64,000 nt of DNA from Arthrobacter sp. 35W (GTDB lineage: Bacteria; Actinomycetota; Actinomycetes; Actinomycetales; Micrococcaceae), in NCBI RefSeq assembly GCF_000482545.1, contig NZ_KI519454.1:992001-1056000 (forward strand). The letters run 5' to 3'. The stretch's first letter is position 1. Every line of letters begins with the position of its first letter. Under the pieces are notes generated by a model, which saw nothing but the letters and a program-made list of their open reading frames with translations, ran no database searches and was not told the DNA's origin. Positions 1 to 64,000 of the stretch are shown piece by piece. The position numbers were made by a program, and so were the translations under genes.

Positions 1-369
1 AAGCGTCGACCACATGAGCCCGTGGGCGGCCCCGCTGAGGACCCGGGCGAGTAGTGCGATCTGGAAATTGGGAGCCGCTGCGAGAGCGAGTGTGCCTACG
101 AGGAAGGCCCCCAAGGTGGCTGTCAGAAGGCGGCGCCGGGACATTCGCCAGGTCAACCGTGAAAGCGGAATGACTGTGACAACAATGACCAGCGAATACA
201 CCGCCACGAGGAGGCCGGCTTGGCCGTCGGATATTCCGAAGTCCTGGCCGATCAGCGGGAGCAGTCCGACCGGCAGCAGTTCTGTTGTGACTGACACAAA
301 GCCTGCTGAGGCAAGGATAATCAGGGGGATCCACATTGACGGCCGGTCTGAAGTCGGTGGCTTGGGCAA
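1..369 (-). CDS. MFS transporter, N-terminal part (runs off the left edge)
   Basis: The minus strand encodes the first 123 codons of a major facilitator protein. Three hydrophobic segments can be read (WIPLIILASAGFVSVTTELL, AGLLVAVYSLVIVVTVIPLS, GAFLVGTLALAAAPNFQIAL) with the basic loop RLTWRMSRRRLL between helices 2 and 3. The helix-1 pattern TTELLPVGLLP resembles the DHA1 drug/sugar/purine-ribonucleoside efflux group (AraJ, NepI, PbuE). The start chosen is TTG at 369 because GGAAGG lies 9 nt upstream; an internal ATG at about 327 is the alternative. Its neighbours degrade nucleosides, so nucleoside or sugar efflux is plausible, but the substrate is inference. Confidence 0.75.
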   Translation of the reverse strand, partial: MPKPPTSDRPSMWIPLIILASAGFVSVTTELLPVGLLPLIGQDFGISDGQAGLLVAVYSLVIVVTVIPLSRLTWRMSRRRLLTATLGAFLVGTLALAAAPNFQIALLARVLSGAAHGLMWSTL

Positions 370-449
370 GTGAGGGTACCTTCCGGTTGGAGGTCCGCTT
401 CGCGCGAGACTCCCGACCACCCCACTGACTGCTCAAGGCGCACCCGACT

Positions 450-1196
450 TCAGCTCAGGAAATGGAATCTAACCTGCGTGCTGATCCAGATGGTCCTCGA
501 CAGTTCCAGGACTTGGTTTTCGGCGTTGCGTGAAACGGACAAGACGACAAAAAGTGGTGCGTCAACGTAGGTGTTGAGGAGCTGTGCTTCGGCGAAGGAC
601 GCCAGTCCGACTTCCAAAAAGCTGTCGGTCTTGGCAGTGTCCACGCCATAGACCTCGCTGAGCGTCTGCGACAGTGAGCCATTGACCAGCGGCTGGGCGT
701 CGATGCCCGGAGCGCGGTCCACAGCCACCCAGGAATTGGTTAAGCCGATGGCCTTGCCGTCCACAACATGGCGCCTGCTGAGGCGGACGGTTGTGCCGGG
801 TCGCTCGGCTTCCTCCAACTCACGCAGCAACACATGCGGAACCTCGGCATCTGGCGCGGTTTCGATCTGTTCCGACCGGGCGTCAAAGCCTGCGTCGGCA
901 AACCGAGTCCGCCAGTGGGTGGTCAGTTGGAGGTCATGCTGAATGGGCGCGGCCCGCTGCGCTACGAACGTTCCGGTGCCCTGCCGGCGGTCCACAAATC
1001 CTTCTGAGGCCAAATCGGCCAACGCTTGGCGGATGGTAATCCGGCTGACGCCATAAGAGGTGGCGAGCTCGTTTTCGGTGGGCATACGGCTGCCGGATTT
1101 GAGTTCGCCTTCTTCGATCCGACGCCTGACGTCCCGCATCACTTGTGCCCAGGCCGGCACAGGTGAATTCCGTTCAACGGTTGACACTTCTACCAT
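450..1196 (-). CDS. GntR family transcriptional regulator (HutC/UTRA type)
   Basis: A 248-residue DNA-binding regulator. The N-terminal winged helix-turn-helix is clear (residues about 20-80: PTENELATSYGVSRITIRQA, then a beta-hairpin wing with RRQGTGTFV). The C-terminal 150 residues fit a UTRA effector domain, which usually binds a small metabolite such as a sugar phosphate. It lies downstream of the PfkB/deaminase/hydrolase genes on the same strand and probably controls them and the importer. Its ATG overlaps the stop of a 24-codon reading frame (TGATG), and GAGGGGAA lies about 10 nt upstream. The effector cannot be read from the sequence. Confidence 0.9.
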   Translation of the reverse strand: MVEVSTVERNSPVPAWAQVMRDVRRRIEEGELKSGSRMPTENELATSYGVSRITIRQALADLASEGFVDRRQGTGTFVAQRAAPIQHDLQLTTHWRTRFADAGFDARSEQIETAPDAEVPHVLLRELEEAERPGTTVRLSRRHVVDGKAIGLTNSWVAVDRAPGIDAQPLVNGSLSQTLSEVYGVDTAKTDSFLEVGLASFAEAQLLNTYVDAPLFVVLSVSRNAENQVLELSRTIWISTQVRFHFLS

Positions 1197-1291
1197 CAGA
1201 TTTCGCTTCCCCTCAGGTCATCAACATGCGCGTTGGCACCGTGTGGGATGTCAAGGATGACACCCCGCATGTTGTCATAATGTTAGCTCCT
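1197..1291 (-). other. Intercistronic stretch with two alternative micro-ORFs
   Basis: Between the kinase stop and the regulator start there is a strong ribosome binding site (AAAGGAGC, about 1285-1292 on the minus strand). It is 8 nt before an ATG at 1278 that opens a 21-codon frame ending at 1213. A second ATG at 1270, in another frame, opens a 24-codon frame whose stop overlaps the regulator's ATG. Either could be a leader peptide or a decayed gene start. The same stretch holds inverted arms TTGTCATAATG and CTTTATAACAA (about 1273-1299), similar to the site at 4211-4230. Confidence 0.35.
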
Positions 1292-2230
1292 TTATAACAA
1301 TAGCAATGCCGGGTCCTTCATGTGGGTACCGGCCACCTGTTCGGCCAGTCGCCGGCGCTCCTTCGGGCCCACAGGTGGAACGCCGAATTGCCCGATGATC
1401 TGGCTGGCCGCCGCTGCCGCAGCCCGAGAAGCCGCAGCCGGATGGCCGTCGGATTGGATGAACCCCACCAGTGCAGCACCACTATAGGAGTTACCTCCGC
1501 CTGTCGGATCGACGACGGATCCCCGCGCCGGGGCCACTGCCCAGCTCTCTGCACCCCTAATGGCGACGGATCCCTGTTCCCCGAGCCGCAGGAAAACTGT
1601 CACGCCGGTTCGCCGAAGCTTCTCGACGGCCACAACCAGTGAGTCCGTTCCGCACAGGGTAAGAGCCTCGGTCCGGTTGATCGAAAAGGCATCCACTGTT
1701 TGCAAGATGTTGCTGACCGCATCCCAATGTTCGGGGGTGCATGCTGCGGCTGAGATTTCCCAGAGGATGGTGACTTCATTGGCTGCCCGATACGCGGAAA
1801 TTGCGTGCCAATAGTCGGGATCCGTGTCGTGGAACAAATAGATCCCTTCGAGCCCGGTCCAACTCGCTGGGATATCGGCCGGCAAGGGGGTCAAAGCATC
1901 AAAATGGTCCTCTCCGTGGTGGGGAACTTCGACACGTTCGCCGTCGTGGAAATACCGGAGAGTCGAGCGGGGGGTGGGGCCAGGAATTCCTCGCAGTGCC
2001 TCAGTCGAAATTCCTCGGTCCATGAACTCGTGGCTCAGCCCGTCACGCTCCGCAGCACCCACCTTGGCAACGATGCCGACCTCGCCCGGGCTGGCGGCCA
2101 AGGCGGCACCAATGGCTGCGTACGAGCCCGCTCCGCCCAGGTGGCCTGGATCTGTTTGTCCATCCGGGTGGACGATGTCGTCAATGATGATGTGTGAGAG
2201 CACCGCATACCTGACCTTGTTGCTGCTCAT
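1292..2230 (-). CDS. PfkB-family sugar kinase-like protein with an altered catalytic motif
   Basis: 312 residues with the PfkB (ribokinase) fold signature: an N-terminal GGAGSYAAIGAALAA segment and a C-terminal nucleotide/anion-hole motif. That motif reads DPTGGGNSYSG (about residues 240-250) instead of DTTGAGDAF, so the usual catalytic Asp of GAGD is Asn. Related GGGN/GAGN forms occur in the MAK32-like branch of the family, so it may be an atypical kinase or a non-catalytic sugar-binding member. The gene follows the deaminase with a 4-nt ATGA overlap and belongs to the hydrolase-deaminase-kinase operon. The substrate is unknown; ribose or a nucleoside is inferred from context. Confidence 0.8.
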   Translation of the reverse strand: MSSNKVRYAVLSHIIIDDIVHPDGQTDPGHLGGAGSYAAIGAALAASPGEVGIVAKVGAAERDGLSHEFMDRGISTEALRGIPGPTPRSTLRYFHDGERVEVPHHGEDHFDALTPLPADIPASWTGLEGIYLFHDTDPDYWHAISAYRAANEVTILWEISAAACTPEHWDAVSNILQTVDAFSINRTEALTLCGTDSLVVAVEKLRRTGVTVFLRLGEQGSVAIRGAESWAVAPARGSVVDPTGGGNSYSGAALVGFIQSDGHPAAASRAAAAAASQIIGQFGVPPVGPKERRRLAEQVAGTHMKDPALLLL

Positions 2231-3240
2231 GCTTGAGCCTCCCAGCTGTCCACGAGCGCCATCAGCTCATTCTTTCGATCCGAGGTGGCGAAAGAGGCCA
2301 GCACGGAGTTGCGTGCCAGGCGTGCCGCCGTCGCCTCATCAAGTCCAAACGCGGCGTCGAGGGCGACAAAGTTGTCACCAACATAGCCGCCGAAATAGGC
2401 TGGATCGTCGGAATTCACGGTGACGACCAACCCCTTGGCCAGCATCTCCGGGAGTCGGTGCGAGGCAAGGTCCGGGACGCAGCCAAGTCGGACATTGGAC
2501 AGCGGACAAACGGTCAGTGGTATCGCCTCCCGGACCAGCCGGCGAACCAAGTCATCGTCCTCCAAGGCCCGGATGCCATGGTCAATCCTGTCCACGTTGA
2601 GCTCATCCAATGCTTCCCAAATGTAGGACGGCGGTCCCTCTTCCCCTGCATGGGCCACGGCATTGAGCCCTAAGGCCCGTGCCTGGGCAAAGATTGGTCC
2701 AAAACGGGCAGGAGGGAAGCCGGCTTCCGCCGAATCCAGCCCGACGGCGATGAACCGTTCGGGCCGCTCCTTGGCCCTGTCCCAAACCGACTCCGCGCTC
2801 TCCAGCGGCTCGTCGCGCAAGAAGGACAGGATGAGTCCCCCTGAAATCCCGTGATCGGTCCAAGCCTCGGCGATTGCCTGGTTCAGCCCATCCACGATGT
2901 CGTCGAAGTCCACGCCCCTGCGGACGTGGGCCTGCGGATCGAAGAACATCTCCACATGGCGCACCCCCTGCTCCCGGGCCTTGCCGTAGTAGCTGCGGGC
3001 CAGATCCGCAAAGTCCTGCCTCGTCGTCAGGACGGCCATGCAGTCGTAGTACAAGTCCAGGAAGGACTGCAGGTTGTTGAAGGAGTACTTCCCGCGGAGT
3101 TCGGCCTCGTCGCGGTACGGAAGGTCCACGCCATTGCGCCTGGCAAGCGCAAAGACCAAGCCGGGCTCGAGGGTGCCCTCAATGTGGAGGTGGAGTTCGG
3201 CCTTGGGCAATTGAAGCAACCGAGTCGACACTGCTGTCAT
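2227..3240 (-). CDS. Adenine/adenosine deaminase family protein
   Basis: 337 residues of the metal-dependent adenosine deaminase family, which deaminates adenosine or adenine to inosine or hypoxanthine in the cytosol. Metal and catalytic motifs are intact: HLHIEG at residues 17-22, HAGEE near 197 followed by DRIDHG, and NSDDPAYFGGYVGDNF near 275. LHIEGTLEP together with DDPAYFGGY is typical of the adenine deaminase subgroup, so adenine may be preferred over adenosine. It overlaps the hydrolase upstream and the kinase downstream by 4 nt each, so the three are co-translated. With a nucleoside hydrolase next door, adenosine could be split to adenine plus ribose and adenine then deaminated. Confidence 0.9.
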   Translation of the reverse strand: MTAVSTRLLQLPKAELHLHIEGTLEPGLVFALARRNGVDLPYRDEAELRGKYSFNNLQSFLDLYYDCMAVLTTRQDFADLARSYYGKAREQGVRHVEMFFDPQAHVRRGVDFDDIVDGLNQAIAEAWTDHGISGGLILSFLRDEPLESAESVWDRAKERPERFIAVGLDSAEAGFPPARFGPIFAQARALGLNAVAHAGEEGPPSYIWEALDELNVDRIDHGIRALEDDDLVRRLVREAIPLTVCPLSNVRLGCVPDLASHRLPEMLAKGLVVTVNSDDPAYFGGYVGDNFVALDAAFGLDEATAARLARNSVLASFATSDRKNELMALVDSWEAQA

Positions 3241-4184
3241 GCCGTCAACCCGTCCACTAGGAAATCAAGGAACCTATCAAAGTCGGCGTCAGCTGCTGCC
3301 TGGATGCGGGGTAGATCCGTCCACGCGTGGTGGTTGCGGATGTCCGCAACGGTCATTCCCAAGGTCAGTTTCCCTTCGGTTTCCACCCCACAGAGGATCT
3401 CTTCGTAGCTGATGATATCGGGGTCGACGAGGTCGGCGATGACCATGGAATCGATCAGCGCGCAGTAGGACTGGTACTTTCGTTCCCGCACAAACGCCAC
3501 GATGTCGGCGGCAAAGCGGGCCTCTCGTCTGTTGCTGCCGCGCAATTTGTCGAGTCTTTCCTCGTTTAGATTGATGTCGATGTGGGTGGCTACGTCCAGG
3601 CCGATGCAGCGCAGCGGAAAACCGGCCCGGAAGATCTTGTCCGCAGCCTCGGGGTCGACGTAGACATTCCATTCGCTGGCCGGGTTGTCCCCGGTGGCCT
3701 GGGTGAACGCGTACTTCGTGAACCCAAACGATCCGCCCAAAAAGACCAGCTCATTGACCTTTGAGGGCAGTTCCGGATCGAGGTCAAGAGCAATCGCCAG
3801 GTTGGTCAGCGGCCCGGTAAAGGCCAGGGAGATGTCGCCGACGTGGTCATTGACGGTGCTGACGATGAGCTCGGCCGCGGATTGGTCAGACAGCGGCAAC
3901 GACGGCTGGGGCAGGCCAGTGTTCCCCAACCCGTCGTCACCGTGGGAGAAAGGATCCCGGGGATAGTCACGTGCCAGGGGCTTGAGCGGGCCCTGGGCGA
4001 CTGGAACCTTGTTCTCGCCCATGAGCTCAAGGATCTTCCTGGCATTGACGGAGGTATAGTCCGCGGTCAGGTTGCCGGACACGGCCGTAATGGCGCACAC
4101 GTTCAGTTCCGGGTGTTTCAACGCAAGGATGATGGCGAGGGCGTCATCAATGCCCGGGTCGCAGTCGATCAGAATGTTCTTCAT
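3237..4184 (-). CDS. Nucleoside hydrolase (inosine-uridine preferring type)
   Basis: 315 residues that match the nucleoside N-ribohydrolase family, which cleaves ribonucleosides to base plus ribose using a bound calcium ion. The signature DCDPGIDDALAI is at residues 8-19. A later segment GPLTNLAIAL and the usual length support a complete enzyme. The ATG at 4184 has GGAG about 7 nt upstream. It is the first gene of the operon hydrolase-deaminase-PfkB-regulator and is divergent from ribokinase across about 50 bp, so the ribose released here can be phosphorylated by the product of the opposite gene. The base preference cannot be read with certainty. Confidence 0.9.
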   Translation of the reverse strand: MKNILIDCDPGIDDALAIILALKHPELNVCAITAVSGNLTADYTSVNARKILELMGENKVPVAQGPLKPLARDYPRDPFSHGDDGLGNTGLPQPSLPLSDQSAAELIVSTVNDHVGDISLAFTGPLTNLAIALDLDPELPSKVNELVFLGGSFGFTKYAFTQATGDNPASEWNVYVDPEAADKIFRAGFPLRCIGLDVATHIDINLNEERLDKLRGSNRREARFAADIVAFVRERKYQSYCALIDSMVIADLVDPDIISYEEILCGVETEGKLTLGMTVADIRNHHAWTDLPRIQAAADADFDRFLDFLVDGLTA

Positions 4185-4234
4185 CGGGGGCTCCGCTCTA
4201 GATTGTCTATTGTCATAACCTTATAATGACTTGT
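4185..4234. promoter_or_regulatory. Divergent promoter with inverted-repeat operator
   Basis: This short gap drives the hydrolase (minus) and ribokinase (plus). The arms GTCAT and ATGAC flank AACCTTATA at 4212-4230, giving an inverted repeat. A perfect -10 hexamer TATAAT lies at 4222-4227 on the plus strand, so transcription should begin near 4234. The repeat overlaps the -10, a place where a bound repressor would block initiation. A related core, CATACCTTATGG, occurs in the importer promoter region near 11.18 kb. The GntR protein encoded at 450-1196 is the natural candidate to bind here; this is inference. Confidence 0.55.
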
Positions 4235-5167
4235 ATGAGTGAACAAGAGCAAGAATTGAAATTTCCTGCCATCAGAACGGGCAAAGTTGTCGTCGTGGGG
4301 AGCCTGAACGAGGATCTGGTGGTCACCGCGATCCGGGCCCCGGGCCCCGGCGAGACGTTGATGGCAGCGGGCCACAGCACAGGGCTGGGCGGCAAAGGCG
4401 CCAACCAGGCCGTTGCCGCGCGCCGGATGGGTGCGGCGGTGGAGATGCTTGGAACGCTGGGGGAGGACCCCGTGGCCAGCCGATTCCGCACTCTCTTTCA
4501 GACGGAGGGCATTGAAACCGGTCTGCTGTCTCGGGATCCCGATGGATACACAGGTCTGGCCGTCATCGTGGTTGACGCCGCGGGTGAAAACCGGATTCTG
4601 GTCAGTCCGGGGGTAAACGCTGCCACGACGATAGCGCCATCCGGACCGGCAATTGAGAAGCTGGCCCAGGCAGACGTGGTTCTTGCCCAACTCGAAGTTC
4701 CCGCGGAGACCATTGCCCGGGCCTTCGCCGCGGCCCAAGGGGTACGGATACTGAATGCCGCACCGGCGGGGCCGCTGCCCCCAGAGCTGTTGTCCAGTGT
4801 TGATGTACTGGTAGTGAATGAGAGCGAGCTGGCTGCCGTCACAGGTTCTGCGACAGAGGCGAAAGACCTCGCCGAGGTCGCCGAGCAGGCATCACGGCTG
4901 GAGACGAAGCCAATCATCGTGGTGACGAGAGGAGCCGCCGGTTGCGTCATCATTCCCCCGGGGGAAAAGCCCATCACCTTTGATGCGCAGCGTGTGGAGG
5001 CCATCGACACGACGGGAGCTGGCGACTGCTTTTGCGGCACCATGGCTGCCCAGCTGGCGTTGGGGCATCCGCTTGCTGAGGCAGTCGCTCTGGGTGTCAG
5101 GGCGGCGACGCTCTCAGCCACTAGGCCTGGTGCGATAGCGTCCTTGCCCTATCTGTCGGAACTCTGA
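4235..5167 (+). CDS. rbsK: Ribokinase
   Basis: 310 residues of a PfkB-fold ribokinase that phosphorylates ribose to ribose 5-phosphate. The N-terminal signature GSLNEDLV and GGKGANQAVAARRMGA, and the C-terminal DTTGAGDCFCG with its catalytic Asp, are intact. The start is placed at ATG 4235. The ATG at 4226 overlaps the predicted -10 box, has no ribosome binding site and would lie upstream of the likely transcription start, so a leaderless message beginning at or next to 4235 fits best. It is divergent from the nucleoside hydrolase, whose ribose product it can use. A very strong terminator hairpin follows the stop. Confidence 0.9.
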   Translation: MSEQEQELKFPAIRTGKVVVVGSLNEDLVVTAIRAPGPGETLMAAGHSTGLGGKGANQAVAARRMGAAVEMLGTLGEDPVASRFRTLFQTEGIETGLLSRDPDGYTGLAVIVVDAAGENRILVSPGVNAATTIAPSGPAIEKLAQADVVLAQLEVPAETIARAFAAAQGVRILNAAPAGPLPPELLSSVDVLVVNESELAAVTGSATEAKDLAEVAEQASRLETKPIIVVTRGAAGCVIIPPGEKPITFDAQRVEAIDTTGAGDCFCGTMAAQLALGHPLAEAVALGVRAATLSATRPGAIASLPYLSEL

Positions 5168-5203
5168 CACATCTCTGCACCAGGGAGCGCCGTTTTCGCA
5201 TGC

Positions 5204-5241
5204 CTTTGCGGGGCCGGGCCATATGGCCCGGCCCCGCAAAG
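5204..5241. terminator. 38-bp perfect palindrome between convergent genes
   Basis: The arms CTTTGCGGGGCCGGGCCAT and its exact complement meet without a spacer at 5222/5223. It is almost all G+C and symmetrical, so it can form a hairpin on either strand. There is no long T tract, which is common for actinobacterial terminators. It lies between ribokinase (plus) and the SIS gene (minus) and probably ends both transcripts. Confidence 0.75.
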
Positions 5242-5341
5242 AGCATGGGGCGGCGACCCACCGCTGCCGACATAGTGTCGGGCATCGAGGCCACTCATGC
5301 CATGTAGTCCCGAGGGCCGGCACAAGTCCGCCAACGCCAAA

Positions 5342-5376
5342 GCGGGGGCTCCCGGCCATCAGCCGAAAGCCCCCGC
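5342..5376 (-). terminator. Second hairpin after the SIS gene
   Basis: GCGGGGGCT at 5342-5350 pairs with AGCCCCCGC at 5368-5376 around a 17-nt loop. It lies just beyond the stop of the SIS gene (5389, minus strand) and is followed on that strand by a short T run. This is a likely terminator of the minus-strand operon. Confidence 0.55.
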
Positions 5377-5388
5377 CCTATTGCTCCG

Positions 5389-6351
5389 CTATTCGGAGAG
5401 TTTGATGTGACTGGCGTCCATGTTCACCGCGCCGCCGCGGAACGGCGGGCGGCCCCAGGTCAACGCCGCCTGGTGGGCTGCGAAGGCGCCGAACGAAGCC
5501 ACTGCAATGTCGAGGCTGATCGATGACACTGCGCCGGACGAAGGAGCCAGGGACATGAAATCGACGGGAACGACGTTTTGCCCGTTGGCGGACAGGGCAG
5601 TTTGAAGCCGTTCGTGGCGGGCCCGGCCAACTCCACCCAGCAGCTGGATGGTCAGTTGGTTCTGGGGGCCGATGAAGTAGTCCACGTGTCCGCTTTCCTC
5701 CAGAGGGACAACCCGTGCCACGACTCCGGTGGCTTCGATCAGCTTCAATGTCCAGAAGTCGCCGGCGCTGCGCAGATCAGGCAGCGTCAGCACCGAGATC
5801 CCTGCGGGAGCGGTGCCGCCGAAGCGGGCGGCCACAGAAGGAATCGCGGCTTCCAGCTCACTGAGTACCTTGGCCACCTCGCGCTGTCCATTGGATACGT
5901 CAGCGCCGCATACTGCCGCGACACCCAAGCCAAGCATGATGTGGCCGGCAGATGGGACGGCTTCCGTGACGTGCAGCGTGGGGACGATTTGGACTGCATC
6001 CGCGGCTTCCGCAATGGGCGAATCCGGATTGGAGGTAATGGCAATGGTTCTCAGCCCCTGTTCACGGGCTTTCCTCAACGCCTTTACCGTTGCCCCCGAA
6101 GTGCCCGAATGCGAGATGCCGACAATAGTGTCGGCACGTGCGGGAAGCTGGCCCGTCCAGGTGATGTCGCCGGACGACATCGACCGATGCCCAAAGTTGT
6201 GCGCGATGAGTCCTGAAGCCAGTGAGTCACCTGAACCAACGAAGACAGCGTTGCCGAGGGGTGTGCTGTGCTCCAACGGCGAGATGGACGGAACCTGGTC
6301 CAAGGCTTCAAGTAATGCGGCCAGGCTTTGTTGGGTGGGGATTTCAGACAA
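5389..6351 (-). CDS. SIS (sugar isomerase) domain protein
   Basis: 320 residues. The SIS core is visible: VGSGDSLASG near residue 38, GISHSGTSGAT near 78 (phosphosugar-binding Ser/Thr cluster) and AITSNPDSPIAEAADAV near 105. Proteins of this type isomerise or bind phosphorylated aldoses or ketoses, alone or as regulators. No helix-turn-helix is present, so it is an enzyme-like rather than RpiR-type member. The start is TTG at 6351, with AAGGAG 8 nt upstream inside the end of the preceding kinase gene; the two genes are 2 nt apart. With the kinase, YjbQ and the importer it likely handles an imported sugar or its phosphate. The exact substrate is unknown. Confidence 0.8.
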   Translation of the reverse strand: MSEIPTQQSLAALLEALDQVPSISPLEHSTPLGNAVFVGSGDSLASGLIAHNFGHRSMSSGDITWTGQLPARADTIVGISHSGTSGATVKALRKAREQGLRTIAITSNPDSPIAEAADAVQIVPTLHVTEAVPSAGHIMLGLGVAAVCGADVSNGQREVAKVLSELEAAIPSVAARFGGTAPAGISVLTLPDLRSAGDFWTLKLIEATGVVARVVPLEESGHVDYFIGPQNQLTIQLLGGVGRARHERLQTALSANGQNVVPVDFMSLAPSSGAVSSISLDIAVASFGAFAAHQAALTWGRPPFRGGAVNMDASHIKLSE

Positions 6352-6353
6352 TG

Positions 6354-7241
6354 TTAGAGCTCCTTTGTAATGAGGTTTTCGTAGGGACGGGTTAGTGGAC
6401 CGTCAAGCAGGAGGCCGTCGTGGCCCCAATCGGACAGGACGAGGCGGGCGGCGCTCGCGCCAAAAGCAGCGGACTCAATGAGGCTTGAACCGGAGGCCAG
6501 CGCCGCAACAATCGCGGCCGCTGAGGCGTCACCGGCACCGATAGTGTCGACTACCCGGACTTCCGGATCCTGCACGGTCCAGGCCTGGCCGCCATCGATG
6601 ACCAGCAGACCATCAGAGTCAAGCCGTGCGATCACAGGTCGGCCCGTACGGGTGGCGAGCATCCGGGCTGCGTCGCGTGCGTCGTCGTGAATTTGGCGGA
6701 GCTGGACCCTGCTGGGCAACAAAACGGTGGCCTGCTCTGCCAGGGCCATCCAGTAGTCGAAACCGAGCAGCATCGCGGCCCGCTGATCAGGGTCGACGCC
6801 GACGACTGGGGCACGTTTGAGAGCGTGCAGCGGCAACCTCGGCGAGGACAATAGCAGGCCATCCAGCCCTTCAAAGAACCCGGAAGGACCGGCGTCGTCC
6901 CCGCTGTCCGGGTCCAGATGCGTTCCAGCGAGCTCAAGACCGTCAGGGCTGGATGTCGGCAGGATCCGGCGTCCCTCGGTGGAGTTGAGGATCCACAGGC
7001 GGAGGGCCTTTGGTGTCCGGAGGCAGAACCTGATGTCCACGCCGGTGCGCCGGAGAAGGGCCTCGAAGCGAGGTTCGTCATCGGGGAGCTGGGCATGCAG
7101 CCTGACCTGTGTGCCGGCGACGACGAGTGCCCCTAGTGCGGCGAACAGCCCCGGACCGCCGAGACATCTGAAGCGGGTGCCTGTGCCTTCGGTCACGAGG
7201 TGGTCGACGGTCAGGCCGCCCTCGATGCCGAGGGTGGTCAT
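6354..7241 (-). CDS. PfkB-family carbohydrate kinase
   Basis: 295 residues with PfkB features: GGPGLFAALGALVVAG near the N-terminus and DTIGAGDASAAAIVAAL near residue 240, where the GAGD catalytic Asp is kept (unlike the paralogue at 1292-2230). The first gate residues DTI and the DAS in place of DAF are departures from ribokinase, so the substrate is probably a different sugar. The ATG overlaps the stop of yjbQ by 4 nt, and the SIS gene follows 2 nt after its stop, so yjbQ-kinase-SIS is a coupled operon. Confidence 0.85.
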   Translation of the reverse strand: MTTLGIEGGLTVDHLVTEGTGTRFRCLGGPGLFAALGALVVAGTQVRLHAQLPDDEPRFEALLRRTGVDIRFCLRTPKALRLWILNSTEGRRILPTSSPDGLELAGTHLDPDSGDDAGPSGFFEGLDGLLLSSPRLPLHALKRAPVVGVDPDQRAAMLLGFDYWMALAEQATVLLPSRVQLRQIHDDARDAARMLATRTGRPVIARLDSDGLLVIDGGQAWTVQDPEVRVVDTIGAGDASAAAIVAALASGSSLIESAAFGASAARLVLSDWGHDGLLLDGPLTRPYENLITKEL

Positions 7242-7687
7242 AGGCCGACGGTGCTGACGGCGTGGTGGATGGTCCGGTCGCGGGGTCCGTCGAGTTCGAG
7301 CAGGTAGATGCCCTGGCTGTGGCCGATGGCGAGCTGGCCATCGATGACGGGCACGGAGAGCGAGTTGGTGCCGAAAACGAGCCTGACGTGCGCGGCGGCA
7401 TCCTGCGGGCCGTCGTGGAGGTGGACGAAGGGCCGGTCCACCGGGATCTGGCTCTCAATGAACAGGCGGATGTCGGCCAGGGTGGTGCCGTCGACGCCGC
7501 TGTTGAAGATCAGCGTGCAGGTGGTGTGCGGGATGAAGACGTGCAGTTGCCCGTCACCCATCCCTGCTGGGATCTTTTCGCGCAGGGCAGGAGTGAGGTC
7601 CGTGTAGCCGGTGGGTGCCGGGAATCCCTCGGCGGGGCGGGTGTTAAGGGTGAAGCTGTCCCAGGAACCGGGGGCTTTGGTCGACAT
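7238..7687 (-). CDS. yjbQ: YjbQ/UPF0047 family protein, copy 1
   Basis: 149 residues of the YjbQ family (secondary thiamine-phosphate synthase-like enzymes). Conserved residues include PHTTCTLIFNSG, HLHDGPQDAAAH and the end motif GQLAIGHSQGIYLLELDGPRDR. The family has a weak thiamine-phosphate synthase activity in E. coli, but its biological role is not settled. Here it heads an operon with a PfkB kinase and a SIS protein. GAAAGGAC provides the ribosome binding site. The same protein is encoded again at 11363-11812 on the other strand with no amino-acid difference; only the last codon's third base and the stop differ at DNA level (this copy ends CTA-TGA). Confidence 0.85.
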   Translation of the reverse strand: MSTKAPGSWDSFTLNTRPAEGFPAPTGYTDLTPALREKIPAGMGDGQLHVFIPHTTCTLIFNSGVDGTTLADIRLFIESQIPVDRPFVHLHDGPQDAAAHVRLVFGTNSLSVPVIDGQLAIGHSQGIYLLELDGPRDRTIHHAVSTVGL

Positions 7688-7732
7688 GAAAGGTCCTTTC
7701 GAAGGGGCGCGCCACAGGCGCAGATGGTGTTG
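7242..7732 (-). repeat. 491-bp inverted repeat, left arm (yjbQ plus 5' flank)
   Basis: Segment containing yjbQ copy 1 to within one base of its last sense codon, plus 45 bp upstream. It is the reverse complement of 11318-11808. All stretches compared by eye match, and both arms have the same length. The pair brackets about 3.6 kb with the MalG/MalF/binding-protein genes. Confidence 0.9.
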
Positions 7733-7816
7733 GAAGATGTTGTGGCCGGGTCGCCGGCGAACATGAATTGCTGTGAGGTCTCTCTGTCAGAACGGTGTTG
7801 GAATGCAGCCGGCGTC

Positions 7817-8650
7817 CTAGCCCTTCACCGAACCGCTGGCCAGCCCGTCCACGACGTAGCGCTGCAGGGCGATGAAAACGATGAGCACGGGGATGATCAG
7901 AATCATGGCACCGGCCATCATGACGCCGAGGTCCGTGCTGAACGTGCCGTTCATGGACAGGAAGCCCAGTGTGAGCGTTTTCGTGTCGCTGTTCTGGAGG
8001 AATGTGGAGGTGATTAGGAATTCGTTCCAGGCATTGAGACCGACGATGACCCCGACGGTGATCAGTCCGGGCCGCACCACAGGGAACAGGATGTGGCGGA
8101 TGAGTTGAAATGTGTTCACGCCGTCGACGAATGCCGCTTCCTCCAGCTCGGCCGGGACGTTGAGGAAGAACGTGCGCATCATGAAGACACCGAAGGGCAT
8201 GTTGATGGCGGCCAGCACGACGCCGACGGCCGGGACGTTGTCCAGCAGTCCCAGCTGTGCGAACCCCGAGTACAGGGGGAAAAGGAACAGCTGGATGGGC
8301 ACCGTCATGGCCATGGTGAAATACACCATGATGAGGGGCCAGGTACGGACCTTCTTGCCCGCCAGGACATAACCGGCCAGCGATGACAAGACGAGGACAA
8401 TGGCGACGGTAGTCGCGGTCAGCACCAGGCTGTTGAAGAAGCCCAACCCAAAGTTGCCGTAGGACCAGGCATCGATGAAGTTCTGGACATTGAACCCAGT
8501 CGGCAGTGACAGCGGGTCCTTGGTGACATCGGCACTGTCTTTGATGCTGTTGATCCCCACCAGGACCAGTGGCACCAGTGCGATGAGGGCGAAGATGGCC
8601 AGGACGATGTGTCCGGCGATGGCACTGAATGTGCGCGAGCCAATGTTCAT
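7817..8650 (-). CDS. ABC sugar transporter permease, MalG type
   Basis: 277 residues with six hydrophobic segments and the cytoplasmic EAA loop ELEEAAFVDGVNTFQLIRHI (about residues 170-190) that docks the ATPase. It forms the inner-membrane channel of a CUT1-type carbohydrate importer with the MalF-type protein encoded just upstream; their genes overlap by 4 nt (ATGA). No ATPase gene accompanies the operon, so a shared MsiK-like ATPase encoded elsewhere is expected, as is usual in Actinobacteria. The neighbouring nucleoside and sugar enzymes suggest a nucleoside- or sugar-derived substrate. Confidence 0.9.
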   Translation of the reverse strand: MNIGSRTFSAIAGHIVLAIFALIALVPLVLVGINSIKDSADVTKDPLSLPTGFNVQNFIDAWSYGNFGLGFFNSLVLTATTVAIVLVLSSLAGYVLAGKKVRTWPLIMVYFTMAMTVPIQLFLFPLYSGFAQLGLLDNVPAVGVVLAAINMPFGVFMMRTFFLNVPAELEEAAFVDGVNTFQLIRHILFPVVRPGLITVGVIVGLNAWNEFLITSTFLQNSDTKTLTLGFLSMNGTFSTDLGVMMAGAMILIIPVLIVFIALQRYVVDGLASGSVKG

Positions 8651-9588
8651 TTCGTGAGGTCCCTTCGGCTGAGCCAGGTGTAGATGAAGGAGGCGACGAG
8701 ACCGAAGAAGCTCATGATCAGGCCGACAGCGGCCGCCTTGCCGAACTGGAAGCTGGAGAAGGCAAAGGCGTAGGCGTAGGTGCCCATCACTTCACTGGAG
8801 TGCGCCGGTCCGCCCTGTGTCAGGAGGTAGACGTAGTCGAATGCTAGGAACGAGAAGATCACGATCATGACGCCCATGAGCAGCAGTGTGGCGCGGATGT
8901 TTGGCAGGTAGACATGGCGGAAGATCTGGAAGGCGTTGGCACCCTCGACCATTGCCGCTTCGACTTGTTCGATGGGCGTCTGCCGCATGGCGCCGAGGTA
9001 GATGACCGTCAGGAAGCCCCAGTAGTGCCACATGTCGACGCCGGCGACGGCGAAGATGGACATGTCAAGGTTTGCCAGCGGTGGCTCGATGCCGATTCCG
9101 CGATCACGCAGGTATCCGACGACGCCGCCGTGGGGGTTGTAGATGATGCTCAACCAGACCATGGCGTTGACCACCGGGGCCAAGACATACGGCATCAGGT
9201 AGATCACTTGGTAGAGGGTTCGAGTTCTCTTTCGGCGGAGCAACAGTGACGCGGTCAGCAGACCAAGTGCCACGGGGATCGTCAGGAAGAGCAGGACCCA
9301 CTTGATGTTGTTTCCCAATGCCGTGAAGAAGGTTGGGTCGGCAAAAATGTCCGTGAAGTTGGACATTCCCACGAAGTTTGCGCTAAAGCCGAGGCCGTCC
9401 CAGTCCGTGAAGGAAGCCACGGCTGTCAGCACGCCAGGGACGACAACTACGACCACCGAGAGCAGCAGTGCCGGGGCCAGGAGCAAGTAATTGATGATGG
9501 TGCGGCGCTGGTGGAATGACTTCCGGGATCGCGCACCCGGCGGGTTTTGGAGTGCCGCCGCGCTTGGTGTCTTGAGTGAAAGAGTCAC
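8647..9588 (-). CDS. ABC sugar transporter permease, MalF type
   Basis: 313 residues with a 30-residue basic cytoplasmic start, then about six membrane spans (first: IINYLLLAPALLLSVVVVVV). The EAA motif VEAAMVEGANAFQIFRHV lies near residue 205. It pairs with the MalG-type protein to form the transmembrane pore of a CUT1 importer. It follows the binding-protein gene after a hairpin at 9614-9656, the usual arrangement that lets the lipoprotein be made in excess over the permeases. Confidence 0.9.
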   Translation of the reverse strand: MTLSLKTPSAAALQNPPGARSRKSFHQRRTIINYLLLAPALLLSVVVVVVPGVLTAVASFTDWDGLGFSANFVGMSNFTDIFADPTFFTALGNNIKWVLLFLTIPVALGLLTASLLLRRKRTRTLYQVIYLMPYVLAPVVNAMVWLSIIYNPHGGVVGYLRDRGIGIEPPLANLDMSIFAVAGVDMWHYWGFLTVIYLGAMRQTPIEQVEAAMVEGANAFQIFRHVYLPNIRATLLLMGVMIVIFSFLAFDYVYLLTQGGPAHSSEVMGTYAYAFAFSSFQFGKAAAVGLIMSFFGLVASFIYTWLSRRDLTK

Positions 9589-9613
9589 AGTTGAACCGTC
9601 TTATCTTGGGTTC

Positions 9614-9656
9614 GCCTGCTGGGTGTGGCGGTGGGATGCCGTCCCACCCAGCAGGC
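9614..9656 (-). terminator. Intercistronic hairpin between binding protein and permeases
   Basis: GCCTGCTGGGTG (9614-9625) pairs with CACCCAGCAGGC (9645-9656). A competing inner pairing, GTGGGA (9631-9636) with TCCCAC (9642-9647), shares bases with the outer arm. Such a hairpin after a solute-binding-protein gene usually stabilises or partly terminates the message, so that downstream permeases are made at lower level. Confidence 0.7.
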
Positions 9657-9670
9657 TAGGGGTTATGTCG

Positions 9671-11023
9671 CTACTTCGGCTCCGGCACGGGTGGGACCAA
9701 GCCTTTGGCCTTTTCCTCGGCGAACGTCTTGTCAACAGTCTTGAGGAAGTCAGTGGTTGAGGTCTTGCCGAGCCAGACGCTGTCGATGTCATCGAAAGCG
9801 GTGGCCGTTGCCGGAGGGAAGAACGTGCCGGCAAAGAAGCCGTAGTGTCCTTCGTTGACTCCGGCGATCATGTCTTTCATGGCCTGGACATAGGGCTTGG
9901 ACAGGCCCGTGAATTCATCCGGGGCAGCGTCAAACTTCTTCAGTGGCACGGCCCAATAGCCGGGCCAGGTCTTGGTCATGTCGGTGGAGAAGCTTTCGGT
10001 CATCATGAAGTCGATCACCGCGGCAGCGCCGTCCTTGTTCTTGGAGGCGTTGTTGATCGACAGCGACGCCGTCGAACCCAGCGTGAAATTCGGCGAGGCC
10101 AGTGATTCATCAATGTTGGGGAAAGGCATGAAACCAAGGTCGTTGGTGTTGCCGTTCTTGTCATTGAAGGAGTCCGTGGCGAACTGGAAGGCGAGGCTGG
10201 GGCCGAACATGAACGGTGCCTTGCCCTGGGAGAGCAGTTGCATGGATTCCACGAAGTTGAGGTTGGAGTAGTCTTTCCCGGCCAGATAGCCCTTCTGGTA
10301 AAAGTCCTTGGAAGCATCGATGGCCGCCGCAATTTTCGGGTCGGTCCAGGAGGTGGTGCCTTGCAGGGCATCGTAGACCGTCTTGCCGCCTGCCGCGTGG
10401 GTCAGGAACAGGGATGCATAGTTCTCATTGACCGGTTTCCAGCCCTTGTTTCCCGTCACGGAGGCATACAGGCCTGCGGCCTGCGCCTTGTCCATGGCAG
10501 CGTTGAGTTCCGCCGTAGTCGTTGGAATGCCGACGCCCAGCTTGTCCAGAACCGCCTTATTGTAAAAGACGCCGATGTTGTTGAGTGAATTCGGCAGCGA
10601 GTAGAGCTTTCCGTCCACCGTCCCGGACTCGTACATAGGGTCCAGGATTCGGTCCTTCCAGTCATACTTGTCCGAATACGGTGTCATGTCCGCAAGCTTC
10701 CCCTTGGCCACGTAGGCCGCGGCGAACGCGGGCCCGGAACCGTAGACGACGTCTGGGCCGCGGTTGGCCGCCAGCGCGACATCGATGTTCTTGTCGACTG
10801 CATTGTCGAAGGTCACCTTGAGCTGGTATTTGTCCTGTGACTTGTTGAAGCCGTCAACCAGGACTTGCTGCATCTCTTTCTGATGAGCCGGGGGAGCCCC
10901 CCAGAACCACATCTCGATTTGCTGCTTTCCGCCGGCGGACGGTGTTTGTCCGCCACACGCCGAGAGGAGCAAGGCGGCCGCAACGGCGCCAGCCGCAAGG
11001 GCCTTGTTTTTGAAGATACGCAT
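9671..11023 (-). CDS. ABC transporter solute-binding lipoprotein (CUT1/family 1)
   Basis: 450 residues. The first 23 form a lipoprotein signal peptide: basic MRIFKNK, a hydrophobic core, and the lipobox LSAC with Cys-23. The rest fits an extracellular family 1 binding protein (GPDVVYGSGPAF, KLYSLPNSLNNIGVFYNKAVL, and a hinge region with GKAPFMFGP). It captures a sugar-like ligand outside the membrane for the two permeases. The start is set at ATG 11023, with AAGGAT upstream; the reading frame is open for 53 more codons, but these would precede the signal peptide. The untranslated leader is therefore about 150 nt. The ligand is unknown. Confidence 0.9.
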   Translation of the reverse strand: MRIFKNKALAAGAVAAALLLSACGGQTPSAGGKQQIEMWFWGAPPAHQKEMQQVLVDGFNKSQDKYQLKVTFDNAVDKNIDVALAANRGPDVVYGSGPAFAAAYVAKGKLADMTPYSDKYDWKDRILDPMYESGTVDGKLYSLPNSLNNIGVFYNKAVLDKLGVGIPTTTAELNAAMDKAQAAGLYASVTGNKGWKPVNENYASLFLTHAAGGKTVYDALQGTTSWTDPKIAAAIDASKDFYQKGYLAGKDYSNLNFVESMQLLSQGKAPFMFGPSLAFQFATDSFNDKNGNTNDLGFMPFPNIDESLASPNFTLGSTASLSINNASKNKDGAAAVIDFMMTESFSTDMTKTWPGYWAVPLKKFDAAPDEFTGLSKPYVQAMKDMIAGVNEGHYGFFAGTFFPPATATAFDDIDSVWLGKTSTTDFLKTVDKTFAEEKAKGLVPPVPEPK

Positions 11024-11159
11024 TACACATCCTTCTGGGACGTACGCCGCACGTGTTGGGAACCACGTGTTCCTTGCTGCTCCCACGTGGGGAAGGCCAA
11101 GGAAGTGAAGCGATCTAGTCTCCGTTGTCGAGTCTTCCGAGTCGTCTGAGCATCGGATA

Positions 11160-11275
11160 AGACCAGTTGTATTGATATCCATACCTTATGGCGTTGCTCA
11201 CATGATGTCAACAGGATTGTCGCAACCTGGCGCCCACTGGTCATCAAAGATATGGTTATTATGATGTCAATACCT
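11160..11275 (-). promoter_or_regulatory. Promoter and operator region of the importer operon
   Basis: On the minus strand TTGACA occurs twice, each inside the repeated decamer TTGACATCAT (about 11203-11212 and 11262-11271). The inner copy is followed after 17 nt by TAAGGT as a possible -10. Just beyond it lies the perfect inverted repeat CCATA-CCT-TATGG, whose ATAAGGTATG resembles ATAAGGTTATG at the hydrolase/ribokinase promoter. Control by the GntR regulator is inferred. The region lies inside the segment bracketed by the yjbQ repeats. Confidence 0.5.
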
Positions 11276-11317
11276 ATCGCGGTTGTTGCCAAATTGGATA
11301 CGGCCGATGGATCGCTG

Positions 11318-11808
11318 CAACACCATCTGCGCCTGTGGCGCGCCCCTTCGAAAGGACCTTTCATGTCGACCAAAGCCCCCGGTTCCTGGGACAGCTTCAC
11401 CCTTAACACCCGCCCCGCCGAGGGATTCCCGGCACCCACCGGCTACACGGACCTCACTCCTGCCCTGCGCGAAAAGATCCCAGCAGGGATGGGTGACGGG
11501 CAACTGCACGTCTTCATCCCGCACACCACCTGCACGCTGATCTTCAACAGCGGCGTCGACGGCACCACCCTGGCCGACATCCGCCTGTTCATTGAGAGCC
11601 AGATCCCGGTGGACCGGCCCTTCGTCCACCTCCACGACGGCCCGCAGGATGCCGCCGCGCACGTCAGGCTCGTTTTCGGCACCAACTCGCTCTCCGTGCC
11701 CGTCATCGATGGCCAGCTCGCCATCGGCCACAGCCAGGGCATCTACCTGCTCGAACTCGACGGACCCCGCGACCGGACCATCCACCACGCCGTCAGCACC
11801 GTCGGCCT
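11318..11808 (+). repeat. 491-bp inverted repeat, right arm (yjbQ plus 5' flank)
   Basis: Reverse complement of 7242-7732. The match starts at CAACACCATCTGC, 45 bp before the yjbQ start, and stops within the final sense codon. Flanking sequences on both sides are unrelated. Confidence 0.9.
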
Positions 11809-11812
11809 GTAG
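11363..11812 (+). CDS. yjbQ: YjbQ/UPF0047 family protein, copy 2
   Basis: Encodes the same 149 residues as the copy at 7238-7687, in opposite orientation. The frame is open upstream to 11252, but the ribosome binding site GAAAGGAC and the conserved start MSTKAPGSW place the true start at 11363. It is divergent from the importer operon and has a different stop codon (TAG). A lone second copy with no partner genes suggests a recent duplication or a by-product of rearrangement, rather than a separate function. Confidence 0.85.
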   Translation: MSTKAPGSWDSFTLNTRPAEGFPAPTGYTDLTPALREKIPAGMGDGQLHVFIPHTTCTLIFNSGVDGTTLADIRLFIESQIPVDRPFVHLHDGPQDAAAHVRLVFGTNSLSVPVIDGQLAIGHSQGIYLLELDGPRDRTIHHAVSTVGL

Positions 11813-11887
11813 CTTGGCGGTGTGGGGCGCGCTGGAGCTTGTCTGGCATCGGGTGCTTCGGCCGTAAGATCTACCCCTATGGGTCGA

Positions 11888-12412
11888 TCATTCCAAAGCG
11901 GCCGGCGCCATGGCACGGCAGTCACTGGCATGAATCCAGTACGTCCTAGGCCACGGTTGCCCGATCTTTACCTGGCCGGGGTCTGGGCAGATCAGCAGGA
12001 CTGAGCCAGGCCAATAGGACATTGGTCCTGCTTCAAGCCAGGCCGGCTGCACATATCCGAACTTGTTCCACCTGATGGTGGCCCATGCCCCGGTTGGCTG
12101 AACCTCGTCGATGCTGAGGATGGTGACTTCGGTGGTTGTTCCGCTGGCCTCCTTGGCCGCTTTCAGGTGGTGCCATTGACGTTGCGCGTTGTTCCGCCAA
12201 CGGCGACTCCGCTGAACCTTCGAGGTCCACCGCAGGCCGAGCAGCAGGCTCAAGGTCAAGAGGACGAGTGTGAGCACGACGAGCCAAAGCTGCGCTGGCC
12301 AAGTTGCGACGATGGCGGCAGCTGCGAGGGCCAGGGACAAGCCAAGGACGACGCTCGCCACGACGAGGGGCGTCGAAACTACTGGCGGTCTGATCATCGG
12401 GTTCTCGAGCAT
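11888..12412 (-). CDS. Small membrane protein of unknown function
   Basis: 174 residues. Two adjacent hydrophobic segments (about residues 13-37 and 42-61) are followed by a basic stretch (KVQRSRRWRNNAQRQWHHLK) and an 85-residue soluble tail with WATIRWNKFGYVQPAWLEAG. The tail looks like a small beta-rich domain, possibly NfeD/OB-like, but I do not recognise the family. The gene lies 21 bp beyond the relaxase stop on the same strand and may travel with the mobilisation genes. Confidence 0.6.
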   Translation of the reverse strand: MLENPMIRPPVVSTPLVVASVVLGLSLALAAAAIVATWPAQLWLVVLTLVLLTLSLLLGLRWTSKVQRSRRWRNNAQRQWHHLKAAKEASGTTTEVTILSIDEVQPTGAWATIRWNKFGYVQPAWLEAGPMSYWPGSVLLICPDPGQVKIGQPWPRTYWIHASDCRAMAPAALE

Positions 12413-12433
12413 GGTGCACCTTTCGACGTCAGT

Positions 12434-15400
12434 CTAAAGACGCAGGCCGACGGAAACCATGGGCTCCTGTGAAGCAGGTCCATCGAGCTGAGCAGTAGCC
12501 GGCTTCGAATTCGGGTCGCGATGAGCCGCCATGCGCTCGATTTCTCGTTCCAGTGCACCTCGGTGCGTGGCCCGTTCCCACTCGTAGCCGGCGGTGGGTC
12601 CGCCAAGTGGAGCTTCATCGGAGCGGATTCCCCATCGATCTCGGTAGATGGCAACTTGGCTCACGAGAGCGGCCAAATCTCCGGGGGATAGTCCCTGGCC
12701 GACGCTCTGCTCAAGTTCACGCTTCCATTCAGGATCATCGATCATGGCAGCTTGCTCTACCAAAGAGTTTCGACGCATGACCCGCCGGCGTACTTGCTGA
12801 ATCATGTCCGCAAGGTCGCCGCGCCCGGTGTGGATTTCTTCGGCCAGAGACTCCAAGGGGTCCAGAAGGGCTTCAGTGCCGATTTGGCGAAGTCGCGCAT
12901 GTACGATGGCCATCTCGTCCCGAGCGCCACCAGGGTGGCGCAGCACGTCTTCCAGTGCCCGTACGGCCGTGGCGGGATCGGATGCCTTGGCTCGGCGCCA
13001 GGCAGCAACCCCAGCACCCCACGACGGCGACTGCTCAAGGCGCGGAACGGCGTCGGGCACCACCTTGGTGATGGCAGATATGAGGTCTTCGGCAGCAGCC
13101 AGCTGGGCGAGGTAGTCGTACTCGGCGGCGAGCTTCTGGAGATTGTCTCCGTTGGTCAGCTCCGCTTGCTGAACCTCGTGCGCCGTCCTTTCCGCACCTT
13201 CAGCCGCAAGGACCTCGCCGATGATCTGTGTCCAGTCGGCGTGGGATTGGGCTGTCAGTGGCTCGTCCGACAGCGGGTTGGTTTCACAGATGTACGCCGC
13301 GTTGCTGCTCCGGCCGCGGGTCATGCCGACATAGAAGAGTTCGCGGGTGAGGCACCCTTGCGTGATGACGGTGTGGCTGGTGTCGACCGTGATTCCCTGA
13401 GAGCGGTGTGCCGTGGTGGCGTAGCCAAGCTCAGCGGACGCCACGAGGTAGCTGGCTGGCAGGGTCACCGTAGTGCCGGCATCCAGACGTCGTCCGGTGG
13501 CGGATCCGTCGCGGCGGGGGAGTTGCGTGATCTCGATCAGGGTTCCATTGCGCAGGAAGTCGCCGTGGCTGTCGGTCAGCGAGCGGTTGTTCTTGCGCGC
13601 GATGATGGTGTCGCCTTGGCCAGCCCGTAGGCCATCACTGAGCTCGACGGTGTGCTCGGCGTCGACAAGGCCGGCGGCGACCTTGTCCGCGTGGGCTCGT
13701 TCATTGAGGATGGCAACAGTGTCGTTGTCCGGGGCGATCAGGATGGACGACAGGCTTGCCTTCGTGTCAGCGGCCCAGCCCTGGTAGGCGCCGTCGATCA
13801 TGGCGGCGAACTCTCCATGAAGGATGCGGCCATGGGCGTTGTACATCTCGACACCTTCGAAGTCGCCGGTCCGCAGTTTCAGCGATGCCGCACCTTCCCA
13901 GTCGTGGGTGAAGCGGCGGATGCTGGTCAGCTCAACAGCCTTGTCAGAACGGTGTAGCCAGCCCAACATGCCGCCGGCATCGATGGCGTCCAATTGGGCG
14001 GGGTCTCCAACCAGTAGGAGCTTCGCGTCAGCGTCGCTTACCTGGTGGACGAGGGCGGCAAGCTGAACCGTGGAAACCATCGAGGCCTCGTCAACGATGA
14101 CCAGCTGGTTGGGCTTGAACTGCCATTGTGCCTGCTGCATGGCCAACCCTGTCAGGTACTGGGCCGTCCGCAGCCGCGCTCGGGGAGAGGTCGCCTGGGC
14201 AGTTTCCAAATCAAGGAACCGTTCGGCCCGTGCTGCGGCCCCCTGCCCGACCGTCTCGTATAGCCACTTGGCCACGTTCTCGGCTGCGACGCCCAGCTGC
14301 CGGGTTAGGACCTCGGCACTGGCGGCCGCCGGCGCCAGTCCGACGACGCTGCCCTCGCCATGCGCTTGTTCCCAGGCCAACTTGATGGCGGCCATGGTGG
14401 TGGTCTTGCCGGATCCGGCGGGGCCGACGACGGCGTCGAGCCGGTTCCCGCCAGTCAGGACCGCCAGCGCAGCGGCCCACTGGTCAGACGCGAGACCGTA
14501 GCCGGCGGGGTGTCTGTAGCTGGTGAGTTGCTCCGCAGCGGAGGCCGACGGCGTGGCCGGTGCACCGCCGTCGTTCCTGGCGTCCATGATGAGTTGCTCG
14601 TTGGCAAGGATGCCGGCGTCGGAGTAGAGGCGAGCACCATGGAAGTCGAAGGCGCTGCGCCCGGCAAAGGCGAGGTCGGCGGCCGCGTCGAGGGGGAGAC
14701 TGTAGCGGTAGGTGTTGAGCGGGATGGACTGGGCCTCAGCGGAAGCCGTGACGACGTCGATCATGCGGCGGCGGTCGGCGGGGGAGGAACAGCGGATGTC
14801 ACCGCAGACGCGTTCGGCCTCGGCCAGGAGGTTCCAGCGGTTCCAAGTGGCACGGCGGAGGGCGACGCCTTCGCGGGTCAAGGTGGCAGCGGCGTCTATC
14901 CACGCCGTCGTGAGATCTGCGCCTGAGACCGGGCGTCGATGGGAACGGCTAATGGTGTCAGAGACGACGGATCTGGGCTCGAATCCCTGGGCCCGGGCAC
15001 GACGGCGCCAGGTCTCGGCCAGCTTCGACAGCGGTTTGGGAGTTTCGTCCTTGGGAGTGCGCGTGGACAGCGTTGCCTGTTGGCGGAGCTTGACGACGGT
15101 GGTGGCGCTGGGCTTCCGGCCGTGCTCAGTGGCCCATGCAGTGACGAGCCGATCGGTCTCGACATCGATGAGGCGGGACCGATTGGAAAACTCGCGGATG
15201 AGGGCGGTGTTGATCCCCGCCAGTTCATGGCTGGGATTGTGCAGTTTCGACGTCGGAATCCGAAACTCAGCATCCGTGCCAATGCTGCGCTGCAGCTCAT
15301 CGAAGAGCAAACCGTTGTAGTGCTCGCTGGCGGCAACCACCGCCTTGTACATGGTGCGCGAGTCGAGTGTGGCCCAGGCACCATCCGTGCTGCGCTGGAC

Positions 15401-15991
15401 GCGGTTGGCGATGACCAGATGTGTATGGAGCTGAGGGTCCCCAGCTCGCGACTCCCAGTGGTCGAAGGAGGCGGCGATTGCGCCCTTCGTGCCGAGGTGC
15501 GCGACGCCATTGCGCCCCGCCCGTGTGTGGAGGGCCGACTCTTCGAGCCAGAGCAGGGTTGTTGCGATTGCCGCGTGATGGGCAGAGAGTATCTGCTGTT
15601 GAACGTCCTTGGGGGCGAGCGCCCACAGGACCGATACCGACTTCGGGACACTGAACGTCAGGTCGAAGCCGGCGACTGCATGGCGCTGCTGCTCCTCCCC
15701 GTTCCTGTGGGCGATCGTGGTTCGACCATGCTCGCGGCCAAGCTGAGCTGCCGTGCCGGGGTGCTGGGCGTGACTGAAGACTGCAGAGGCGTCCGCCATC
15801 GCCACCATGTCCAAGGGCTGGCGACTGATCCCCGCGAGCCCGCTGCCAAGCCACCGGCCGGACGGGGTCCCGGCCTTGACGTAGTAGGTGGTGGCATCAG
15901 CGACCGGCTTCATAAGGTCGTCCTGCATGGTGGTCTTCATCAGGTACTTCACGCCGGAGTCAGCTGTCAGCCTGGCAATGGAGATGGTCAT
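12434..15991 (-). CDS. MobF (TrwC/TraA-like) relaxase-helicase
   Basis: 1185 residues. The N-terminal third is a TrwC-type relaxase that nicks and covalently holds the transfer strand. Its catalytic tyrosines are in YYVKAGTPSGRWLGSG, the fold motif is GFDLTFSVPKSVSVLWA, and the metal-binding triad is in HWESRAGDPQLHTHLVIANR. The middle is a superfamily 1 (RecD/TraI-like) helicase with Walker A GPAGSGKTTT near residue 520, Walker B VIVDEASMV near 628, and GDPAQLDAIDAGG. The start is set at ATG 15991, which gives MTISIARL as in homologues; it overlaps the upstream gene by 4 nt (ATGA). The protein supports conjugative mobilisation. No type IV secretion genes are in the window. Confidence 0.92.
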   Translation of the reverse strand: MTISIARLTADSGVKYLMKTTMQDDLMKPVADATTYYVKAGTPSGRWLGSGLAGISRQPLDMVAMADASAVFSHAQHPGTAAQLGREHGRTTIAHRNGEEQQRHAVAGFDLTFSVPKSVSVLWALAPKDVQQQILSAHHAAIATTLLWLEESALHTRAGRNGVAHLGTKGAIAASFDHWESRAGDPQLHTHLVIANRVQRSTDGAWATLDSRTMYKAVVAASEHYNGLLFDELQRSIGTDAEFRIPTSKLHNPSHELAGINTALIREFSNRSRLIDVETDRLVTAWATEHGRKPSATTVVKLRQQATLSTRTPKDETPKPLSKLAETWRRRARAQGFEPRSVVSDTISRSHRRPVSGADLTTAWIDAAATLTREGVALRRATWNRWNLLAEAERVCGDIRCSSPADRRRMIDVVTASAEAQSIPLNTYRYSLPLDAAADLAFAGRSAFDFHGARLYSDAGILANEQLIMDARNDGGAPATPSASAAEQLTSYRHPAGYGLASDQWAAALAVLTGGNRLDAVVGPAGSGKTTTMAAIKLAWEQAHGEGSVVGLAPAAASAEVLTRQLGVAAENVAKWLYETVGQGAAARAERFLDLETAQATSPRARLRTAQYLTGLAMQQAQWQFKPNQLVIVDEASMVSTVQLAALVHQVSDADAKLLLVGDPAQLDAIDAGGMLGWLHRSDKAVELTSIRRFTHDWEGAASLKLRTGDFEGVEMYNAHGRILHGEFAAMIDGAYQGWAADTKASLSSILIAPDNDTVAILNERAHADKVAAGLVDAEHTVELSDGLRAGQGDTIIARKNNRSLTDSHGDFLRNGTLIEITQLPRRDGSATGRRLDAGTTVTLPASYLVASAELGYATTAHRSQGITVDTSHTVITQGCLTRELFYVGMTRGRSSNAAYICETNPLSDEPLTAQSHADWTQIIGEVLAAEGAERTAHEVQQAELTNGDNLQKLAAEYDYLAQLAAAEDLISAITKVVPDAVPRLEQSPSWGAGVAAWRRAKASDPATAVRALEDVLRHPGGARDEMAIVHARLRQIGTEALLDPLESLAEEIHTGRGDLADMIQQVRRRVMRRNSLVEQAAMIDDPEWKRELEQSVGQGLSPGDLAALVSQVAIYRDRWGIRSDEAPLGGPTAGYEWERATHRGALEREIERMAAHRDPNSKPATAQLDGPASQEPMVSVGLRL

Positions 15992-16560
15992 GCCGACTGC
16001 CTCTGCCGTTGAGCGGTAGGAGCAGTCCAACCCCGGCGATGGAACGTGGCAACTGTTTGCTCATCGAATAGGTAGTGAGAGTTCCTATTCGCGAGGACCA
16101 GCCGACTGGCAAGAAGCATAAGATCCTGGCGGTCTTCGTGTTGGATCTGCCGAAGACGGGCGTAGTCACGATTGACTTCAGCAATCTGCGCTCGCAGCTC
16201 ACTCTGCTCCGCGTAGAGACGATCGCATTCCGAGGCAAGCGTCCGAAGCTCCTGCTGGAGACGACCGATGAGGCGCTCGCGGTCTGCAACCTCCGTCCGG
16301 CGCCGTTCATCAGCGGCCCTTTGAAACCTTCCAAGCTCGGCATCAAACTGTGCCTTGGCCGGGGATAGTTGAACATTGCCGCGGTCATCCTCCTGCCGTG
16401 GTGCAGCAAGCGAGGCGATTGACGTCGTGGCCGCCCGGCGTTGGCGCCGTCGTCGATCCCGTTGCCGATTGCCGCACGTTGTTGAGCAGAATTGCTGGTC
16501 TCTACGAAGCGGCTCAAAGTTGTTGCCGCACTCACGGCATGGTCGTGTGTTCACAACCAT
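15988..16560 (-). CDS. Zinc-finger, coiled-coil protein upstream of the relaxase
   Basis: 190 residues. The first 30 hold a four-cysteine zinc-binding site, CRECGNNFEP...FCSTTCGNRQRDRRRR, that ends in a strongly basic run. Residues about 70-150 form a charged coiled coil (LIGRLQQELRTLASECDRLY and onwards). A GTG or ATG start is clear from MVVNTRPCRECG, and its stop overlaps the relaxase ATG, so the two are co-translated. A DNA-binding accessory role at the transfer origin, as in other MobF relaxosomes, is likely but inferred from position and composition. Confidence 0.75.
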   Translation of the reverse strand: MVVNTRPCRECGNNFEPLRRDQQFCSTTCGNRQRDRRRRQRRAATTSIASLAAPRQEDDRGNVQLSPAKAQFDAELGRFQRAADERRRTEVADRERLIGRLQQELRTLASECDRLYAEQSELRAQIAEVNRDYARLRQIQHEDRQDLMLLASRLVLANRNSHYLFDEQTVATFHRRGWTAPTAQRQRQSA

Positions 16561-16959
16561 TCATCGGGTTGAAGGTGGGCCGCAGCATGATTCAGCGTGA
16601 GCCTAGTTCCCACGGTTTTGGCCTTGGATGCCAGAGGTGTGAAGGATTTTTGGGCGGTTTGGGACCTGAGGTCTTGAGACTGTCTGGCGCCGTCTGAAGA
16701 ACGATGGGCATCGGCAATGGTGGGGCCATGTTCGTCGCTGGCCAGTGGGGGTCGCATCTATCACTTCATTGCCCTGTACTCGTATGTTTCTTGTGTTGGA
16801 TCTGTCTACAGCACGATGACGCTCACGGAGGCGGAGCTCGAGGCGCCTCATTCTGGGGGAACCACTTCTCGAGGTGGTTCATGTGAGGCGCGTGGCGAAG
16901 GCGATTCGGGCCTGGGCAACGAGATAATGGATGCGACCCCACGATGGGAGAGGAGCAAG
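16561..16959. other. 400-bp divergent intergenic region, possible oriT
   Basis: Non-coding stretch between the zinc-finger gene (minus) and the nuclease gene (plus). It is less GC-rich than the flanks and contains the nested inverted repeat described at 16843-16891. Apart from that repeat no gene is visible. Relaxase operons often start beside their transfer origin. Confidence 0.4.
16843..16891. repeat. Nested inverted repeat
   Basis: Outer arms GCGCCTCA (16843-16850) and TGAGGCGC (16884-16891) enclose inner arms GAACCAC (16859-16865) and GTGGTTC (16874-16880), leaving an 8-nt loop TTCTCGAG. The two-storey stem could be an oriT recognised by the relaxase, an operator, or a leader structure for the nuclease operon. 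Confidence 0.6.
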
Positions 16960-19900
16960 ATGGACACCGCGCCGCAGCTTGTGCAGCAGATACTATTCAG
17001 TCTCGACCGTCTTGGTGACACCAACAGTCACCATGAGTACGAGAAAATCTGCTTCGCATTTGCGCGTCGCCGAATCAGCATCAACCTGTTGCCGGCGACA
17101 GGACCAGTGAGCGCCGGCGGGGATCAGGGGCGTGACGGCGAGAGCTTCTGGTCCAACCTCGCGAACGAGCTTCCCGGTACCTCTGTACATGCAGCCACAG
17201 TTTCAGCGGAACGGGTGGTCCTGGCGTGCACAATCCAGAAGGCTGACGTTCCTACAAAGATACGCTCGGACCTGGCTAGCATCACGGGCAAAGGAACACC
17301 CGTCGCGCGCATTTTGTACTTCACAGTGGCATCCATCCCAGTTGCCAAACGGCACGAGCTCATCGCGGTAGCCAAAGCGAATCATGGTGTTGATCTTGAG
17401 ATCTTTGATGGACTCGCTCTTGCGGAACACCTAGCCGATCCAGACCTCTTCTGGATCGCGGCAGAGTACTTGAAGCTTCCGTCCTCCTTGGCGCCCGAGA
17501 GATTCGGACAAGACGAAGCCCTCCCCGGCTGGTATGTCCGGGATCGGGATTATTGGCGTGCACGAACGAATCCTGGGCGGACGATGGGTGACTTCGTTAG
17601 CCTCCGAGACGTGCTCCGCCATTCGACATTTCGCGACGAGGCGCGAGGTGACCTCGGCGACTGGATCGCTAAGATGCGCGAGATTCTCGCGCACGAGGGT
17701 GTGCGGGATGTACAGATGCGTGCCCGCTACGAAGTCGCTGTCGCCACACTCCGCGGGACCGGGACTTTGCAAGCAGCTGACACACTCTTCCGAGAGTTTT
17801 TTCAGATCATTACCGAGGTCGAGGACGACCTTCCTCTTCTTGAAGACGCAGTAGTCCTGCTCCAGTACGGCTACGGGGCTCGACTCCGCGGAAACACCGA
17901 CATCGCGATGGCCGTTCTGGACGGCTACTACCAGGCGCTCCGTTGTCATATCGGCTCAATGTTGGCCAACAGACCCTACCCCAACGCGAAAGCTCTGCTT
18001 CTCGCGATCGACGCTCGACTAGCGTTCTTCCCCGAGTATCCGACGAATATCCCGGACCGCATCGAGGGGCTGATCGATCCCCGTGAGAGTGTCCGTTTGG
18101 TTCTGGATGCCTACGAGGCTGGTGAGGCTGTTCCTGCCAAGGAAGCAGCAATACCTCTCAGAGACCTCGATGGAGGCTTTGCCTCGATTGACGAGCTATT
18201 GGCCGAGCTGCCGTCTGCTCCCGTGTTCCCCGTTGAGTCTACGGCCGACTTGTTTGACATGCTTGCGCTCTCATTGGCCTCTCATCCTGCGTATGTACGC
18301 GTTCGTGACGGTCTTGACGAGGCGGTGGCGCGTGTAAGTGGTGATACCAGCAGAGCGGAACGTGCACATGCGCGCGCGATCACATTCACTAAGTCTGGTC
18401 AGCTGCTCCGCGCGCTGGGGGAGGTGCACGACGCGAAAATCGGATGGTGGCACGGCGATACCATCCAGGACAGTATCCCGATGATGCTACTCGCTGCTTC
18501 AATCTACGAAAATCTCGGTCTGTTCTTCGCTGCGAAGCTCCACGCCTATGCCGCAGTCGTAGCCGCAACCAGCGCCCAGCAGACAGGCGCTCTCCACTTT
18601 GTCCCGCAAGCAATCGCAGTCGCTGCGATCAATGATTACAAGGCCGGCAACTGGTGTACGGCATCGCGGCTCCTGCACGTCACGCTACTTGCCCAAAACG
18701 CATACTCGGAAGACCCCGCAAACTTTGACCGGCACCAGTATCTCGCGGATCTGCTTCAGCGCCAGGCGTTCGCCCTTCACATTGCTCACAATCTGGCGCC
18801 TGCGTACGAGACGGACATGCGGACGACGGCTCAGAAGATGGGCACAGCCGACCTGACAGACAAGCTTGCTGATCAGATCAGCGGAGGCGTGGGACGGACG
18901 ATCGAGGAAGTCGTTGCCGCGTTGGATCAGCAAGGTCTGGGGCGCCCATTCGCTGATGCCGGGACGACACGTGAGATCCAATGGTCCGCATTCGGAACGA
19001 TCTGGACCGTGCGAAGCCGAAATAACCGCAACAGCACACTCGCGGCCGAACGACTGATCTCTGCGTTGCAGATCATTCAAGCCGAACTCGCCTTCTCGGA
19101 CGCCGTCTGGATCCCCTCCGAGGTTCGCATCGAAGTGAGGCTGGACGGAGACCACAGGGCACCCGGAACTGGCGTCCTGGAACGCGTCCAAGATGCGGAG
19201 GGGAGCCGTTGGCTCGTGCACCTAACACCGGGCGATAGGGTACAGGAAGAAGACGCCTTGACCGATCTTGTCACCGATGCCTCCCTGCTCCTACTCGACG
19301 CTTCCTTGCTCAGCCGCGAGCAGTTTCTCGAGCTCGTCAAGGACGCGTTCGTGAAGGGTCTCTGGCACAAGCTCTCTGGAGGGCGTCCCTACGATGAAGC
19401 TGCGGGCTTCCTTAGTGAGGAAGATTACGAAGCCATGAGGTTGCTTCCTCCTGCGCCTCTCGGGGCACAAGTGCCGCGAGAGGCGCACTTCGAGCATCCG
19501 GAACTACAACCGAGAACCGGCATTTCTGCCGTATACAACCATGACGCGGCAATCGAGAACCTTGGGCGTCGCTACGACCGGATGATGCCGATCGCACGTC
19601 TGACCATCCCTCGACTCGTGTCGAACCAAGCTTCATCAGCGGTGCTTCGCCAGCTTCGAGAGGAAGGATGGCTTGACTGGCAATTGATTATGGCGATCAC
19701 CAACATTATCGGAAATGCGCGCCCCGGGTGGGAAGGACTGCGCATCACTATTGGCAGTCCGCCAGTTGATCGCGAACGCGCCAACACGCTGATGCGAAGG
19801 GAGGAACTTGAGGCTGATCCTCAGTTGGGACCTGAGGCTTTTACGCGCGAAAAGCTCCTAGTCGCGCTGAAATTCACCGTACTACTTGTGCTGCCTTCGT

Positions 19901-20085
19901 ATGGGCTGCACCTGAACACCCCGAATCCGGAAGCGACCGCCATCCTCGGCATCCTTCGCGATCGGTTCAACTTTGGTGTCGACGACATTGAGCACGTCGA
20001 TCTGCTCGCTTCACCGCAGGACCAAACCGAGTCGTCCGTACACGCTCCTGCCGATGACGAAGGAGTAGCCGTTGGAGATTCTTGA
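16960..20085 (+). CDS. PD-(D/E)XK-like nuclease fused to a long helical region, putative defence effector
   Basis: 1041 residues. The N-terminal 170 resemble the restriction-endonuclease-like domain found at the front of several STAND/NLR-type defence proteins: HHEYEKICFAFARRRI (residues about 24-40), NLLPATGPVSAGGDQGRDGE (40-62), then LACTIQKADVPTKIRSDL and HGVDLEIFDGLALAEHLADP. The Asp of GGDQGRD and the QK of CTIQK fit the D...(E/Q)xK pattern of such nucleases. Residues about 190-700 look like alpha-helical repeats; no P-loop (GKS/GKT) is seen, so no NTPase domain is present. The start is ATG 16960, with GAGGAG upstream; the frame is open a further 81 codons with no conserved character. 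It overlaps the zinc-ribbon gene by 14 nt. The function is inferred. Confidence 0.75.
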   Translation: MDTAPQLVQQILFSLDRLGDTNSHHEYEKICFAFARRRISINLLPATGPVSAGGDQGRDGESFWSNLANELPGTSVHAATVSAERVVLACTIQKADVPTKIRSDLASITGKGTPVARILYFTVASIPVAKRHELIAVAKANHGVDLEIFDGLALAEHLADPDLFWIAAEYLKLPSSLAPERFGQDEALPGWYVRDRDYWRARTNPGRTMGDFVSLRDVLRHSTFRDEARGDLGDWIAKMREILAHEGVRDVQMRARYEVAVATLRGTGTLQAADTLFREFFQIITEVEDDLPLLEDAVVLLQYGYGARLRGNTDIAMAVLDGYYQALRCHIGSMLANRPYPNAKALLLAIDARLAFFPEYPTNIPDRIEGLIDPRESVRLVLDAYEAGEAVPAKEAAIPLRDLDGGFASIDELLAELPSAPVFPVESTADLFDMLALSLASHPAYVRVRDGLDEAVARVSGDTSRAERAHARAITFTKSGQLLRALGEVHDAKIGWWHGDTIQDSIPMMLLAASIYENLGLFFAAKLHAYAAVVAATSAQQTGALHFVPQAIAVAAINDYKAGNWCTASRLLHVTLLAQNAYSEDPANFDRHQYLADLLQRQAFALHIAHNLAPAYETDMRTTAQKMGTADLTDKLADQISGGVGRTIEEVVAALDQQGLGRPFADAGTTREIQWSAFGTIWTVRSRNNRNSTLAAERLISALQIIQAELAFSDAVWIPSEVRIEVRLDGDHRAPGTGVLERVQDAEGSRWLVHLTPGDRVQEEDALTDLVTDASLLLLDASLLSREQFLELVKDAFVKGLWHKLSGGRPYDEAAGFLSEEDYEAMRLLPPAPLGAQVPREAHFEHPELQPRTGISAVYNHDAAIENLGRRYDRMMPIARLTIPRLVSNQASSAVLRQLREEGWLDWQLIMAITNIIGNARPGWEGLRITIGSPPVDRERANTLMRREELEADPQLGPEAFTREKLLVALKFTVLLVLPSYGLHLNTPNPEATAILGILRDRFNFGVDDIEHVDLLASPQDQTESSVHAPADDEGVAVGDS

Positions 20086-21250
20086 TCCTGCCACGCTCGC
20101 TGAGCGGTCTGACGGCTTCGATTATGGGTACTGGATGAAATGTTCGTGCGGTGGCTCTTCATTTCTCGCTGCGCATGACTACTTTGCCCAGATGGACCAG
20201 GCCCGCATGACCTGCGAGCGGTGCGGTGCGCGTATTCATTTCGGCCCAGCCGTAGCTGCACTTCGCGACCGATGCGATCCCGTCCTTCAAGATGGCACCG
20301 TCGCAAGCCTTGCTTGGTACCACACCAGCACTTCGCCTGATTGGCCGTCCCCAGATTATTCCAGCCGGTTCGCTGAAGCGCTGCAATGGGATGGTCGTCT
20401 CGTAGGCGTTAACCGTGAGCAGCATATTCTCGAAGAGACGACCAGGGCGCTGCATATCGGCACGTACGAGACCGCGATCGAAAACATGCTGCGCCGCATG
20501 AACCATGAGGGCGACGGTGGCGCTCAATTCTATCTCTACCGTGTGCTTCGCCGCAGTGGACCACTACGGATCAATCCCGGATACCGCGATGAGAACCACG
20601 AAGTCGCGGCGCACATCAGAATCCGCTACCTTGATGCCCACGGACTCGACGCGGTTCGATACCTCAACGTTCATGAGGCAATGGGCGTACTCTCGCTCGC
20701 AGTGCGCCCGGAAGTAATCGCGGCGGTGCAGAGCATCGAAATTCCTCTCCGTGACCTGGCACAGCCGATCGCAACCGAGTCCTTCTCGGAAGATGTGGCC
20801 AAGTTGGAATCCTTGAAGCGGGATTGGATGGCTGCTGAGGCTCAAATCGCTTCCATTGGCCGAGGCTCGCGGCGACTGATGCAGCTCGGTGCTCGTCCTG
20901 ACCCAGGCGGACTCACGAAGCGCGCAGCTAACCTGGAACGTCGCCATCAAGAGCTTTGGCGTGACTTCGAAGAGGCTCTTGGAAAGCGATTCTTGACGAA
21001 GGCGTCGCTGATCATCAAGCAGGAATTCACGGAGGCGCTAGCGAGCTGGAGGAGCGCTAGTCCCAGCGCCAGCATGCATCTGTTTGTCGAACGCTATGCG
21101 GCGATGGCCAGTCTTCTGGAACGACCAGAAGAAGTTCGAGAGTCGATCAGGAATACGGAGTGGCGAGCCGTGCATCAGCCGACCACTCGGACTGTGGAAA
21201 GCGAAGTCGATTCGAGTGTGCCCTCGAGCAGGGCCAGTTCCGTACGGTGA
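20072..21250 (+). CDS. Zinc-ribbon protein partnered with the nuclease
   Basis: 392 residues. The N-terminal part carries a treble-clef/zinc-ribbon pair (KCSCGG at residues 23-28 and CERCG at about 48-52). The rest is mainly helical and charged, with a coiled-coil-like stretch (residues about 240-330, LESLKRDWMAAEAQIASI and AANLERRHQELWRDFEEALG). The start is TTG at 20072, with AAGGAG 6 nt upstream, placed inside the end of the nuclease gene, so the two are translationally coupled. No enzyme motif is recognised. It may sense nucleic acid or regulate the nuclease; this is inference from gene pairing only. Confidence 0.65.
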   Translation: MEILDPATLAERSDGFDYGYWMKCSCGGSSFLAAHDYFAQMDQARMTCERCGARIHFGPAVAALRDRCDPVLQDGTVASLAWYHTSTSPDWPSPDYSSRFAEALQWDGRLVGVNREQHILEETTRALHIGTYETAIENMLRRMNHEGDGGAQFYLYRVLRRSGPLRINPGYRDENHEVAAHIRIRYLDAHGLDAVRYLNVHEAMGVLSLAVRPEVIAAVQSIEIPLRDLAQPIATESFSEDVAKLESLKRDWMAAEAQIASIGRGSRRLMQLGARPDPGGLTKRAANLERRHQELWRDFEEALGKRFLTKASLIIKQEFTEALASWRSASPSASMHLFVERYAAMASLLERPEEVRESIRNTEWRAVHQPTTRTVESEVDSSVPSSRASSVR

Positions 21251-21463
21251 GGGTCGGGCCGTCTCGACGGAGTACTACACGGCTAGTTACGCGTGGATGA
21301 GTCCGCCTAGTCTAGACGAGTCAACAATGACCGCCGACGGTCGAACCTGCCAGCCGGCAATTGGAGCCCTTACTGAGCAAGCGGGAACTGCGAAGTCTTG
21401 GCTGCGGAGTGCGTGTGACGGCACATTTCGGCGAGTAGCTAGTTTCGCTGGCGCCTGTATTGG

Positions 21464-22516
21464 CTAGGCCATTCCCATCCCCTCAATCTGCGGTCCACGA
21501 GCTGCCGGCGGCTGGTAGGCGGCCTGCTTGTTGGTGGCCCAGCAGGCGACGATGCCGGCGCTGACCATCCGGTCGCTGAGCTGGGCGAGCCGGTAGTCGG
21601 GGTCAGCCTCCAGAGCGTGGTGGAAACACTGGTGGGCCCGAGTTCCTTTGCCCTCCCACCATTGGATGATGCCCAGACTGGTGAGGACGGGTGCGGCGTC
21701 TGCACCGTCGGCCCGGGTGTAGAGGTGGAGCAGCAGCTCTTCGGCCCGGTCGACGCGGTTCCATTGAGGCGACCGTTTGGTCTCTGCCAGGAGCAGCTCG
21801 CCGATGGGTGCGTCAATGCCGGGGATGTCGGCCAACAGACGGTCGCGGACGCTGACGAACTTGAAGTCCGCGAGCAGCTCGGCGGCTTCTTCATCGGTGG
21901 GCAATGCCGTCGACTCAAGCAGGCTTCCCCACAAGGACCGTGCCCTGGTGGTGGCCGCCGCCGGAGACATCGCTTCGATTGCGGAGCAGTGGCGGGAGAC
22001 TCCGTCTGAGACGTCATGGAGTTCAAGCACGGGAAAGCGGAAGTCGCTGTTGGCCTGGATACTGGACCCGCGGAAGACCAGTTCGGCATTGAGCTGGCTC
22101 CCCTGCAGCTGGGTGATCGGGTGGACCGTGCGGAAGTCCTTGGCCAGATAGCTGGTGAACGAGCTCGGGCCGATATACCAGCCATCGCGGACAGGAATGT
22201 TGTGGCCCGACAGTACTTCGGTCAACTGCTGGATGACGGGTTCGAAGGGGCGGTCCTGCCCCGGCGGCCATGGTATGGCGCTGAAAATGCCGAAGACCAC
22301 CCCCGTGGCCTCACGGTCATTGGTGATGTAGGTGGCCACGACGTCCACAAAGGCTGTGGTGTCCGTAGTCGCATTGGGGAGGTCCACGCGGAGCGTTGAG
22401 CCGATGCGCCGGCCATCCAGGGTGACGCACACAAGGCTCTCGGTGGGCCAGTAGCCGAGGCTGTGGCCCATGAGACTGATGAAGTCATCCGGGGTTCTGA
22501 TGCTGAGTCGCTCCAC
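21464..22516 (-). CDS. DUF4192 family protein
   Basis: 350 residues of an actinobacterial family of unknown function. The N-terminal SIRTPDDFISLMGHSLGYWP and ESLVCVTLDGRRIGSTLRVD are the family signature, and the middle holds the W-rich VRDGWYIGPSSFTSY. The C-terminal part (VLTSLGIIQWWEGKGTRAHQ) is TPR-like. No catalytic residues are known for the family. It stands alone between the nuclease unit and the MpaB operon. About 210 bp to its right in reading direction (21251-21463) hold nothing recognisable. Confidence 0.8.
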   Translation of the reverse strand: MERLSIRTPDDFISLMGHSLGYWPTESLVCVTLDGRRIGSTLRVDLPNATTDTTAFVDVVATYITNDREATGVVFGIFSAIPWPPGQDRPFEPVIQQLTEVLSGHNIPVRDGWYIGPSSFTSYLAKDFRTVHPITQLQGSQLNAELVFRGSSIQANSDFRFPVLELHDVSDGVSRHCSAIEAMSPAAATTRARSLWGSLLESTALPTDEEAAELLADFKFVSVRDRLLADIPGIDAPIGELLLAETKRSPQWNRVDRAEELLLHLYTRADGADAAPVLTSLGIIQWWEGKGTRAHQCFHHALEADPDYRLAQLSDRMVSAGIVACWATNKQAAYQPPAARGPQIEGMGMA

Positions 22517-22618
22517 AATTCCTCCCGACCGTGAACGGACATCGAAGTGATGCTCGTGCTACCGGTTCATGGGCCGACGGGAGGATTACGGCGTGACCTG
22601 GTTCGACTTCGTCGGCGG

Positions 22619-23602
22619 TCAACGACCGCGGCTGAGGGCCTTCTCGGCACGTTCAAGGAGCGCCTGGTCGGTGGTGCTGAGCGTGAGGGTTCCGCCGGAG
22701 GCCATCTCGCCGTCGCGGATCTCGATGACCCGCCGGTGCAACCGCTGTCCGGAGTGGCCCTTCAGCGGAGCCACCACATTCATCAATGATGTTTCCAGAA
22801 TCAGGACATTCCGCCCAGTCGTGGTTTGCAGCCAGAGTGGCCTGAGCTGGGCAAGAAGAACGCGTTGCTTGAGATCCACCAAGACCCTCTGCATAGGGCG
22901 TTCGAGGCGGGGGATCAGGAGCCCGACACCGATGAGCACGACGGCGAGAGTCTCGCCGATCCAATAGAGGGAATCGAGTGCGACGGCGGATGGGCTGCCG
23001 GGGATTCGACGTGGGCTGAGCACTGCGTAGAGGATTCGATCAACAATGGTGAGGCCCGCTGCCACGCAGCCGAATCCGATGAGGAGGAAACCGGCCCGAT
23101 AGATGGGCGAGTGAAGGTTGGCGAGGTTGCGCAGGCAGATCCGGGCGGCATCGACGGTGACCCAGATCAAGAAGGCTGAGCCGGTCCAAAGGAAGAGGGC
23201 CATCCCCGACTGGCTGGCGTAGGCAAGCTGGAGGTTCCTATCCGTGGGCCCAGGATCGCTGACCGCGAAGCCTGCAACAGCAATCGCTGTCGTCGCCAGC
23301 ACTGCACCACGGCCGACGGCGAGCTGTTGCCGTCGTCGTCCTTCATCCGGTTGGACGGCGATGAGGACGGCGCTGCGGAACTGCCAAAAGCCGACCAACA
23401 GGGCCACAAGGGTCAGTGCCTTGGTCCAGTTGCGCCCGCCCAACAGCGGATCAACAGCGAGGTAGACGGCGGGGACGTAGAGCGTGCAGGCGGTGGCGGC
23501 GAACAGGGCGGCGCGGAACACGCTCCCACGGCGCGGGTCCAGACCGCTGCGAAGGCGGGCAGCGGCAAGGATCCAGAGGATGGCTGCCGCCACGATGTCC
23601 AT
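22619..23602 (-). CDS. MAB_1171c-type multi-span membrane protein
   Basis: 327 residues. About seven hydrophobic segments (from VAAAILWILAAARLRSG to ALDSLYWIGETLAVVLIGVG) are followed by a 100-residue cytosolic tail starting LIPRLERPMQRVLVDLKQRV. This layout matches the actinobacterial MAB_1171c family, annotated as putative transporters without experimental support. The ATG overlaps the stop of the ImmA/IrrE-like gene (TGATG), so the two are coupled. In other Actinobacteria this membrane protein is commonly beside an XRE regulator and a small metallopeptidase; here the regulator is missing. Confidence 0.7.
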   Translation of the reverse strand: MDIVAAAILWILAAARLRSGLDPRRGSVFRAALFAATACTLYVPAVYLAVDPLLGGRNWTKALTLVALLVGFWQFRSAVLIAVQPDEGRRRQQLAVGRGAVLATTAIAVAGFAVSDPGPTDRNLQLAYASQSGMALFLWTGSAFLIWVTVDAARICLRNLANLHSPIYRAGFLLIGFGCVAAGLTIVDRILYAVLSPRRIPGSPSAVALDSLYWIGETLAVVLIGVGLLIPRLERPMQRVLVDLKQRVLLAQLRPLWLQTTTGRNVLILETSLMNVVAPLKGHSGQRLHRRVIEIRDGEMASGGTLTLSTTDQALLERAEKALSRGR

Positions 23603-24090
23603 CAGCCGAAGACTTCCCCGAAGGCGAGGTGCTCCGACTTGTCCGACAGCGGCGTGCCGCGCATGATGCGGGCGGCGATCCGGTCTGCGAGGGCCTCGGC
23701 TGTTCTCTCGGCGTCATTGTGGAAGCTGCTGCGGCGGAGCACATGAAGCACCAGGGCTGGATCGAGGTCCGGCATCAGTTGCTCGCTAAGGCCGGAGTTG
23801 GTGGCGTCGATGTCGTGGCGGAGGATCATGTGGCTGAGTTCGTGCAGGATGATCTGCTGGCGGTGCAGGGCTGAGCGCACCGGTGCGTGGAGGATGAGGT
23901 CCCTGTCCGGGAGGACCAGCCAGAGGCCGCACACGTCGACGCCGGTGAGTCCACTCAGCTCGGTTATCGTGATGGGGCGGTTCCTGGATTGCTCGACTGA
24001 TTCCTGGACGTTCTCCAGAGTGAGCCGTGCGGGCAAGTTCAACTGCTTGTCTGCCTGATGGGCGACCCTGTGGGCTTCCCGGATTCTCAT
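23602..24090 (-). CDS. ImmA/IrrE-type zinc metallopeptidase-like protein
   Basis: 162 residues. The metal-binding helix HELSHMILRHD (HExxH, about residues 83-93) and the surrounding pattern place it in the ImmA/IrrE family. Members often cleave a repressor (as ImmA does ImmR in ICEBs1) or act in toxin-antitoxin pairs. It overlaps the MpaB-like gene upstream by 4 nt and the membrane-protein gene downstream by 1 nt. No cognate helix-turn-helix repressor is present nearby, so its target is unclear. Confidence 0.75.
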   Translation of the reverse strand: MRIREAHRVAHQADKQLNLPARLTLENVQESVEQSRNRPITITELSGLTGVDVCGLWLVLPDRDLILHAPVRSALHRQQIILHELSHMILRHDIDATNSGLSEQLMPDLDPALVLHVLRRSSFHNDAERTAEALADRIAARIMRGTPLSDKSEHLAFGEVFG

Positions 24091-24971
24091 GGCTGACCGG
24101 CGCCGGTGGGACCCATGACATTGGCTGGGCCGATGTCGTTCAAGGCGTAGCCGTGCGGGTAGACGGTGGTTCCGGACTTACCGGGGGAGAACCGTGCTTC
24201 TGTGGCCAGCGGTCGCCGTCGCTGGATCAAGTTTCTGGCTGACAATGCAGAGTTGAGTATGGTATTGGACCATCTGGTGCTGCGGGGGAGTCCCAGCGCC
24301 TCGGTGAGACGGTCGTCGTCGAACATGCTGCTGAGGATGTGTCGGGTGAGTGGACGCACGGGACGTGGGAGCCTGCCCTCAAGGATCTGGACGGTGGAGT
24401 CCATGAGACGCAAGCCTGCCGGGCTGCTGCCAATATGTGTGGCTTCGTAGTCGTCGAAAATTGCGGCGGCCTCGGCGAAGGTGGTGGGCAGATTGAGTAA
24501 GTGCATGCGCTGGCCGAGCTCGAAGAAGAATCTGGTGGCAGCCTGCACCTCGATGTCGGTGGGTTGGCGCCAACCATGGCGTTGGGTCCAGCGAATCGGG
24601 ACGACCAGAAGCGTCAGTAGAACGTAGCGGAAGTCTTCCGGGGTGCCGGGGACGAATCGGTGGACCCGGTTGAGGAGCGTGACCATTTCCTGCCCGCGGT
24701 CGCTGTCCAGGCCGCTGGCGATGAGTTCGTAGATCACGATCGCCGTGTCGTAGGAGCGTTTGGTTGGGCGGTCCAGGATTTCTCCGTTGCCAGCCAGAGT
24801 CTCGGCGATCGAGGGGATCGCGAAGTTGCGGTAGTAGGAGAGGAAGTTGCCCAGCTCCATGTCCTTGGCGAGGTCGAAGAGGACCATCTGGCGAAAGGTG
24901 CGCTCCCAATCGTCCGGGTCCGCATCCTTCTGCCGGGTCAGACTGTCTTGAAGCGTTTGGTGCAAGTTCAT
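24087..24971 (-). CDS. MpaB-type (DUF2236) oxygenase-like protein
   Basis: 294 residues resembling the DUF2236 family of haem-dependent oxygenases, which includes latex-clearing protein and fungal MpaB. Matching patterns are YYRNFAIPSIAETL, KRSYDTAIVIYELI, RFVPGTPEDFRYVLLTLLV and PIRWTQRHGWR. The start is put at ATG 24971 (MNLHQTLQDS); 38 further upstream codons are open but are compositionally unlike the family. It is first in an operon with the ImmA-like peptidase and the seven-span membrane protein. The substrate is unknown, and haem-binding His residues cannot be assigned with certainty. Confidence 0.65.
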   Translation of the reverse strand: MNLHQTLQDSLTRQKDADPDDWERTFRQMVLFDLAKDMELGNFLSYYRNFAIPSIAETLAGNGEILDRPTKRSYDTAIVIYELIASGLDSDRGQEMVTLLNRVHRFVPGTPEDFRYVLLTLLVVPIRWTQRHGWRQPTDIEVQAATRFFFELGQRMHLLNLPTTFAEAAAIFDDYEATHIGSSPAGLRLMDSTVQILEGRLPRPVRPLTRHILSSMFDDDRLTEALGLPRSTRWSNTILNSALSARNLIQRRRPLATEARFSPGKSGTTVYPHGYALNDIGPANVMGPTGAGQP

Positions 24972-25369
24972 GATTGAGACCGTCCACTGTCTGGTGGTTC
25001 GTCCGACCGTGGAGCCTGACAGGAAACATCGTAGGCTCCGTGGCTCCCTTTGGCCATACGTCGCAGACGGGTCTACGTCTTGCAAGCGGCCGATGCCGAA
25101 CCTACATGTGTGGCTACAACGTATGGCAGATAGACGACGGGCCTGACTCCCGCTGGAGCCACCCGACTTGAAGATTCCTTGCCGTTAGCGGTCCTTCTGT
25201 GTTGTCTCGGCATCTTTTAGACCCTGTCTATCCATGCACTAAGTTTGACTATGGAGTGCTATATTCCGTTGGCTCGAATGACATGGGGAGTGTAAGTGGT
25301 TGCAGTTTCCGTTCCTACTGCTAGTGAACTGAACGTTGCTTCGGTATCGGTCGAAGGGGAACAACCCCG
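24972..25369. promoter_or_regulatory. Divergent control region between the MpaB operon and DISARM
   Basis: About 400 bp without a gene, less GC-rich than the flanks. A TATATT hexamer at about 25259-25264 is the best -10 candidate for the DISARM operon. Directly before drmD the ribosome binding site lies in GGGG-AACAA-CCCC (25356-25368), a small hairpin that could mask it. No operator palindrome stands out. Confidence 0.35.
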
Positions 25370-28300
25370 ATGACTGTTCAGCTTGATGCGATGCCACGCC
25401 TCCCGAAACCGGGTGACATTGTGGAAGTTCGTGGCGCGAACTGGGCTGTCGCAGATGTCCGTGAGCAGGGTCTTCCGCGCAGCTCGGCCGACGACGGGGT
25501 CCCACAGCTCAACCACGTAATTTCGCTGCAATCCCTGGCCGAAGACAGGATGGGCGAAGAGCTCAATGTCATCTGGGAGCTGGAGGTCGGCCACTCGGTC
25601 GCCCCGGACCAAGGCCTACCGGAGATGATCACCCCGGAGGGGTTTGACGACCCGAACCGACTGGCGGCCTTTGTCGACGCCGTCCGGTGGGGTGCGGTGA
25701 CTTCGGCGAACGAGGGAGCATTCCAGGCGCCGTTCCGCTCGGGAGCGAACGTAGAGGCCTATCAGCTTGAACCGTTGCGTCGAGCACTGCAGGCGCCGCG
25801 CACCAACCTGCTTCTGGCCGACGACGTCGGCTTGGGCAAGACGATCGAGGCCGGCTTGGTCGTCCAGGAGCTTCTGCTAAGACACCGTGCCCGCTCGGTC
25901 GTAATCGTGTGCCCACCGAGCCTGTCGATCAAGTGGCAGGACGAGATGCGTGAGAAATTCGGTCTGGACTTCGTCATCGTCAACTCCGATGTGATGGCCG
26001 AGGTGCGTCGGACGCATGGCTTGAATGCCAATCCATTCCGTCTATTTCCGCGGGTGATCGTGTCGATGGCATGGCTGCCGGGACTTCGCGCCCAGCGGCT
26101 GATGCGGGACGTCTATTCCGAGGCCGGCAAGGTCAACAGCGCCCGCCGATATGCATTCGACGTACTCGTAGTCGACGAAGCCCATCACGTTGCCCCATCG
26201 AGCCCAACGTCGCTAGGCGGTGCCCGCGGATACGCGGTGGATTCCCAGCGCACGGCCGCCGTTCGTGAACTGGCAAAGGTCTGTGAGCACCGGCTGTTCC
26301 TGTCCGCGACACCGCACAACGGGCACTCGGAGTCGTTCACAGCGCTGCTGGAGATGATTGACAACCGCCGTTTCTCCCGCGGTGCCACGGTCGATGCCCA
26401 GGCGCTCAAGGAAGTGACAGTTCGTCGGCTTAAGCGGGACATCAAGGAGAAGGGCTTCAAAGCTCGTCAACTCGAGACGATCCACTTCGCACCAGGCAAG
26501 GACGAACAGGAAGCGTTCGAGACCCTCGATGGCATCTTGGAGGCGAGTGCTCGGGCCAACGGACAGAAACGCTCAGGAGACATCGTCTCGATGCTACTGA
26601 AAAAGCGCTTCCTGTCCAGCCCATATGCGTTCGGATCCACCCTGGCCGGCTACCGCGAGGCTACCTCGGCGGCCCGAAGGGATTGGGATGACGAGCACGA
26701 GTACTACGGGGAGGTCCTCGGTTCAGACCAATCGGACGAGGAGGAAGGCGGTGCCGAGCACCCGGAGTTCGACACACTGCGCCATTCCAAGGTGACCGAC
26801 CCGCTTGTCACGGCCACGCCGGAGCAGATCGGACGGCTCGTGGACTGGGGGCTGGGCTACCAGTCCAAGCCGGATTCGCGTTTGAAGGCCCTGATTGAGT
26901 GGTTGAATGCGATCTGCAGGCCCGACGGCAAGACATGGACCAACGAGCGCGTGGTGATCTTCACCGAGTACGCCGACACCCTGAACTGGATCGTGGAGAA
27001 CCTGCGCCAGCGTGGCTATGACGAAACCCGGCTTGCCACGATCGAGGGATCGATAGGAACCGAGGATCGTGAGATGACCCGCGCCCGATTCAACGCCGAC
27101 CCCAGTCGTGAACCAATCCGTGTTTTGGTCGCCACCGATGCCGCGGGAGAGGGAATCGACCTTCAGGCCTACTGCCATCGTCTGGTGAACTTCGACGTTC
27201 CGTTCAACCCCTCGCGTCTGGAACAACGTATCGGCCGCATTGACCGATACGGGCAGACCGAGGTTCCCCAGGTGTTCCAGTTCCTGCCCGAACAGACTGC
27301 CGGTACTTACGGGGCGGACATGGACTTCATGCGCCGCATTGCAGAGAAGGTCGCCACTGTCGCTGACGATCTGGGCTCTGTGAACCCGGTGATCGACGCC
27401 GACATCCAGAACCACTTCGGTCGGATCAAGGTCACCGCGCGCGCCCAGGGGCTGAAGGATGATGACAACGCCATCATCAACAAGGCGATGGCCGGTGACC
27501 AAGAGGTCAACCGGGTCCTGACCGAGCTGGCGAACACATACGACGTGCAGAAGGAACGCATGCACCTGACGCCGTACAACTCCCGCCGCGTCATTGACAC
27601 GGCGCTCACCCTGACCAATCAACCCACCTTGGTCGAGGACGGTTCACAGGACCACGATGCCAAGGTCTTCCGCGTACCGGTCCTCGGCCGGTCCTGGCAA
27701 GAAGCCGTTAAGGGCTTGGACAGCCGCCTTCAGCCGGGTGTATACCGGCCCATCACTTTCGATGACTCCGTGCTCCAAGGCGGATTCGAGGACGTCGTGC
27801 ACGTGCACCTCGGGCACGGTCTGATGCAGAAGGCCTCCCGCATTCTGCGCGCCTCGCTGTTCAGCGCCGAGTCCTCCATCAACCGGGTGACTGCGGTGGT
27901 CGTACCCGGTATCGAACAGTCCTGCGTCGCAGCGATCTCCCGTCTGGTGCTCGTCGGGCGGGGCGGGTTGCGCCTGCACGAGGAAATCTTCGTGACCGGT
28001 ATCCGTGTCAAGGGCCAGCGGCTGGCCGAATCCAAGGCAGATGCCCTGCTCGAGAAGACACTCGACACCACGGACCTCTCCTTGGCTGACGAACGGATCC
28101 GTGCGCGGCTGGCGCAGGAGTGGAACGCCGACGGTGGGCGGTTGCGCTCCCGCCTGGAGACAGCGATGCGCAACAGTGCGATCAAGAACCAGGAGTCGGT
28201 CACCGCGGACCTGGAGAAGCGCAGGGACGCCGACACCGACCGGGCCCGGCAGATCTTCGCCAACTTCCGTCGCAACCTGCAGGACTCCCTGCGTGATCGG

Positions 28301-28537
28301 CGGGAGAACCAGAACGAGCTCGAGGGGATGCTGTTCGACCTCGACCCCAGGCAGGCTGAGCAGTTCAGGTTGGACATCCGGTCGATGGAGAATCGCCTGG
28401 CCAATCTCGCCGAGGAAGAGTCGCGCGAGATTGCGGCGATCACCGAGCGCTACACCGACATCCGTCCCTTCGTGTCAGCTGCGGCCGTGGTGTTCGCGCT
28501 GACCGAGCAGGACGCCAAACACGGAGAACTGTCATGA
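25370..28537 (+). CDS. drmD: DISARM SNF2-like helicase DrmD
   Basis: 1055 residues of a SNF2/RapA-like superfamily 2 ATPase, the marker gene of class 1 DISARM. The motifs are in order: ADDVGLGKTIEAG (about residues 150-162), DEAH in VVDEAHHVAP (near 268), SATPHNGH (near 310), then the second RecA lobe with VIFTEYADTLNW (near 530), ATDAAGEGIDLQ and RIGRIDRYGQ (near 620). The C-terminal 350 residues are charged and coiled-coil-like. DISARM restricts unmethylated phage DNA; DrmD is thought to translocate on DNA. Its stop overlaps the drmMI start (ATGA), and the five drm genes follow each other without gaps. Confidence 0.93.
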   Translation: MTVQLDAMPRLPKPGDIVEVRGANWAVADVREQGLPRSSADDGVPQLNHVISLQSLAEDRMGEELNVIWELEVGHSVAPDQGLPEMITPEGFDDPNRLAAFVDAVRWGAVTSANEGAFQAPFRSGANVEAYQLEPLRRALQAPRTNLLLADDVGLGKTIEAGLVVQELLLRHRARSVVIVCPPSLSIKWQDEMREKFGLDFVIVNSDVMAEVRRTHGLNANPFRLFPRVIVSMAWLPGLRAQRLMRDVYSEAGKVNSARRYAFDVLVVDEAHHVAPSSPTSLGGARGYAVDSQRTAAVRELAKVCEHRLFLSATPHNGHSESFTALLEMIDNRRFSRGATVDAQALKEVTVRRLKRDIKEKGFKARQLETIHFAPGKDEQEAFETLDGILEASARANGQKRSGDIVSMLLKKRFLSSPYAFGSTLAGYREATSAARRDWDDEHEYYGEVLGSDQSDEEEGGAEHPEFDTLRHSKVTDPLVTATPEQIGRLVDWGLGYQSKPDSRLKALIEWLNAICRPDGKTWTNERVVIFTEYADTLNWIVENLRQRGYDETRLATIEGSIGTEDREMTRARFNADPSREPIRVLVATDAAGEGIDLQAYCHRLVNFDVPFNPSRLEQRIGRIDRYGQTEVPQVFQFLPEQTAGTYGADMDFMRRIAEKVATVADDLGSVNPVIDADIQNHFGRIKVTARAQGLKDDDNAIINKAMAGDQEVNRVLTELANTYDVQKERMHLTPYNSRRVIDTALTLTNQPTLVEDGSQDHDAKVFRVPVLGRSWQEAVKGLDSRLQPGVYRPITFDDSVLQGGFEDVVHVHLGHGLMQKASRILRASLFSAESSINRVTAVVVPGIEQSCVAAISRLVLVGRGGLRLHEEIFVTGIRVKGQRLAESKADALLEKTLDTTDLSLADERIRARLAQEWNADGGRLRSRLETAMRNSAIKNQESVTADLEKRRDADTDRARQIFANFRRNLQDSLRDRRENQNELEGMLFDLDPRQAEQFRLDIRSMENRLANLAEEESREIAAITERYTDIRPFVSAAAVVFALTEQDAKHGELS

Positions 28538-31500
28538 GGCCACGCAGCACCCAGCGGCGCACCAGAGAGCACCGGGACTGGCTCGAACTCGTAGACCGTG
28601 ACGGCCCGTTCGTTGCGATCCCTGCGATCAAGCGGGTCTGGCCCCAGGGAATGCCCCAGTTGGGGGCGAACACGAAGGCCGCTTTGCGGGACGCCAAGCC
28701 AAACTTCGACCGCGCCTGGGACGACTGGAGCAAGGCCCCCGCGGACGACGAGGCCGCAGTTGAGTCATACCGTGGTGCCCGGAACAAATGGATCGATGCC
28801 GTGCTTCGTGACGTCGCCCGCTGGGGTGCTCACCTTGTATGGGACGACGAGGAGCACGGGGAGAGTCGCACTCAGGGGTCATCCGCGAAGCTGACGACCG
28901 CTGACAATGCATCCGGAAAGTTCGTTCGCGACGGTGTGGCCTCCGCCCTCGTCATGGTCTTTGATCCTGTAGATTCGCTGCGTGATCCGATGAACGATTC
29001 CTGGACCGCGAGCCCGATCGACCGGATGGATGCGCTCTTGCGCAAGTCAGAGCAAAAGGTCGGCGTGCTCACCGACGGACGGTGGTGGGCCATCGTCTGC
29101 GCCCAGGACGGAGTCATGACAGCCTCAGGCATTGTTGACGCACAGACGTGGATCGAAGAGTCTGACGTTCGTGATGCCTTCCTTGAGCTCATCTCGCCCC
29201 AGCGCCTGGCTGGCGGCAGTGGAAAAGACCGGCTGCCCGAGCTGTTCAAAGAGTCGATCACCGCAGCGGAAGATATCACCGTTGCCCTAGGTACCCAGGT
29301 ACGCCGCGCTGTCGAGCTCTTGGTGACCGCCTTCTCCGAGGAAGCGTTCGAGGCGCGGGACGCCGGCTGGCCTGATCCGTTGCCGGCCGACCGCGAGCTC
29401 GTCTACGAGGGCGCGGTCACCGCGATGATGCGCGTGGTGTTCCTGCTCTTCGCCGAGGAGCGCTCGATGATGCCCCAGTCGCCTCTGTTTACCGAGGCCT
29501 ATGGCGTCAGCGGTCTGCTGGATGACCTGGACAAACGCATACGCGATGAGGGCGCGGAAGCCCTTGATGCCACTCACGACACGTGGCACCGCCTGCTGGC
29601 CACATCCAAGGCACTGTACGGGGGAGTGACATCCGAGGACATCCGTCTGCCTGCCTACGGCGGATCGCTCTTCGACCCGGCACGATTCACGTTCCTCACC
29701 GATGTCGACGACCGTGGAGCCTTGGCAGTTGCCGTCAGCGACCGTGTCATGCTCGAAGTTCTGCGCGCCGTGCAGTACGCGGTCATCGGCACGGGCAAAT
29801 CGGCCGAGCGTCGCAGGGTGTCCTTCCGTGACGTCGACGTCGAGCAGATCGGCTACATCTACGAGGGGCTGCTGGGGTATACCGCCGAAGATGTCGACGA
29901 GATCGTTGTGGGTCTGGTCGGCAAGGACGGTGAAGAGCCTGAGATTCCGTTGCGGGTACTTGAGAAACTCGCCGAGGCCAACCCCGCCTCGGCGAAATTC
30001 GGTGCTGATGTTATCGCGTGGGTTAAGAAGAACCAGCCGGCGGCCACGACGAAGTCGGCCGCAGCGTTGCTGAAGTTGCTGGGCGAAAAGGTTGAGGACG
30101 GCGAACATGCCCTGCTGTCCGTGACGCGTGATGAGGCGCTGCTGGCACGGCTACGCCCGTTCTTGGGCATCATCCGCCGCGACCTGCGTGAGCGACCTGT
30201 GGTCATCCAGCCCGGCGGGCTCGCGGTTGTCGAGACCCCGTCACGCGCAAACTCAGGAGCACACTACACACCCAAGTCGCTCGCCCAGGAAGTCGTGCGC
30301 TACGCACTCGAGCCGTTGGTCTTCCAACCTGGCCCGCACCAGACAGCCGACGAATCCGGGTGGAAGCTGCTGGACTCCAACGAGATCCTTGACCTCAAGG
30401 TCGCAGACATTGCGTGTGGTTCCGGAGCCTTCCTCGTGGCGGCCGCCGAGTTCTTGGCGGCCAAGGTCCTTCAGGCCTGGCACGCCGAAGGTGTCACCGG
30501 ATCCGCGCACGAGCTTGAGACCAAGGCCAGACGACAGGTAGTCGCCCAGTGCCTCTACGGAGCCGATATCAATGGTATGGCCGTGGAAATGTGCAAGATC
30601 TCTCTCTGGCTTGTGTCCCTGGATCCAAAGCTTCCGTTCTCCTTCGTCGACGATAAGGTGCTTCACGGAAACTCCTTGCTTGGCATCACCGACATTGCGC
30701 AACTTGAAGCTCTGCACATCTATCCTTCCCAGACCAGAAAACTCTGGGACAAGACTCAGTATTCCGCTGGCACATTGTTCGGTGAAGGGTCTGAAGCACA
30801 AGGTCTTGAAGTGCTCGATGTCCGGGCAGTGATCCAAAAGGCCGTTAAGCTACGGCAGCGTCTGGCCACAGAAGTTGATGAGAATGACCCGGCACGTTCG
30901 AGCAAGAGCAAGCGCAGGCTCTGGCACGAGTACCAGGAGCTCACCGCGCAGATGAGCTCCGTGGCCGACGGTATCATCGCCGTTAGCTTGGAGGAAGGCG
31001 GGAAGCCAGGAAAGAAGCTCAACCAGCGCTATGAAAACTTCAGGATCGCTGTGGACCGTGCGTTCGCAGCCAACGGTCTCGGAAGCCGAACGATGCTCGA
31101 CGACATCATTGATCGAGGTTTGACCCCTAAGGCGAAGACCGACTATGGGCGTTGGAAACCGCTCCATTGGCTGCTTGCAGTGCCGGATGTGATGGAACGT
31201 GGGGGGTTCGATGGGTTAATCGGGAACCCTGCATTCCTCCACAGCAAGAAGATCACCACTGCATTCGGGAAGAACTACCGCGATGTGCTTCAGCAAGTTC
31301 TTGCTAACGGAGTCGTCGGTGACGCTGACCTTGCCGCCTATTTCCTCCTTCGCCAGTCGCAGCTAATTTCTCAAACAGGCGGAATTGGAATTGTTGTCAC
31401 GAAATCGATCTTGCAGTCTCACACCAAGGTAGTTGGCCTCGATCAAGTTCTGGCTGGTGGCGCAAAGCTGGTCCGATTTTCCGAGCCCTTTGATTGGGGT

Positions 31501-32550
31501 CCCAGCGGGGCTTCTGTTTCGGTAGTCAAGATCTGGATTACGAGAGACGCCATCGCAGGAAACGCCGTAACGATACTCGATGAACCTCTACAGCCAGTGG
31601 GCGTGCTCCGAGTTCGCGCGTATCTGGGTACATATCCAAACGGAGATGGGTTCAGGGTAGGCCGGCAAAAGGCATCTTCCTGGATTCAGGAAGATCCAGG
31701 CTTAGCGCACGCTCTCTATCCATACATCCGTGCGGCAGACCTCTCGCAAGGACGCCCTTCGGAAGCGGAAGAGTACTTGATTGACCTTGATGGACGGCCC
31801 GAGAGCGAAGCGCGGGAGTTCGCAGTGTTATGGGACCACCTCGAGACGCACCAGCGTCCATGGCACGAGCGCCCGGATACAAATACGAAGAGAAAAGAGC
31901 GGTGGTGGAATTTCGAAAGATCCGCTGGCGCCCTTTATCGAGACTTAGATGAGATTGAGCGGGCGATAGCATTCCCGCGCACCAGCAATCTCGTCATGCC
32001 CCGATGGATTCCTGCAAATGTGCGTTATGACATGGGCGTAGTCGTATTCCCCTATAATGACTGGTCTGTCTTCGCGCAACTCGCGTCAAGTTTGCATTAC
32101 CATTGGGTACTTGCCTTCGGGGCTACCACCCGCGACGACCCGAGCTACGCTCCAAAGCGGGTGGCGAACACATTCCCCTGGTTGCAAAGTGATATGGACG
32201 TTGCGGCTGTCAAAGAATTTGAAGAGTTACTCGAGAATTCTTGTGAGTCACGCCGCGGCCTTCGCTCTGTAATGAACGCTTTCAACGAGGAGAAATGCAG
32301 TGATGCTGATATTGTTCTATTGCGCGAGAAATTTGTGTTGCTTGATCGAGTAACGATCGATGCGTTTGGGTGGTCTGATCTCCGCCCTGTATACGGATTT
32401 TATGAGCACAAGAATCTCACTAGATTCTCGGTAGACGCTAATTCCCGGGACGAGATCCTCCGTCGTTTGCTCAAGGAGAACCACCTACGCGCCGCACTTC
32501 AAAGTAAGGAAGTTTCGTTGGGTAATTCAGAGGACGGCGACGAAGATTGA
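28534..32550 (+). CDS. drmMI: DISARM class 1 adenine methylase DrmMI
   Basis: 1338 residues of a large N6-adenine methyltransferase, the self-DNA-marking arm of class 1 DISARM. The SAM-binding motif I is ADIACGSGAFLVAAAEF near residue 625, preceded by SGAHYTPKSLAQEVVRYAL. Motif IV reads NPAF at residues 898-901 (GLIGNPAFLHSKK) where NPPF/NPPY is expected; this may weaken or alter methylation. The N-terminal 550 residues and the C-terminal 300 (target recognition) are typical for the PglX/DrmMI class. The last kilobase is visibly less GC-rich than the start, which suggests a separately acquired recognition part. It overlaps drmD and drmA by 4 nt each. Confidence 0.9.
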   Translation: MRPRSTQRRTREHRDWLELVDRDGPFVAIPAIKRVWPQGMPQLGANTKAALRDAKPNFDRAWDDWSKAPADDEAAVESYRGARNKWIDAVLRDVARWGAHLVWDDEEHGESRTQGSSAKLTTADNASGKFVRDGVASALVMVFDPVDSLRDPMNDSWTASPIDRMDALLRKSEQKVGVLTDGRWWAIVCAQDGVMTASGIVDAQTWIEESDVRDAFLELISPQRLAGGSGKDRLPELFKESITAAEDITVALGTQVRRAVELLVTAFSEEAFEARDAGWPDPLPADRELVYEGAVTAMMRVVFLLFAEERSMMPQSPLFTEAYGVSGLLDDLDKRIRDEGAEALDATHDTWHRLLATSKALYGGVTSEDIRLPAYGGSLFDPARFTFLTDVDDRGALAVAVSDRVMLEVLRAVQYAVIGTGKSAERRRVSFRDVDVEQIGYIYEGLLGYTAEDVDEIVVGLVGKDGEEPEIPLRVLEKLAEANPASAKFGADVIAWVKKNQPAATTKSAAALLKLLGEKVEDGEHALLSVTRDEALLARLRPFLGIIRRDLRERPVVIQPGGLAVVETPSRANSGAHYTPKSLAQEVVRYALEPLVFQPGPHQTADESGWKLLDSNEILDLKVADIACGSGAFLVAAAEFLAAKVLQAWHAEGVTGSAHELETKARRQVVAQCLYGADINGMAVEMCKISLWLVSLDPKLPFSFVDDKVLHGNSLLGITDIAQLEALHIYPSQTRKLWDKTQYSAGTLFGEGSEAQGLEVLDVRAVIQKAVKLRQRLATEVDENDPARSSKSKRRLWHEYQELTAQMSSVADGIIAVSLEEGGKPGKKLNQRYENFRIAVDRAFAANGLGSRTMLDDIIDRGLTPKAKTDYGRWKPLHWLLAVPDVMERGGFDGLIGNPAFLHSKKITTAFGKNYRDVLQQVLANGVVGDADLAAYFLLRQSQLISQTGGIGIVVTKSILQSHTKVVGLDQVLAGGAKLVRFSEPFDWGPSGASVSVVKIWITRDAIAGNAVTILDEPLQPVGVLRVRAYLGTYPNGDGFRVGRQKASSWIQEDPGLAHALYPYIRAADLSQGRPSEAEEYLIDLDGRPESEAREFAVLWDHLETHQRPWHERPDTNTKRKERWWNFERSAGALYRDLDEIERAIAFPRTSNLVMPRWIPANVRYDMGVVVFPYNDWSVFAQLASSLHYHWVLAFGATTRDDPSYAPKRVANTFPWLQSDMDVAAVKEFEELLENSCESRRGLRSVMNAFNEEKCSDADIVLLREKFVLLDRVTIDAFGWSDLRPVYGFYEHKNLTRFSVDANSRDEILRRLLKENHLRAALQSKEVSLGNSEDGDED

Positions 32551-35500
32551 TAGCTGAGACCGGGACCAGCGGCCCGCAACGTGTACCTTTCCCGGAGTAC
32601 GTGTTGACGAACGTGCCTGACGGATCGTCGTGGATAGATCGTGAGAACCTGACCGACATCCTGGAACGGGAGCTGCTCGGCCCCGCCCATGGGGATGACG
32701 AGCTCCTCGACGCCCAACCGGATGCACTCTACCTCGTGGGCCGCATTGCTCCGGCGAAGCTCGTAGGGAAGGGCGGAGTGACTCTTGCCGAAGATGCCGA
32801 GGGTGTCGCCGACGAGGATATCGTCCCTGCGGGGGAGTCCGACCTCGGACGGGGTGTGCCGGCTGTGCAGGAAAATGAGATGGCTGGCTCGGACGACGAG
32901 GGCGCAGAGGATGTTCCGCTGCGTCGCGGGCTGATGATTCCAGCCTCGATGGGACTGCGTTTTCAGTTGGGCCTCGACGTCGAGCACGTCGTGATCCGTG
33001 CCGAGTGGGGTACGTACCGTTCGGAGGAGACCGACGAGGTCACGCCGTCGGGCCGGCAGAAGCGTAAGTTTCGTCGAACCCAGCACGCACACCCGGTGAT
33101 CGTACCCGTCGGTACCTTGCAGGCGGGCAAGACGGAAGACTTTCCCCTCGAGGACTCCATCCTCGTCCGCGTGGATGTTATGGACTACGAGGGAAAACGG
33201 ATCGTCGAAGCGGCGCTTTGCAACGACCGGGAAACCCCGCGCCAGATCCCCGTGGACGCCTGGCTCTATCAAACCAAGCTCTACGTCGAGGCAGACCCCA
33301 ACAGGCCCCAGAAAGACGTCTTCCTCCCGGTGACAGACATCCTGGCGGAGCCGCGGCTGGACGGCGAGCCGGAGCTCGCCCGTCTTCAACTGCAGTACAG
33401 GGACCGGCTGGAGTTCGGCATCGGTCGCACCTGCTCGGTTGACTGGACCGTGGCCAAAGGGGCACGCCGGGCGACGCAGGTTCGGACCACCTGGCTGCCG
33501 GTGTCCGAGACGCCACAGACCAAGGCACGTGACATCGACGGCGCACTTCTCGACATGAAGAAGCTGGACATTGTAAGTATTCCGGAGTTAGACGCTGGGC
33601 TTCGACCGATTGTGGACGGCTATCAGAAATGGCTGGCGGGGCAGAAGTTGCGTGCCGCCGAGCTGCCCGCCCATCTCCAAGACGTCGCCGCCGAAGCAAT
33701 CCAGGATGCTGGAGTGGTGGCCAAGCAGCTCGAACGCGGTCTGGACTTCCTGCTCGGCGATGCAGAGGCACTGCGCTGCTTCCGATTCATGAACCGGGTG
33801 ATGGCCGACCAACGTGTACAGTCCCAGGTGGCCGAACTACGTGCCTCAAATCCCAAGCTCAGCCTGAATGCCGCAAAGTCCGAGGTGCTTGCTCTGGGCC
33901 CGCGTGCGCATTCATGGCGCACGTTCCAGCTGGCGTTCGTGCTTATGCAGTTAGAGGCACTTTCGCGCCCAGGGCTCAAGCGTCGCTCCTCTCCAATGGC
34001 CAAGGCCGAGCTGCTATTTTTCCCGACGGGTGGTGGCAAGACCGAGGCGTATCTCGGACTGGCTGCATTCACGTTCGCGATCCGGCGACGGCAGGGCGTC
34101 ATTGACGGCGTGGACGGGCGGATCGACGGGAACTCCGGCGTCGCCGTCCTGATGCGGTACACGCTGCGCCTGCTGACGGCCCAGCAGTTCCAGCGCGCAA
34201 CCGCCTTGGTCTGCGCGGCAGAGGTTGCAAGGCGCGAGGACGAGGCGACCTGGGGGGAAGAGCCGTTCCGCATCGGCCTGTGGGTCGGCACCGCGGTATC
34301 ACCCAAGCGGTACGACGAGGCAGCCGAACAGCTCGCCGAGGCCAACGAGGGACGCAAGTACGGACTGACCGTCCTGCAGCTGCAGCGCTGTCCATGGTGC
34401 GGGACGCAGATCGAGCCGAAGAACGTCAAAGGCGATGACGCACGGCGGAGAATCCGTGTCTATTGTGGGGACGACTTTGGTGACTGCCCCTTCTCCGAGG
34501 GTGCGCAGGGCGGCAGCGAGGGCCTTCCGGTACTGACGGTCGACGAGGAAATCTACCGGTTGGCACCCTCGTTCGTCATCGCCACGGTGGACAAGTTCGC
34601 CCGGTTGGCCCGCGAAGGCGAGGCCGCGGCCCTCTTCGGGTACGTGCGCAAGTGGTGCGAGCGGCACGGGTATGTGCATGATGATCAACACAAGATCTGC
34701 GCGATCGATATCGGGGGCAAACACCCAGCGAGGAAAGGACTGCCGTCCGCTTCGGTACGAGCAACGGACAGGCTGCGTCCACCGGATTTGATCATCCAGG
34801 ACGAGCTGCACCTGATTACCGGGGCCCTGGGCACCGCGGTTGGTGCATTCGAACTTGCGGTTGACGTGTTGACCACCTGGAAGGATGCTGCCGGAAATTC
34901 GATCCGTCCTCTGGTAGTGGCCTCGACTGCAACGGTGCGCAACGCGGCCGAACAGATCAAGGCGCTGTACGGGCGTCGCGTGACGATCTTCCCGCCACAG
35001 GTGCTGGGTGTCTCCGACACGTACTTTTCCAAGGAAGTTTCCGTTACGCCGCGAACTCCCGGACGCCGTTATATTGGGATCAGCACCACCGGTGTAAGAC
35101 TGACCTCGGCCGAGATCGTGGTGGCCAGCACCCTTTTGTCTGCGGGCCAAGTGCTCATGGACCAAGCCCAGCCACCAGTGGAGGACAAACCAGCCTCCGC
35201 AGACCCATATATGACCCTGGTGGGCTACTTCAACGCCACCCGTGAGCTGGCCGGCATGGCCCGCTATATTGCAGATGATGTGCAGACAGCGGTCAAGAGA
35301 CGGCGACCGGGAAAGCAGTTCCCTGCCCGGTACGGAACCGATCCTACCGGCTTGAACGTTGCAGAGCTGACTTCGCGAGTCTCATCTTCAGACATCACCG
35401 GAACCCTTGACCAAATGGGCGTTGCATTTGAGCACAAGTGGGACTCAACTGCGGGCGGCAAGGAACGGGCTGCTGAAGCCAAGGCCGCGCGTGAGGCAGG

Positions 35501-36320
35501 GAAGCGCTATGCGTACCGAAAGCGATTGCCGTACGATGTGGTGCTGGCCACCTCAATGCTCCAAGTGGGCGTGGACGTCACCCGTTTGGGGCTGATGCTG
35601 ATGATCGGGCAGCCGAAAAACACCGCCGAGTACATCCAAGCCTCCTCCCGAGTCGGGCGCGACGCCTCCCGTCCTGGCCTAGTGGTCACGCTGGGTAACT
35701 GGGCGCGTCCAAGGGATTTGGCACACTTTGAACAGTTCCGCCACTACCACGAAACCTTCTATTCACAGGTGGAGCCGCTGTCGGTGACGCCGTATTCCTA
35801 CACCTCTATCGACCGGTCCCTCGACGGAGTGCTCGTCAGCGCCGCCCGAGTATCCGACGCAACCCGAGCTGAAGGCCTCTCACCAGAACGAAGCGCTTGG
35901 CGCGTTGACGACACCCTAGACCGACTCAACCAGCTGATCGACCAGATCGTGGAGAGGGCCAAGATCGCCGGCGGCGAGGAAGCCGCGCACGTGGTCGAAG
36001 AACGGCTGAAAAACCGTCGTGACCAGTGGTCCAAGCGACGTGCGGTAGTCCAGAAGAAGCACCACCAACTTGTTTACGAGAAGATTCCAGATGGCAAGGC
36101 GGGCGAATTCAGCCCTCTGCTGCTCTCCCCAGAGAGCCAGCGCGCCGATGTGGGTATAGCGGACAGCCCCCCGTTCGTCGTCGCGAATTCGATGCGTGAA
36201 GTACAGCCAGAGATCAACCTGCTCGTTACGCCCAAAATGGAAAATCTTATGTCGTGGGAACTTCAGGATGAACCGGACTGGGTGCTTGCGCCCACACAGG
36301 ACGGAGAATCTGATGACTGA
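32547..36320 (+). CDS. drmA: DISARM helicase DrmA
   Basis: About 1257 residues. This core DISARM superfamily 2 helicase has an atypical Walker A FPTGGGKTEAYLG (near residue 493), DEXH-like QDELHLITG (near 750), and C-terminal lobe motifs LQVGVDVTRLGLML (near 1004) and IQASSRVGRD (near 1031). DrmA pairs with DrmB to bind and scan DNA. The first candidate start is TTG at 32547, overlapping the drmMI stop. GTG 32601 or TTG 32604, with CGGAG upstream, are alternatives; the conserved family region begins soon after (LTDILERELLGP). It overlaps drmB by 8 nt. Confidence 0.92.
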   Translation: MIAETGTSGPQRVPFPEYVLTNVPDGSSWIDRENLTDILERELLGPAHGDDELLDAQPDALYLVGRIAPAKLVGKGGVTLAEDAEGVADEDIVPAGESDLGRGVPAVQENEMAGSDDEGAEDVPLRRGLMIPASMGLRFQLGLDVEHVVIRAEWGTYRSEETDEVTPSGRQKRKFRRTQHAHPVIVPVGTLQAGKTEDFPLEDSILVRVDVMDYEGKRIVEAALCNDRETPRQIPVDAWLYQTKLYVEADPNRPQKDVFLPVTDILAEPRLDGEPELARLQLQYRDRLEFGIGRTCSVDWTVAKGARRATQVRTTWLPVSETPQTKARDIDGALLDMKKLDIVSIPELDAGLRPIVDGYQKWLAGQKLRAAELPAHLQDVAAEAIQDAGVVAKQLERGLDFLLGDAEALRCFRFMNRVMADQRVQSQVAELRASNPKLSLNAAKSEVLALGPRAHSWRTFQLAFVLMQLEALSRPGLKRRSSPMAKAELLFFPTGGGKTEAYLGLAAFTFAIRRRQGVIDGVDGRIDGNSGVAVLMRYTLRLLTAQQFQRATALVCAAEVARREDEATWGEEPFRIGLWVGTAVSPKRYDEAAEQLAEANEGRKYGLTVLQLQRCPWCGTQIEPKNVKGDDARRRIRVYCGDDFGDCPFSEGAQGGSEGLPVLTVDEEIYRLAPSFVIATVDKFARLAREGEAAALFGYVRKWCERHGYVHDDQHKICAIDIGGKHPARKGLPSASVRATDRLRPPDLIIQDELHLITGALGTAVGAFELAVDVLTTWKDAAGNSIRPLVVASTATVRNAAEQIKALYGRRVTIFPPQVLGVSDTYFSKEVSVTPRTPGRRYIGISTTGVRLTSAEIVVASTLLSAGQVLMDQAQPPVEDKPASADPYMTLVGYFNATRELAGMARYIADDVQTAVKRRRPGKQFPARYGTDPTGLNVAELTSRVSSSDITGTLDQMGVAFEHKWDSTAGGKERAAEAKAAREAGKRYAYRKRLPYDVVLATSMLQVGVDVTRLGLMLMIGQPKNTAEYIQASSRVGRDASRPGLVVTLGNWARPRDLAHFEQFRHYHETFYSQVEPLSVTPYSYTSIDRSLDGVLVSAARVSDATRAEGLSPERSAWRVDDTLDRLNQLIDQIVERAKIAGGEEAAHVVEERLKNRRDQWSKRRAVVQKKHHQLVYEKIPDGKAGEFSPLLLSPESQRADVGIADSPPFVVANSMREVQPEINLLVTPKMENLMSWELQDEPDWVLAPTQDGESDD

Positions 36321-38340
36321 ATCACTCGAAGCTGTCGAGGTGTTAGATCCTCTTGGCGACTTGGACGCTGCTGACTCCCAATCGGCGACCAAGAACCGCG
36401 CCAAAGTAGGGTCCGCACGGCCGTCGTCGTTACTCTACACCTATGGTCCGGGAGCCACTATGGACCTCCCGTCCTTCACTATCATGCCCGCCGGCCTGGA
36501 CGATTGGGAGCGTATTTGGGCTCGGCGAGGATCAGTGCCGACGGTGCATGCACCCCGACTATTGGACGCAGTCAAGGTTCATCTAGGTCCGCAGGTGTCT
36601 GAACTAAGGCCATTCCCATGGGCCCCAAAGCCGACGTCACACAGCAGGGAAGGCGACGATTTGGGCGTGCCTGCACGCGTGTTCCCGCAGTGGCTGCGCT
36701 GCACCAACTGCGACATTCTTGCACCTCTCACTCGGTACGCATATCGGAATACCAATCCCTTCCGACCCGACCAGGCACGATTTGAGCATGAGAAGTGTCC
36801 CGGTCGCAATGGACGGATCTCAAAAAGGCCGATGCCGGCTGTTCCTGCCCGCTATTTGCTTGCCTGCCAGGACGGTCACCTTGATGAGTTCCCCTATAGC
36901 TGGTGGGTGCATGAGGGGGCTAGGTGCGCGGCTGCAGACGTTCCCAGCCTGGCCATGCATGATCGGTCCCTGGGCAAAGGCGCGTCGGCAACGATCGAGT
37001 GCCGAGCGTGTGGGCTGAAACGCCCAATGAATCAGGCTCAGGGCGAAGCTGGCGCTGCCAAGATTCCTCGCTGCCGTGGACGGCATCCCCACCTTGGACT
37101 ATTTGATAAGAATGGCTGCCCTAATGCCACCAAGCTGATGCTTCTTGGTGCCTCAAACCTGTGGTTCCCTGCCAGCCTATCGATCATAGTCATGCCCGAG
37201 TCCACCACCGAGACTCATGAGACGGTAGCCGCCGAACTCCTCAAAGCGGCCGGGCCCAAGCGTGTCGAGAAGTATGGGACCAATCTTGGAAAATGGCGCG
37301 AGTACCTGGACGAAGAGGAATCTCCTCTGGCTAGCCTGTCGGACGGAGACCTCGCCGCAGCGATCGCCCACCTATTGGAACCACCGCCGTCGGAGGAGGA
37401 ACTGGCCGAACAACGGCGAACCTTCGATCCCGTCAGCCTGCTCGTCCCGGAATGGAATTTTCTCCAGCGTGACCCGCTTGGAAAATTGCACAAGGCAGAT
37501 GGGAAGAGTGGCTTGGTGTTGTCGCCACCGGATGGGGGAGTGCACCCTGGTCTAACCGCCAAGCACGTCACCCGCGTTATGGCCATCGACAAACTACGCA
37601 AAGTCAATGCAGTCCTCGGTTTCACACGCATTGATGAGATGGAACGTGCAAACGACATCGGCCAACGTCTAGTCCATCTGAGCCGCAGTGGCCGCCCGGC
37701 CTGGACGGTTTCTACGGAGGATCGCGGAGAAGGCATATATCTGCAACTTGATGAAGAAGCCGTGGCCGCCTGGGAAGCGAAGGTTGAGAACCCGGATCCG
37801 AATAGTTTGTGGTCGGCCCATACGGCCGCCCACAAACGGAACTTCGACGCGCGCTTTTCCGACACCGCGAAGGACATTGATCATCTAAGTCGCTTCCGTC
37901 CTGCACGCTATTGGCTGATGCATACACTCGCCCACGTCCTCATCCGCGAAATGGCCATGTACTCCGGATACTCAGCGGCATCGCTATCCGAACGGATCTA
38001 TGCCTGGAAGCACGAGGGGGAACGACCTCCAGCAGCTGGTTTGCTGATCGTGACGACAGCGTCAGACTCCGACGGTACGCTCGGTGGGCTGGTCCAACTT
38101 AGTGCTAGAGACAACCTCGAACGTGTGATGAATAAGGCGCTCGGACGGGCCCGACGCTGCTCATCTGACCCGGTTTGCGCGCATCGGACACCGAAGGACC
38201 CCGAAGAGTTCCTCCACGGAGCTGCATGCCACACTTGTGCCATGGCGTCCGAGACCTCGTGCGAACGAGCGAACCGCTTCCTCGATCGCCGGTTCCTCGT
38301 CGATTTGCCGGGGTCGGTGGGACTTGGCTTCTTCAACTGA
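36313..38340 (+). CDS. drmB: DISARM protein DrmB (DUF1998)
   Basis: 675 residues. DrmB carries the DUF1998 domain and zinc-binding cysteines: WLRCTNCD near residue 121, IECRACGLKR near 232, and a C-terminal cluster with RARRCSSDPVCAHR and GAACHTCAMASETSC. The family forms a complex with DrmA, where it helps recognise foreign DNA ends. The start is ATG 36313, with GGAG 6 nt upstream; longer in-frame extensions into drmA lack support. It is 10 nt from the drmC start. Confidence 0.92.
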   Translation: MTESLEAVEVLDPLGDLDAADSQSATKNRAKVGSARPSSLLYTYGPGATMDLPSFTIMPAGLDDWERIWARRGSVPTVHAPRLLDAVKVHLGPQVSELRPFPWAPKPTSHSREGDDLGVPARVFPQWLRCTNCDILAPLTRYAYRNTNPFRPDQARFEHEKCPGRNGRISKRPMPAVPARYLLACQDGHLDEFPYSWWVHEGARCAAADVPSLAMHDRSLGKGASATIECRACGLKRPMNQAQGEAGAAKIPRCRGRHPHLGLFDKNGCPNATKLMLLGASNLWFPASLSIIVMPESTTETHETVAAELLKAAGPKRVEKYGTNLGKWREYLDEEESPLASLSDGDLAAAIAHLLEPPPSEEELAEQRRTFDPVSLLVPEWNFLQRDPLGKLHKADGKSGLVLSPPDGGVHPGLTAKHVTRVMAIDKLRKVNAVLGFTRIDEMERANDIGQRLVHLSRSGRPAWTVSTEDRGEGIYLQLDEEAVAAWEAKVENPDPNSLWSAHTAAHKRNFDARFSDTAKDIDHLSRFRPARYWLMHTLAHVLIREMAMYSGYSAASLSERIYAWKHEGERPPAAGLLIVTTASDSDGTLGGLVQLSARDNLERVMNKALGRARRCSSDPVCAHRTPKDPEEFLHGAACHTCAMASETSCERANRFLDRRFLVDLPGSVGLGFFN

Positions 38341-38350
38341 GGGATCTCGG

Positions 38351-39076
38351 GTGCGGGCAGAGGCTCTACGGCAGCTCGGCGCCCTGCTCACGGGGACTGA
38401 GGCCGGCCTTGTTGCCGAGTCGCTAGAGGATGGAGAAAGCCTGACTTCGGCTGTCGGGGCGATCGACGTCGCCAAGCGGCCGGACGTCTCCCGGATCCTT
38501 GGAACGGCGGGCCTACGCTTCGAAGGGGACCTTGTCGCGGCGGTGCTGCGGGGTGTCGAGGGTGCCCGGTCCACGACGCGGGCGGTGGACACGCTGTGGA
38601 CCTCGCCAGGGCACGTCTTTGGTTCTGGTGCCTTGACGACGTCTTTGGTATCGCTGGTCGACAACGCCCGCCAGTCAGTTGTGTGTTCGACTTTCAACTT
38701 CCAGAAGACCTCAGGCATGTGGACCGCGCTCCACGATGCGGCGAGTCGGCCTGGAGTCTCGGTCCGAGCCTATATCGATGCGGAAGCTAGCATCGGTGGA
38801 CGAGGTCCGAGCGCCGACGACGTGGCAGAGTGGCTAGCTCCGGGGGTCGTGCTCCAAACGAAACGGTTCGATGGAAAGCCAGTCCGTAATCACGCGAAGT
38901 TTGTATCCATCGACCACCGTTTCCTCGTCATCACAAGCGCAAACTTCAGCTGGAGCGCCGAGTACGGCAACGTCGAACTGGGCGTTGTCGTCGACGACGG
39001 ACAACTGGCCGAGCGCATCGAAAGTGAACTTCGCGTGGCCGAACCATACCTCTACGAGTGCCTGAAAGGGATATAG
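38351..39076 (+). CDS. drmC: DISARM phospholipase D-like protein DrmC
   Basis: 241 residues. A single HKD-type motif, NHAKFVSIDHRFLVITSANF (near residue 180), marks a phospholipase D superfamily member. In DISARM this is the putative nuclease and is dispensable in some tests of published systems. The start is GTG 38351 because GAGGGA lies 6 nt upstream; the open frame extends further back into drmB without family similarity. It ends the operon, and a truncated DUF262 frame overlaps its last codons. Confidence 0.9.
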   Translation: MRAEALRQLGALLTGTEAGLVAESLEDGESLTSAVGAIDVAKRPDVSRILGTAGLRFEGDLVAAVLRGVEGARSTTRAVDTLWTSPGHVFGSGALTTSLVSLVDNARQSVVCSTFNFQKTSGMWTALHDAASRPGVSVRAYIDAEASIGGRGPSADDVAEWLAPGVVLQTKRFDGKPVRNHAKFVSIDHRFLVITSANFSWSAEYGNVELGVVVDDGQLAERIESELRVAEPYLYECLKGI

Positions 39077-39267
39077 CGCTTGAGGTGCAAACGCGCAGTC
39101 CTCGGGAGCTTTTCGAAGGCAAGGAGCACTACGAAATCCCGGCGTTCCAGCGTCTTTACGCCTGGAACGAGGAGGACCGGATGTTCGCCACTGCCGGGAA
39201 TCTCATCTCCCACGCCCGTGCCGAGACCATCGGCCATCATCGAGTTCGAAATCACGGAGCCGAATGA
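39058..39267 (+). pseudogene. Truncated DUF262 (GmrSD/ParB-like) gene start
   Basis: The frame begins at GTG 39058, overlapping drmC. Its residues 8-33 (LEVQTRSPRELFEGKEHYEI and PAFQRLYAWNEED) match the beginning of DUF262 proteins, which contain a ParB-like nuclease fold and are part of type IV restriction enzymes such as GmrSD. After the YAWNEED motif the similarity stops and the frame ends after 69 codons. A natural protein would be 500 residues or more, so this is a remnant. DUF262 genes commonly neighbour restriction loci. Confidence 0.6.
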
Positions 39268-39606
39268 GCAGTAGCATCTACTAGACGAATGGACCAAAGA
39301 AGGGCCAATGGGGCCAGGACGGCACAAGTGACGACGGGCTCCCGGTTGCAGTGCCATTGGAGGCAGTGGGCAGGAAGCGCTATCTAGCCGATAGAATAAC
39401 AATTCGTCCAGTTGGGACCAATGTGTACCGAAACTAGGAGTTGGCCGATTATACGGGATCCGAGATCGATTCCCATGGTGCTCAGGTTTGAATCTCAACA
39501 TCCGGGGGCATGAACCTGTGTTTTCCTATTACCAGCCAAAAATTGTGTAAGATTGCAACAGATCATAAGTTGCACCATAGGGAAAGTATGAGATAGCTCC
39601 ATATTC
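39268..39606. other. AT-richer spacer after DISARM
   Basis: About 340 bp with lower GC than the DISARM genes. I see no gene, clear terminator or repeat. It separates the DUF262 remnant from the following two-gene unit and may contain that unit's promoter. Confidence 0.4.
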
Positions 39607-40524
39607 ATGAGGGCTGTAGGGGGTAAGTTGTCGACTTCAGTGACTCGCGTAGTCAATTTGTACGCAATGCATGCGCGCTCGGGCAATGATGTATTGGATT
39701 ACAAAGCATTCTTTGAACATCTAGCGCAATTACCTTCCACTTCAACGGCGATCAGAATCACTTCAGAAGTCAATTTCGCTATAGCCGATGCCAAGATGAA
39801 CGGTGACCTTTTCACGGCAAAGATAGTCGCAGGGTCTCCAGATGAAGTTCCGCTGTACTTTGATTACATGACGGGCGTAACTGAGACCGGTTCAACACCG
39901 GATGGCAAGTGGCTTGCTCGCATCTCCAGGGTCGTGATTAAGACTAACCAAGACCATCGCGCCCTGGCTCTTGAGGCTAGTGGTAGCGGTGTCACGGCAA
40001 ATCGCTTGGAGTTGTATTTTCGCCGTCTGGCCGCCGAAATTGGCTGGCTGGACGGACTGACATTTGACCTACCTCCCGTGCCTGCGCCGTCCCTTCGTGA
40101 GGAAATAGAGTCATTCGAAAGAATTCGCGAAGCATCCGCCGCTGTGACGAGACCAAATTTCGACTGGTCAGACTTCGATACAAAGCTTTCTGATTTGGCA
40201 GCTGAATCTGGCGGGCATGTTGCTGAGGCTGTCGTCAGGGCAGGTCGTGGGGAATCCCTGGCGAAGACGGGCGGAATAATTGGCATAATTCTGGGCTCTC
40301 TTAGCGTTCTGAACCCAAGCTTGAAGGGGTTTAGGATTATTGGCCGAAAGAGAGGGGCCAGTAAGGAGGTAACCGTTTCGTCAAAGAAGCATAATCAGCG
40401 TACATTCTTTGAATCGAATATCAGCGACAAATCCGTTGAATTCGACACGAAAATGCTTGCCGCCGCTGAAGATCTCATACAGTTGACTCCAAAGACGCTT
40501 TTGGATAGCCAGCAAGGCGAATAG
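39607..40524 (+). CDS. Soluble protein of unknown function, pair partner 1
   Basis: 305 residues with no recognised domain and no signal peptide or membrane span. The N-terminal half looks like an alpha/beta domain (VVNLYAMHARSGNDVLDYKA, RISRVVIKTNQDHRALALEA). The C-terminal half is charged, with GRGESLAKTGGIIGIILGSL. The start is uncertain: ATG 39607 has little ribosome binding site, while TTG 39628 follows AGGGGG closely. Base composition is clearly more AT-rich than the DISARM genes, which suggests separate transfer. The next gene encodes a four-helix membrane protein 26 nt downstream, a soluble-plus-membrane layout like Kiwa (KwaB/KwaA), although I do not see sequence identity to KwaB. 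Confidence 0.6.
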   Translation: MRAVGGKLSTSVTRVVNLYAMHARSGNDVLDYKAFFEHLAQLPSTSTAIRITSEVNFAIADAKMNGDLFTAKIVAGSPDEVPLYFDYMTGVTETGSTPDGKWLARISRVVIKTNQDHRALALEASGSGVTANRLELYFRRLAAEIGWLDGLTFDLPPVPAPSLREEIESFERIREASAAVTRPNFDWSDFDTKLSDLAAESGGHVAEAVVRAGRGESLAKTGGIIGIILGSLSVLNPSLKGFRIIGRKRGASKEVTVSSKKHNQRTFFESNISDKSVEFDTKMLAAAEDLIQLTPKTLLDSQQGE

Positions 40525-40550
40525 ATCGTGATTCATGATGGAGGCTGTTG

Positions 40551-41222
40551 ATGAGCTTTCTGAAACTCGCAGTTCTACCGCGATGGCGAGCGATCCTTGT
40601 TCACAAGAATTTGTGGATTTCAGCAGTCTTCGGTATTCTTGTTTGGATTAGTCTCACCTTTTTGTCCATCCCTCCAATTGCGCAAAGCGTTCTGGTTCGC
40701 GATGCAACGCCTTTGGTCGTCGCTTTTACTTCTATGGGCTTTGGTGTGTCAATAACCGCTGTCGCACTTGTTCTAGCGCTTCCGTTGAATCGGGCCGTGG
40801 GGTTGACCATTGTAAATTCCGTTGGCGGGGAACCAGTGGGCATAGTGAAAGTCTCTGAGAGACTCATTGCCCGGAACCCGACCACAGGTGTTGTTTATGA
40901 AAAGATACCTGGAAATCGAAGCCAGACAGGTTACCTAAATTTGGTGTTTACCTTTGTTTGGACTGCAATGGCAAATGTCTGGGCAGCGTTGGCTGCAATC
41001 GTGGCGACTGTTTTGAATGGAAATTCTGAGCTGTTGACTTCGGGGTTTACTTTTGGTCATCTCTTGACGGCAATAGTGGCAGCTTTCTTGGTCTATGCCA
41101 CGATGCAATTATTTTCCGCTCTATTGACGGTCTATCAGGTTGCCAAACTTTTTCAGAGTTTCTCAATTCTTGAGATTGAGGAAAACGGGCGGAATGGAAG
41201 TGTGAGCGGCGACTCAGTGTAA
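40551..41222 (+). CDS. Four-helix membrane protein, pair partner 2
   Basis: 223 residues. Four hydrophobic segments: LWISAVFGILVWISLTFLSI, PLVVAFTSMGFGVSITAVAL, LVFTFVWTAMANVWAALAAI and LTAIVAAFLVYATMQLFSAL. A soluble loop lies between helices 2 and 3. The start is ATG 40551, with GGAGG 6 nt upstream; the preceding TTG is less likely. No family is recognised. It follows the soluble partner closely and shares its low GC, so the two probably moved together and act together at the membrane. Confidence 0.65.
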   Translation: MSFLKLAVLPRWRAILVHKNLWISAVFGILVWISLTFLSIPPIAQSVLVRDATPLVVAFTSMGFGVSITAVALVLALPLNRAVGLTIVNSVGGEPVGIVKVSERLIARNPTTGVVYEKIPGNRSQTGYLNLVFTFVWTAMANVWAALAAIVATVLNGNSELLTSGFTFGHLLTAIVAAFLVYATMQLFSALLTVYQVAKLFQSFSILEIEENGRNGSVSGDSV

Positions 41223-41509
41223 TTGTTTGATTTAATGTATTTGTTTCTTTTGGGCTTCCGAGATTGGTCGAGCATCCGCCAACTCGGCCAGCCATACCGG
41301 GGACTCGCAATGCCGCATGGTGGCTGCAGGCCAAGATCGGTTTCCCTTTCAAGGTTAAATGGTTCCTCCCAGTCGTTCTTGTCTAAAGTGAATTTATGGT
41401 TGGGTTTTCGGAAAAGGGCGCATGGCCCGTCGTCCGACTCCCGCTCCGGTTGTTCGCGAGGTTGATTCCGGCGTCCTGTCACGGTGGTCGCGGTCGACGT
41501 GGAAGAGGG

Positions 41510-41776
41510 TCGTTCCCGGTGCGGTGGGACCGGATCATCCTGCTGGTTGGGCTCTACCGTGCCCCGCCGGAGAACGCGATCCTGCTTTGCGGTGACCACG
41601 AGTTCCAGATCCAGGCGCTGGACCGAACCGCTCCACTGCTGGCGATGCAGATAGGGGTGCCGGATAAGTGCACCCGCGGCAACGTCCGCCATGGCACCAG
41701 GGCTTTGTTCGCTGCCCTGGGTGGTGTCATTGGCTAGCTCACGGAACCTGCAAATCCGCCTGCACCCAGAAGGCGT
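41510..41776 (+). pseudogene. IS630-family transposase remnant, upstream piece
   Basis: In the frame ILLVGLYRAPPENAILLCGD and FQIQALDRTAPLLAMQ, then VRHGTRALFAAL, this stretch matches the centre of IS630 transposases (usual pattern: DEKSQIQALDRT, HGTTTLFAAL). The expected DEKSQ is DHEFQ here, so a catalytic region is altered, and a stop follows at 41735. The remainder continues after the inserted ISL3 element. Confidence 0.7.
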
Positions 41777-41784
41777 TCTTGTCC
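41777..41784. repeat. 8-bp target-site duplication (left)
   Basis: TCTTGTCC directly before the ISL3 element. The same eight bases follow the element at 43353-43360. Eight base pairs is the usual duplication length for the ISL3 family. Confidence 0.85.
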
Positions 41785-41963
41785 GGCTCTTCGTAATTGG
41801 GCATGGTTGGCCGGCTTTTCCCGGTACGGCCGATGGCCTCCCGCACTGAGCAGATTGCGCAACCGGTAGTCCGGGAAGTTCCTGAAGCCCCGGGCAATCC
41901 GCCGCGTCGCGGGCTGTGCCGGCCGGCGCTCTGGCGGCGTGGCGTTGCCCCGGATAGGCGTCA

Positions 41964-42013
41964 GGGTCTCTTTGAATGGGTAGCGACCAAGCTTCCAATT
42001 CAATAAGAGACCC
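41964..42013 (+). promoter_or_regulatory. Leader hairpin before the ISL3 transposase
   Basis: GGGTCTCTT plus TGAAT (41964-41977) pair with ATTCA and AAGAGACCC (41998-42013), with a 2-nt bulge. The stem covers the AAGAGA ribosome binding site 4 nt before the transposase ATG, so it may limit transposase translation. Confidence 0.5.
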
Positions 42014-42017
42014 CGAC

Positions 42018-43340
42018 ATGAACAATGCTACGTGCTGCCCGGGCACGCGGTGGTGTCCGCGCGCCGACGCCCTTCTGGGCCTGGAAGGCATCCACGTCCT
42101 CGCCGTCAAGAGCACCGCCCGCGGGCAGGTCATCACCGTGGAGACCGGCCAGGATCTGGCGGCGTGCCCTGCCTGCGGTGTGGTGGCCATTGGCCACGGC
42201 CGCCGTGTCAGCCGCCTTCACGACACCCCCGCCCACGGCCGTCCGGTGCGCCTGGAGTGGGCCAAGCGGGTGTGGCGGTGCGCGGACCCCGACTGCCCGT
42301 ACGGCACGTTCACCGAAACGCATCCACTGGCGCCGGCAAAGGCGAAACTCACCACCCGGGCCGTCAGCTGGGCCACGGACGCGCTGTCCCGGTACGACAC
42401 ATCGGTCTCGGCCCTGGCGCACCAGCTCGGCGTCTCCTGGCACACGCTCTGGAAACCCGTCAAGGCCGAGGCGGAACGGCGCACCACCACTGCCGGCCGG
42501 CTCGCCGGTGTTGACGCGCTGGGGGTTGATGAGCATGTCTGGACCCACACCGGGTTCCCTGGAGCCGGCATGGTCACCGGCATCATCGACCACACCCGCG
42601 ATGAACACGGTGTCGTTCACGCCCGGCTGCTGGACCTGGTCGAAGGCCGCTCAGGGAAGACGTCCGCGGACTGGCTCAAGGCACAAACCCCGGAATTCCG
42701 GGCCGGCATCAAGACCGCCACCTTGGATCCGTTCCGCGGCTATGCCAACGCGATCCGCGACGAACTTCCCGACGCAGTGCAAGTCCTGGACGCGTTCCAC
42801 GTCGTGAAGCTTGCCTCCACGATGGTTGATGAGGTCCGCCGCAGGGTGCAACAGGACACGATCGGCCACCGCGGCAGGAAGGGCGACCCGTTGTTCCAGA
42901 TCCGGCGCTCACTACAGATCGGGGTCGAGCACCTCAGCGACAAACAGATCGCCCGGCTGGATGAGAAGCTCGAAGCCGGGGACCCGAACCATGAAGTCAC
43001 CCTCGCCTGGCAGTGCTACCAACAAGTCCGCGCCGTCTACCACGCACCAGAGGAACGAGGCAGAGAACTCGTAGCCAAAGCCTTGGCCGGATTCCCGTCC
43101 TGCCCGATCCCGGAAATCGCCCGGCTCGGACGGACGCTGAAGTCCTGGAAGCAGGAGATCCTTGCCTACTTCCTTACCAAGGGTGCCTCCAACGGGCCCA
43201 CCGAAGCCATCAACGGTGTCATTGAGACGACGCGGCGGATTGCCCGGGGCTTCCGCAACTTCCCGGACTACAGATTGCGCAATCTGCTCAGTGCCGGCGG
43301 CTACCGCCCATATCGGAACAAACCCGCCAGCCATGCCTAA
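42018..43340 (+). CDS. ISL3-family transposase
   Basis: 440 residues. An N-terminal zinc-finger part (CPACGVVAIGHGRR...CADPDCPYGTF) is followed by a DDE-type core with GVDALGVDEHVW, TLDPFRGYANAI and AFHVVKLAS, and a conserved end TRRIARGFRNFPDYRLRNLL. Length and motifs are complete, so the enzyme could be active. The start is ATG 42018; an upstream in-frame extension lies within the leader hairpin. It is the only gene of the element. Confidence 0.92.
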   Translation: MNNATCCPGTRWCPRADALLGLEGIHVLAVKSTARGQVITVETGQDLAACPACGVVAIGHGRRVSRLHDTPAHGRPVRLEWAKRVWRCADPDCPYGTFTETHPLAPAKAKLTTRAVSWATDALSRYDTSVSALAHQLGVSWHTLWKPVKAEAERRTTTAGRLAGVDALGVDEHVWTHTGFPGAGMVTGIIDHTRDEHGVVHARLLDLVEGRSGKTSADWLKAQTPEFRAGIKTATLDPFRGYANAIRDELPDAVQVLDAFHVVKLASTMVDEVRRRVQQDTIGHRGRKGDPLFQIRRSLQIGVEHLSDKQIARLDEKLEAGDPNHEVTLAWQCYQQVRAVYHAPEERGRELVAKALAGFPSCPIPEIARLGRTLKSWKQEILAYFLTKGASNGPTEAINGVIETTRRIARGFRNFPDYRLRNLLSAGGYRPYRNKPASHA

Positions 43341-43352
43341 TTACGAAGAGCC

Positions 43353-43360
43353 TCTTGTCC
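43353..43360. repeat. 8-bp target-site duplication (right)
   Basis: TCTTGTCC immediately after the ISL3 right end, matching 41777-41784. Confidence 0.85.
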
Positions 43361-43640
43361 TTCTTCAGGCACGTCGCCCGCGCCCCCAGCTTTGGAATGC
43401 ACGTGGTGATGGACAACTGCGTCGCCACTGGAAAGCCGAGGCGAAGGCTTGGCTGGCGGAGAAGTCGCAGTTCCACGTCCACCCCACACCGATGTCGGGG
43501 TCGTGGCTGAACATGGTGGTGATCTGGTTTTGAATCATCGAGCGAAAGGCCATCCAGCACGGCACGTTCACCTCCAGCACTGATCTGATGTGCAAGATCC
43601 GGGCGTTCATCACTGGCGGGAACAAAAGCCCCACCCCTAC
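43361..43640 (+). pseudogene. IS630-family transposase remnant, downstream piece
   Basis: FFRHVARAPSFGMHVVMDN and, in a shifted frame, KAWLAEKSQFHVHPTPMSGS plus WLNMVVIWF match the C-terminal half of IS630 transposases (usual: HLVMDNYATHK, HFTPTSGSWLNQVERWF). A stop follows WF, and the frame resumes as ERKAIQHGTFTS. Frame breaks show that the transposase was dead independently of the ISL3 insertion. Confidence 0.7.
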
Positions 43641-44716
43641 CAAGCACTCCCAGGCGCCGCCGCTGCGTCGAGGGCACAGTCGACCACAATTGCGTACTTT
43701 CCCGCTCCGTTGCCAATGAGCGCCTCATCCTTGCTTCCTGCCGAATTGGACGGAGCTCGGAGGACAAAGGTGAGGGTGTGGACAATGTCCACACCCTTTG
43801 CCCTCTGACTCGTTCGTACTGGTGCCGGACTGGCCCGGATTCGGCATGTTTCCTCAACTGCCCAGTGTTTGCAAGGATTGGAAACCGGTTCGAGTCCCAC
43901 CTCGGGCACAGTGTTTCCGCAGGTCAGGGGCCCTTTGGGCCTCTGACTGTGGACAAAACCCGCCAATCTGTGCATACGACGTGCACTTGGCGCGGCCAGT
44001 TGGCCCCGAATCTACGGGCCCATGGCGTGTGGGTTGCGCTGGCTGCTGACCATTGCGAGTCCTCGATTCCTGGTACTTGTGGTCTGGATCTGTGTCCTAC
44101 ATTCGTTCATCGGTGAAACGCCTGCCGGCGACATGACGTTGCCAAGCAAGTTTTGAGATCGCCGGTGAGCCCACCCACTACTGGGCATCGGGCTGTGAAT
44201 TACGCAGATGTTGAGAACGTTGGGTTTTGGGTGCTTCCAATCATGCCCATCCTGGGCATTTTGCCCATTCGTGACGCATTGCCAGGTCAGCATCATGGTT
44301 TCTGACCATCGGCTCGGTAGGATAGGGAACTTTGCGTGATGCGGCGTGTTGTTCTGGTTCCCAAAACCCTACTCATCCAGTTGGGGTCTGGATCTCACAG
44401 GAATCCCACAGGCCTTTGTGCCTTGGCGTGGAGGCGCCGCTGGGTTGTGGCGGCGTTGACGTCTTCGGCCAATTCCAAGTCGATTCGATGAGCCGACGGC
44501 CGCCAATCAGTGGAGGATCAGAGCGCTTCCAGCGGATCCTCACCAACATAATGGCGGCACGATTCCTGGGACGGCTCAAACGGACAAAGGAGGGGTGATG
44601 AGACTGCCTCCCTATTTTTGGCGGGACGCGTTCCCTTTCGTGAATCACTGAGGCTTAGAATCACTCGTACCAGGACGATTCTTTACAGTTGATTGCCTAT
44701 TCATTGGGGGTGCGAG
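43641..44716. other. Non-coding junction region with tRNA-derived repeat
   Basis: About 1.1 kb without a supported gene. It holds a perfect 11-bp hairpin AGGGTGTGGAC-AAT-GTCCACACCCT (43773-43797), the repeat at 43885-43964, and sequence to about 44115 that resembles 57956-58300. From 44120 to 44700 I see nothing recognisable. Confidence 0.55.
43885..43964 (+). repeat. 80-bp direct repeat A with tRNA-Leu-like 3' end (att-like)
   Basis: Begins with GGTTCGAGTCCCACCTCGGG followed by CACA, which reads as the T-loop, T-stem 3' side and acceptor 3' side of a tRNA. The acceptor CTCGGGC would pair with GCCCGAG, the usual start of an actinobacterial tRNA-Leu. The 5' half is absent. It is followed by the hairpin GTCAGGGGCCC-TTT-GGGCCTCTGAC (43923-43947), probably the tRNA's terminator. 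All 80 bases recur at 58070-58149. Calling it an integrase attachment site is inference. Confidence 0.65.
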
Positions 44717-46345
44717 TTGGGGTTCCGCTATCGCAAGTCGAAAAGCTTCGGGCCTGTGAGGATTACCGCGTCGAAGCGCGGGATGAGTGCGAGCATCGGG
44801 GCAGGCCCATTTCGAGTTACGAAGTCAACGAGGGGCCGTACAACGAGCACAGTGAGGATCCCCGGAACCGGCGTTTCCCATGTGACCACCAGCTCGAGCC
44901 GCCGCTCGACACGGCGGCCAACTGCCCAGGCGTCTCAACAGACCCGCCGCGAAGGTGCGCGTCAGATCATCAGCGACGAGACATGGCGGCAGCTTCTCGT
45001 ATCTGATGGGACGGCCGTGACATCGAAGTTTCAGCGCAACTTCGTTCGCGCGGCCGTCGCACGCGCAACGGGAAAGCGTCCGAGTCTGATGCACCTAACA
45101 TTGGGACAGGCGGCGCGCGTCTTGCAGTGTGTGGGCCAGAGTCCGGCGAAGCTGACCGCTGGCGGCCGCGGCGTTCCCGGGGTAGAAAAGGCTGGTGCGA
45201 TTACCCAGTGGACCTTGTTCGGGTTGATCGTGCTGATTGCCACCGTATCCTCGCCCGCAGGATTCCTTCTGGCTGCGGGAATTGTTGGGTTGATGTTCTT
45301 CTTGCGGAAGCGGCGCCGTGACCGGCAGGCGTGGGAGGACGCCACTTGGGCACCGATTCCAGATCGAGCCGTCCAACGAATCGAAGTCCCAGATGTCCAG
45401 ATTGAGGCAGAGGAGGGCAACGCCGCGCTGCAGCGGGTTGCCTTCGAGGGTGCCGAACCAATTTCGGCAGTCACTCCGCCCCTGTCCACAAGCCGGGAGC
45501 TGTACCGTATGTCGCTCGGCCGTTCGGAATGGCCGAACGTCGAGGTCGTGGGCGAGCACGCCTACGAGCAGGCGATTAGGGCCGCCCTGCGCGGCAGCGG
45601 TGCACCGATCGCGGTACGGAGCGACAGTGAAGTTGAAGGCCTCCAGGTGGAACTCACGCCCGAGCCGGACAACCCGTATGACTTGAATGCCATAAGCGTT
45701 CGTTGGCGGAACCTTGTTCTCGGCTATCTCAGTCGCGAAGACGCCATCCGCTACGCGCAACCTGTCAGGAGAATTCTTGCGAGTGGGCTCACTGCGGCTA
45801 CGACGGCTCGCATCTGGGCGTTCGATGGCGGCAATCGGCTTCAAACACGGGTGACCGTCGCACTGCCCGAGCCAGGTCTGATCGCGCCGCTCAATGAGGC
45901 CCCGACCGGCGTCACCACTCTTGTACCGTGGGGATCCGCGATACAAGTCCTCAAGGAAGAGAACCATTTCGACATCCTCTTCAACCACGTGCCGCCGGAT
46001 GGGGTCGGCCTACTGCTAGTAAGCCTCCACAAGGCGATCCACGCTCTTAAGAACGGGACTGAGCGTCCATTTGTCGAAGTCCGGCTCAATGGCGAACGCG
46101 TCGGTGAGCTTAGCAACGTCACCTCTGCACATTTGCTGCCGCTTCTCGAACACACCGAGACCGTCGGCGAAACTGCGCTCGCTTACGCAAAAATCACCGG
46201 CTCGGCTCTCGCTGCCCAGCTCGTTCTGCACGCCGCCAAGGCCACCGAGATCAGCAACGACTGGCTATCCGATGGGCCGCACCCCGCACCAAATCTGCTC
46301 CCGTGGGCTACGGGATATGAGGTACCACCCGCCTACGCCACATAA
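44717..46345 (+). CDS. DUF4236 / transmembrane / HIRAN domain protein
   Basis: 542 residues. The N-terminal DUF4236 domain (GFRYRKSKSFGPVRITASKR, GMSASIGAGPFRVTKSTRGR, VRIPGTG) is typical when starting at TTG 44717, which has GGGGG 6 nt upstream. A hydrophobic hairpin follows (about residues 165-205: WTLFGLIVLIATVSSPAGFL, LLAAGIVGLMFFLRKRRR). Then a HIRAN-like domain carries VVGEHAYEQAIRAAL, LTPEPDNPYDLNAISV and VLGYLSREDAIRYA. HIRAN domains bind 3' DNA ends, so a membrane-tethered DNA-end sensor is possible. The C-terminal 200 residues are unassigned. It stands alone at the start of the 14-kb segment. Confidence 0.7.
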   Translation: MGFRYRKSKSFGPVRITASKRGMSASIGAGPFRVTKSTRGRTTSTVRIPGTGVSHVTTSSSRRSTRRPTAQASQQTRREGARQIISDETWRQLLVSDGTAVTSKFQRNFVRAAVARATGKRPSLMHLTLGQAARVLQCVGQSPAKLTAGGRGVPGVEKAGAITQWTLFGLIVLIATVSSPAGFLLAAGIVGLMFFLRKRRRDRQAWEDATWAPIPDRAVQRIEVPDVQIEAEEGNAALQRVAFEGAEPISAVTPPLSTSRELYRMSLGRSEWPNVEVVGEHAYEQAIRAALRGSGAPIAVRSDSEVEGLQVELTPEPDNPYDLNAISVRWRNLVLGYLSREDAIRYAQPVRRILASGLTAATTARIWAFDGGNRLQTRVTVALPEPGLIAPLNEAPTGVTTLVPWGSAIQVLKEENHFDILFNHVPPDGVGLLLVSLHKAIHALKNGTERPFVEVRLNGERVGELSNVTSAHLLPLLEHTETVGETALAYAKITGSALAAQLVLHAAKATEISNDWLSDGPHPAPNLLPWATGYEVPPAYAT

Positions 46346-46476
46346 GAGACACTCCAGACGGATATCTTCGAGAACAATGACACGTGGCCTCTGGTGTCAG
46401 TGCAAAACTGTCTCGCTACCTTGTCGCGCCAAGAAGTTGGATATGGCCGTTGGGCAGTAGTGTCGTTTGACGCTGC

Positions 46477-48237
46477 CTATAGATCGATTAGCGCCCTCAT
46501 GTCACGAGCCAGTTCGTCGAGACGTAGTTGGACCAATTCGGTGGGAATAGGACTAGCACTACTGACTGGCGCGATTGTCTCGAGATAGCACTTGAGCTTC
46601 GGCTCGGTTCCCGACGGTCGAACAATTATTCGGTCGTTGTCATTGGTTAGAAGAATCAATCCCTCACTCGGCGGAAGCTCAGGTTGGCCATGCGAAAGGT
46701 CTGTAACGGACCTCACAGGGGAACCGGCTAGGACCGTCGGAGGACTTGCCATGAATTTCTCGAATGCCCTGCGAGCCTGGTCCCGCTCCTCGGTATGGAA
46801 TGACAACTGGCGGGTGGCGTGTAGACCATGCCGGCGGGCCAGGTCATCCAATACATCCAATATGGTGCGACCCTCTCTGCGGAGACTGTCGGCCATCAGC
46901 GCAATAAGGACAGCAGCGGAGATACCGTCCTTATCTCTTACCGCGGCGGGATCCGTGCAATATCCCAGAGCTTCTTCATAGCCGAAGATGAGGTTCTCAG
47001 TGCGGGCGATCCATTTGAACCCGGTAAGGGTGATGACATGCTGCAAACCGTGGAACTCTGCGATTTTTGACAGCAGTCGTGACGACACAATGGAGTTTGC
47101 CATCGTTGCACCGGCAGTGTGTCCATCCCTGCCGGCGATGAATTCCCCCAGCAGTGCACCGACTTCATCGCCGGTGAGCTGGCGCCACTCGCCGGGGCTT
47201 GTGGGCTCCGGGACAGCGATCGAGCAGCGATCGGCGTCTGGGTCAATGGCGATAAGCAGCTCCGCGTCGACGGCCCGTGCTAAGTCCGTGGCCATATCAA
47301 GCGAGCCTTGTTCCTCAGGGTTGGGGAAGGGGACGGTGGGGAAATCGGGGTCGGGATCGGCCTGTTCTGGCACCAGGCAAATATTCGCGAATCCGGCCTG
47401 GTTCAGGGCATGTTGACATAAGGAGCCGCCCACGCCATGCAGCGGGGTTACGACGATTCGCATTGGGCTCGTCGGTACGGGTCGAGACGTGACGGCGAGT
47501 CGCTTCAGGTAGGCGGCCCTCATTTCTGGCCCTATGACGACGACTCCAGCCGCGTCGTAGGGAACAAGATCAGCCGGCGGCGCGGTCGACACCCGGGCCG
47601 AGATTTCCCGGTCCGCGGGGGCGATGATCTGCACGCCCTTCCCTGATTCAGATGCAATGCGGCCGCCGAGGTAGACCTTGTAGCCGTTGTCCCGGGCCGG
47701 GTTGTGTGAGGCGGTGACCATGACGCCGGCGTCGGCATCGAGGTGACGGACTGCAAACGAAAGCACAGGTGTGGGCATGGCGGAGTCCATCAGGCTCGCC
47801 TGGCCGCCAGCCGCGACGACCACCGCCGCTGCATCGCGGGCAAACTGGGCGGACCCGTGGCGGGCATCGAAGCCGATGACAACATGGAAGCCTTCGCCCA
47901 ACTGGTCCCGAAGATACCTTGACAGTCCTGCAGTAGTGCGAATGACAACAGCCCTGTTCATACGGGATGGACCGCCACCGAGCGCTGCGCGCAAGCCCGC
48001 GGTTCCGAACTGTAATGGAACGGCGAAGCGGTTTTCCAACTCCGTGAATGCCTTGCTGGCCCCCAATCCATCCCCGGACGATCGGTCTACCAGGGACTGC
48101 AGCTCATTCCGCGTCGTCTGGTCTGGATCGTGGAGAATCCAGTCCCTAACCCCGGCCATGAGTGCGGCGGAGTCAGCGGCTACACCCTCTGGTGGGGTCT
48201 CGTGGGCGGTGTTCCACGTTTGGATGGGCGAGTCCAT
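46477..48237 (-). CDS. Phosphohexomutase/phosphopentomutase family protein
   Basis: 586 residues of the alpha-D-phosphohexomutase superfamily, long (Pgm2-like) subgroup. The active-site phosphoserine loop is TASHNPARDNGYKVY (about residue 175), the magnesium loop is DPDADRC (near 330), the sugar-binding loop is GYEEALGYC, and the phosphate-binding end is RPSGTEPKLKCY. Next to thymidine phosphorylase and deoxyribose-phosphate aldolase it most likely converts deoxyribose 1-phosphate to deoxyribose 5-phosphate, the role of DeoB. It starts 3 nt after the aldolase stop and ends the operon. Confidence 0.88.
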   Translation of the reverse strand: MDSPIQTWNTAHETPPEGVAADSAALMAGVRDWILHDPDQTTRNELQSLVDRSSGDGLGASKAFTELENRFAVPLQFGTAGLRAALGGGPSRMNRAVVIRTTAGLSRYLRDQLGEGFHVVIGFDARHGSAQFARDAAAVVVAAGGQASLMDSAMPTPVLSFAVRHLDADAGVMVTASHNPARDNGYKVYLGGRIASESGKGVQIIAPADREISARVSTAPPADLVPYDAAGVVVIGPEMRAAYLKRLAVTSRPVPTSPMRIVVTPLHGVGGSLCQHALNQAGFANICLVPEQADPDPDFPTVPFPNPEEQGSLDMATDLARAVDAELLIAIDPDADRCSIAVPEPTSPGEWRQLTGDEVGALLGEFIAGRDGHTAGATMANSIVSSRLLSKIAEFHGLQHVITLTGFKWIARTENLIFGYEEALGYCTDPAAVRDKDGISAAVLIALMADSLRREGRTILDVLDDLARRHGLHATRQLSFHTEERDQARRAFEKFMASPPTVLAGSPVRSVTDLSHGQPELPPSEGLILLTNDNDRIIVRPSGTEPKLKCYLETIAPVSSASPIPTELVQLRLDELARDMRALIDL

Positions 48238-48240
48238 GCG

Positions 48241-48897
48241 CTAGTTCTCAAGCCCGGCGAGGACCGCTTCAGATGCCGATAGCCCGAGCCGCGTGGCGCC
48301 GGCCCCGATCATTTCCAGCGCTGTGGCTGTATCGCGGATCCCACCGGAGGCCTTCACTCCGAGGCGTCCGCCAACTGTCTGGTGCATGAGCCTGACGGCA
48401 TGCACTGATGCGCCACCGGCAGGGTGGAATCCCGTTGAGGTCTTGACGAAGTCAGCGCCGGCTCGTTCGGAGGCCTGACACAGCGCGACGATCTGGTCAT
48501 CGTCCAGAATGGCTGATTCGATGATGACCTTGAGCACCACAGGTGCCGGAGCGGCTTCGCGGACGGCTCGGATCTCTGTTTCAACTTCGCGGTATTGGCC
48601 AGCGAGGGCAAACGCAAGGTTGATGACCATGTCTATCTCATCGGCACCGTGGGCAGCAGCATGCGCAGCTTCGGCTGCCTTGACCTCGGGACGGTGTGCA
48701 CCGGAGGGGAAGCCGCAGACCACGGCTACCTTAACTCCCTTGGGAGCTTCCAAAGGCAGAAAGCTGGGTGAAACACAGACGGCGTAGGCACCCAAATTTG
48801 AGGCTTCCGAAATATGTACGGCAACTTGGCTCTCGGTGGTGTCGGCCTTCAGGATGGTGTGGTCGATCATTTTGGCTAGTGCATTGCGGGACGTCAT
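48241..48897 (-). CDS. deoC: Deoxyribose-phosphate aldolase
   Basis: 218 residues that cleave deoxyribose 5-phosphate to glyceraldehyde 3-phosphate and acetaldehyde. Family motifs: [16 protein letters not shown] at the start, [24 protein letters not shown], the Schiff-base lysine in [15 protein letters not shown], and [15 protein letters not shown]. The start is ATG 48897 ([10 protein letters not shown]); the frame is open upstream through a G-run, but that would add a proline-rich stretch foreign to the family. It sits between deoA and the mutase in one operon. Confidence 0.93.
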
Positions 48898-48929
48898 GAG
48901 CTGGTGCTTCTTTCCTGGAAGTAAACAAT

Positions 48930-48960
48930 GGGGGGGTGGGGAGGCAGGTGGGGGTGGGGG
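48930..48960 (+). other. G-quadruplex-type run between deoA and deoC
   Basis: Four G tracts (7, 4, 5 and 5 bases) are separated by T, AGGCAGGT and T on the plus strand, immediately after the deoA stop. The message of the operon carries the C-rich complement, so a G-quadruplex would form in the template DNA strand rather than in the RNA. Confidence 0.6.
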
Positions 48961-48961
48961 T

Positions 48962-50260
48962 CTAGCGTGAGATCCGCTCAAGTACGACGCTGCCTGTGGC
49001 GCCGGTTCCCTCTGCGGCTGCACCGTCCACTATGAGGCCGGTGGACAGTGCTTGGCGGGCCTGGGGGATGAGCTCAGGGGTGTCGGTGTGCAATGTCAGG
49101 ATCTTCTGGCCCTTGCGGACTCGTTGTCCGGGCTTGGCATGGATTTCAATGCCCGCGGCAGCTTGAACCTGATCTTCCTTGCGAGCGCGCCCGGCGCCGA
49201 GGCGCCAACTGGCGACGCCCACAGTCAGGGCATCCATCGTGGTCAAGATGCCGTCGGTGTCAGCAGTGACATCTTCGGAATGCTTGGCAACCGGAAGGGC
49301 GGCGTCCGGGTCTCCGCCCTGGGCCTCGATCATCCGGCGCCAATGGTCCATGGCTTTGCCGTTCTTCAATGCTGCGTCCACGTCCTCGTGCGGCCGCCCT
49401 GCAAGTGCGAGCATTTCCCTGGCCAAAGTTAGGGTGAGTTCGACAACGTCGTGGGGACCGCCGCCTTCGAGGATCTCGAGCGTTTCACGGATCTCAAGGG
49501 CGTTCCCGACTGTCAGCCCCAGGGGAACATCCATCGCAGTCAACAATGCGATCGTCCTGACGCCGGAGTCTTCTCCCAGATCGACCATGGTTGAGGCCAA
49601 TTCTCTGGCCTGGTCCTGGTTCTTCATGAAAGCACCCGAGCCGACCTTGACGTCTAGGACAAGAGCGGACGTGCCTTCGGCAATCTTCTTGCTCATGATC
49701 GAGGAGGCAATCAGTGGAATGGAATCGACGGTTCCGGTAATGTCGCGCAGCGCATACAGCTTCCGGTCGGCTGGGACCAGACCGGCACCGGGGGCGCAGA
49801 CCACGGCGCCGACGTCGTCGAGGATGGATAGGATGTCGCGGGTGCTCAAATCCGGCTTCCATCCGGGAATCGCCTCTAGCTTGTCGAGGGTCCCTCCAGT
49901 GTGGCCCAAACCTCGGCCAGAGAGCTGGGGCACTGCCACGCCGAATGACGCGACCAACGGTGCCAGTGGCAAAGTTATTTTGTCTCCAACACCGCCTGTG
50001 GAGTGCTTGTCCACAGTTCGACGCGACAAACCAGAGAAATCCATCCGCTCGCCGGATTCAATCATGGCCTGGGTCCACGTGGCTATCTCTCGGCGGTCCA
50101 TGCCCCTGAAGAAGATCGCCATGGACAGGGCTGCGAATTGTTCATCCCCCACCACCCCACGGGTGTATGCGTCGATGGCCCAGTTGATCTGCTCGTCGTC
50201 CAGTGTGCCGCCGTCACGCTTTTGGCGGATGATGTCGATGACGTTGAGGCTATTAATCAT
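48962..50260 (-). CDS. deoA: Thymidine phosphorylase
   Basis: 432 residues, the normal length of the bacterial enzyme, which splits thymidine with phosphate into thymine and deoxyribose 1-phosphate. Motifs: [30 protein letters not shown] (phosphate binding), [20 protein letters not shown] and [13 protein letters not shown]. Its ATG overlaps the stop of a 73-codon frame by 4 nt, and deoC and the mutase follow, so a full deoxynucleoside pathway is encoded. A LacI-type operator sits in the predicted promoter at 50490-50519. Confidence 0.94.
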
Positions 50261-50478
50261 GAGAGGCGGTTTCCTAACGTATGTTTTGGGGCAATGTCTG
50301 CTGGCAGTCCAAACATCTCGGGGCCGGTTAGCAACGCCGGTGTGGACTCGCGGTCAATGTCGGACAGGGGCGCTGTCAGCATGAACGTGGGCTTCGCCAG
50401 TCGCCTGCGAAGGAGGACCGGTAGGCCTTGGAACTCCGAGGGAAGATCGAATCCAGCTTTCAGGGAAACTTGATTCAA
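50257..50478 (-). CDS. Short unrecognised ORF at the head of the deo operon
   Basis: 73 residues starting at TTG 50478. The sequence (ending SDIDRESTPALLTGPEMFGL and [14 protein letters not shown]) matches no family I know. Its stop overlaps the deoA ATG (ATGA), and its start is about 5 nt from the predicted transcription start, so it would be translated nearly leaderless. It could be a leader that couples translation to deoA, or the tail of a gene lost when the promoter was moved here. Confidence 0.4.
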   Translation of the reverse strand: MNQVSLKAGFDLPSEFQGLPVLLRRRLAKPTFMLTAPLSDIDRESTPALLTGPEMFGLPADIAPKHTLGNRLS

Positions 50479-50489
50479 GCAGTAAGAAC

Positions 50490-50519
50490 AAGCTATGAGA
50501 TCGATCTCATGAATGTCAA
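50490..50519 (-). promoter_or_regulatory. deo operon promoter with LacI-type operator in the spacer
   Basis: On the minus strand TTGACA (50519-50514) is followed after 18 nt by TAGCTT (50495-50490). Between them lies TGAGATCGATCTCA (50496-50509), within the 16-bp perfect palindrome 50495-50510. A repressor bound there would block RNA polymerase. The LacI protein encoded at 50810-51838 is the likely binder. Confidence 0.7.
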
Positions 50520-50809
50520 GGGCTCAGGACTTCTTGGAGCCATAATCGACATGGTGGTACTCGGAAGGCCGGTGGTTCCGCGACTACGATGGCCTGATTG
50601 ACGGGAGCGAAACGTTCCAGCTGCTGAGGACGGCTCCAAAATCGGAAACGCTCGTTGAAGAATCGGACGCTGCCTTCGCCCCCATCCAGGCCACGCCGAA
50701 CACGACTCCAAGTCTGTATGGATTTGAAGCTACGTTCGCCCCACTGCGGGCCTGAGGTCACCGGGCATGCAGGCGCTCGGGCAACCAGAGATCGCCAACG
50801 GAATCCGCT
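50511..50809. other. Spacer between the deo promoter and lacI-type gene
   Basis: About 300 bp with no supported gene or repeat. Short frames on both strands show no family resemblance. Confidence 0.4.
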
Positions 50810-51838
50810 TTACGACAACGCGGAGGACTCCCGTACCGTCAGGTGCGGCACCAGCGCGCGTGCGGTGGCGGCTTGACCCTCGATCGCATCGATCAGGGCC
50901 AATGCCATGGCCTCGCCCTGGACGCCGATGTCGGTTCCTGCGGTGGTCAGGCCAGGCCTTAGCTGCTCCGCAAGCTGCACTTCCTCGCATGCCACCAGGG
51001 CCACCATGTCCGGAACGCTCAGACTCCTGTCCGCCAAGGCAGAGATGGCGCCGAGGGCAATCGGTATGTTTGCCGCGACGATTCCCCGCGGCATGGCTGC
51101 ACCGTCCAACAGCTTTGCCGTCTCGCGCTGGGCCGACGTGCTGTTGAAGCCGGCATCGAGCACCATCGTTTCTTTTTCGCTGTGGCCAGCTTCCAAGCAA
51201 GCTCTCAGATAACCGGCTCGCAGCAAAGTGGAGACCACGGAGCCCTTGAACCCGCTGAGCAGGGCCACAGGCCACCGCTCCTGAGCCAGCAGGTGTTTCG
51301 TGGCGAGATAGCCAATCTCCTCAAAAGGGGGGCTGACAGTGAGTGCCATTGACGAGTCTGGCTGGGCCGAGCCCAGCAGGACGCGGGTGCCCTTGGCCTC
51401 GGCAGCATCGATGGCAGCCCGTATTCCAGGTGTTTCGATGGCATCGCCGGTGGCCAGCATGATGCCATCGACGCCCTGCAGTGGCAGCACAGTCAGGAGC
51501 CGCTGGAGCCTGTCCATGCTGTGGTCGAGGTCGCAAAGCAGCAGGCTGTAGCCGCGATCCTCGGCAACATGGGCCACTGATTTGGCCAATTGGCTGTGGA
51601 ACGGTTGGGAAATGTCGCCAACCAGGAGCGCAACCGTGTTCGAACGTCCGCTGCGCAGGCTCCGCGCGGCGGCATTGGGACTGTAGGAAAGGTCCTCAAC
51701 GGCTTTCAATACCCGCTCCAATGTGGCAGCGGCTACCGATTCCGGAGCCGTAAACACCCTGGACACGGTGGCCCGTGAGACTCCTGCATGAGCCGCGACG
51801 TCCAGCATGGTCGCGGGGCCCTGATGATCTGTTGCCAT
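50810..51838 (-). CDS. LacI family transcriptional repressor
   Basis: 342 residues. The helix-turn-helix and hinge are clear (MLDVAAHAGVSRATVSRVFT at residues 11-30, then YSPNAAARSLRSGRSNTVAL). The rest fits the periplasmic-binding-protein-like effector domain (VDGIMLATGDAI, ALLSGFKGS, VPDMVALVACEEVQ). It probably recognises TGAGATCGATCTCA, found in the deo promoter, three times before the transporter gene and once near 57.17 kb. No copy was seen at its own promoter. The inducer may be a deoxyribose or sulfated sugar intermediate; this is inference. Confidence 0.9.
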   Translation of the reverse strand: MATDHQGPATMLDVAAHAGVSRATVSRVFTAPESVAAATLERVLKAVEDLSYSPNAAARSLRSGRSNTVALLVGDISQPFHSQLAKSVAHVAEDRGYSLLLCDLDHSMDRLQRLLTVLPLQGVDGIMLATGDAIETPGIRAAIDAAEAKGTRVLLGSAQPDSSMALTVSPPFEEIGYLATKHLLAQERWPVALLSGFKGSVVSTLLRAGYLRACLEAGHSEKETMVLDAGFNSTSAQRETAKLLDGAAMPRGIVAANIPIALGAISALADRSLSVPDMVALVACEEVQLAEQLRPGLTTAGTDIGVQGEAMALALIDAIEGQAATARALVPHLTVRESSALS

Positions 51839-51930
51839 AACTCCTGATCGTATCGACTATCCCCGTCCCACAGCCAATGCACCGGGCGGCGCACCCTGAG
51901 GTTGCCACCCGGTGCCCGGCCTACGCACGC

Positions 51931-54156
51931 CTACTCCGTGGAGGCCATCAGATCCGCCAGGTCTTCCAGATCGGGTCCGGCATCGAAGCGAAGCACGACA
52001 CGGTCCAAGATGCTGCCGGCCATCGCAAAGGGGGCCACGTAGTCCGGCGAGACGGTGCTTACGGGGTCGGCACCGACATCCATGCCCCAGAAGGACAGAT
52101 GGCCGGAGACCTGCGGCACAACGGCCCGTCCCGTGACGGTTCCCTGCTGGACAAGCTCGACGATGGCCACCCTCCCTTCTTGCCGGGTGAGCCTGAAGCC
52201 CACTGTCGCATCGCCTTCAGGGACGGGGGCATCGGCTTTGAGCACCACCCTGGTACCCAGATGGTTGTGCTCAAAGGTTGCCGTCCCGTTGCGGATGTAA
52301 AGGGCATAGCCGCCCCGGACGTTTCCGCTGGACAACAGTGCACCCTCGGTTCCGGATTTGAATCCGGTTAGATAAGCGCTGACCTCCATGGATCGGTCGC
52401 TGCCGGCGATTGCGCTGGCGAAAGGGACATGGCTCTGCCCCGGGCGGAGTACGATCTCCTTCCGGTTGATGAGGCCCGACGGACCGCGCGCTGTCAGCAA
52501 CTCGTAGAGGGTCCGGTCATCCAAGGGGAAGGCCCCGACGCTGTGCGCCTGGCTCCACCACATGGCCTTCAAATTCTCTACCTTTTCCGGGAAGTCCCCG
52601 GCCATGTCGATGGACTCGGAAAAGTCCACCGTGCCGTTGTAAAGGCGCCACTTGTCAGTATCGAAGGACTCTCCGCTGACGTGTTCCGTCACGGCCTTCC
52701 ATCCCTTGTGCCAAATGGCCCGGTGACCCAGCATTTCCCAGAACTGGGTGTCGCGGCGGGCCGGTGCGGCGGCATCGGACAGAGAGTCGCGCAGGCTGGC
52801 GCCGTCGACGTCGTCGGGCATTTCGATCCCGGCGAGGTCCAGCAACGTGGGGGTGATGTCGATTGCGTGGACGAACTGGTTGCGCACACCACCGCCTTCC
52901 TTAATTCCGGCGGGCCAGGAAACGACTAGGGGGGAGCGGACGCCGCCGAGGTCTACAAATTGCTTGTACCGGCGGAACGGTGTGTTTCCTGCCATGGCCC
53001 AGCCCTCCGGGTAGTGGGCGGGCCCCATGGCGGTGCCTAGGTCGGGCAGCAGTTCGAGCTGCTCGGCGGCGGGGCGATGGATGCCCGAGTAGGGTGCGTT
53101 GCAGTCGACGTCGCCGGTCGGACCGCCCTCCCGCGAGGCGCCGTTGTCCGACATGACCAGCACAATGGTGTTTTCCTTCAGGCCCAGGGTCTCCAGAGTC
53201 TCCAGCAGGCGGCCGATTTGGGCGTCGGCGTGTTCCAGGAAACCGGCAAAGGCGGCCTGGAGGTGGGTGAAGACCTCGCGCTCGTCGGCGCTGAGCTCGT
53301 CCCAGCGGCGAACGCTGTCGCTTGGCTCCGTCAGGATCGTGTCGGCCGGGACGAGGCCCAGTGCCTTCTGCCGTTCCAGACGCTCTGCCCGGGTGGTGTC
53401 CCAGCCCTTGGCAAAGACCGGCAGGTACTTTTCGATGTACTCCCGCGGAGCCTGGAACGGGGCGTGTGTGGCGCCCAGTGCGAGCTGGAGGTAGAACGGT
53501 GCGTTGGGGCGGTAGGTGACGTGGTCCTTGATGAAGGTTGTTGCGTGGTCCGCCAGATCCTCGCTGAGGTGGTAGCCCGGGGTGGATGGCGGGGTGACCG
53601 AGTGATTGTCCTGGATGAGCTCGGGTGCGTATTGGTCTGTGCACCCATCCATGAACCCGTAGTACTTGTCGAATCCTCGGCTCAGCGGCCAATTCTGGAA
53701 CGGGCCGGCGGGAGTGATCTCGTGCAGCGGGGCCAAGTGCCACTTCCCAGCGAGGTAGGTGCCGTAGCCTTCGTTGCGCAGGATTTGCGGCAGCATCGCT
53801 ACGTCGGGGCGGATGGCGCCGCGGGAATTGGGGAATCCCGTGTCGGCGTCGGCAAGGAACCGCATGCCCACCGAGTGGTGGTTTCGGCCTGTCAGCAGGC
53901 TGGCCCGGGTGGGGGAGCAGAGGGGGGTGACATGGAAGTTGTTGTACCTTAGCCCGGTTTGGGCCAGTGAATCGATGGCGGGTGTATTGATCTCGGAGCC
54001 GAAGCAGCCAAAGTCCGACCACCCGGTGTCGTCCAGTATCACCATGACAACGTTGGGCTTCCCGGCCAAGTCGGCCGGTGCGGTGGGCCACCACGGCTGG
54101 GATTCTGCGACGGTGGTGCCGATGGTGCCCTGGAAATCATGGGCGTCTGTATTCAC
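51931..54156 (-). CDS. Arylsulfatase-type sulfatase (cysteine type)
   Basis: 741 residues. The sulfatase signature CSPTRASLLTGR starts at Cys-80, which must be oxidised to formylglycine. Metal ligands are visible in VMVILDDTGWSDFG (about residue 37), GTYLAGKWHL and MSDNGASREGG. There is no signal peptide, so it should act in the cytoplasm on an imported sulfate ester. It starts with GTG 54156, 5 nt after the transporter stop, so the two form an operon controlled by the triple operator. The C-terminal 180 residues form a beta-rich accessory domain. No maturation enzyme is in the window. The substrate is unknown. Confidence 0.9.
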   Translation of the reverse strand: MNTDAHDFQGTIGTTVAESQPWWPTAPADLAGKPNVVMVILDDTGWSDFGCFGSEINTPAIDSLAQTGLRYNNFHVTPLCSPTRASLLTGRNHHSVGMRFLADADTGFPNSRGAIRPDVAMLPQILRNEGYGTYLAGKWHLAPLHEITPAGPFQNWPLSRGFDKYYGFMDGCTDQYAPELIQDNHSVTPPSTPGYHLSEDLADHATTFIKDHVTYRPNAPFYLQLALGATHAPFQAPREYIEKYLPVFAKGWDTTRAERLERQKALGLVPADTILTEPSDSVRRWDELSADEREVFTHLQAAFAGFLEHADAQIGRLLETLETLGLKENTIVLVMSDNGASREGGPTGDVDCNAPYSGIHRPAAEQLELLPDLGTAMGPAHYPEGWAMAGNTPFRRYKQFVDLGGVRSPLVVSWPAGIKEGGGVRNQFVHAIDITPTLLDLAGIEMPDDVDGASLRDSLSDAAAPARRDTQFWEMLGHRAIWHKGWKAVTEHVSGESFDTDKWRLYNGTVDFSESIDMAGDFPEKVENLKAMWWSQAHSVGAFPLDDRTLYELLTARGPSGLINRKEIVLRPGQSHVPFASAIAGSDRSMEVSAYLTGFKSGTEGALLSSGNVRGGYALYIRNGTATFEHNHLGTRVVLKADAPVPEGDATVGFRLTRQEGRVAIVELVQQGTVTGRAVVPQVSGHLSFWGMDVGADPVSTVSPDYVAPFAMAGSILDRVVLRFDAGPDLEDLADLMASTE

Positions 54157-54161
54157 AACAA

Positions 54162-55505
54162 TCAGCTTTCTGTAGTGCTAAAGGTTCGTGCCCGCAGGGA
54201 GGCCTGGCGGGAGGTCAGGTAGATGGCACTGACCAGGGCGATGATGGCCACGATGACCAAATATGTGGAGATCGACCAGGTCGCTCCTCCAGCGGAGTTC
54301 TGCAGCGCCTGGGCGATGAGTGGGCCGAAGCCGCCGCCGATGACCGTCGCAACCTGGAAGCCAACCGACATTCCGGTGTAGCGCACCTTGGGCTCCAGTA
54401 CTGCTGCGAACAGCGTGGCCTGCTGGCTAAAGAGGGTGCCGACGATCATGCCGTTGCAGACCATGACGACGAACAAGGCCGTGACGCTCTTCGTCTCCAT
54501 CAGCCAAAACATCGGGAATGCCCAGAGAGCCAGCACCGCGGTGGCCGTGACCAGGACCGGACGGGAACCGATGCGGTCCGAGATCAATCCGGCGAGCGGG
54601 GTCATGATGAGGTTCGCCAGCGACGCGGCAATGTTCGCGATGAGTGCCACCGTCGGGCTGATGCCCAGAGTCACCGTGGCGAATCCGAGGATGAAGACAC
54701 CCTGGATAAAACCGAGGGTGGTATCGGAGACATGGAGGCCGATCATGGCCAGAATCTGCTTCGGATACTGGCGCAGTGCCACTGTCAGCGGGAGTTTGGT
54801 CTTGGCTGGCGCGGAGGCCACTGCCTTTTCGAAGTCGGGAGTTTCCGTCAGGCGGACACGCAGGATGAGTCCGAAAACCACCAGTAGGATGCTGATCAGG
54901 AAGGGAATGCGCCACCCCCAGGCCAACAGGTCTGCTTTGGACATGGTGCCCGTGATGATGGCGACGACTCCACTGGAGAGGATGACGCCGATTGGTGCGC
55001 CGGCCTGGACGAGGCTGCCGAAGAATCCACGCTTGCTCTCGGGCGCGTGTTCGACGGCGAGTAACGCCGCTCCACCCCACTCGCCGCCCAGGCCAAATCC
55101 CTGGATGAAACGCAGGAGCACCAGCAGGATTGGTGCCCAGACGCCCACCTGGTTGAAGGTCGGGAGGCAGCCGATTCCGACGGTTACGCCGCCGGTGAGG
55201 AAGAAGGTCAGCATCAGCATCCGCTTGCGGCCGAACTTGTCGCCCATGTGCCCGATGACGATTCCGCCCAGGGGCCGTGCAACAAATCCCACGGCGAAGG
55301 TGCTCAATGCGAGCAGGGTGGCCAACGCCGGATCGCCGGTGGGGAAGAAGATGGCGCCGAAGACCAAAGCTGCCATGGGGCCATACACAAAGAAGTCGTA
55401 GTACTCCAGAACGGATCCGACCATGCTTGCCATGGCTGCTGTCCAGGGCGTCGTCGGTGGCTTGGTGGCCACGGCCTGACGGGACTGAAGGTTTTGGGCG
55501 TTCAT
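54162..55505 (-). CDS. MHS-family MFS transporter
   Basis: 447 residues with twelve hydrophobic segments. The start region MVGSVLEYYDFFVYGPMAAL and the loop GHMGDKFGRKRMLM are typical of metabolite:proton symporters (ProP, ShiA and KgtP relatives); GFGLGGEWGGAALLAVEHAP and RLTETPDFEKA agree. The start is ATG 55505, preceded closely by GAGGAG; a much longer frame upstream includes the promoter and is not coding. It probably imports the substrate of the sulfatase encoded immediately downstream. Confidence 0.9.
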   Translation of the reverse strand: MNAQNLQSRQAVATKPPTTPWTAAMASMVGSVLEYYDFFVYGPMAALVFGAIFFPTGDPALATLLALSTFAVGFVARPLGGIVIGHMGDKFGRKRMLMLTFFLTGGVTVGIGCLPTFNQVGVWAPILLVLLRFIQGFGLGGEWGGAALLAVEHAPESKRGFFGSLVQAGAPIGVILSSGVVAIITGTMSKADLLAWGWRIPFLISILLVVFGLILRVRLTETPDFEKAVASAPAKTKLPLTVALRQYPKQILAMIGLHVSDTTLGFIQGVFILGFATVTLGISPTVALIANIAASLANLIMTPLAGLISDRIGSRPVLVTATAVLALWAFPMFWLMETKSVTALFVVMVCNGMIVGTLFSQQATLFAAVLEPKVRYTGMSVGFQVATVIGGGFGPLIAQALQNSAGGATWSISTYLVIVAIIALVSAIYLTSRQASLRARTFSTTES

Positions 55506-55532
55506 GCTGCTCCTCATTGAGTCACTCAAGAA

Positions 55533-55621
55533 TAGGATCGATCCCATATCAAAACCAATGGTCAGAACCTGGAGTGTGAGATCGATCTCATAAACATAGA
55601 TGTTGAGATCGATCCCGTCAA
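55533..55621 (-). promoter_or_regulatory. Transporter-sulfatase promoter with three LacI-type operators
   Basis: On the minus strand TTGACG (55621-55616), a 17-nt spacer and TATGTT (55598-55593) form a good promoter. Operator 1 (GGGATCGATCTCAA, 55603-55616) lies in the spacer, operator 2 (TGAGATCGATCTCA, 55577-55590) over the start of transcription, and operator 3 (TGGGATCGATCCTA, 55533-55546) downstream. The 27- and 44-bp centre distances suggest cooperative repression. Confidence 0.7.
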
Positions 55622-56264
55622 TAGTCTTGAGTGTATTTTGGTTGCGGATGGCCGAGTCCGCAAATGCGGTTGGAGGCTGCGCCGCTCCGGCCTGAGTCGA
55701 TGGGGAGAGTTGGTCGCGGACCTGAACCCATTGATGCAAACCGTCAGGGCCGTTCTGGGGCGCTGACGTCGACCGACTCCCGGTTCGCGACGCTGGCAAC
55801 GAACAAGGACTGACTCATACTCCTTGGACATGGGCGGTGCGTTGAAGGGGTGTTGATGCGAATCGGTCCGGATTTGATCCTCCAACCAAATCTGAGTCGT
55901 GTGGTGCCCGGGTCCACGCCGCCTAATTTCGATGACCACGCCAGTGCACTCCGTAAGGTCATGACCAGCTGGCGAGGGGGTCGCCGCGACGGCGGGCTGA
56001 CGGGTTCTATGGATCGGAAATAGATCAAATCCGTCCAGCGGGGAGATGAGGGCCAGGGTTTCGGGCCGAGATGGAGGACATGAAGAATTCAAGCGAGATC
56101 GGCGGCTCTCCGGAAAGACAGGCTTGCTGACATCCCATGGAAGGGTGGTGTGCAAGTTGCCGCATCCACCTGCTGGACCCGAGGAAGCGCATCCCGGAAC
56201 CTGGCAGGATCGAGAATGCCCGAATCGCCGGTGCCGGGGCCCAGCGATGGAAGCCGATGCCGGC
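55622..56264. other. Spacer, no supported gene
   Basis: About 640 bp upstream of the transporter promoter. Several short frames exist on both strands, but none shows family similarity, and no repeat stands out. It may be decayed coding DNA. Confidence 0.4.
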
Positions 56265-56873
56265 TCAAAGAGTATTTGGGGTTGTGGGAGACGCGTCAGT
56301 GTCTGCGCCCCAACAGTTCCCCGGGGTCGCCAAGCTCGCTGTGGTCAGGCTGGTCCCCTGCCGGCTTTGCCCCGGCGGCTGTGCGGGCGACATTGCCTTG
56401 GCTGCACAAGCAAATCCGAGTCCCAGCAGGTTCATTCCCAGACCGCATAGGAAAGCGGCAACAATACTGCCGGGCACGGGACCAAAATGTCCAAGGTGTG
56501 TTGCCAGCACCGTGGAAAAGCCGACAAACATCCCCGGGACCAGGGACAGTGCCCTGATTCTTCCCAGCAGCAACATGCCCGGGTTCATCACCAGAATGGC
56601 CGCCAGGCCAGGTGCCCAAGCTGGAATCGACGGCCCGGCGGTGGACGCCAGAAATCCCTGTAGCCAGAGCGTACCTAGCGCGAAGACCGCACCCACTGGC
56701 AGAGTCCGTCCCAACGCGGACAAGGATGAATGTGAAGGGCCGCCAGGCAGCGAGATGGCGGCCCAGCCCAAGAAGATCCCCCACGTCGGCAGATTCAGTG
56801 ATGCGCCGCCGATAAAAATGGTGAAGGCGGCCAGCAGGGTTGCCGAGACTTCAATGGGCATCCGGATATGCAT
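56265..56873 (-). CDS. DUF1097-type membrane protein
   Basis: 202 residues. Four to five hydrophobic segments in the first 165 residues (ATLLAAFTIFIGGASLNLPT; WGIFLGWAAISLPGG; GLAAILVMNPGMLLLGRI; LVPGMFVGFSTVLATHLG; SIVAAFLCGLGMNLLGLG) resemble the DUF1097 family (YcdZ-like inner-membrane proteins). The C-terminal 35 residues are polar and may reflect a frameshifted end. Function unknown. It lies between the transporter operon and a LacI-type operator 290 bp upstream. Confidence 0.6.
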   Translation of the reverse strand: MHIRMPIEVSATLLAAFTIFIGGASLNLPTWGIFLGWAAISLPGGPSHSSLSALGRTLPVGAVFALGTLWLQGFLASTAGPSIPAWAPGLAAILVMNPGMLLLGRIRALSLVPGMFVGFSTVLATHLGHFGPVPGSIVAAFLCGLGMNLLGLGFACAAKAMSPAQPPGQSRQGTSLTTASLATPGNCWGADTDASPTTPNTL

Positions 56874-57047
56874 GTGATCAATTCCTTACGAAACGTCAAA
56901 CGGCGCACCGACTCGGAATTCCAATGCGCGGCGGCCAATCATTAGAGGTCATCTTCAGCGTCTTGTGGCTTCGGAATGAGCAGGGGTATGAGGAATAATT
57001 GGGCTGTTTTGCCGACCGGCAGGGAGGGAGGGTATCCGCCCAGCAAG

Positions 57048-57070
57048 ATGGCGGGGCTCAGCCCCGCCAT
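57048..57070. terminator. GC hairpin
   Basis: An 11-bp near-perfect palindrome with a single central base. The stem is strong, but the loop is unusually short and no T tract follows. A terminator or a structural site is possible. Confidence 0.4.
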
Positions 57071-57164
57071 AGCCGGCAAAGCGGTGATCTCCGTGAAGAA
57101 GTTGCACTTCGTCTCGCATGTCACTGGGCGTTGGCTGATTCAAGTAGGAGTGGCGTGAGAGGTA

Positions 57165-57178
57165 TGAGATCGATCTCA
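57165..57178. promoter_or_regulatory. LacI-type operator (fifth copy)
   Basis: TGAGATCGATCTCA, identical to the copies at 50496 and 55577. It lies between the DUF1097 gene (minus) and a possible dead gene starting near 57197 (plus), so which gene it controls is unclear. Confidence 0.65.
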
Positions 57179-57196
57179 ATAGGCTAGGTCCTGTGA

Positions 57197-57646
57197 TTGA
57201 CCCCGTCAAGACTTGGCCGCCCGAAAGCCGCGGTTTCCACCACATCGGTGAGCTTGGGTGAGGCGCCGATTCGCTGGGGGATCCGAGGTGAGGGCTTTGT
57301 CCGCGATCTCGTCTCCCCGAACAGTGTTGCAGTTGCGGTACAACACCGTCCGCGTGGACCGCCCCCGATCCGGGCAAGCGACAGAGTGCTCGATGTTGAA
57401 GGCCGAATATTTCTCCATGGATTGATCAAGGGAGCCAATATCGGCGCCGAATCCAAAGCAGGCAACGTGCGGATAGGCCACGGCGACGATGAAGCATCGT
57501 CACTACGTGGGGCACTGGTCGCCCTCCCCGCCTTCCACACCCTGGGTTCAACAGCGCCCGGCAGCCAGCCATTTCGGCTGGAACCTACCAATTCCAATCG
57601 GGCGCGACTTGCACCCGACCATCCCCATGGCTCATCCCTGGGGTAG
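57197..57646 (+). pseudogene. Possible decayed aldo/keto reductase start
   Basis: The frame begins after GTGATTGACCCCGTC with SRLGRPKAAVSTTSVSLGEA followed by PI, which looks like a worn form of the aldo/keto reductase start (LGRTGLEVSxLGLGxAPIG). The following 130 codons have no family pattern, so at most the first 25 residues are traceable. The LacI-type operator lies 20 bp upstream, as expected if a sugar dehydrogenase was once part of the regulon. Weak evidence. Confidence 0.3.
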
Positions 57647-58807
57647 GACAGAAAGCCCGGTAGAACGGGCGCAGCCCAATACATAGAGGCCGGTCCAAGC
57701 GCTGTGGTCTGCTACGCCGGCGCCGGCGTACATGGTGCATATAGGGTGCATGCAAACTACCGGGCTTCGGCGAAACAGGGGCTGCCCCCGGTCTTGTTGA
57801 CTCCTTGGCTTAGGGAGCCGGTTCTCGTGGATGCCTGTGGATCTTGTTGGCCAGTGCCAGCATGGTTGTCGCAGGGGACACTGGTGGGTTTTGACGAGTA
57901 TTGGCATTCGAGATGTCCATGGCCTTCTCGACTGGCGCTGCTTGAAGAGACAGAAGAAGGGTGTGCACAATGGGCACACCCTTCGCCGTCGGACTCGTCC
58001 GTACCGGTGCCGGACTGGGCCGGATTCGGCATGTTTCCTGGATTTCCCAGTGTTTGCAAGGGCCGGAATCCGGTTCGAGTCCCACCTCGGGCACAGTGTT
58101 TCCGCAGGTCAGGGGCCCTTTGGGCCTCTGACTGTGGACAAAACCCGCCGAAGTGTTGACATGAAGTCCACTTGGCTAGGCTCTTGGCCGAGTTCTACGG
58201 GCTCATGGCGTGTGGGTTGCGCTGGATATTGAACATTGCGAGTCCCCGATTCCTGGTGTCTGCGGTCCGGTTTTCTGTCCTACACCTAATTCATCGGGGG
58301 ATTCAGGGCTGGCGACATGAGGTAGGCGGAACTTTCGTGAGTTTCTTTCCCCGGGACGCCCAAGGCTTGGGTCACCTCTAAGGCTGGTTCCCTGCGTTGG
58401 TGTGATGGATATTGACCCTTTGAACCACCCATCAGGGAACGGCTCCGCGGCGGCATGCATGTCCAACTGAATCGGGTCGGATCCGTAACTAAGCTGCTGT
58501 GCGGTTGGGCCTTCCCTAGAGGCACCGCATCGGGGCCGGCGGCGCGGGCCTGTCTCGCCAGGTCCCCAGTAGCCCCGGAACAGCTGGCAGGCTCGAAAAA
58601 CGGGTGGCCTTTGGCCATCGGTGCCGTGCAGCGGCTCGGCGACCTAAGCGGGACCATTTGCGGGTGGGCCACACGCGAATCCAGCAAGCCAATTGGTAGG
58701 TGGATCCTTGGCATCGGGGGACTGGCCAGGAGGGTGCGGCGGTGGGGGACCGGCGCACAGGACCCCGAAATCGCCAAACCGAGCCGTGGAAGGACCGCCA
58801 TTTTGAA
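57647..58807. other. Non-coding junction region with tRNA-derived repeat
   Basis: About 1.2 kb without a supported gene. It includes the hairpin GAAGGGTGTGC-(7 nt)-GCACACCCTTC (57956-57984), matching in position the one at 43773-43797, and the 80-bp repeat at 58070-58149. Similarity to the first junction continues to about 58296. From 58300 to 58807 nothing is recognisable. Confidence 0.55.
58070..58149 (+). repeat. 80-bp direct repeat B with tRNA-Leu-like 3' end (att-like)
   Basis: Identical to 43885-43964, including the T-arm and acceptor 3' side of a tRNA-Leu-like gene and the following terminator hairpin. The two copies are 14,185 bp apart in the same orientation. Confidence 0.65.
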
Positions 58808-59065
58808 CTAACAGCCGCACCCCGGGGCGGCCGCCTGGGTGCGCTCTGATTTGTCGCGGTGTTCGTGGGTTTCTCCGTAGGGGACGTCGCGGCTGACGGC
58901 GACGGTGTAGGTGGTGTGGTTGTGTTGGGTGACCAGGATGCCGTGCCGGCGCTCCTGCATTGCCCGGGTCCTGGCAATGTCCTCGGCGGTGTTGAGGTCG
59001 TTTTCGAGTGTTGCCCGGTCATGGGCGGTGATTTCCACGACGAGGCCGCAGTGGTGCTTGATCAT
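58808..59065 (-). CDS. Small protein of unknown function with Cys-ending tail
   Basis: 85 residues (MIKHHCGLVVEITAHDRATL, then NDLNTAEDIARTRAMQERRH and an HNHTTYTVAVSRDVPYGETH segment, ending PGCGC). The start is ATG 59065, with GGAG 6 nt upstream; an ATG four codons earlier is less well placed. The predicted pattern is strand-helix-strand. The terminal CxC and several His residues could bind metal. No family is recognised. Confidence 0.5.
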   Translation of the reverse strand: MIKHHCGLVVEITAHDRATLENDLNTAEDIARTRAMQERRHGILVTQHNHTTYTVAVSRDVPYGETHEHRDKSERTQAAAPGCGC

Positions 59066-59435
59066 CTTGGTCTCCATCGGGGATGTGTTGTCGGAAGCGG
59101 GGTCGACAGCAGGTGCCGGGCAGGGCAGACAGGGCGGGAGGGGAAGCGGTGGTTCGGTGGCGTGCCCTGCCTGCGGTGAGGGGGTGCTGGCATGCCGTGG
59201 TTTCCGGCGGCCTGATCGGGAGCGTGGCGCTCGTCCCGGATCTACAACCAGTCTGGTGGGCCCGCGGTACAGCGGGCAATCGATGACTGTTGACTTTGTG
59301 TGGCAGCTGGTTGACGTTGGGACTGGCGGTTCTTGGTTGCGCCTGCCAGGCGGCGCGAGTCCGGATTCGACGCCGCCAAGAACCACCATTCCCAGCCGAC
59401 AATCCGCAGGCAGACGGGGGTGGATGGCCCCAGGT
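59066..59435. other. Spacer with small hairpin
   Basis: 370 bp without a supported gene. GCCCGC (59260-59265) and GCGGGC (59272-59277) form a short hairpin that may end transcription of the lyase operon (its stop is at 59436, minus strand). Confidence 0.4.
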
Positions 59436-60857
59436 TTAGGCGTTCGGCTTCAAAGCCTTCCGCCCCCTTTCGGCCGTGGCGCGTGCAATTTCAGCGCTGA
59501 GTCCCAGATGGTGTGCTGGTTCGAGGAGCGCCCGGATCTGGGACGCCGTCAGAAGGGCGCTGATCTCTGGATTGCTGGAGAGCGCTTCCATGAATGTCGA
59601 TTCACTCGTGGCGGCTTGATTGGCCGCCTGGTGCACGATCCCATGTGCTTTCTGGCGGCCCACGAGTCCGGCCAGATGCATCATGACGGCTTCGGCGGCA
59701 ATGAGTCCACCGGTCAACTCAAGGTTGGACCTCATCCGTTCCGGAAATACTTCCAGATCGCCCAACAGCTTGTGGAGCATGTGCAGCGAATCGCCCGTGA
59801 AGACTGCCGCCTGCTCCACCGCACGGTCCATCATGGCGGATCGGGAGCCATCGACTTCGTGGGACTGAATCATGGCTTCCAACGCCAGTGGCACGAGCGC
59901 CCGGACGGTGGCGCCGGCCGTCGCTATGCCGGAGCACAGTTTGGGGTTCCGCTTCTGCGGCATGGTTGAGCTGCCGATGTCGCCGGTGGGAATTGACTCG
60001 CTGACTTCGCCGAATTCCGTGGCCATGAGCCGGGCGATTTCTTCTGCGATGGAGCTCGCCGTCGCGCTGATCATGCCGAGCGTGCAGACGAATTCGGCAA
60101 AGTGGTCCACGATGTTCCGGGATGGCACGTTCATGGCACGAAGGCCCAGGATGCGGGCGACGCCGTCCTGCACTGCGGGACCTCGTTCGCCGAGGGTCGC
60201 GAAGGTCCCGGCGGCACCGCCGCTCATCGAGACAAACAACCGGGGCTCAAGTTGTGTAAGACGCTCCAGATGCCGGGCCATGACATCAAGCCACGCCGCG
60301 ACCTTGAACCCGAAGGTGATCGGTACCGCGTGTTGCCAGTGCGTGCGCCCGGCCATCTGATCATCGGCGTACGTCTCGGCCAAGCCGGCCAGCGTCTCGA
60401 TGACCTGGCACAGGCTGTGGCGCAGATGGATGTGGGCATCCTTGACTCCGACGGTGTCACCGCTTTGCTGGATGTTCTGTGTTGTCGCACCCCAGTGCAC
60501 CCATCCGCCATGCTCGGTGCCTACCACTCGGGAGAGTTCCGAAACCAAGGGCACCATGACATGCCCTGTCACGGCTTCTTCTGCAGCGATCCGGGCCTGG
60601 TCGAGTAGGTCAAGATGCGCGCATGCTGCGATCCTCGCTGCGGCGTCCTGCGGAATGATGCCCGTGTCTGCTTCGGCCTGGGCAAGGGCGGATTCGACAT
60701 CAAGCCAGCGTTGGCGCTTAGCCGTCGACGAGAACACCTTCCGCAGAAAGGCGGGATCTTGGTCGGCAGGCGGCTGTCCCGGGTCTGCCTGGTTGGGGGT
60801 TTCGTCCCTGTGATCTGTTGTTTGCCTGCTACCGGTGGCGGTGGCTAGATCTGGCAT
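59436..60857 (-). CDS. Fumarase/aspartase superfamily lyase (adenylosuccinate lyase / carboxymuconate cycloisomerase-like)
   Basis: 473 residues. The superfamily signature GSSTMPQKRNPKLCSG is at about residue 293, with HWGATTQNIQQSGDT near 122 and TGHVMVPLVSELSR near 97. Overall similarity is closest to the PcaB/PurB branch (RTHWQHAVPITFGFKVA). Most members release fumarate from an N-succinyl compound; PcaB instead cyclises carboxymuconate. No other purine or protocatechuate genes are nearby, whereas an ABC importer follows on the same strand upstream, so a catabolic lyase for an imported acid is likely. The N-terminal 35 residues are a polar extension. Confidence 0.8.
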   Translation of the reverse strand: MPDLATATGSRQTTDHRDETPNQADPGQPPADQDPAFLRKVFSSTAKRQRWLDVESALAQAEADTGIIPQDAAARIAACAHLDLLDQARIAAEEAVTGHVMVPLVSELSRVVGTEHGGWVHWGATTQNIQQSGDTVGVKDAHIHLRHSLCQVIETLAGLAETYADDQMAGRTHWQHAVPITFGFKVAAWLDVMARHLERLTQLEPRLFVSMSGGAAGTFATLGERGPAVQDGVARILGLRAMNVPSRNIVDHFAEFVCTLGMISATASSIAEEIARLMATEFGEVSESIPTGDIGSSTMPQKRNPKLCSGIATAGATVRALVPLALEAMIQSHEVDGSRSAMMDRAVEQAAVFTGDSLHMLHKLLGDLEVFPERMRSNLELTGGLIAAEAVMMHLAGLVGRQKAHGIVHQAANQAATSESTFMEALSSNPEISALLTASQIRALLEPAHHLGLSAEIARATAERGRKALKPNA

Positions 60858-60922
60858 GTCTTTCCTTTCAGGCCGTGCAAGTTCACGGTGGCTGTCTGCG
60901 TCGTTTCTCTGGACACGTGGGT

Positions 60923-62716
60923 TTAGGAGAGTGGCGCTGCGGCAAGAGCCGCGGATTTGGTCGTTCTGGGTTTAGTTGTGCGGCGACCGCGCTGCAGGGT
61001 GTTGGAAATGATGAGAACAATCAGAATGAGGATGATCTGAAGGCTTCCGTAGGCGGCGGCGGAGCCGAATTCAGCGGAGTAGATCCGGTTGTAGATCTCC
61101 ACCGACATGGGTACGTACCCCGCCGGGTAGATCACCACGGAGGCCACGTATTCTCCGACGCCGTCGACGAAAGCGAGCAGAGCCCCGGCGAGGATTCCCT
61201 TGGCGATCAAGGGGACTGTGACGGTGCGCAGGACCCGCAAGGGCGTCGCACCGAGGTTGCGGGCGGCTTCCTCGAGGGAGGGGTCGATTTGGTCCAGCGA
61301 TGCCCCGGTGGACCGGAAGATCAGTGGAACGTATCGGACAAAATAGGCTACCGGCAGGATCCAGAGGGTGCCGACGAGGGTCAGGCCGAGGTTGGTGGGG
61401 CTGGGTTCATTGAAGGCGGTGACCATGTTGACGCCGATGACGGTGCCCGGCAGTGCCCAGGGCAGCATGATGGCGATGTCCAAGACGGTTTTGCCGCCTA
61501 GCTTCCACCGTGCAACGATCCATGCCGCGGCCGCCCCGATGAGTGCGGCGGCAAGCGTTGCCAGCAGGCTCATTTGGACGCTGACGTTGATCGGGAGCAG
61601 GCTGCGCGGGTCGGTAAAGATCCGGATGTAATTCTGCAGCGTGTATTGGTCGGGGATGACCTGGGTGGTCCATGAGCTGTCAATGGAGAAGGAGACCAGA
61701 ATGATGACCAGGACGGGGGCCAGGAGCACGGCGCTGACGACGGTGCTGCCGATCATTGCCACATACCGGACTGGCCCTGTGCTGACGGCGCGGTCGCGCT
61801 GGGTTCCTTTGGAGAGGCTCCGGTGGATCCGCCGGCCCTGGTACCAGCGCATCGACACCAGGAACAGAATGGAGACGATGGACAGGATTGTTGATTGCGC
61901 GGCAGCCAGTTCGTGGGCCCCGCTGGTGCGGGTGGACACGATCTGCATCGTGAGCGTTTGCACGTTGTATAGCTGGGGTGCGGTGAAGGAGGCCATAGAG
62001 ATCATGAAGGTCAGCAGTGCCCCCGATACGAGCGCGGGAGTGAGCATGGGTAGGAGCACGGTCGCCCAGATGCGGATCTTGCCCGCGCCGAGGTTGGCCG
62101 CAGCAGATTCCAAGGAGGAGTCCAATCCCGCCAGGCCCGCCGAAACGGACAGGTAGAAGAACGGATACATGGTGAAGGTATGGACCAGCAGCACCCCGGC
62201 GATCCCCGTCACCGACGTGCTGGCGGCCGGAATTCCCAACCACAGGTGTAGGGCGCGGGGAACAATGCCGGTCTCGCTGTAGAGGAGAACGAAGGAGACG
62301 GCGCCGATCAGCGGGGGCAGCGCCATGGGCAGGAGGGCAAAGACCTCCAGCGCTTTGCGGCCGGGGAACTCAAATCGTGTCAGCAAGACTGCCAGCAGAG
62401 TCCCCAGAATGCCGCACAGCACGACTGAGGCCATCGAAATGCCCACGGACAGCAAAAGGGCCGAGGCCGAGGATCCGGAAAAGAAGGTCCCGTAGTTGCT
62501 GGCCAGGCCGTTTCCCTGGGTGGAGAAAAGCGCGGTTTGGGCCATGGGGATGACGACGAAGAACAAGATGATGACGAAGACGGGAGCCGCGAGCAGGTAG
62601 ACGAAGCGGTCGCTGCCGATCTTCTCAGAGAGCGTGCCTGTTCTGCGTCGTCGGGGAGCAGAGGCTGAAGGTGGTTTCTTCTGTGAGGTTGTGGTCTTGG
62701 CGTCGAGAACGGTCAT
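60923..62716 (-). CDS. ABC transporter permease, fused double domain (Fe3+/phosphonate type)
   Basis: 597 residues. Two tandem permease domains, each with about six spans and an EAA-type loop (LESAAANLGAGKIRIWATVL near residue 200, LEEAARNLGATPLRVLRTVT near 490). This is the FbpB-like layout of importers for ferric iron, 2-aminoethylphosphonate and similar small anions. The N-terminal 35 residues are basic and cytoplasmic. Its ATG overlaps the stop of the ATPase gene by 4 nt. With the ATPase and binding protein it forms a complete importer. Confidence 0.88.
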   Translation of the reverse strand: MTVLDAKTTTSQKKPPSASAPRRRRTGTLSEKIGSDRFVYLLAAPVFVIILFFVVIPMAQTALFSTQGNGLASNYGTFFSGSSASALLLSVGISMASVVLCGILGTLLAVLLTRFEFPGRKALEVFALLPMALPPLIGAVSFVLLYSETGIVPRALHLWLGIPAASTSVTGIAGVLLVHTFTMYPFFYLSVSAGLAGLDSSLESAAANLGAGKIRIWATVLLPMLTPALVSGALLTFMISMASFTAPQLYNVQTLTMQIVSTRTSGAHELAAAQSTILSIVSILFLVSMRWYQGRRIHRSLSKGTQRDRAVSTGPVRYVAMIGSTVVSAVLLAPVLVIILVSFSIDSSWTTQVIPDQYTLQNYIRIFTDPRSLLPINVSVQMSLLATLAAALIGAAAAWIVARWKLGGKTVLDIAIMLPWALPGTVIGVNMVTAFNEPSPTNLGLTLVGTLWILPVAYFVRYVPLIFRSTGASLDQIDPSLEEAARNLGATPLRVLRTVTVPLIAKGILAGALLAFVDGVGEYVASVVIYPAGYVPMSVEIYNRIYSAEFGSAAAYGSLQIILILIVLIISNTLQRGRRTTKPRTTKSAALAAAPLS

Positions 62717-63774
62717 CGCTGCACCAGCCAGACTCGGTCCGGATCGCAGGTCATTCCCACGGAATCGCCGATCTGGGGCCCGTTGGCATGATCTGGAGCC
62801 GTGACGTTGACGGTGAGGTCCTCCATGGACACCTCGTAGGTGACGGACGCGCCGGTGAATTCCGCGGCTCGCACGGTTCCGCGCAGGAGGGGGCTGGGCC
62901 CATCGGTGAAGCGCAGCACCTCTGGGCGGATGGACAGCGCCGCTGGGTCCCCGGCGCTGGGTCGAAGATCCGGCGCCTTTGGAACGTCCATCCTTGAACC
63001 TCCCGGCAGGTCCACCGTGACGGTTGTTGCATCGCTGCCGAGAACGGTGACGGGGAGGACGTTGCTGCGCCCAATGAACCGGGCGACAAAGGCCGTGGCC
63101 GGGCGATGGTAGATCTCGCGGGGGGCCGCCACCTGGTGGACACGCCCGCCTTCGAGGACGGCGATCCGGTCGCTCATCGCCATGGCTTCGGCCTGGTCAT
63201 GGGTGACATAGATCCCGGTGATGCCGGCAGCGCGCTGGACCTGACGGATCTGGACCCTGGTTTCCTCGCGCAGCTTTGCATCAAGGTTGGACAATGGCTC
63301 ATCGAGAAGCAGGACTGAAGGTGAGATTACAACGGCCCGGGCCAGCGCGACTCGCTGCTGTTGGCCGCCGGAGAGTTCATCGATCCGCCGTCCCGCGTAG
63401 CCGGCCAGCCCGACCTGGGCGAGCGCATTGTCAATGCGGGCGGCCTTTTCCTTCTTGTCGACCTTGCGTACGTTGAGTCCGTAGGCCACATTTTGGGCCA
63501 CGCTCATATGCGGGAACAGGGCATAGTTTTGGAACACCATGCCCGTGTCCCGGCGGTTGGGCGGGGTCCGCGTGACGTCGGAGTCGCCAAAGCGGATGAT
63601 TCCGCTGGACGGCTGGATGAACCCGGCGATCATGCGCAGCATGGTCGATTTTCCGCAACCGGACGGGCCAAGAAGAGTGAAGAATTCACCAGACTCGATG
63701 GTGAGGTCCATGGTGATGGTGGGCGGGTTGTCGCCATAGGTTTTGCTGACGTTTTCGAGGCTAACGCTAATCAT
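62713..63774 (-). CDS. ABC transporter ATPase (PotA/FbpC type)
   Basis: 353 residues. Walker A GPSGCGKST at residues 36-44, Q-loop FQNYALFPHMSV near 81, signature LSGGQQQRVALARA near 135, Walker B VLLLDEPLSNLD near 155 and H-loop VTHDQAEAMAM near 190 are all intact. A C-terminal TOBE-like domain (residues about 240-353) is expected for spermidine/iron/phosphonate importers. It energises the fused permease encoded downstream. It lies 39 nt after the binding-protein stop in the same operon. Confidence 0.93.
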   Translation of the reverse strand: MISVSLENVSKTYGDNPPTITMDLTIESGEFFTLLGPSGCGKSTMLRMIAGFIQPSSGIIRFGDSDVTRTPPNRRDTGMVFQNYALFPHMSVAQNVAYGLNVRKVDKKEKAARIDNALAQVGLAGYAGRRIDELSGGQQQRVALARAVVISPSVLLLDEPLSNLDAKLREETRVQIRQVQRAAGITGIYVTHDQAEAMAMSDRIAVLEGGRVHQVAAPREIYHRPATAFVARFIGRSNVLPVTVLGSDATTVTVDLPGGSRMDVPKAPDLRPSAGDPAALSIRPEVLRFTDGPSPLLRGTVRAAEFTGASVTYEVSMEDLTVNVTAPDHANGPQIGDSVGMTCDPDRVWLVQR

Positions 63775-63813
63775 GTCAAGTGCTCCAAGTGGTGGGGGCC
63801 GGGCGGGGCTGCT

Positions 63814-64000
63814 CTAGCCGCGGTTCTTGATGTTCTGGACCCAGTAGCCGATCCACTCGGCGTCCTTGCTGCCGACGGTCTTCCAGTCGACGGGCATTTC
63901 CTTCAGGTTGAGCGTGCTCAGCCATTCCGGTTCCTGGGACAGGGCCACGGTGGGGATCTGGTAGTTCTGCTCTGCCAGGGACTGCTGGGTCTGTTCCTGC
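63814..64000 (-). CDS. ABC transporter substrate-binding protein, C-terminal part
   Basis: The last 61 codons of a gene that continues beyond the right edge. The end SLAEQNYQIPTVALSQEPEW, then LNLKEMPVDWKTVGSKDAEW and IGYWVQNIKNRG, fits the C-terminus of family 1/6 binding proteins of Fe3+ and phosphonate importers (typical DW...W pattern). It is first in the order binding protein-ATPase-permease-lyase. The ligand cannot be read from this part. Confidence 0.75.
   Translation of the reverse strand, partial: QEQTQQSLAEQNYQIPTVALSQEPEWLSTLNLKEMPVDWKTVGSKDAEWIGYWVQNIKNRG

Follow-up and report, generated by a model that had tools for sequence, protein, structure and literature searches.

The locus considered here raises the question of whether two overlapping genes of Arthrobacter sp. 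35W, termed G1 and G2, constitute a hitherto undescribed anti-phage unit, as was proposed in an earlier note made from the DNA letters. They lie within a stretch of 64,000 nucleotides (the window; contig NZ_KI519454.1), to which all positions refer. G1 (P0001) extends over 16960–20085 of the forward strand, stop codon included, and encodes a putative nuclease-solenoid protein of 1,041 residues with which its relatives align end to end. An alternative, longer frame begins at 16717 (1,122 residues), but the start at 16960 is preferred since near relatives align from residues 1–3 and GAGGAG precedes this ATG. G2 (P0002; 20072–21250, forward strand) overlaps G1 by 14 nt, has a TTG start preceded by AAGGAG, and encodes a protein of 392 residues that contains CSCGG and CERCG. 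The overlap and the two cysteine motifs, together with GGDQGRD (residues 53–59) and CTIQK (residues 90–94) in G1, are as the earlier note read them, and its placing of the pair between a mobilization gene and DISARM is likewise correct: a TrwC/MobF relaxase gene lies upstream of G1 (12434–16030, minus strand) and a DISARM operon, drmD-drmMI-drmA-drmB-drmC, lies downstream of G2 (25370–39076, forward strand), separated from it by 4.1 kb and four opposite-strand genes. Both are context outside the unit. Neither G1 nor G2 has a match in PADLOC, and they are not members of the drm set; neither reaches the cut-off in Pfam or NCBIfam. Assignment of G1 to a family of these libraries was therefore rejected, in agreement with the proposal that the two genes are undescribed.

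The N-terminal 185 residues of G1 (16960–17514, forward strand) are predicted to form a PD-(D/E)XK-like domain on the basis of conserved residues, AF2 secondary structure and a weak hhalign match to Mrr_cat. In the domain alignment E28, G54-D55, D59, K100 and D104 are invariant (38 of 38 rows), and E28, D55, D59 and K100 are kept in all 70 rows of the family. The acidic D-motif residue of the PD-(D/E)XK superfamily is thus present (D59 and E28, 70/70 each). The third strand lacks (D/E/Q)xK, the corresponding residues being A89-C90-T91; K100 (70/70) and a Q or E in position 93 (64 of 70 rows) may serve as substitutes in this divergent third motif. The alignment of G1 to Mrr_cat spans the domain and keeps FE, GD.G.D and DG in matching register. 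Its score of 20.5 exceeds those obtained with the reversed profile (15.2) and with RES (10.9), although the match is weak (P=0.023, probability 2%). Hence, G1 resembles the Mrr-type PD-(D/E)XK nucleases (PF04471) in the order of the helix E, GD.G.D and late DG, but differs from them in having A-C-T at the QxK strand and an invariant K100 in the next helix, and since A89-C90-T91 occupies the place of the Mrr QxK, K100 would need to stand in for it. At its N terminus the AF2 model (mean pLDDT 87.8) has helices and strands in an order resembling that of restriction endonucleases (H24–38, E43–45, E60–62, E86–91, H97–110 and E117–122, with short helices at 67–70 and 76–79 between), and it is helical in the remainder. 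This order, compared by succession of elements rather than by superposition, is compatible with the alpha-beta-beta-beta-alpha-beta core, with block means of confidence of 59–76 at residues 41–80; the model is least certain here, around the D motif. The 50 PDB matches displayed by Foldseek include no match to a nuclease domain, G1 has no match to Cap4_nuclease (PF14130) up to E=10, and a PDB sequence search returned nothing at E=1.

The remainder of G1 (residues 186–1041; 17515–20082, forward strand) is a TPR-like helical solenoid with strands around residues 670–755, as judged from AF2, Foldseek and an HMM of the body. TPR proteins head the Foldseek list; a TPR protein of the STAND class and one chain from a Cas7-11/Csx29 complex are also on it. 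The nuclease-like N terminus and helical body envisaged by the earlier note are thus supported, and so is the absence of an NTPase, given that neither a Pfam NTPase nor the P-loop string [AG]x4GK[ST] was found in G1. The same note held that this N terminus usually fronts STAND NTPases, which finds no support here: among G1-type proteins, which were surveyed rather than STAND proteins, the string occurs in one of 70 family rows (L045) and is absent from three remoter proteins that share this N terminus. A STAND architecture for G1 was accordingly rejected. The body HMM matches three Bacteroidota relatives (2.7e-146 to 1e-166), and in two of these, L009 and L029, a Cap4_nuclease match precedes the G1-type body (4.9e-8; 2.2e-5, just below the Pfam cut-off). 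The solenoid is therefore kept behind a Cap4-type nuclease in two of three cases, a likeness to Cap4/DUF4297-fronted proteins, whereas the N terminus of G1 itself has a different set of motifs and neither G1 nor G2 contains an NTPase. We propose that the solenoid is a sensor body, and the exchange of the nuclease domain in front of a constant solenoid suggests that it is a reusable sensor module.

G1 belongs to a family of at least 136 members (136 of 308 pattern-matched stretches) spread across bacteria and archaea. Chance is excluded as an explanation, since in addition to these relatives of G1 there are relatives of G2 on plasmids, chromosomes and phage contigs. Within the phylum, the N-terminal profile has matches in two of 296 genomes, one of which is that of the window. 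The family alignment (A5) comprises the window and 69 of 80 kept loci, leaving out 11 (broken or short frames, near-copies and one further Streptomyces copy), and 78 of the 80 were tabulated, L041 and L066 lacking a single frame. Plasmid records were taken for 10 of the 11 with a match to at least 35% of G1 that included the body; H8 was left out, as was H11 (a weak 49% match). A library search of the relatives, NCBIfam not included, gave stray matches only, each confined to a single member (best E=0.0043 and 0.016). A scan of viral contigs with G1 found five pattern stretches and no relatives, the single match in phages covers 14% of the query, and the DNA of a gammaproteobacterial relative has no match in E. 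coli. The search of 98 genomes for PF14130 yielded no matches and is uninformative, given that the controls also yielded none (0/14). The family was not recognised in the open-access PMC literature, taken as main texts without supplements, and a relative could for this reason still be among the PD-(D/E)XK systems validated with DefensePredictor (PMC13092281).

The setting of the G1 family is defence-rich, which supports the expectation of the earlier note. At a threshold of 1e-10, 115 neighbour proteins from 61 G1 loci match 178 PADLOC models and 115 control proteins match nine, both figures being counts of models rather than genes because PADLOC holds many models per protein; the controls come from 20 stretches chosen arbitrarily from the chromosomes of actinobacterial relatives and are not matched by phylum to the G1 loci. 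The neighbours scanned were 115 of 127, after removal of five G2 partners and seven near-duplicate or short proteins, and the controls 115 of 117. Among the 25 models shown for the neighbours are Lamassu, Dpd, a SAVED effector, a cyclase, IetS, AbiEii, PsyrT, QatA and a type I MTase, and plain metabolic genes are also found beside G1. A relaxase is close to G1 in the window and in five further loci (L034, L045, L051, L074 and L082).

The product of G2 has three parts. The first contains a zinc-ribbon-like segment (20129–20239, forward strand), where AF2 confidence is low and where C24, C26, C48 and C51 are kept in 26, 26, 25 and 28 of 28 rows, respectively; two rows are gapped at the first pair and three have V at position 48. 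The earlier note assigned sensing to this zinc-ribbon protein, which is not borne out: the cysteine site takes up only the first ∼55 residues, and the conserved core that follows (residues 66–232; 20267–20767, forward strand) resembles an ADP-ribosyltransferase (ART). H84, Y132 and E202 are invariant in this core (28/28 rows) and, spatial closeness aside, correspond in sequence to an H-Y-E triad, of the HY-[E,D,Q] type used for CmdT (PMC11618068). The third part is a variable helical C-terminal region (residues 235–360; 20774–21151, forward strand). By entry title, 12 of the first 15 Foldseek matches in the PDB are PARP, diphtheria toxin, PltA or RES/NatT, none being significant (best E=0.18, with low TM-scores). 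The matches in the viral structure library are led by unnamed phage proteins (best E=0.0071), with a PARP-like protein ranked 10th and an ART ranked 41st. Comparison by hhalign with profiles of RES (21 rows), KptA (3 rows) and DarT (1 row) found nothing, and membership of these families was rejected; the best hit in a PDB sequence search is at E=0.19. From its invariant residues and weak fold matches, G2 would seem to be an ADP-ribosylating enzyme rather than a sensor.

The pairing of G1 with G2 is non-random within one clade. G2 directly follows G1 in all five relatives at 71–74% identity, which come from five genera, at a spacing of −17 to +45 nt, and in none of 73 relatives below 46% identity. 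Thus, the two-gene unit of the earlier note, which had named rare adjacency in other genomes as grounds for giving it up, stands for the close clade and not for the family as a whole, where adjacency is indeed rare. A general partnership between G2 and the family was rejected, since G2 is missing in 73 of the 78 tabulated relatives. Among the nearest same-strand neighbours of these 78 loci G2 nonetheless makes up the most populous cluster, with 5 loci; those that follow comprise three or two loci and are mostly near-copies. G2 occurs without G1 in all 28 other G2 loci checked. In the G2 tree, for which the program warned of long branches and from which four short sequences (L033, L185 and a pair from L023), weaker fragments and repeated genes were left out, the G1-linked genes fall in two separate parts despite having similar G1 partners. 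Either the slot behind G1 has thus been occupied on two or more occasions, or one G2 has been replaced by another.

G1 might be a self-sufficient, single-gene defence protein and G2 a passenger of mobile elements with an unrelated job. The many G1 relatives lacking G2, the small size of the other neighbour groups and the occurrence of G2 without G1 on plasmids, chromosomes and phage contigs all favour this, but all five members of the close clade have G2 overlapping or almost adjoining G1, and two distinct G2 lineages in one slot behind G1 genes that are 69–74% identical are not easily reconciled with a passive passenger, which makes this explanation somewhat unlikely. It is quite improbable that the genes are a toxin-antitoxin-like pair that stabilizes a mobile element, with G2 as a toxin controlled by G1 or the reverse. 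Their overlap, the nearby relaxases and the ART nature of the CmdTAC toxin (PMC11618068) would fit such a pair, but G1 is large, nuclease-like and mostly without G2, and the 28 solitary G2 loci would be costly if G2 were an uncontrolled toxin. A search of phages with G2 found no match. G2 relatives do occur amid phage genes in five IMG/VR contigs, and AcrIF11 is an ART borne by phages and plasmids (PMC11383003). Capture beside G1 of a comparable phage or plasmid gene for counter-defence or superinfection is nevertheless very doubtful, since the repeated placement of G2 directly behind G1 suggests a joint role.

We therefore favour, with moderate confidence, a reading in which G1–G2 is a mobile two-gene anti-phage or anti-plasmid unit made up of a sensor-nuclease and an ART-like accessory protein. 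G1 would combine sensor and effector in a single chain, with the TPR-like solenoid (residues about 186–1020) sensing an invader-derived signal and governing the N-terminal PD-(D/E)XK-like nuclease, which would then cut DNA. G2, with its N-terminal zinc ribbon, ART-like domain (H84, Y132, E202) and variable helical tail, would be an accessory enzyme that acts beside G1 by ADP-ribosylating nucleic acid or protein, or by consuming NAD+. A stricter version, in which the two proteins depend on each other, seems unlikely: G2 would place an ADP-ribose mark on nucleic acid or on G1, the solenoid-nuclease would read the mark and cut, and exchange of G2 lineages would change the marked target.

Besides the Cap4-fronted proteins and the Mrr-type nucleases, two further known types of system come close to this proposed unit. 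CmdTAC, an mRNA ADP-ribosyltransferase defence system, shares with G2 the H-Y-E triad and an ART-like predicted fold in one component (PMC11618068). It differs in its companions: no antitoxin or SecB-like chaperone was recognised beside G2, which carries a zinc ribbon and is paired with a nuclease-solenoid protein. In the nuclease-protease immunity pairs (PMC12799240), a nuclease is likewise coupled recurrently to another enzyme within defence loci, but that second enzyme is a protease rather than an ART-like protein and the nucleases are MBL-type or caspase-linked. If the ART-like G2 does work with the G1 nuclease, this would be a combination of activities for which no example was found in the open-access PMC literature. 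As predicted from sequence, G1–G2 probably represents a novel kind of bacterial immune unit, and the G1 family, with at least 136 members, defence genes as neighbours and no model in the libraries searched, is one that current defence annotation overlooks.

The two genes lie on the + strand, where G1 (16960-20085; 1041 amino acids) overlaps G2 (20072-21250; 392 amino acids) by 14 nt, with a Shine-Dalgarno-like sequence ahead of both starts. The overlap and the motifs quoted in the earlier note were confirmed in the window sequence. A TrwC/MobF relaxase gene (12434-16030) is located upstream of G1 on the opposite strand, and a DISARM operon starts downstream of G2 at 25370. The intervening genes (a DUF4192 gene, a DUF6545 gene, one without family assignment and one of MPAB/Lcp type) are all on the opposite strand. 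A 162-residue protein encoded at 23602-24090 (- strand) contains ILHELSHMI, has no Pfam match at 0.001 and is presumably an ImmA/IrrE-like metallopeptidase.

Against Pfam and NCBIfam, neither G1 nor G2 scored above a curated cut-off, and PADLOC gave no match to either up to E 10. Searches with 41 G1 relatives returned only stray matches of one member each (best E 0.016 in Pfam and 0.0043 in PADLOC), and those with 15 members of the G2 alignment returned stray matches, many to zinc-binding models (best E 0.019 in Pfam and 0.038 in NCBIfam). Neither family was recognised as described in the literature text available, although the 13 validated DefensePredictor systems with PD-(D/E)XK domains, in a paper that names TPR in two figure legends (PMC13092281), could include kin of G1.

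The AF2 model of G1 (mean pLDDT 87.8; 70 sequences) predicts a helix-strand order resembling restriction-endonuclease folds in residues 1-180, although confidence around the D motif (residues 41-80) falls to 59-76. Invariant positions are E28, T47-G48-P49, G54-D55, D59, K100 and D104, both in 70 rows and in 38 rows that include three distant proteins. Most of this domain aligned with the Mrr_cat profile in a sensible register, but weakly (P 0.023 and probability 2%, against P 0.17 for the reversed control); at the place of Mrr's QxK strand G1 has A-C-T. The N-terminus is therefore called only PD-(D/E)XK-like, with a catalytic lysine that has probably been moved or altered. The rest of the chain is modelled for the most part as a helical solenoid, for which TPR proteins, LGN among them, head the PDB matches and IFIT5 and a STAND TPR protein rank lower (all E >0.001); no nuclease domain appeared among the 50 matches listed for the model.

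The best indirect evidence for the roles of the two parts of G1 is an apparent nuclease swap. The G1 body was matched by three Bacteroidota proteins (2.7e-146 to 1e-166), starting near their residues 271-313, and two of these carry an N-terminal Cap4_nuclease match (4.9e-8 in one and 2.2e-5, slightly short of the Pfam cut-off, in the other) in place of the G1-type N-terminus. The third aligned with the other two from its N-terminus, but without a Cap4_nuclease match. Exchange of the nuclease type before the same solenoid supports the proposal of a nuclease effector at the N-terminus of G1 and, in its body, a sensor or regulator that can be reused. Directly 5' of Cap4-fronted relatives on two Hymenobacter plasmids is a conserved 416-residue gene of no assigned role (L009:7912-9162, L029:1520-2770). 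The earlier note had expected a link between this N-terminus and STAND NTPases, an expectation weakened by a second family of three proteins that joins a G1-type N-terminus to a body of distant similarity to that of G1 (2e-16 to 3e-19), also without a P-loop. Its members (∼1,080 residues) have no prior description and no Pfam match at E 1, and are encoded on plasmids of Cohnella, Cupriavidus and Sphingobium (L026:4893-8153, L027:4902-8102, L028:4851-8081).

The G1 gene is widespread and still rare. A scan of 84,980 species, with a single genome per species, gave 308 pattern matches, 136 of which encode G1 relatives, a lower bound because two short N-terminal patterns had to match exactly. The best 80 of these relatives, the ones listed, come from Actinomycetota, Proteobacteria, Bacteroidota and Chloroflexota, among others, and from archaeal records. 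Of 296 genomes of the phylum, two carry the N-terminal domain, that of the window among them, and of 98 kin genomes three match G1, namely the genome of the window, G022, and G057, which has a 53-residue remnant. By tblastn (E up to 1), 27 plasmid records matched, nine over ≥80% of the query. A 53-residue remnant of a G1-type gene (57% identical), with no intact gene around it, lies at L011:6001-6156 and L003:1501-1656, and also in hits H25 and H27; that in L011, Rhodococcus pyridinivorans pNAPH, adjoins a MobF relaxase. In its annotation, a Bradyrhizobium relative (L006:9968-12912) consists of two reading frames that overlap, and the gene is possibly broken. Relatives of the window's relaxase were found at 5 of 80 G1 genome loci (L034, L045, L051, L074, L082), so part of the family may travel on MobF elements.

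Among the neighbours of G1 relatives, 115 proteins at 61 loci matched 178 PADLOC models at 1e-10, the 25 models listed including Lamassu, Dpd, a SAVED effector, a cyclase, IetS, AbiEii, PsyrT, QatA and a type I methyltransferase. In a control set, 115 proteins encoded on 20 actinobacterial stretches chosen arbitrarily, nine models were matched (mad2, mad3, mad8, subtilase, two viperin models, AriA, SoFic and PDC-S24), with one or two proteins each. The 115 neighbours also include ordinary genes by Pfam (dehydrogenases, aldo/keto reductase). Annotated plasmid relatives agree with a defence setting, with Shedu at L005, HEPN and a restriction endonuclease at L004, and ABC-3C and a reverse transcriptase at L007.

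In G2, H84, Y132 and E202 are kept in all 28 aligned rows, as are W82, W91-P92, G130, R141-R142, R196-Y197 and N199; the cysteines of the zinc-ribbon-like segment are kept in 26 (C24, C26), 25 (C48) and 28 (C51). We take its motifs WYHTS, ALHxGTYEAA and RYLNxHE to resemble the YHxT, GxYxA and E positions of diphtheria-group and PARP enzymes. HY-[E,D,Q] is given as a signature triad of ADP-ribosyltransferases (ARTs) in PMC11618068. The AF2 model of G2 (10 sequences) has a mean pLDDT of 77.8, lower in the zinc segment. In its PDB list, ART or RES entries took ranks 2-10, 12, 13 and 15, at E 0.18 or worse and with low TM-scores (RES, NatT and PltA are members of ART-like folds), and none was among the 50 matches listed for G1. 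We consider it reasonably likely that the G2 core is ART-like. Profile comparison with RES, KptA and DarT, each considered as possible kin, gave nothing. G2-type genes also occur among phage genes, without G1, on five IMG/VR contigs (L114-L118), in two of which (L117, L118) the gene is on the strand opposite its neighbours, like accessory cargo. On a Nocardia farcinica plasmid (L023:7794-11647) a G2-type gene is apparently split around IS21-type genes, and a longer relative is present on another plasmid of that species (L017).

The main rival to a joint function is that G1 acts alone and G2 is a passenger. A G2 relative lies directly 3' of G1 at all five loci with 71-74% G1 identity (L034 -1, L035 -17, L036 -1, L037 -1, L045 +45 nt) and at none of the other 73 tabulated, all below 46%; a few absences are not certain, since at 5 of the 78 loci less than 1 kb of sequence follows the G1 stop. 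An open-frame profile search gave the same pattern. G2 was found at none of 11 G1 loci from plasmids or the same genus, and a G1 relative at none of 28 other G2 loci, several of them fragments or near-copies, within flanks that varied from locus to locus, up to 8 kb. The largest cluster among the nearest same-strand neighbours within 300 bp of G1 (38 downstream, 42 upstream) is that of G2; seven others have two or three members each, mostly near-copies, and 58 neighbours are single, so most G1 relatives have no steady partner. At three very similar loci (L099, L100, L103; two named Brevundimonas), recurrent genes of their own flank G1 (∼1,188 and 345 residues), in clusters separate from G2. 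Between the two groups of the close clade, G1 is 69-72% and G2 32-36% identical. In the 28-row G2 tree the linked genes require two changes, a number also forced by the starred branches, and a single change is found in no bootstrap tree. The position behind G1 was thus occupied on at least two occasions, or one gene there was exchanged for another, and this favours a functional link between G1 and G2 in this clade.

For such a joint function we infer the order of events, the trigger, the targets and even the sign of the effect of G2 on G1. The G1 solenoid would sense an invader-derived trigger, sensing would free the nuclease, and G2 would contribute ADP-ribosylation or NAD+ use.
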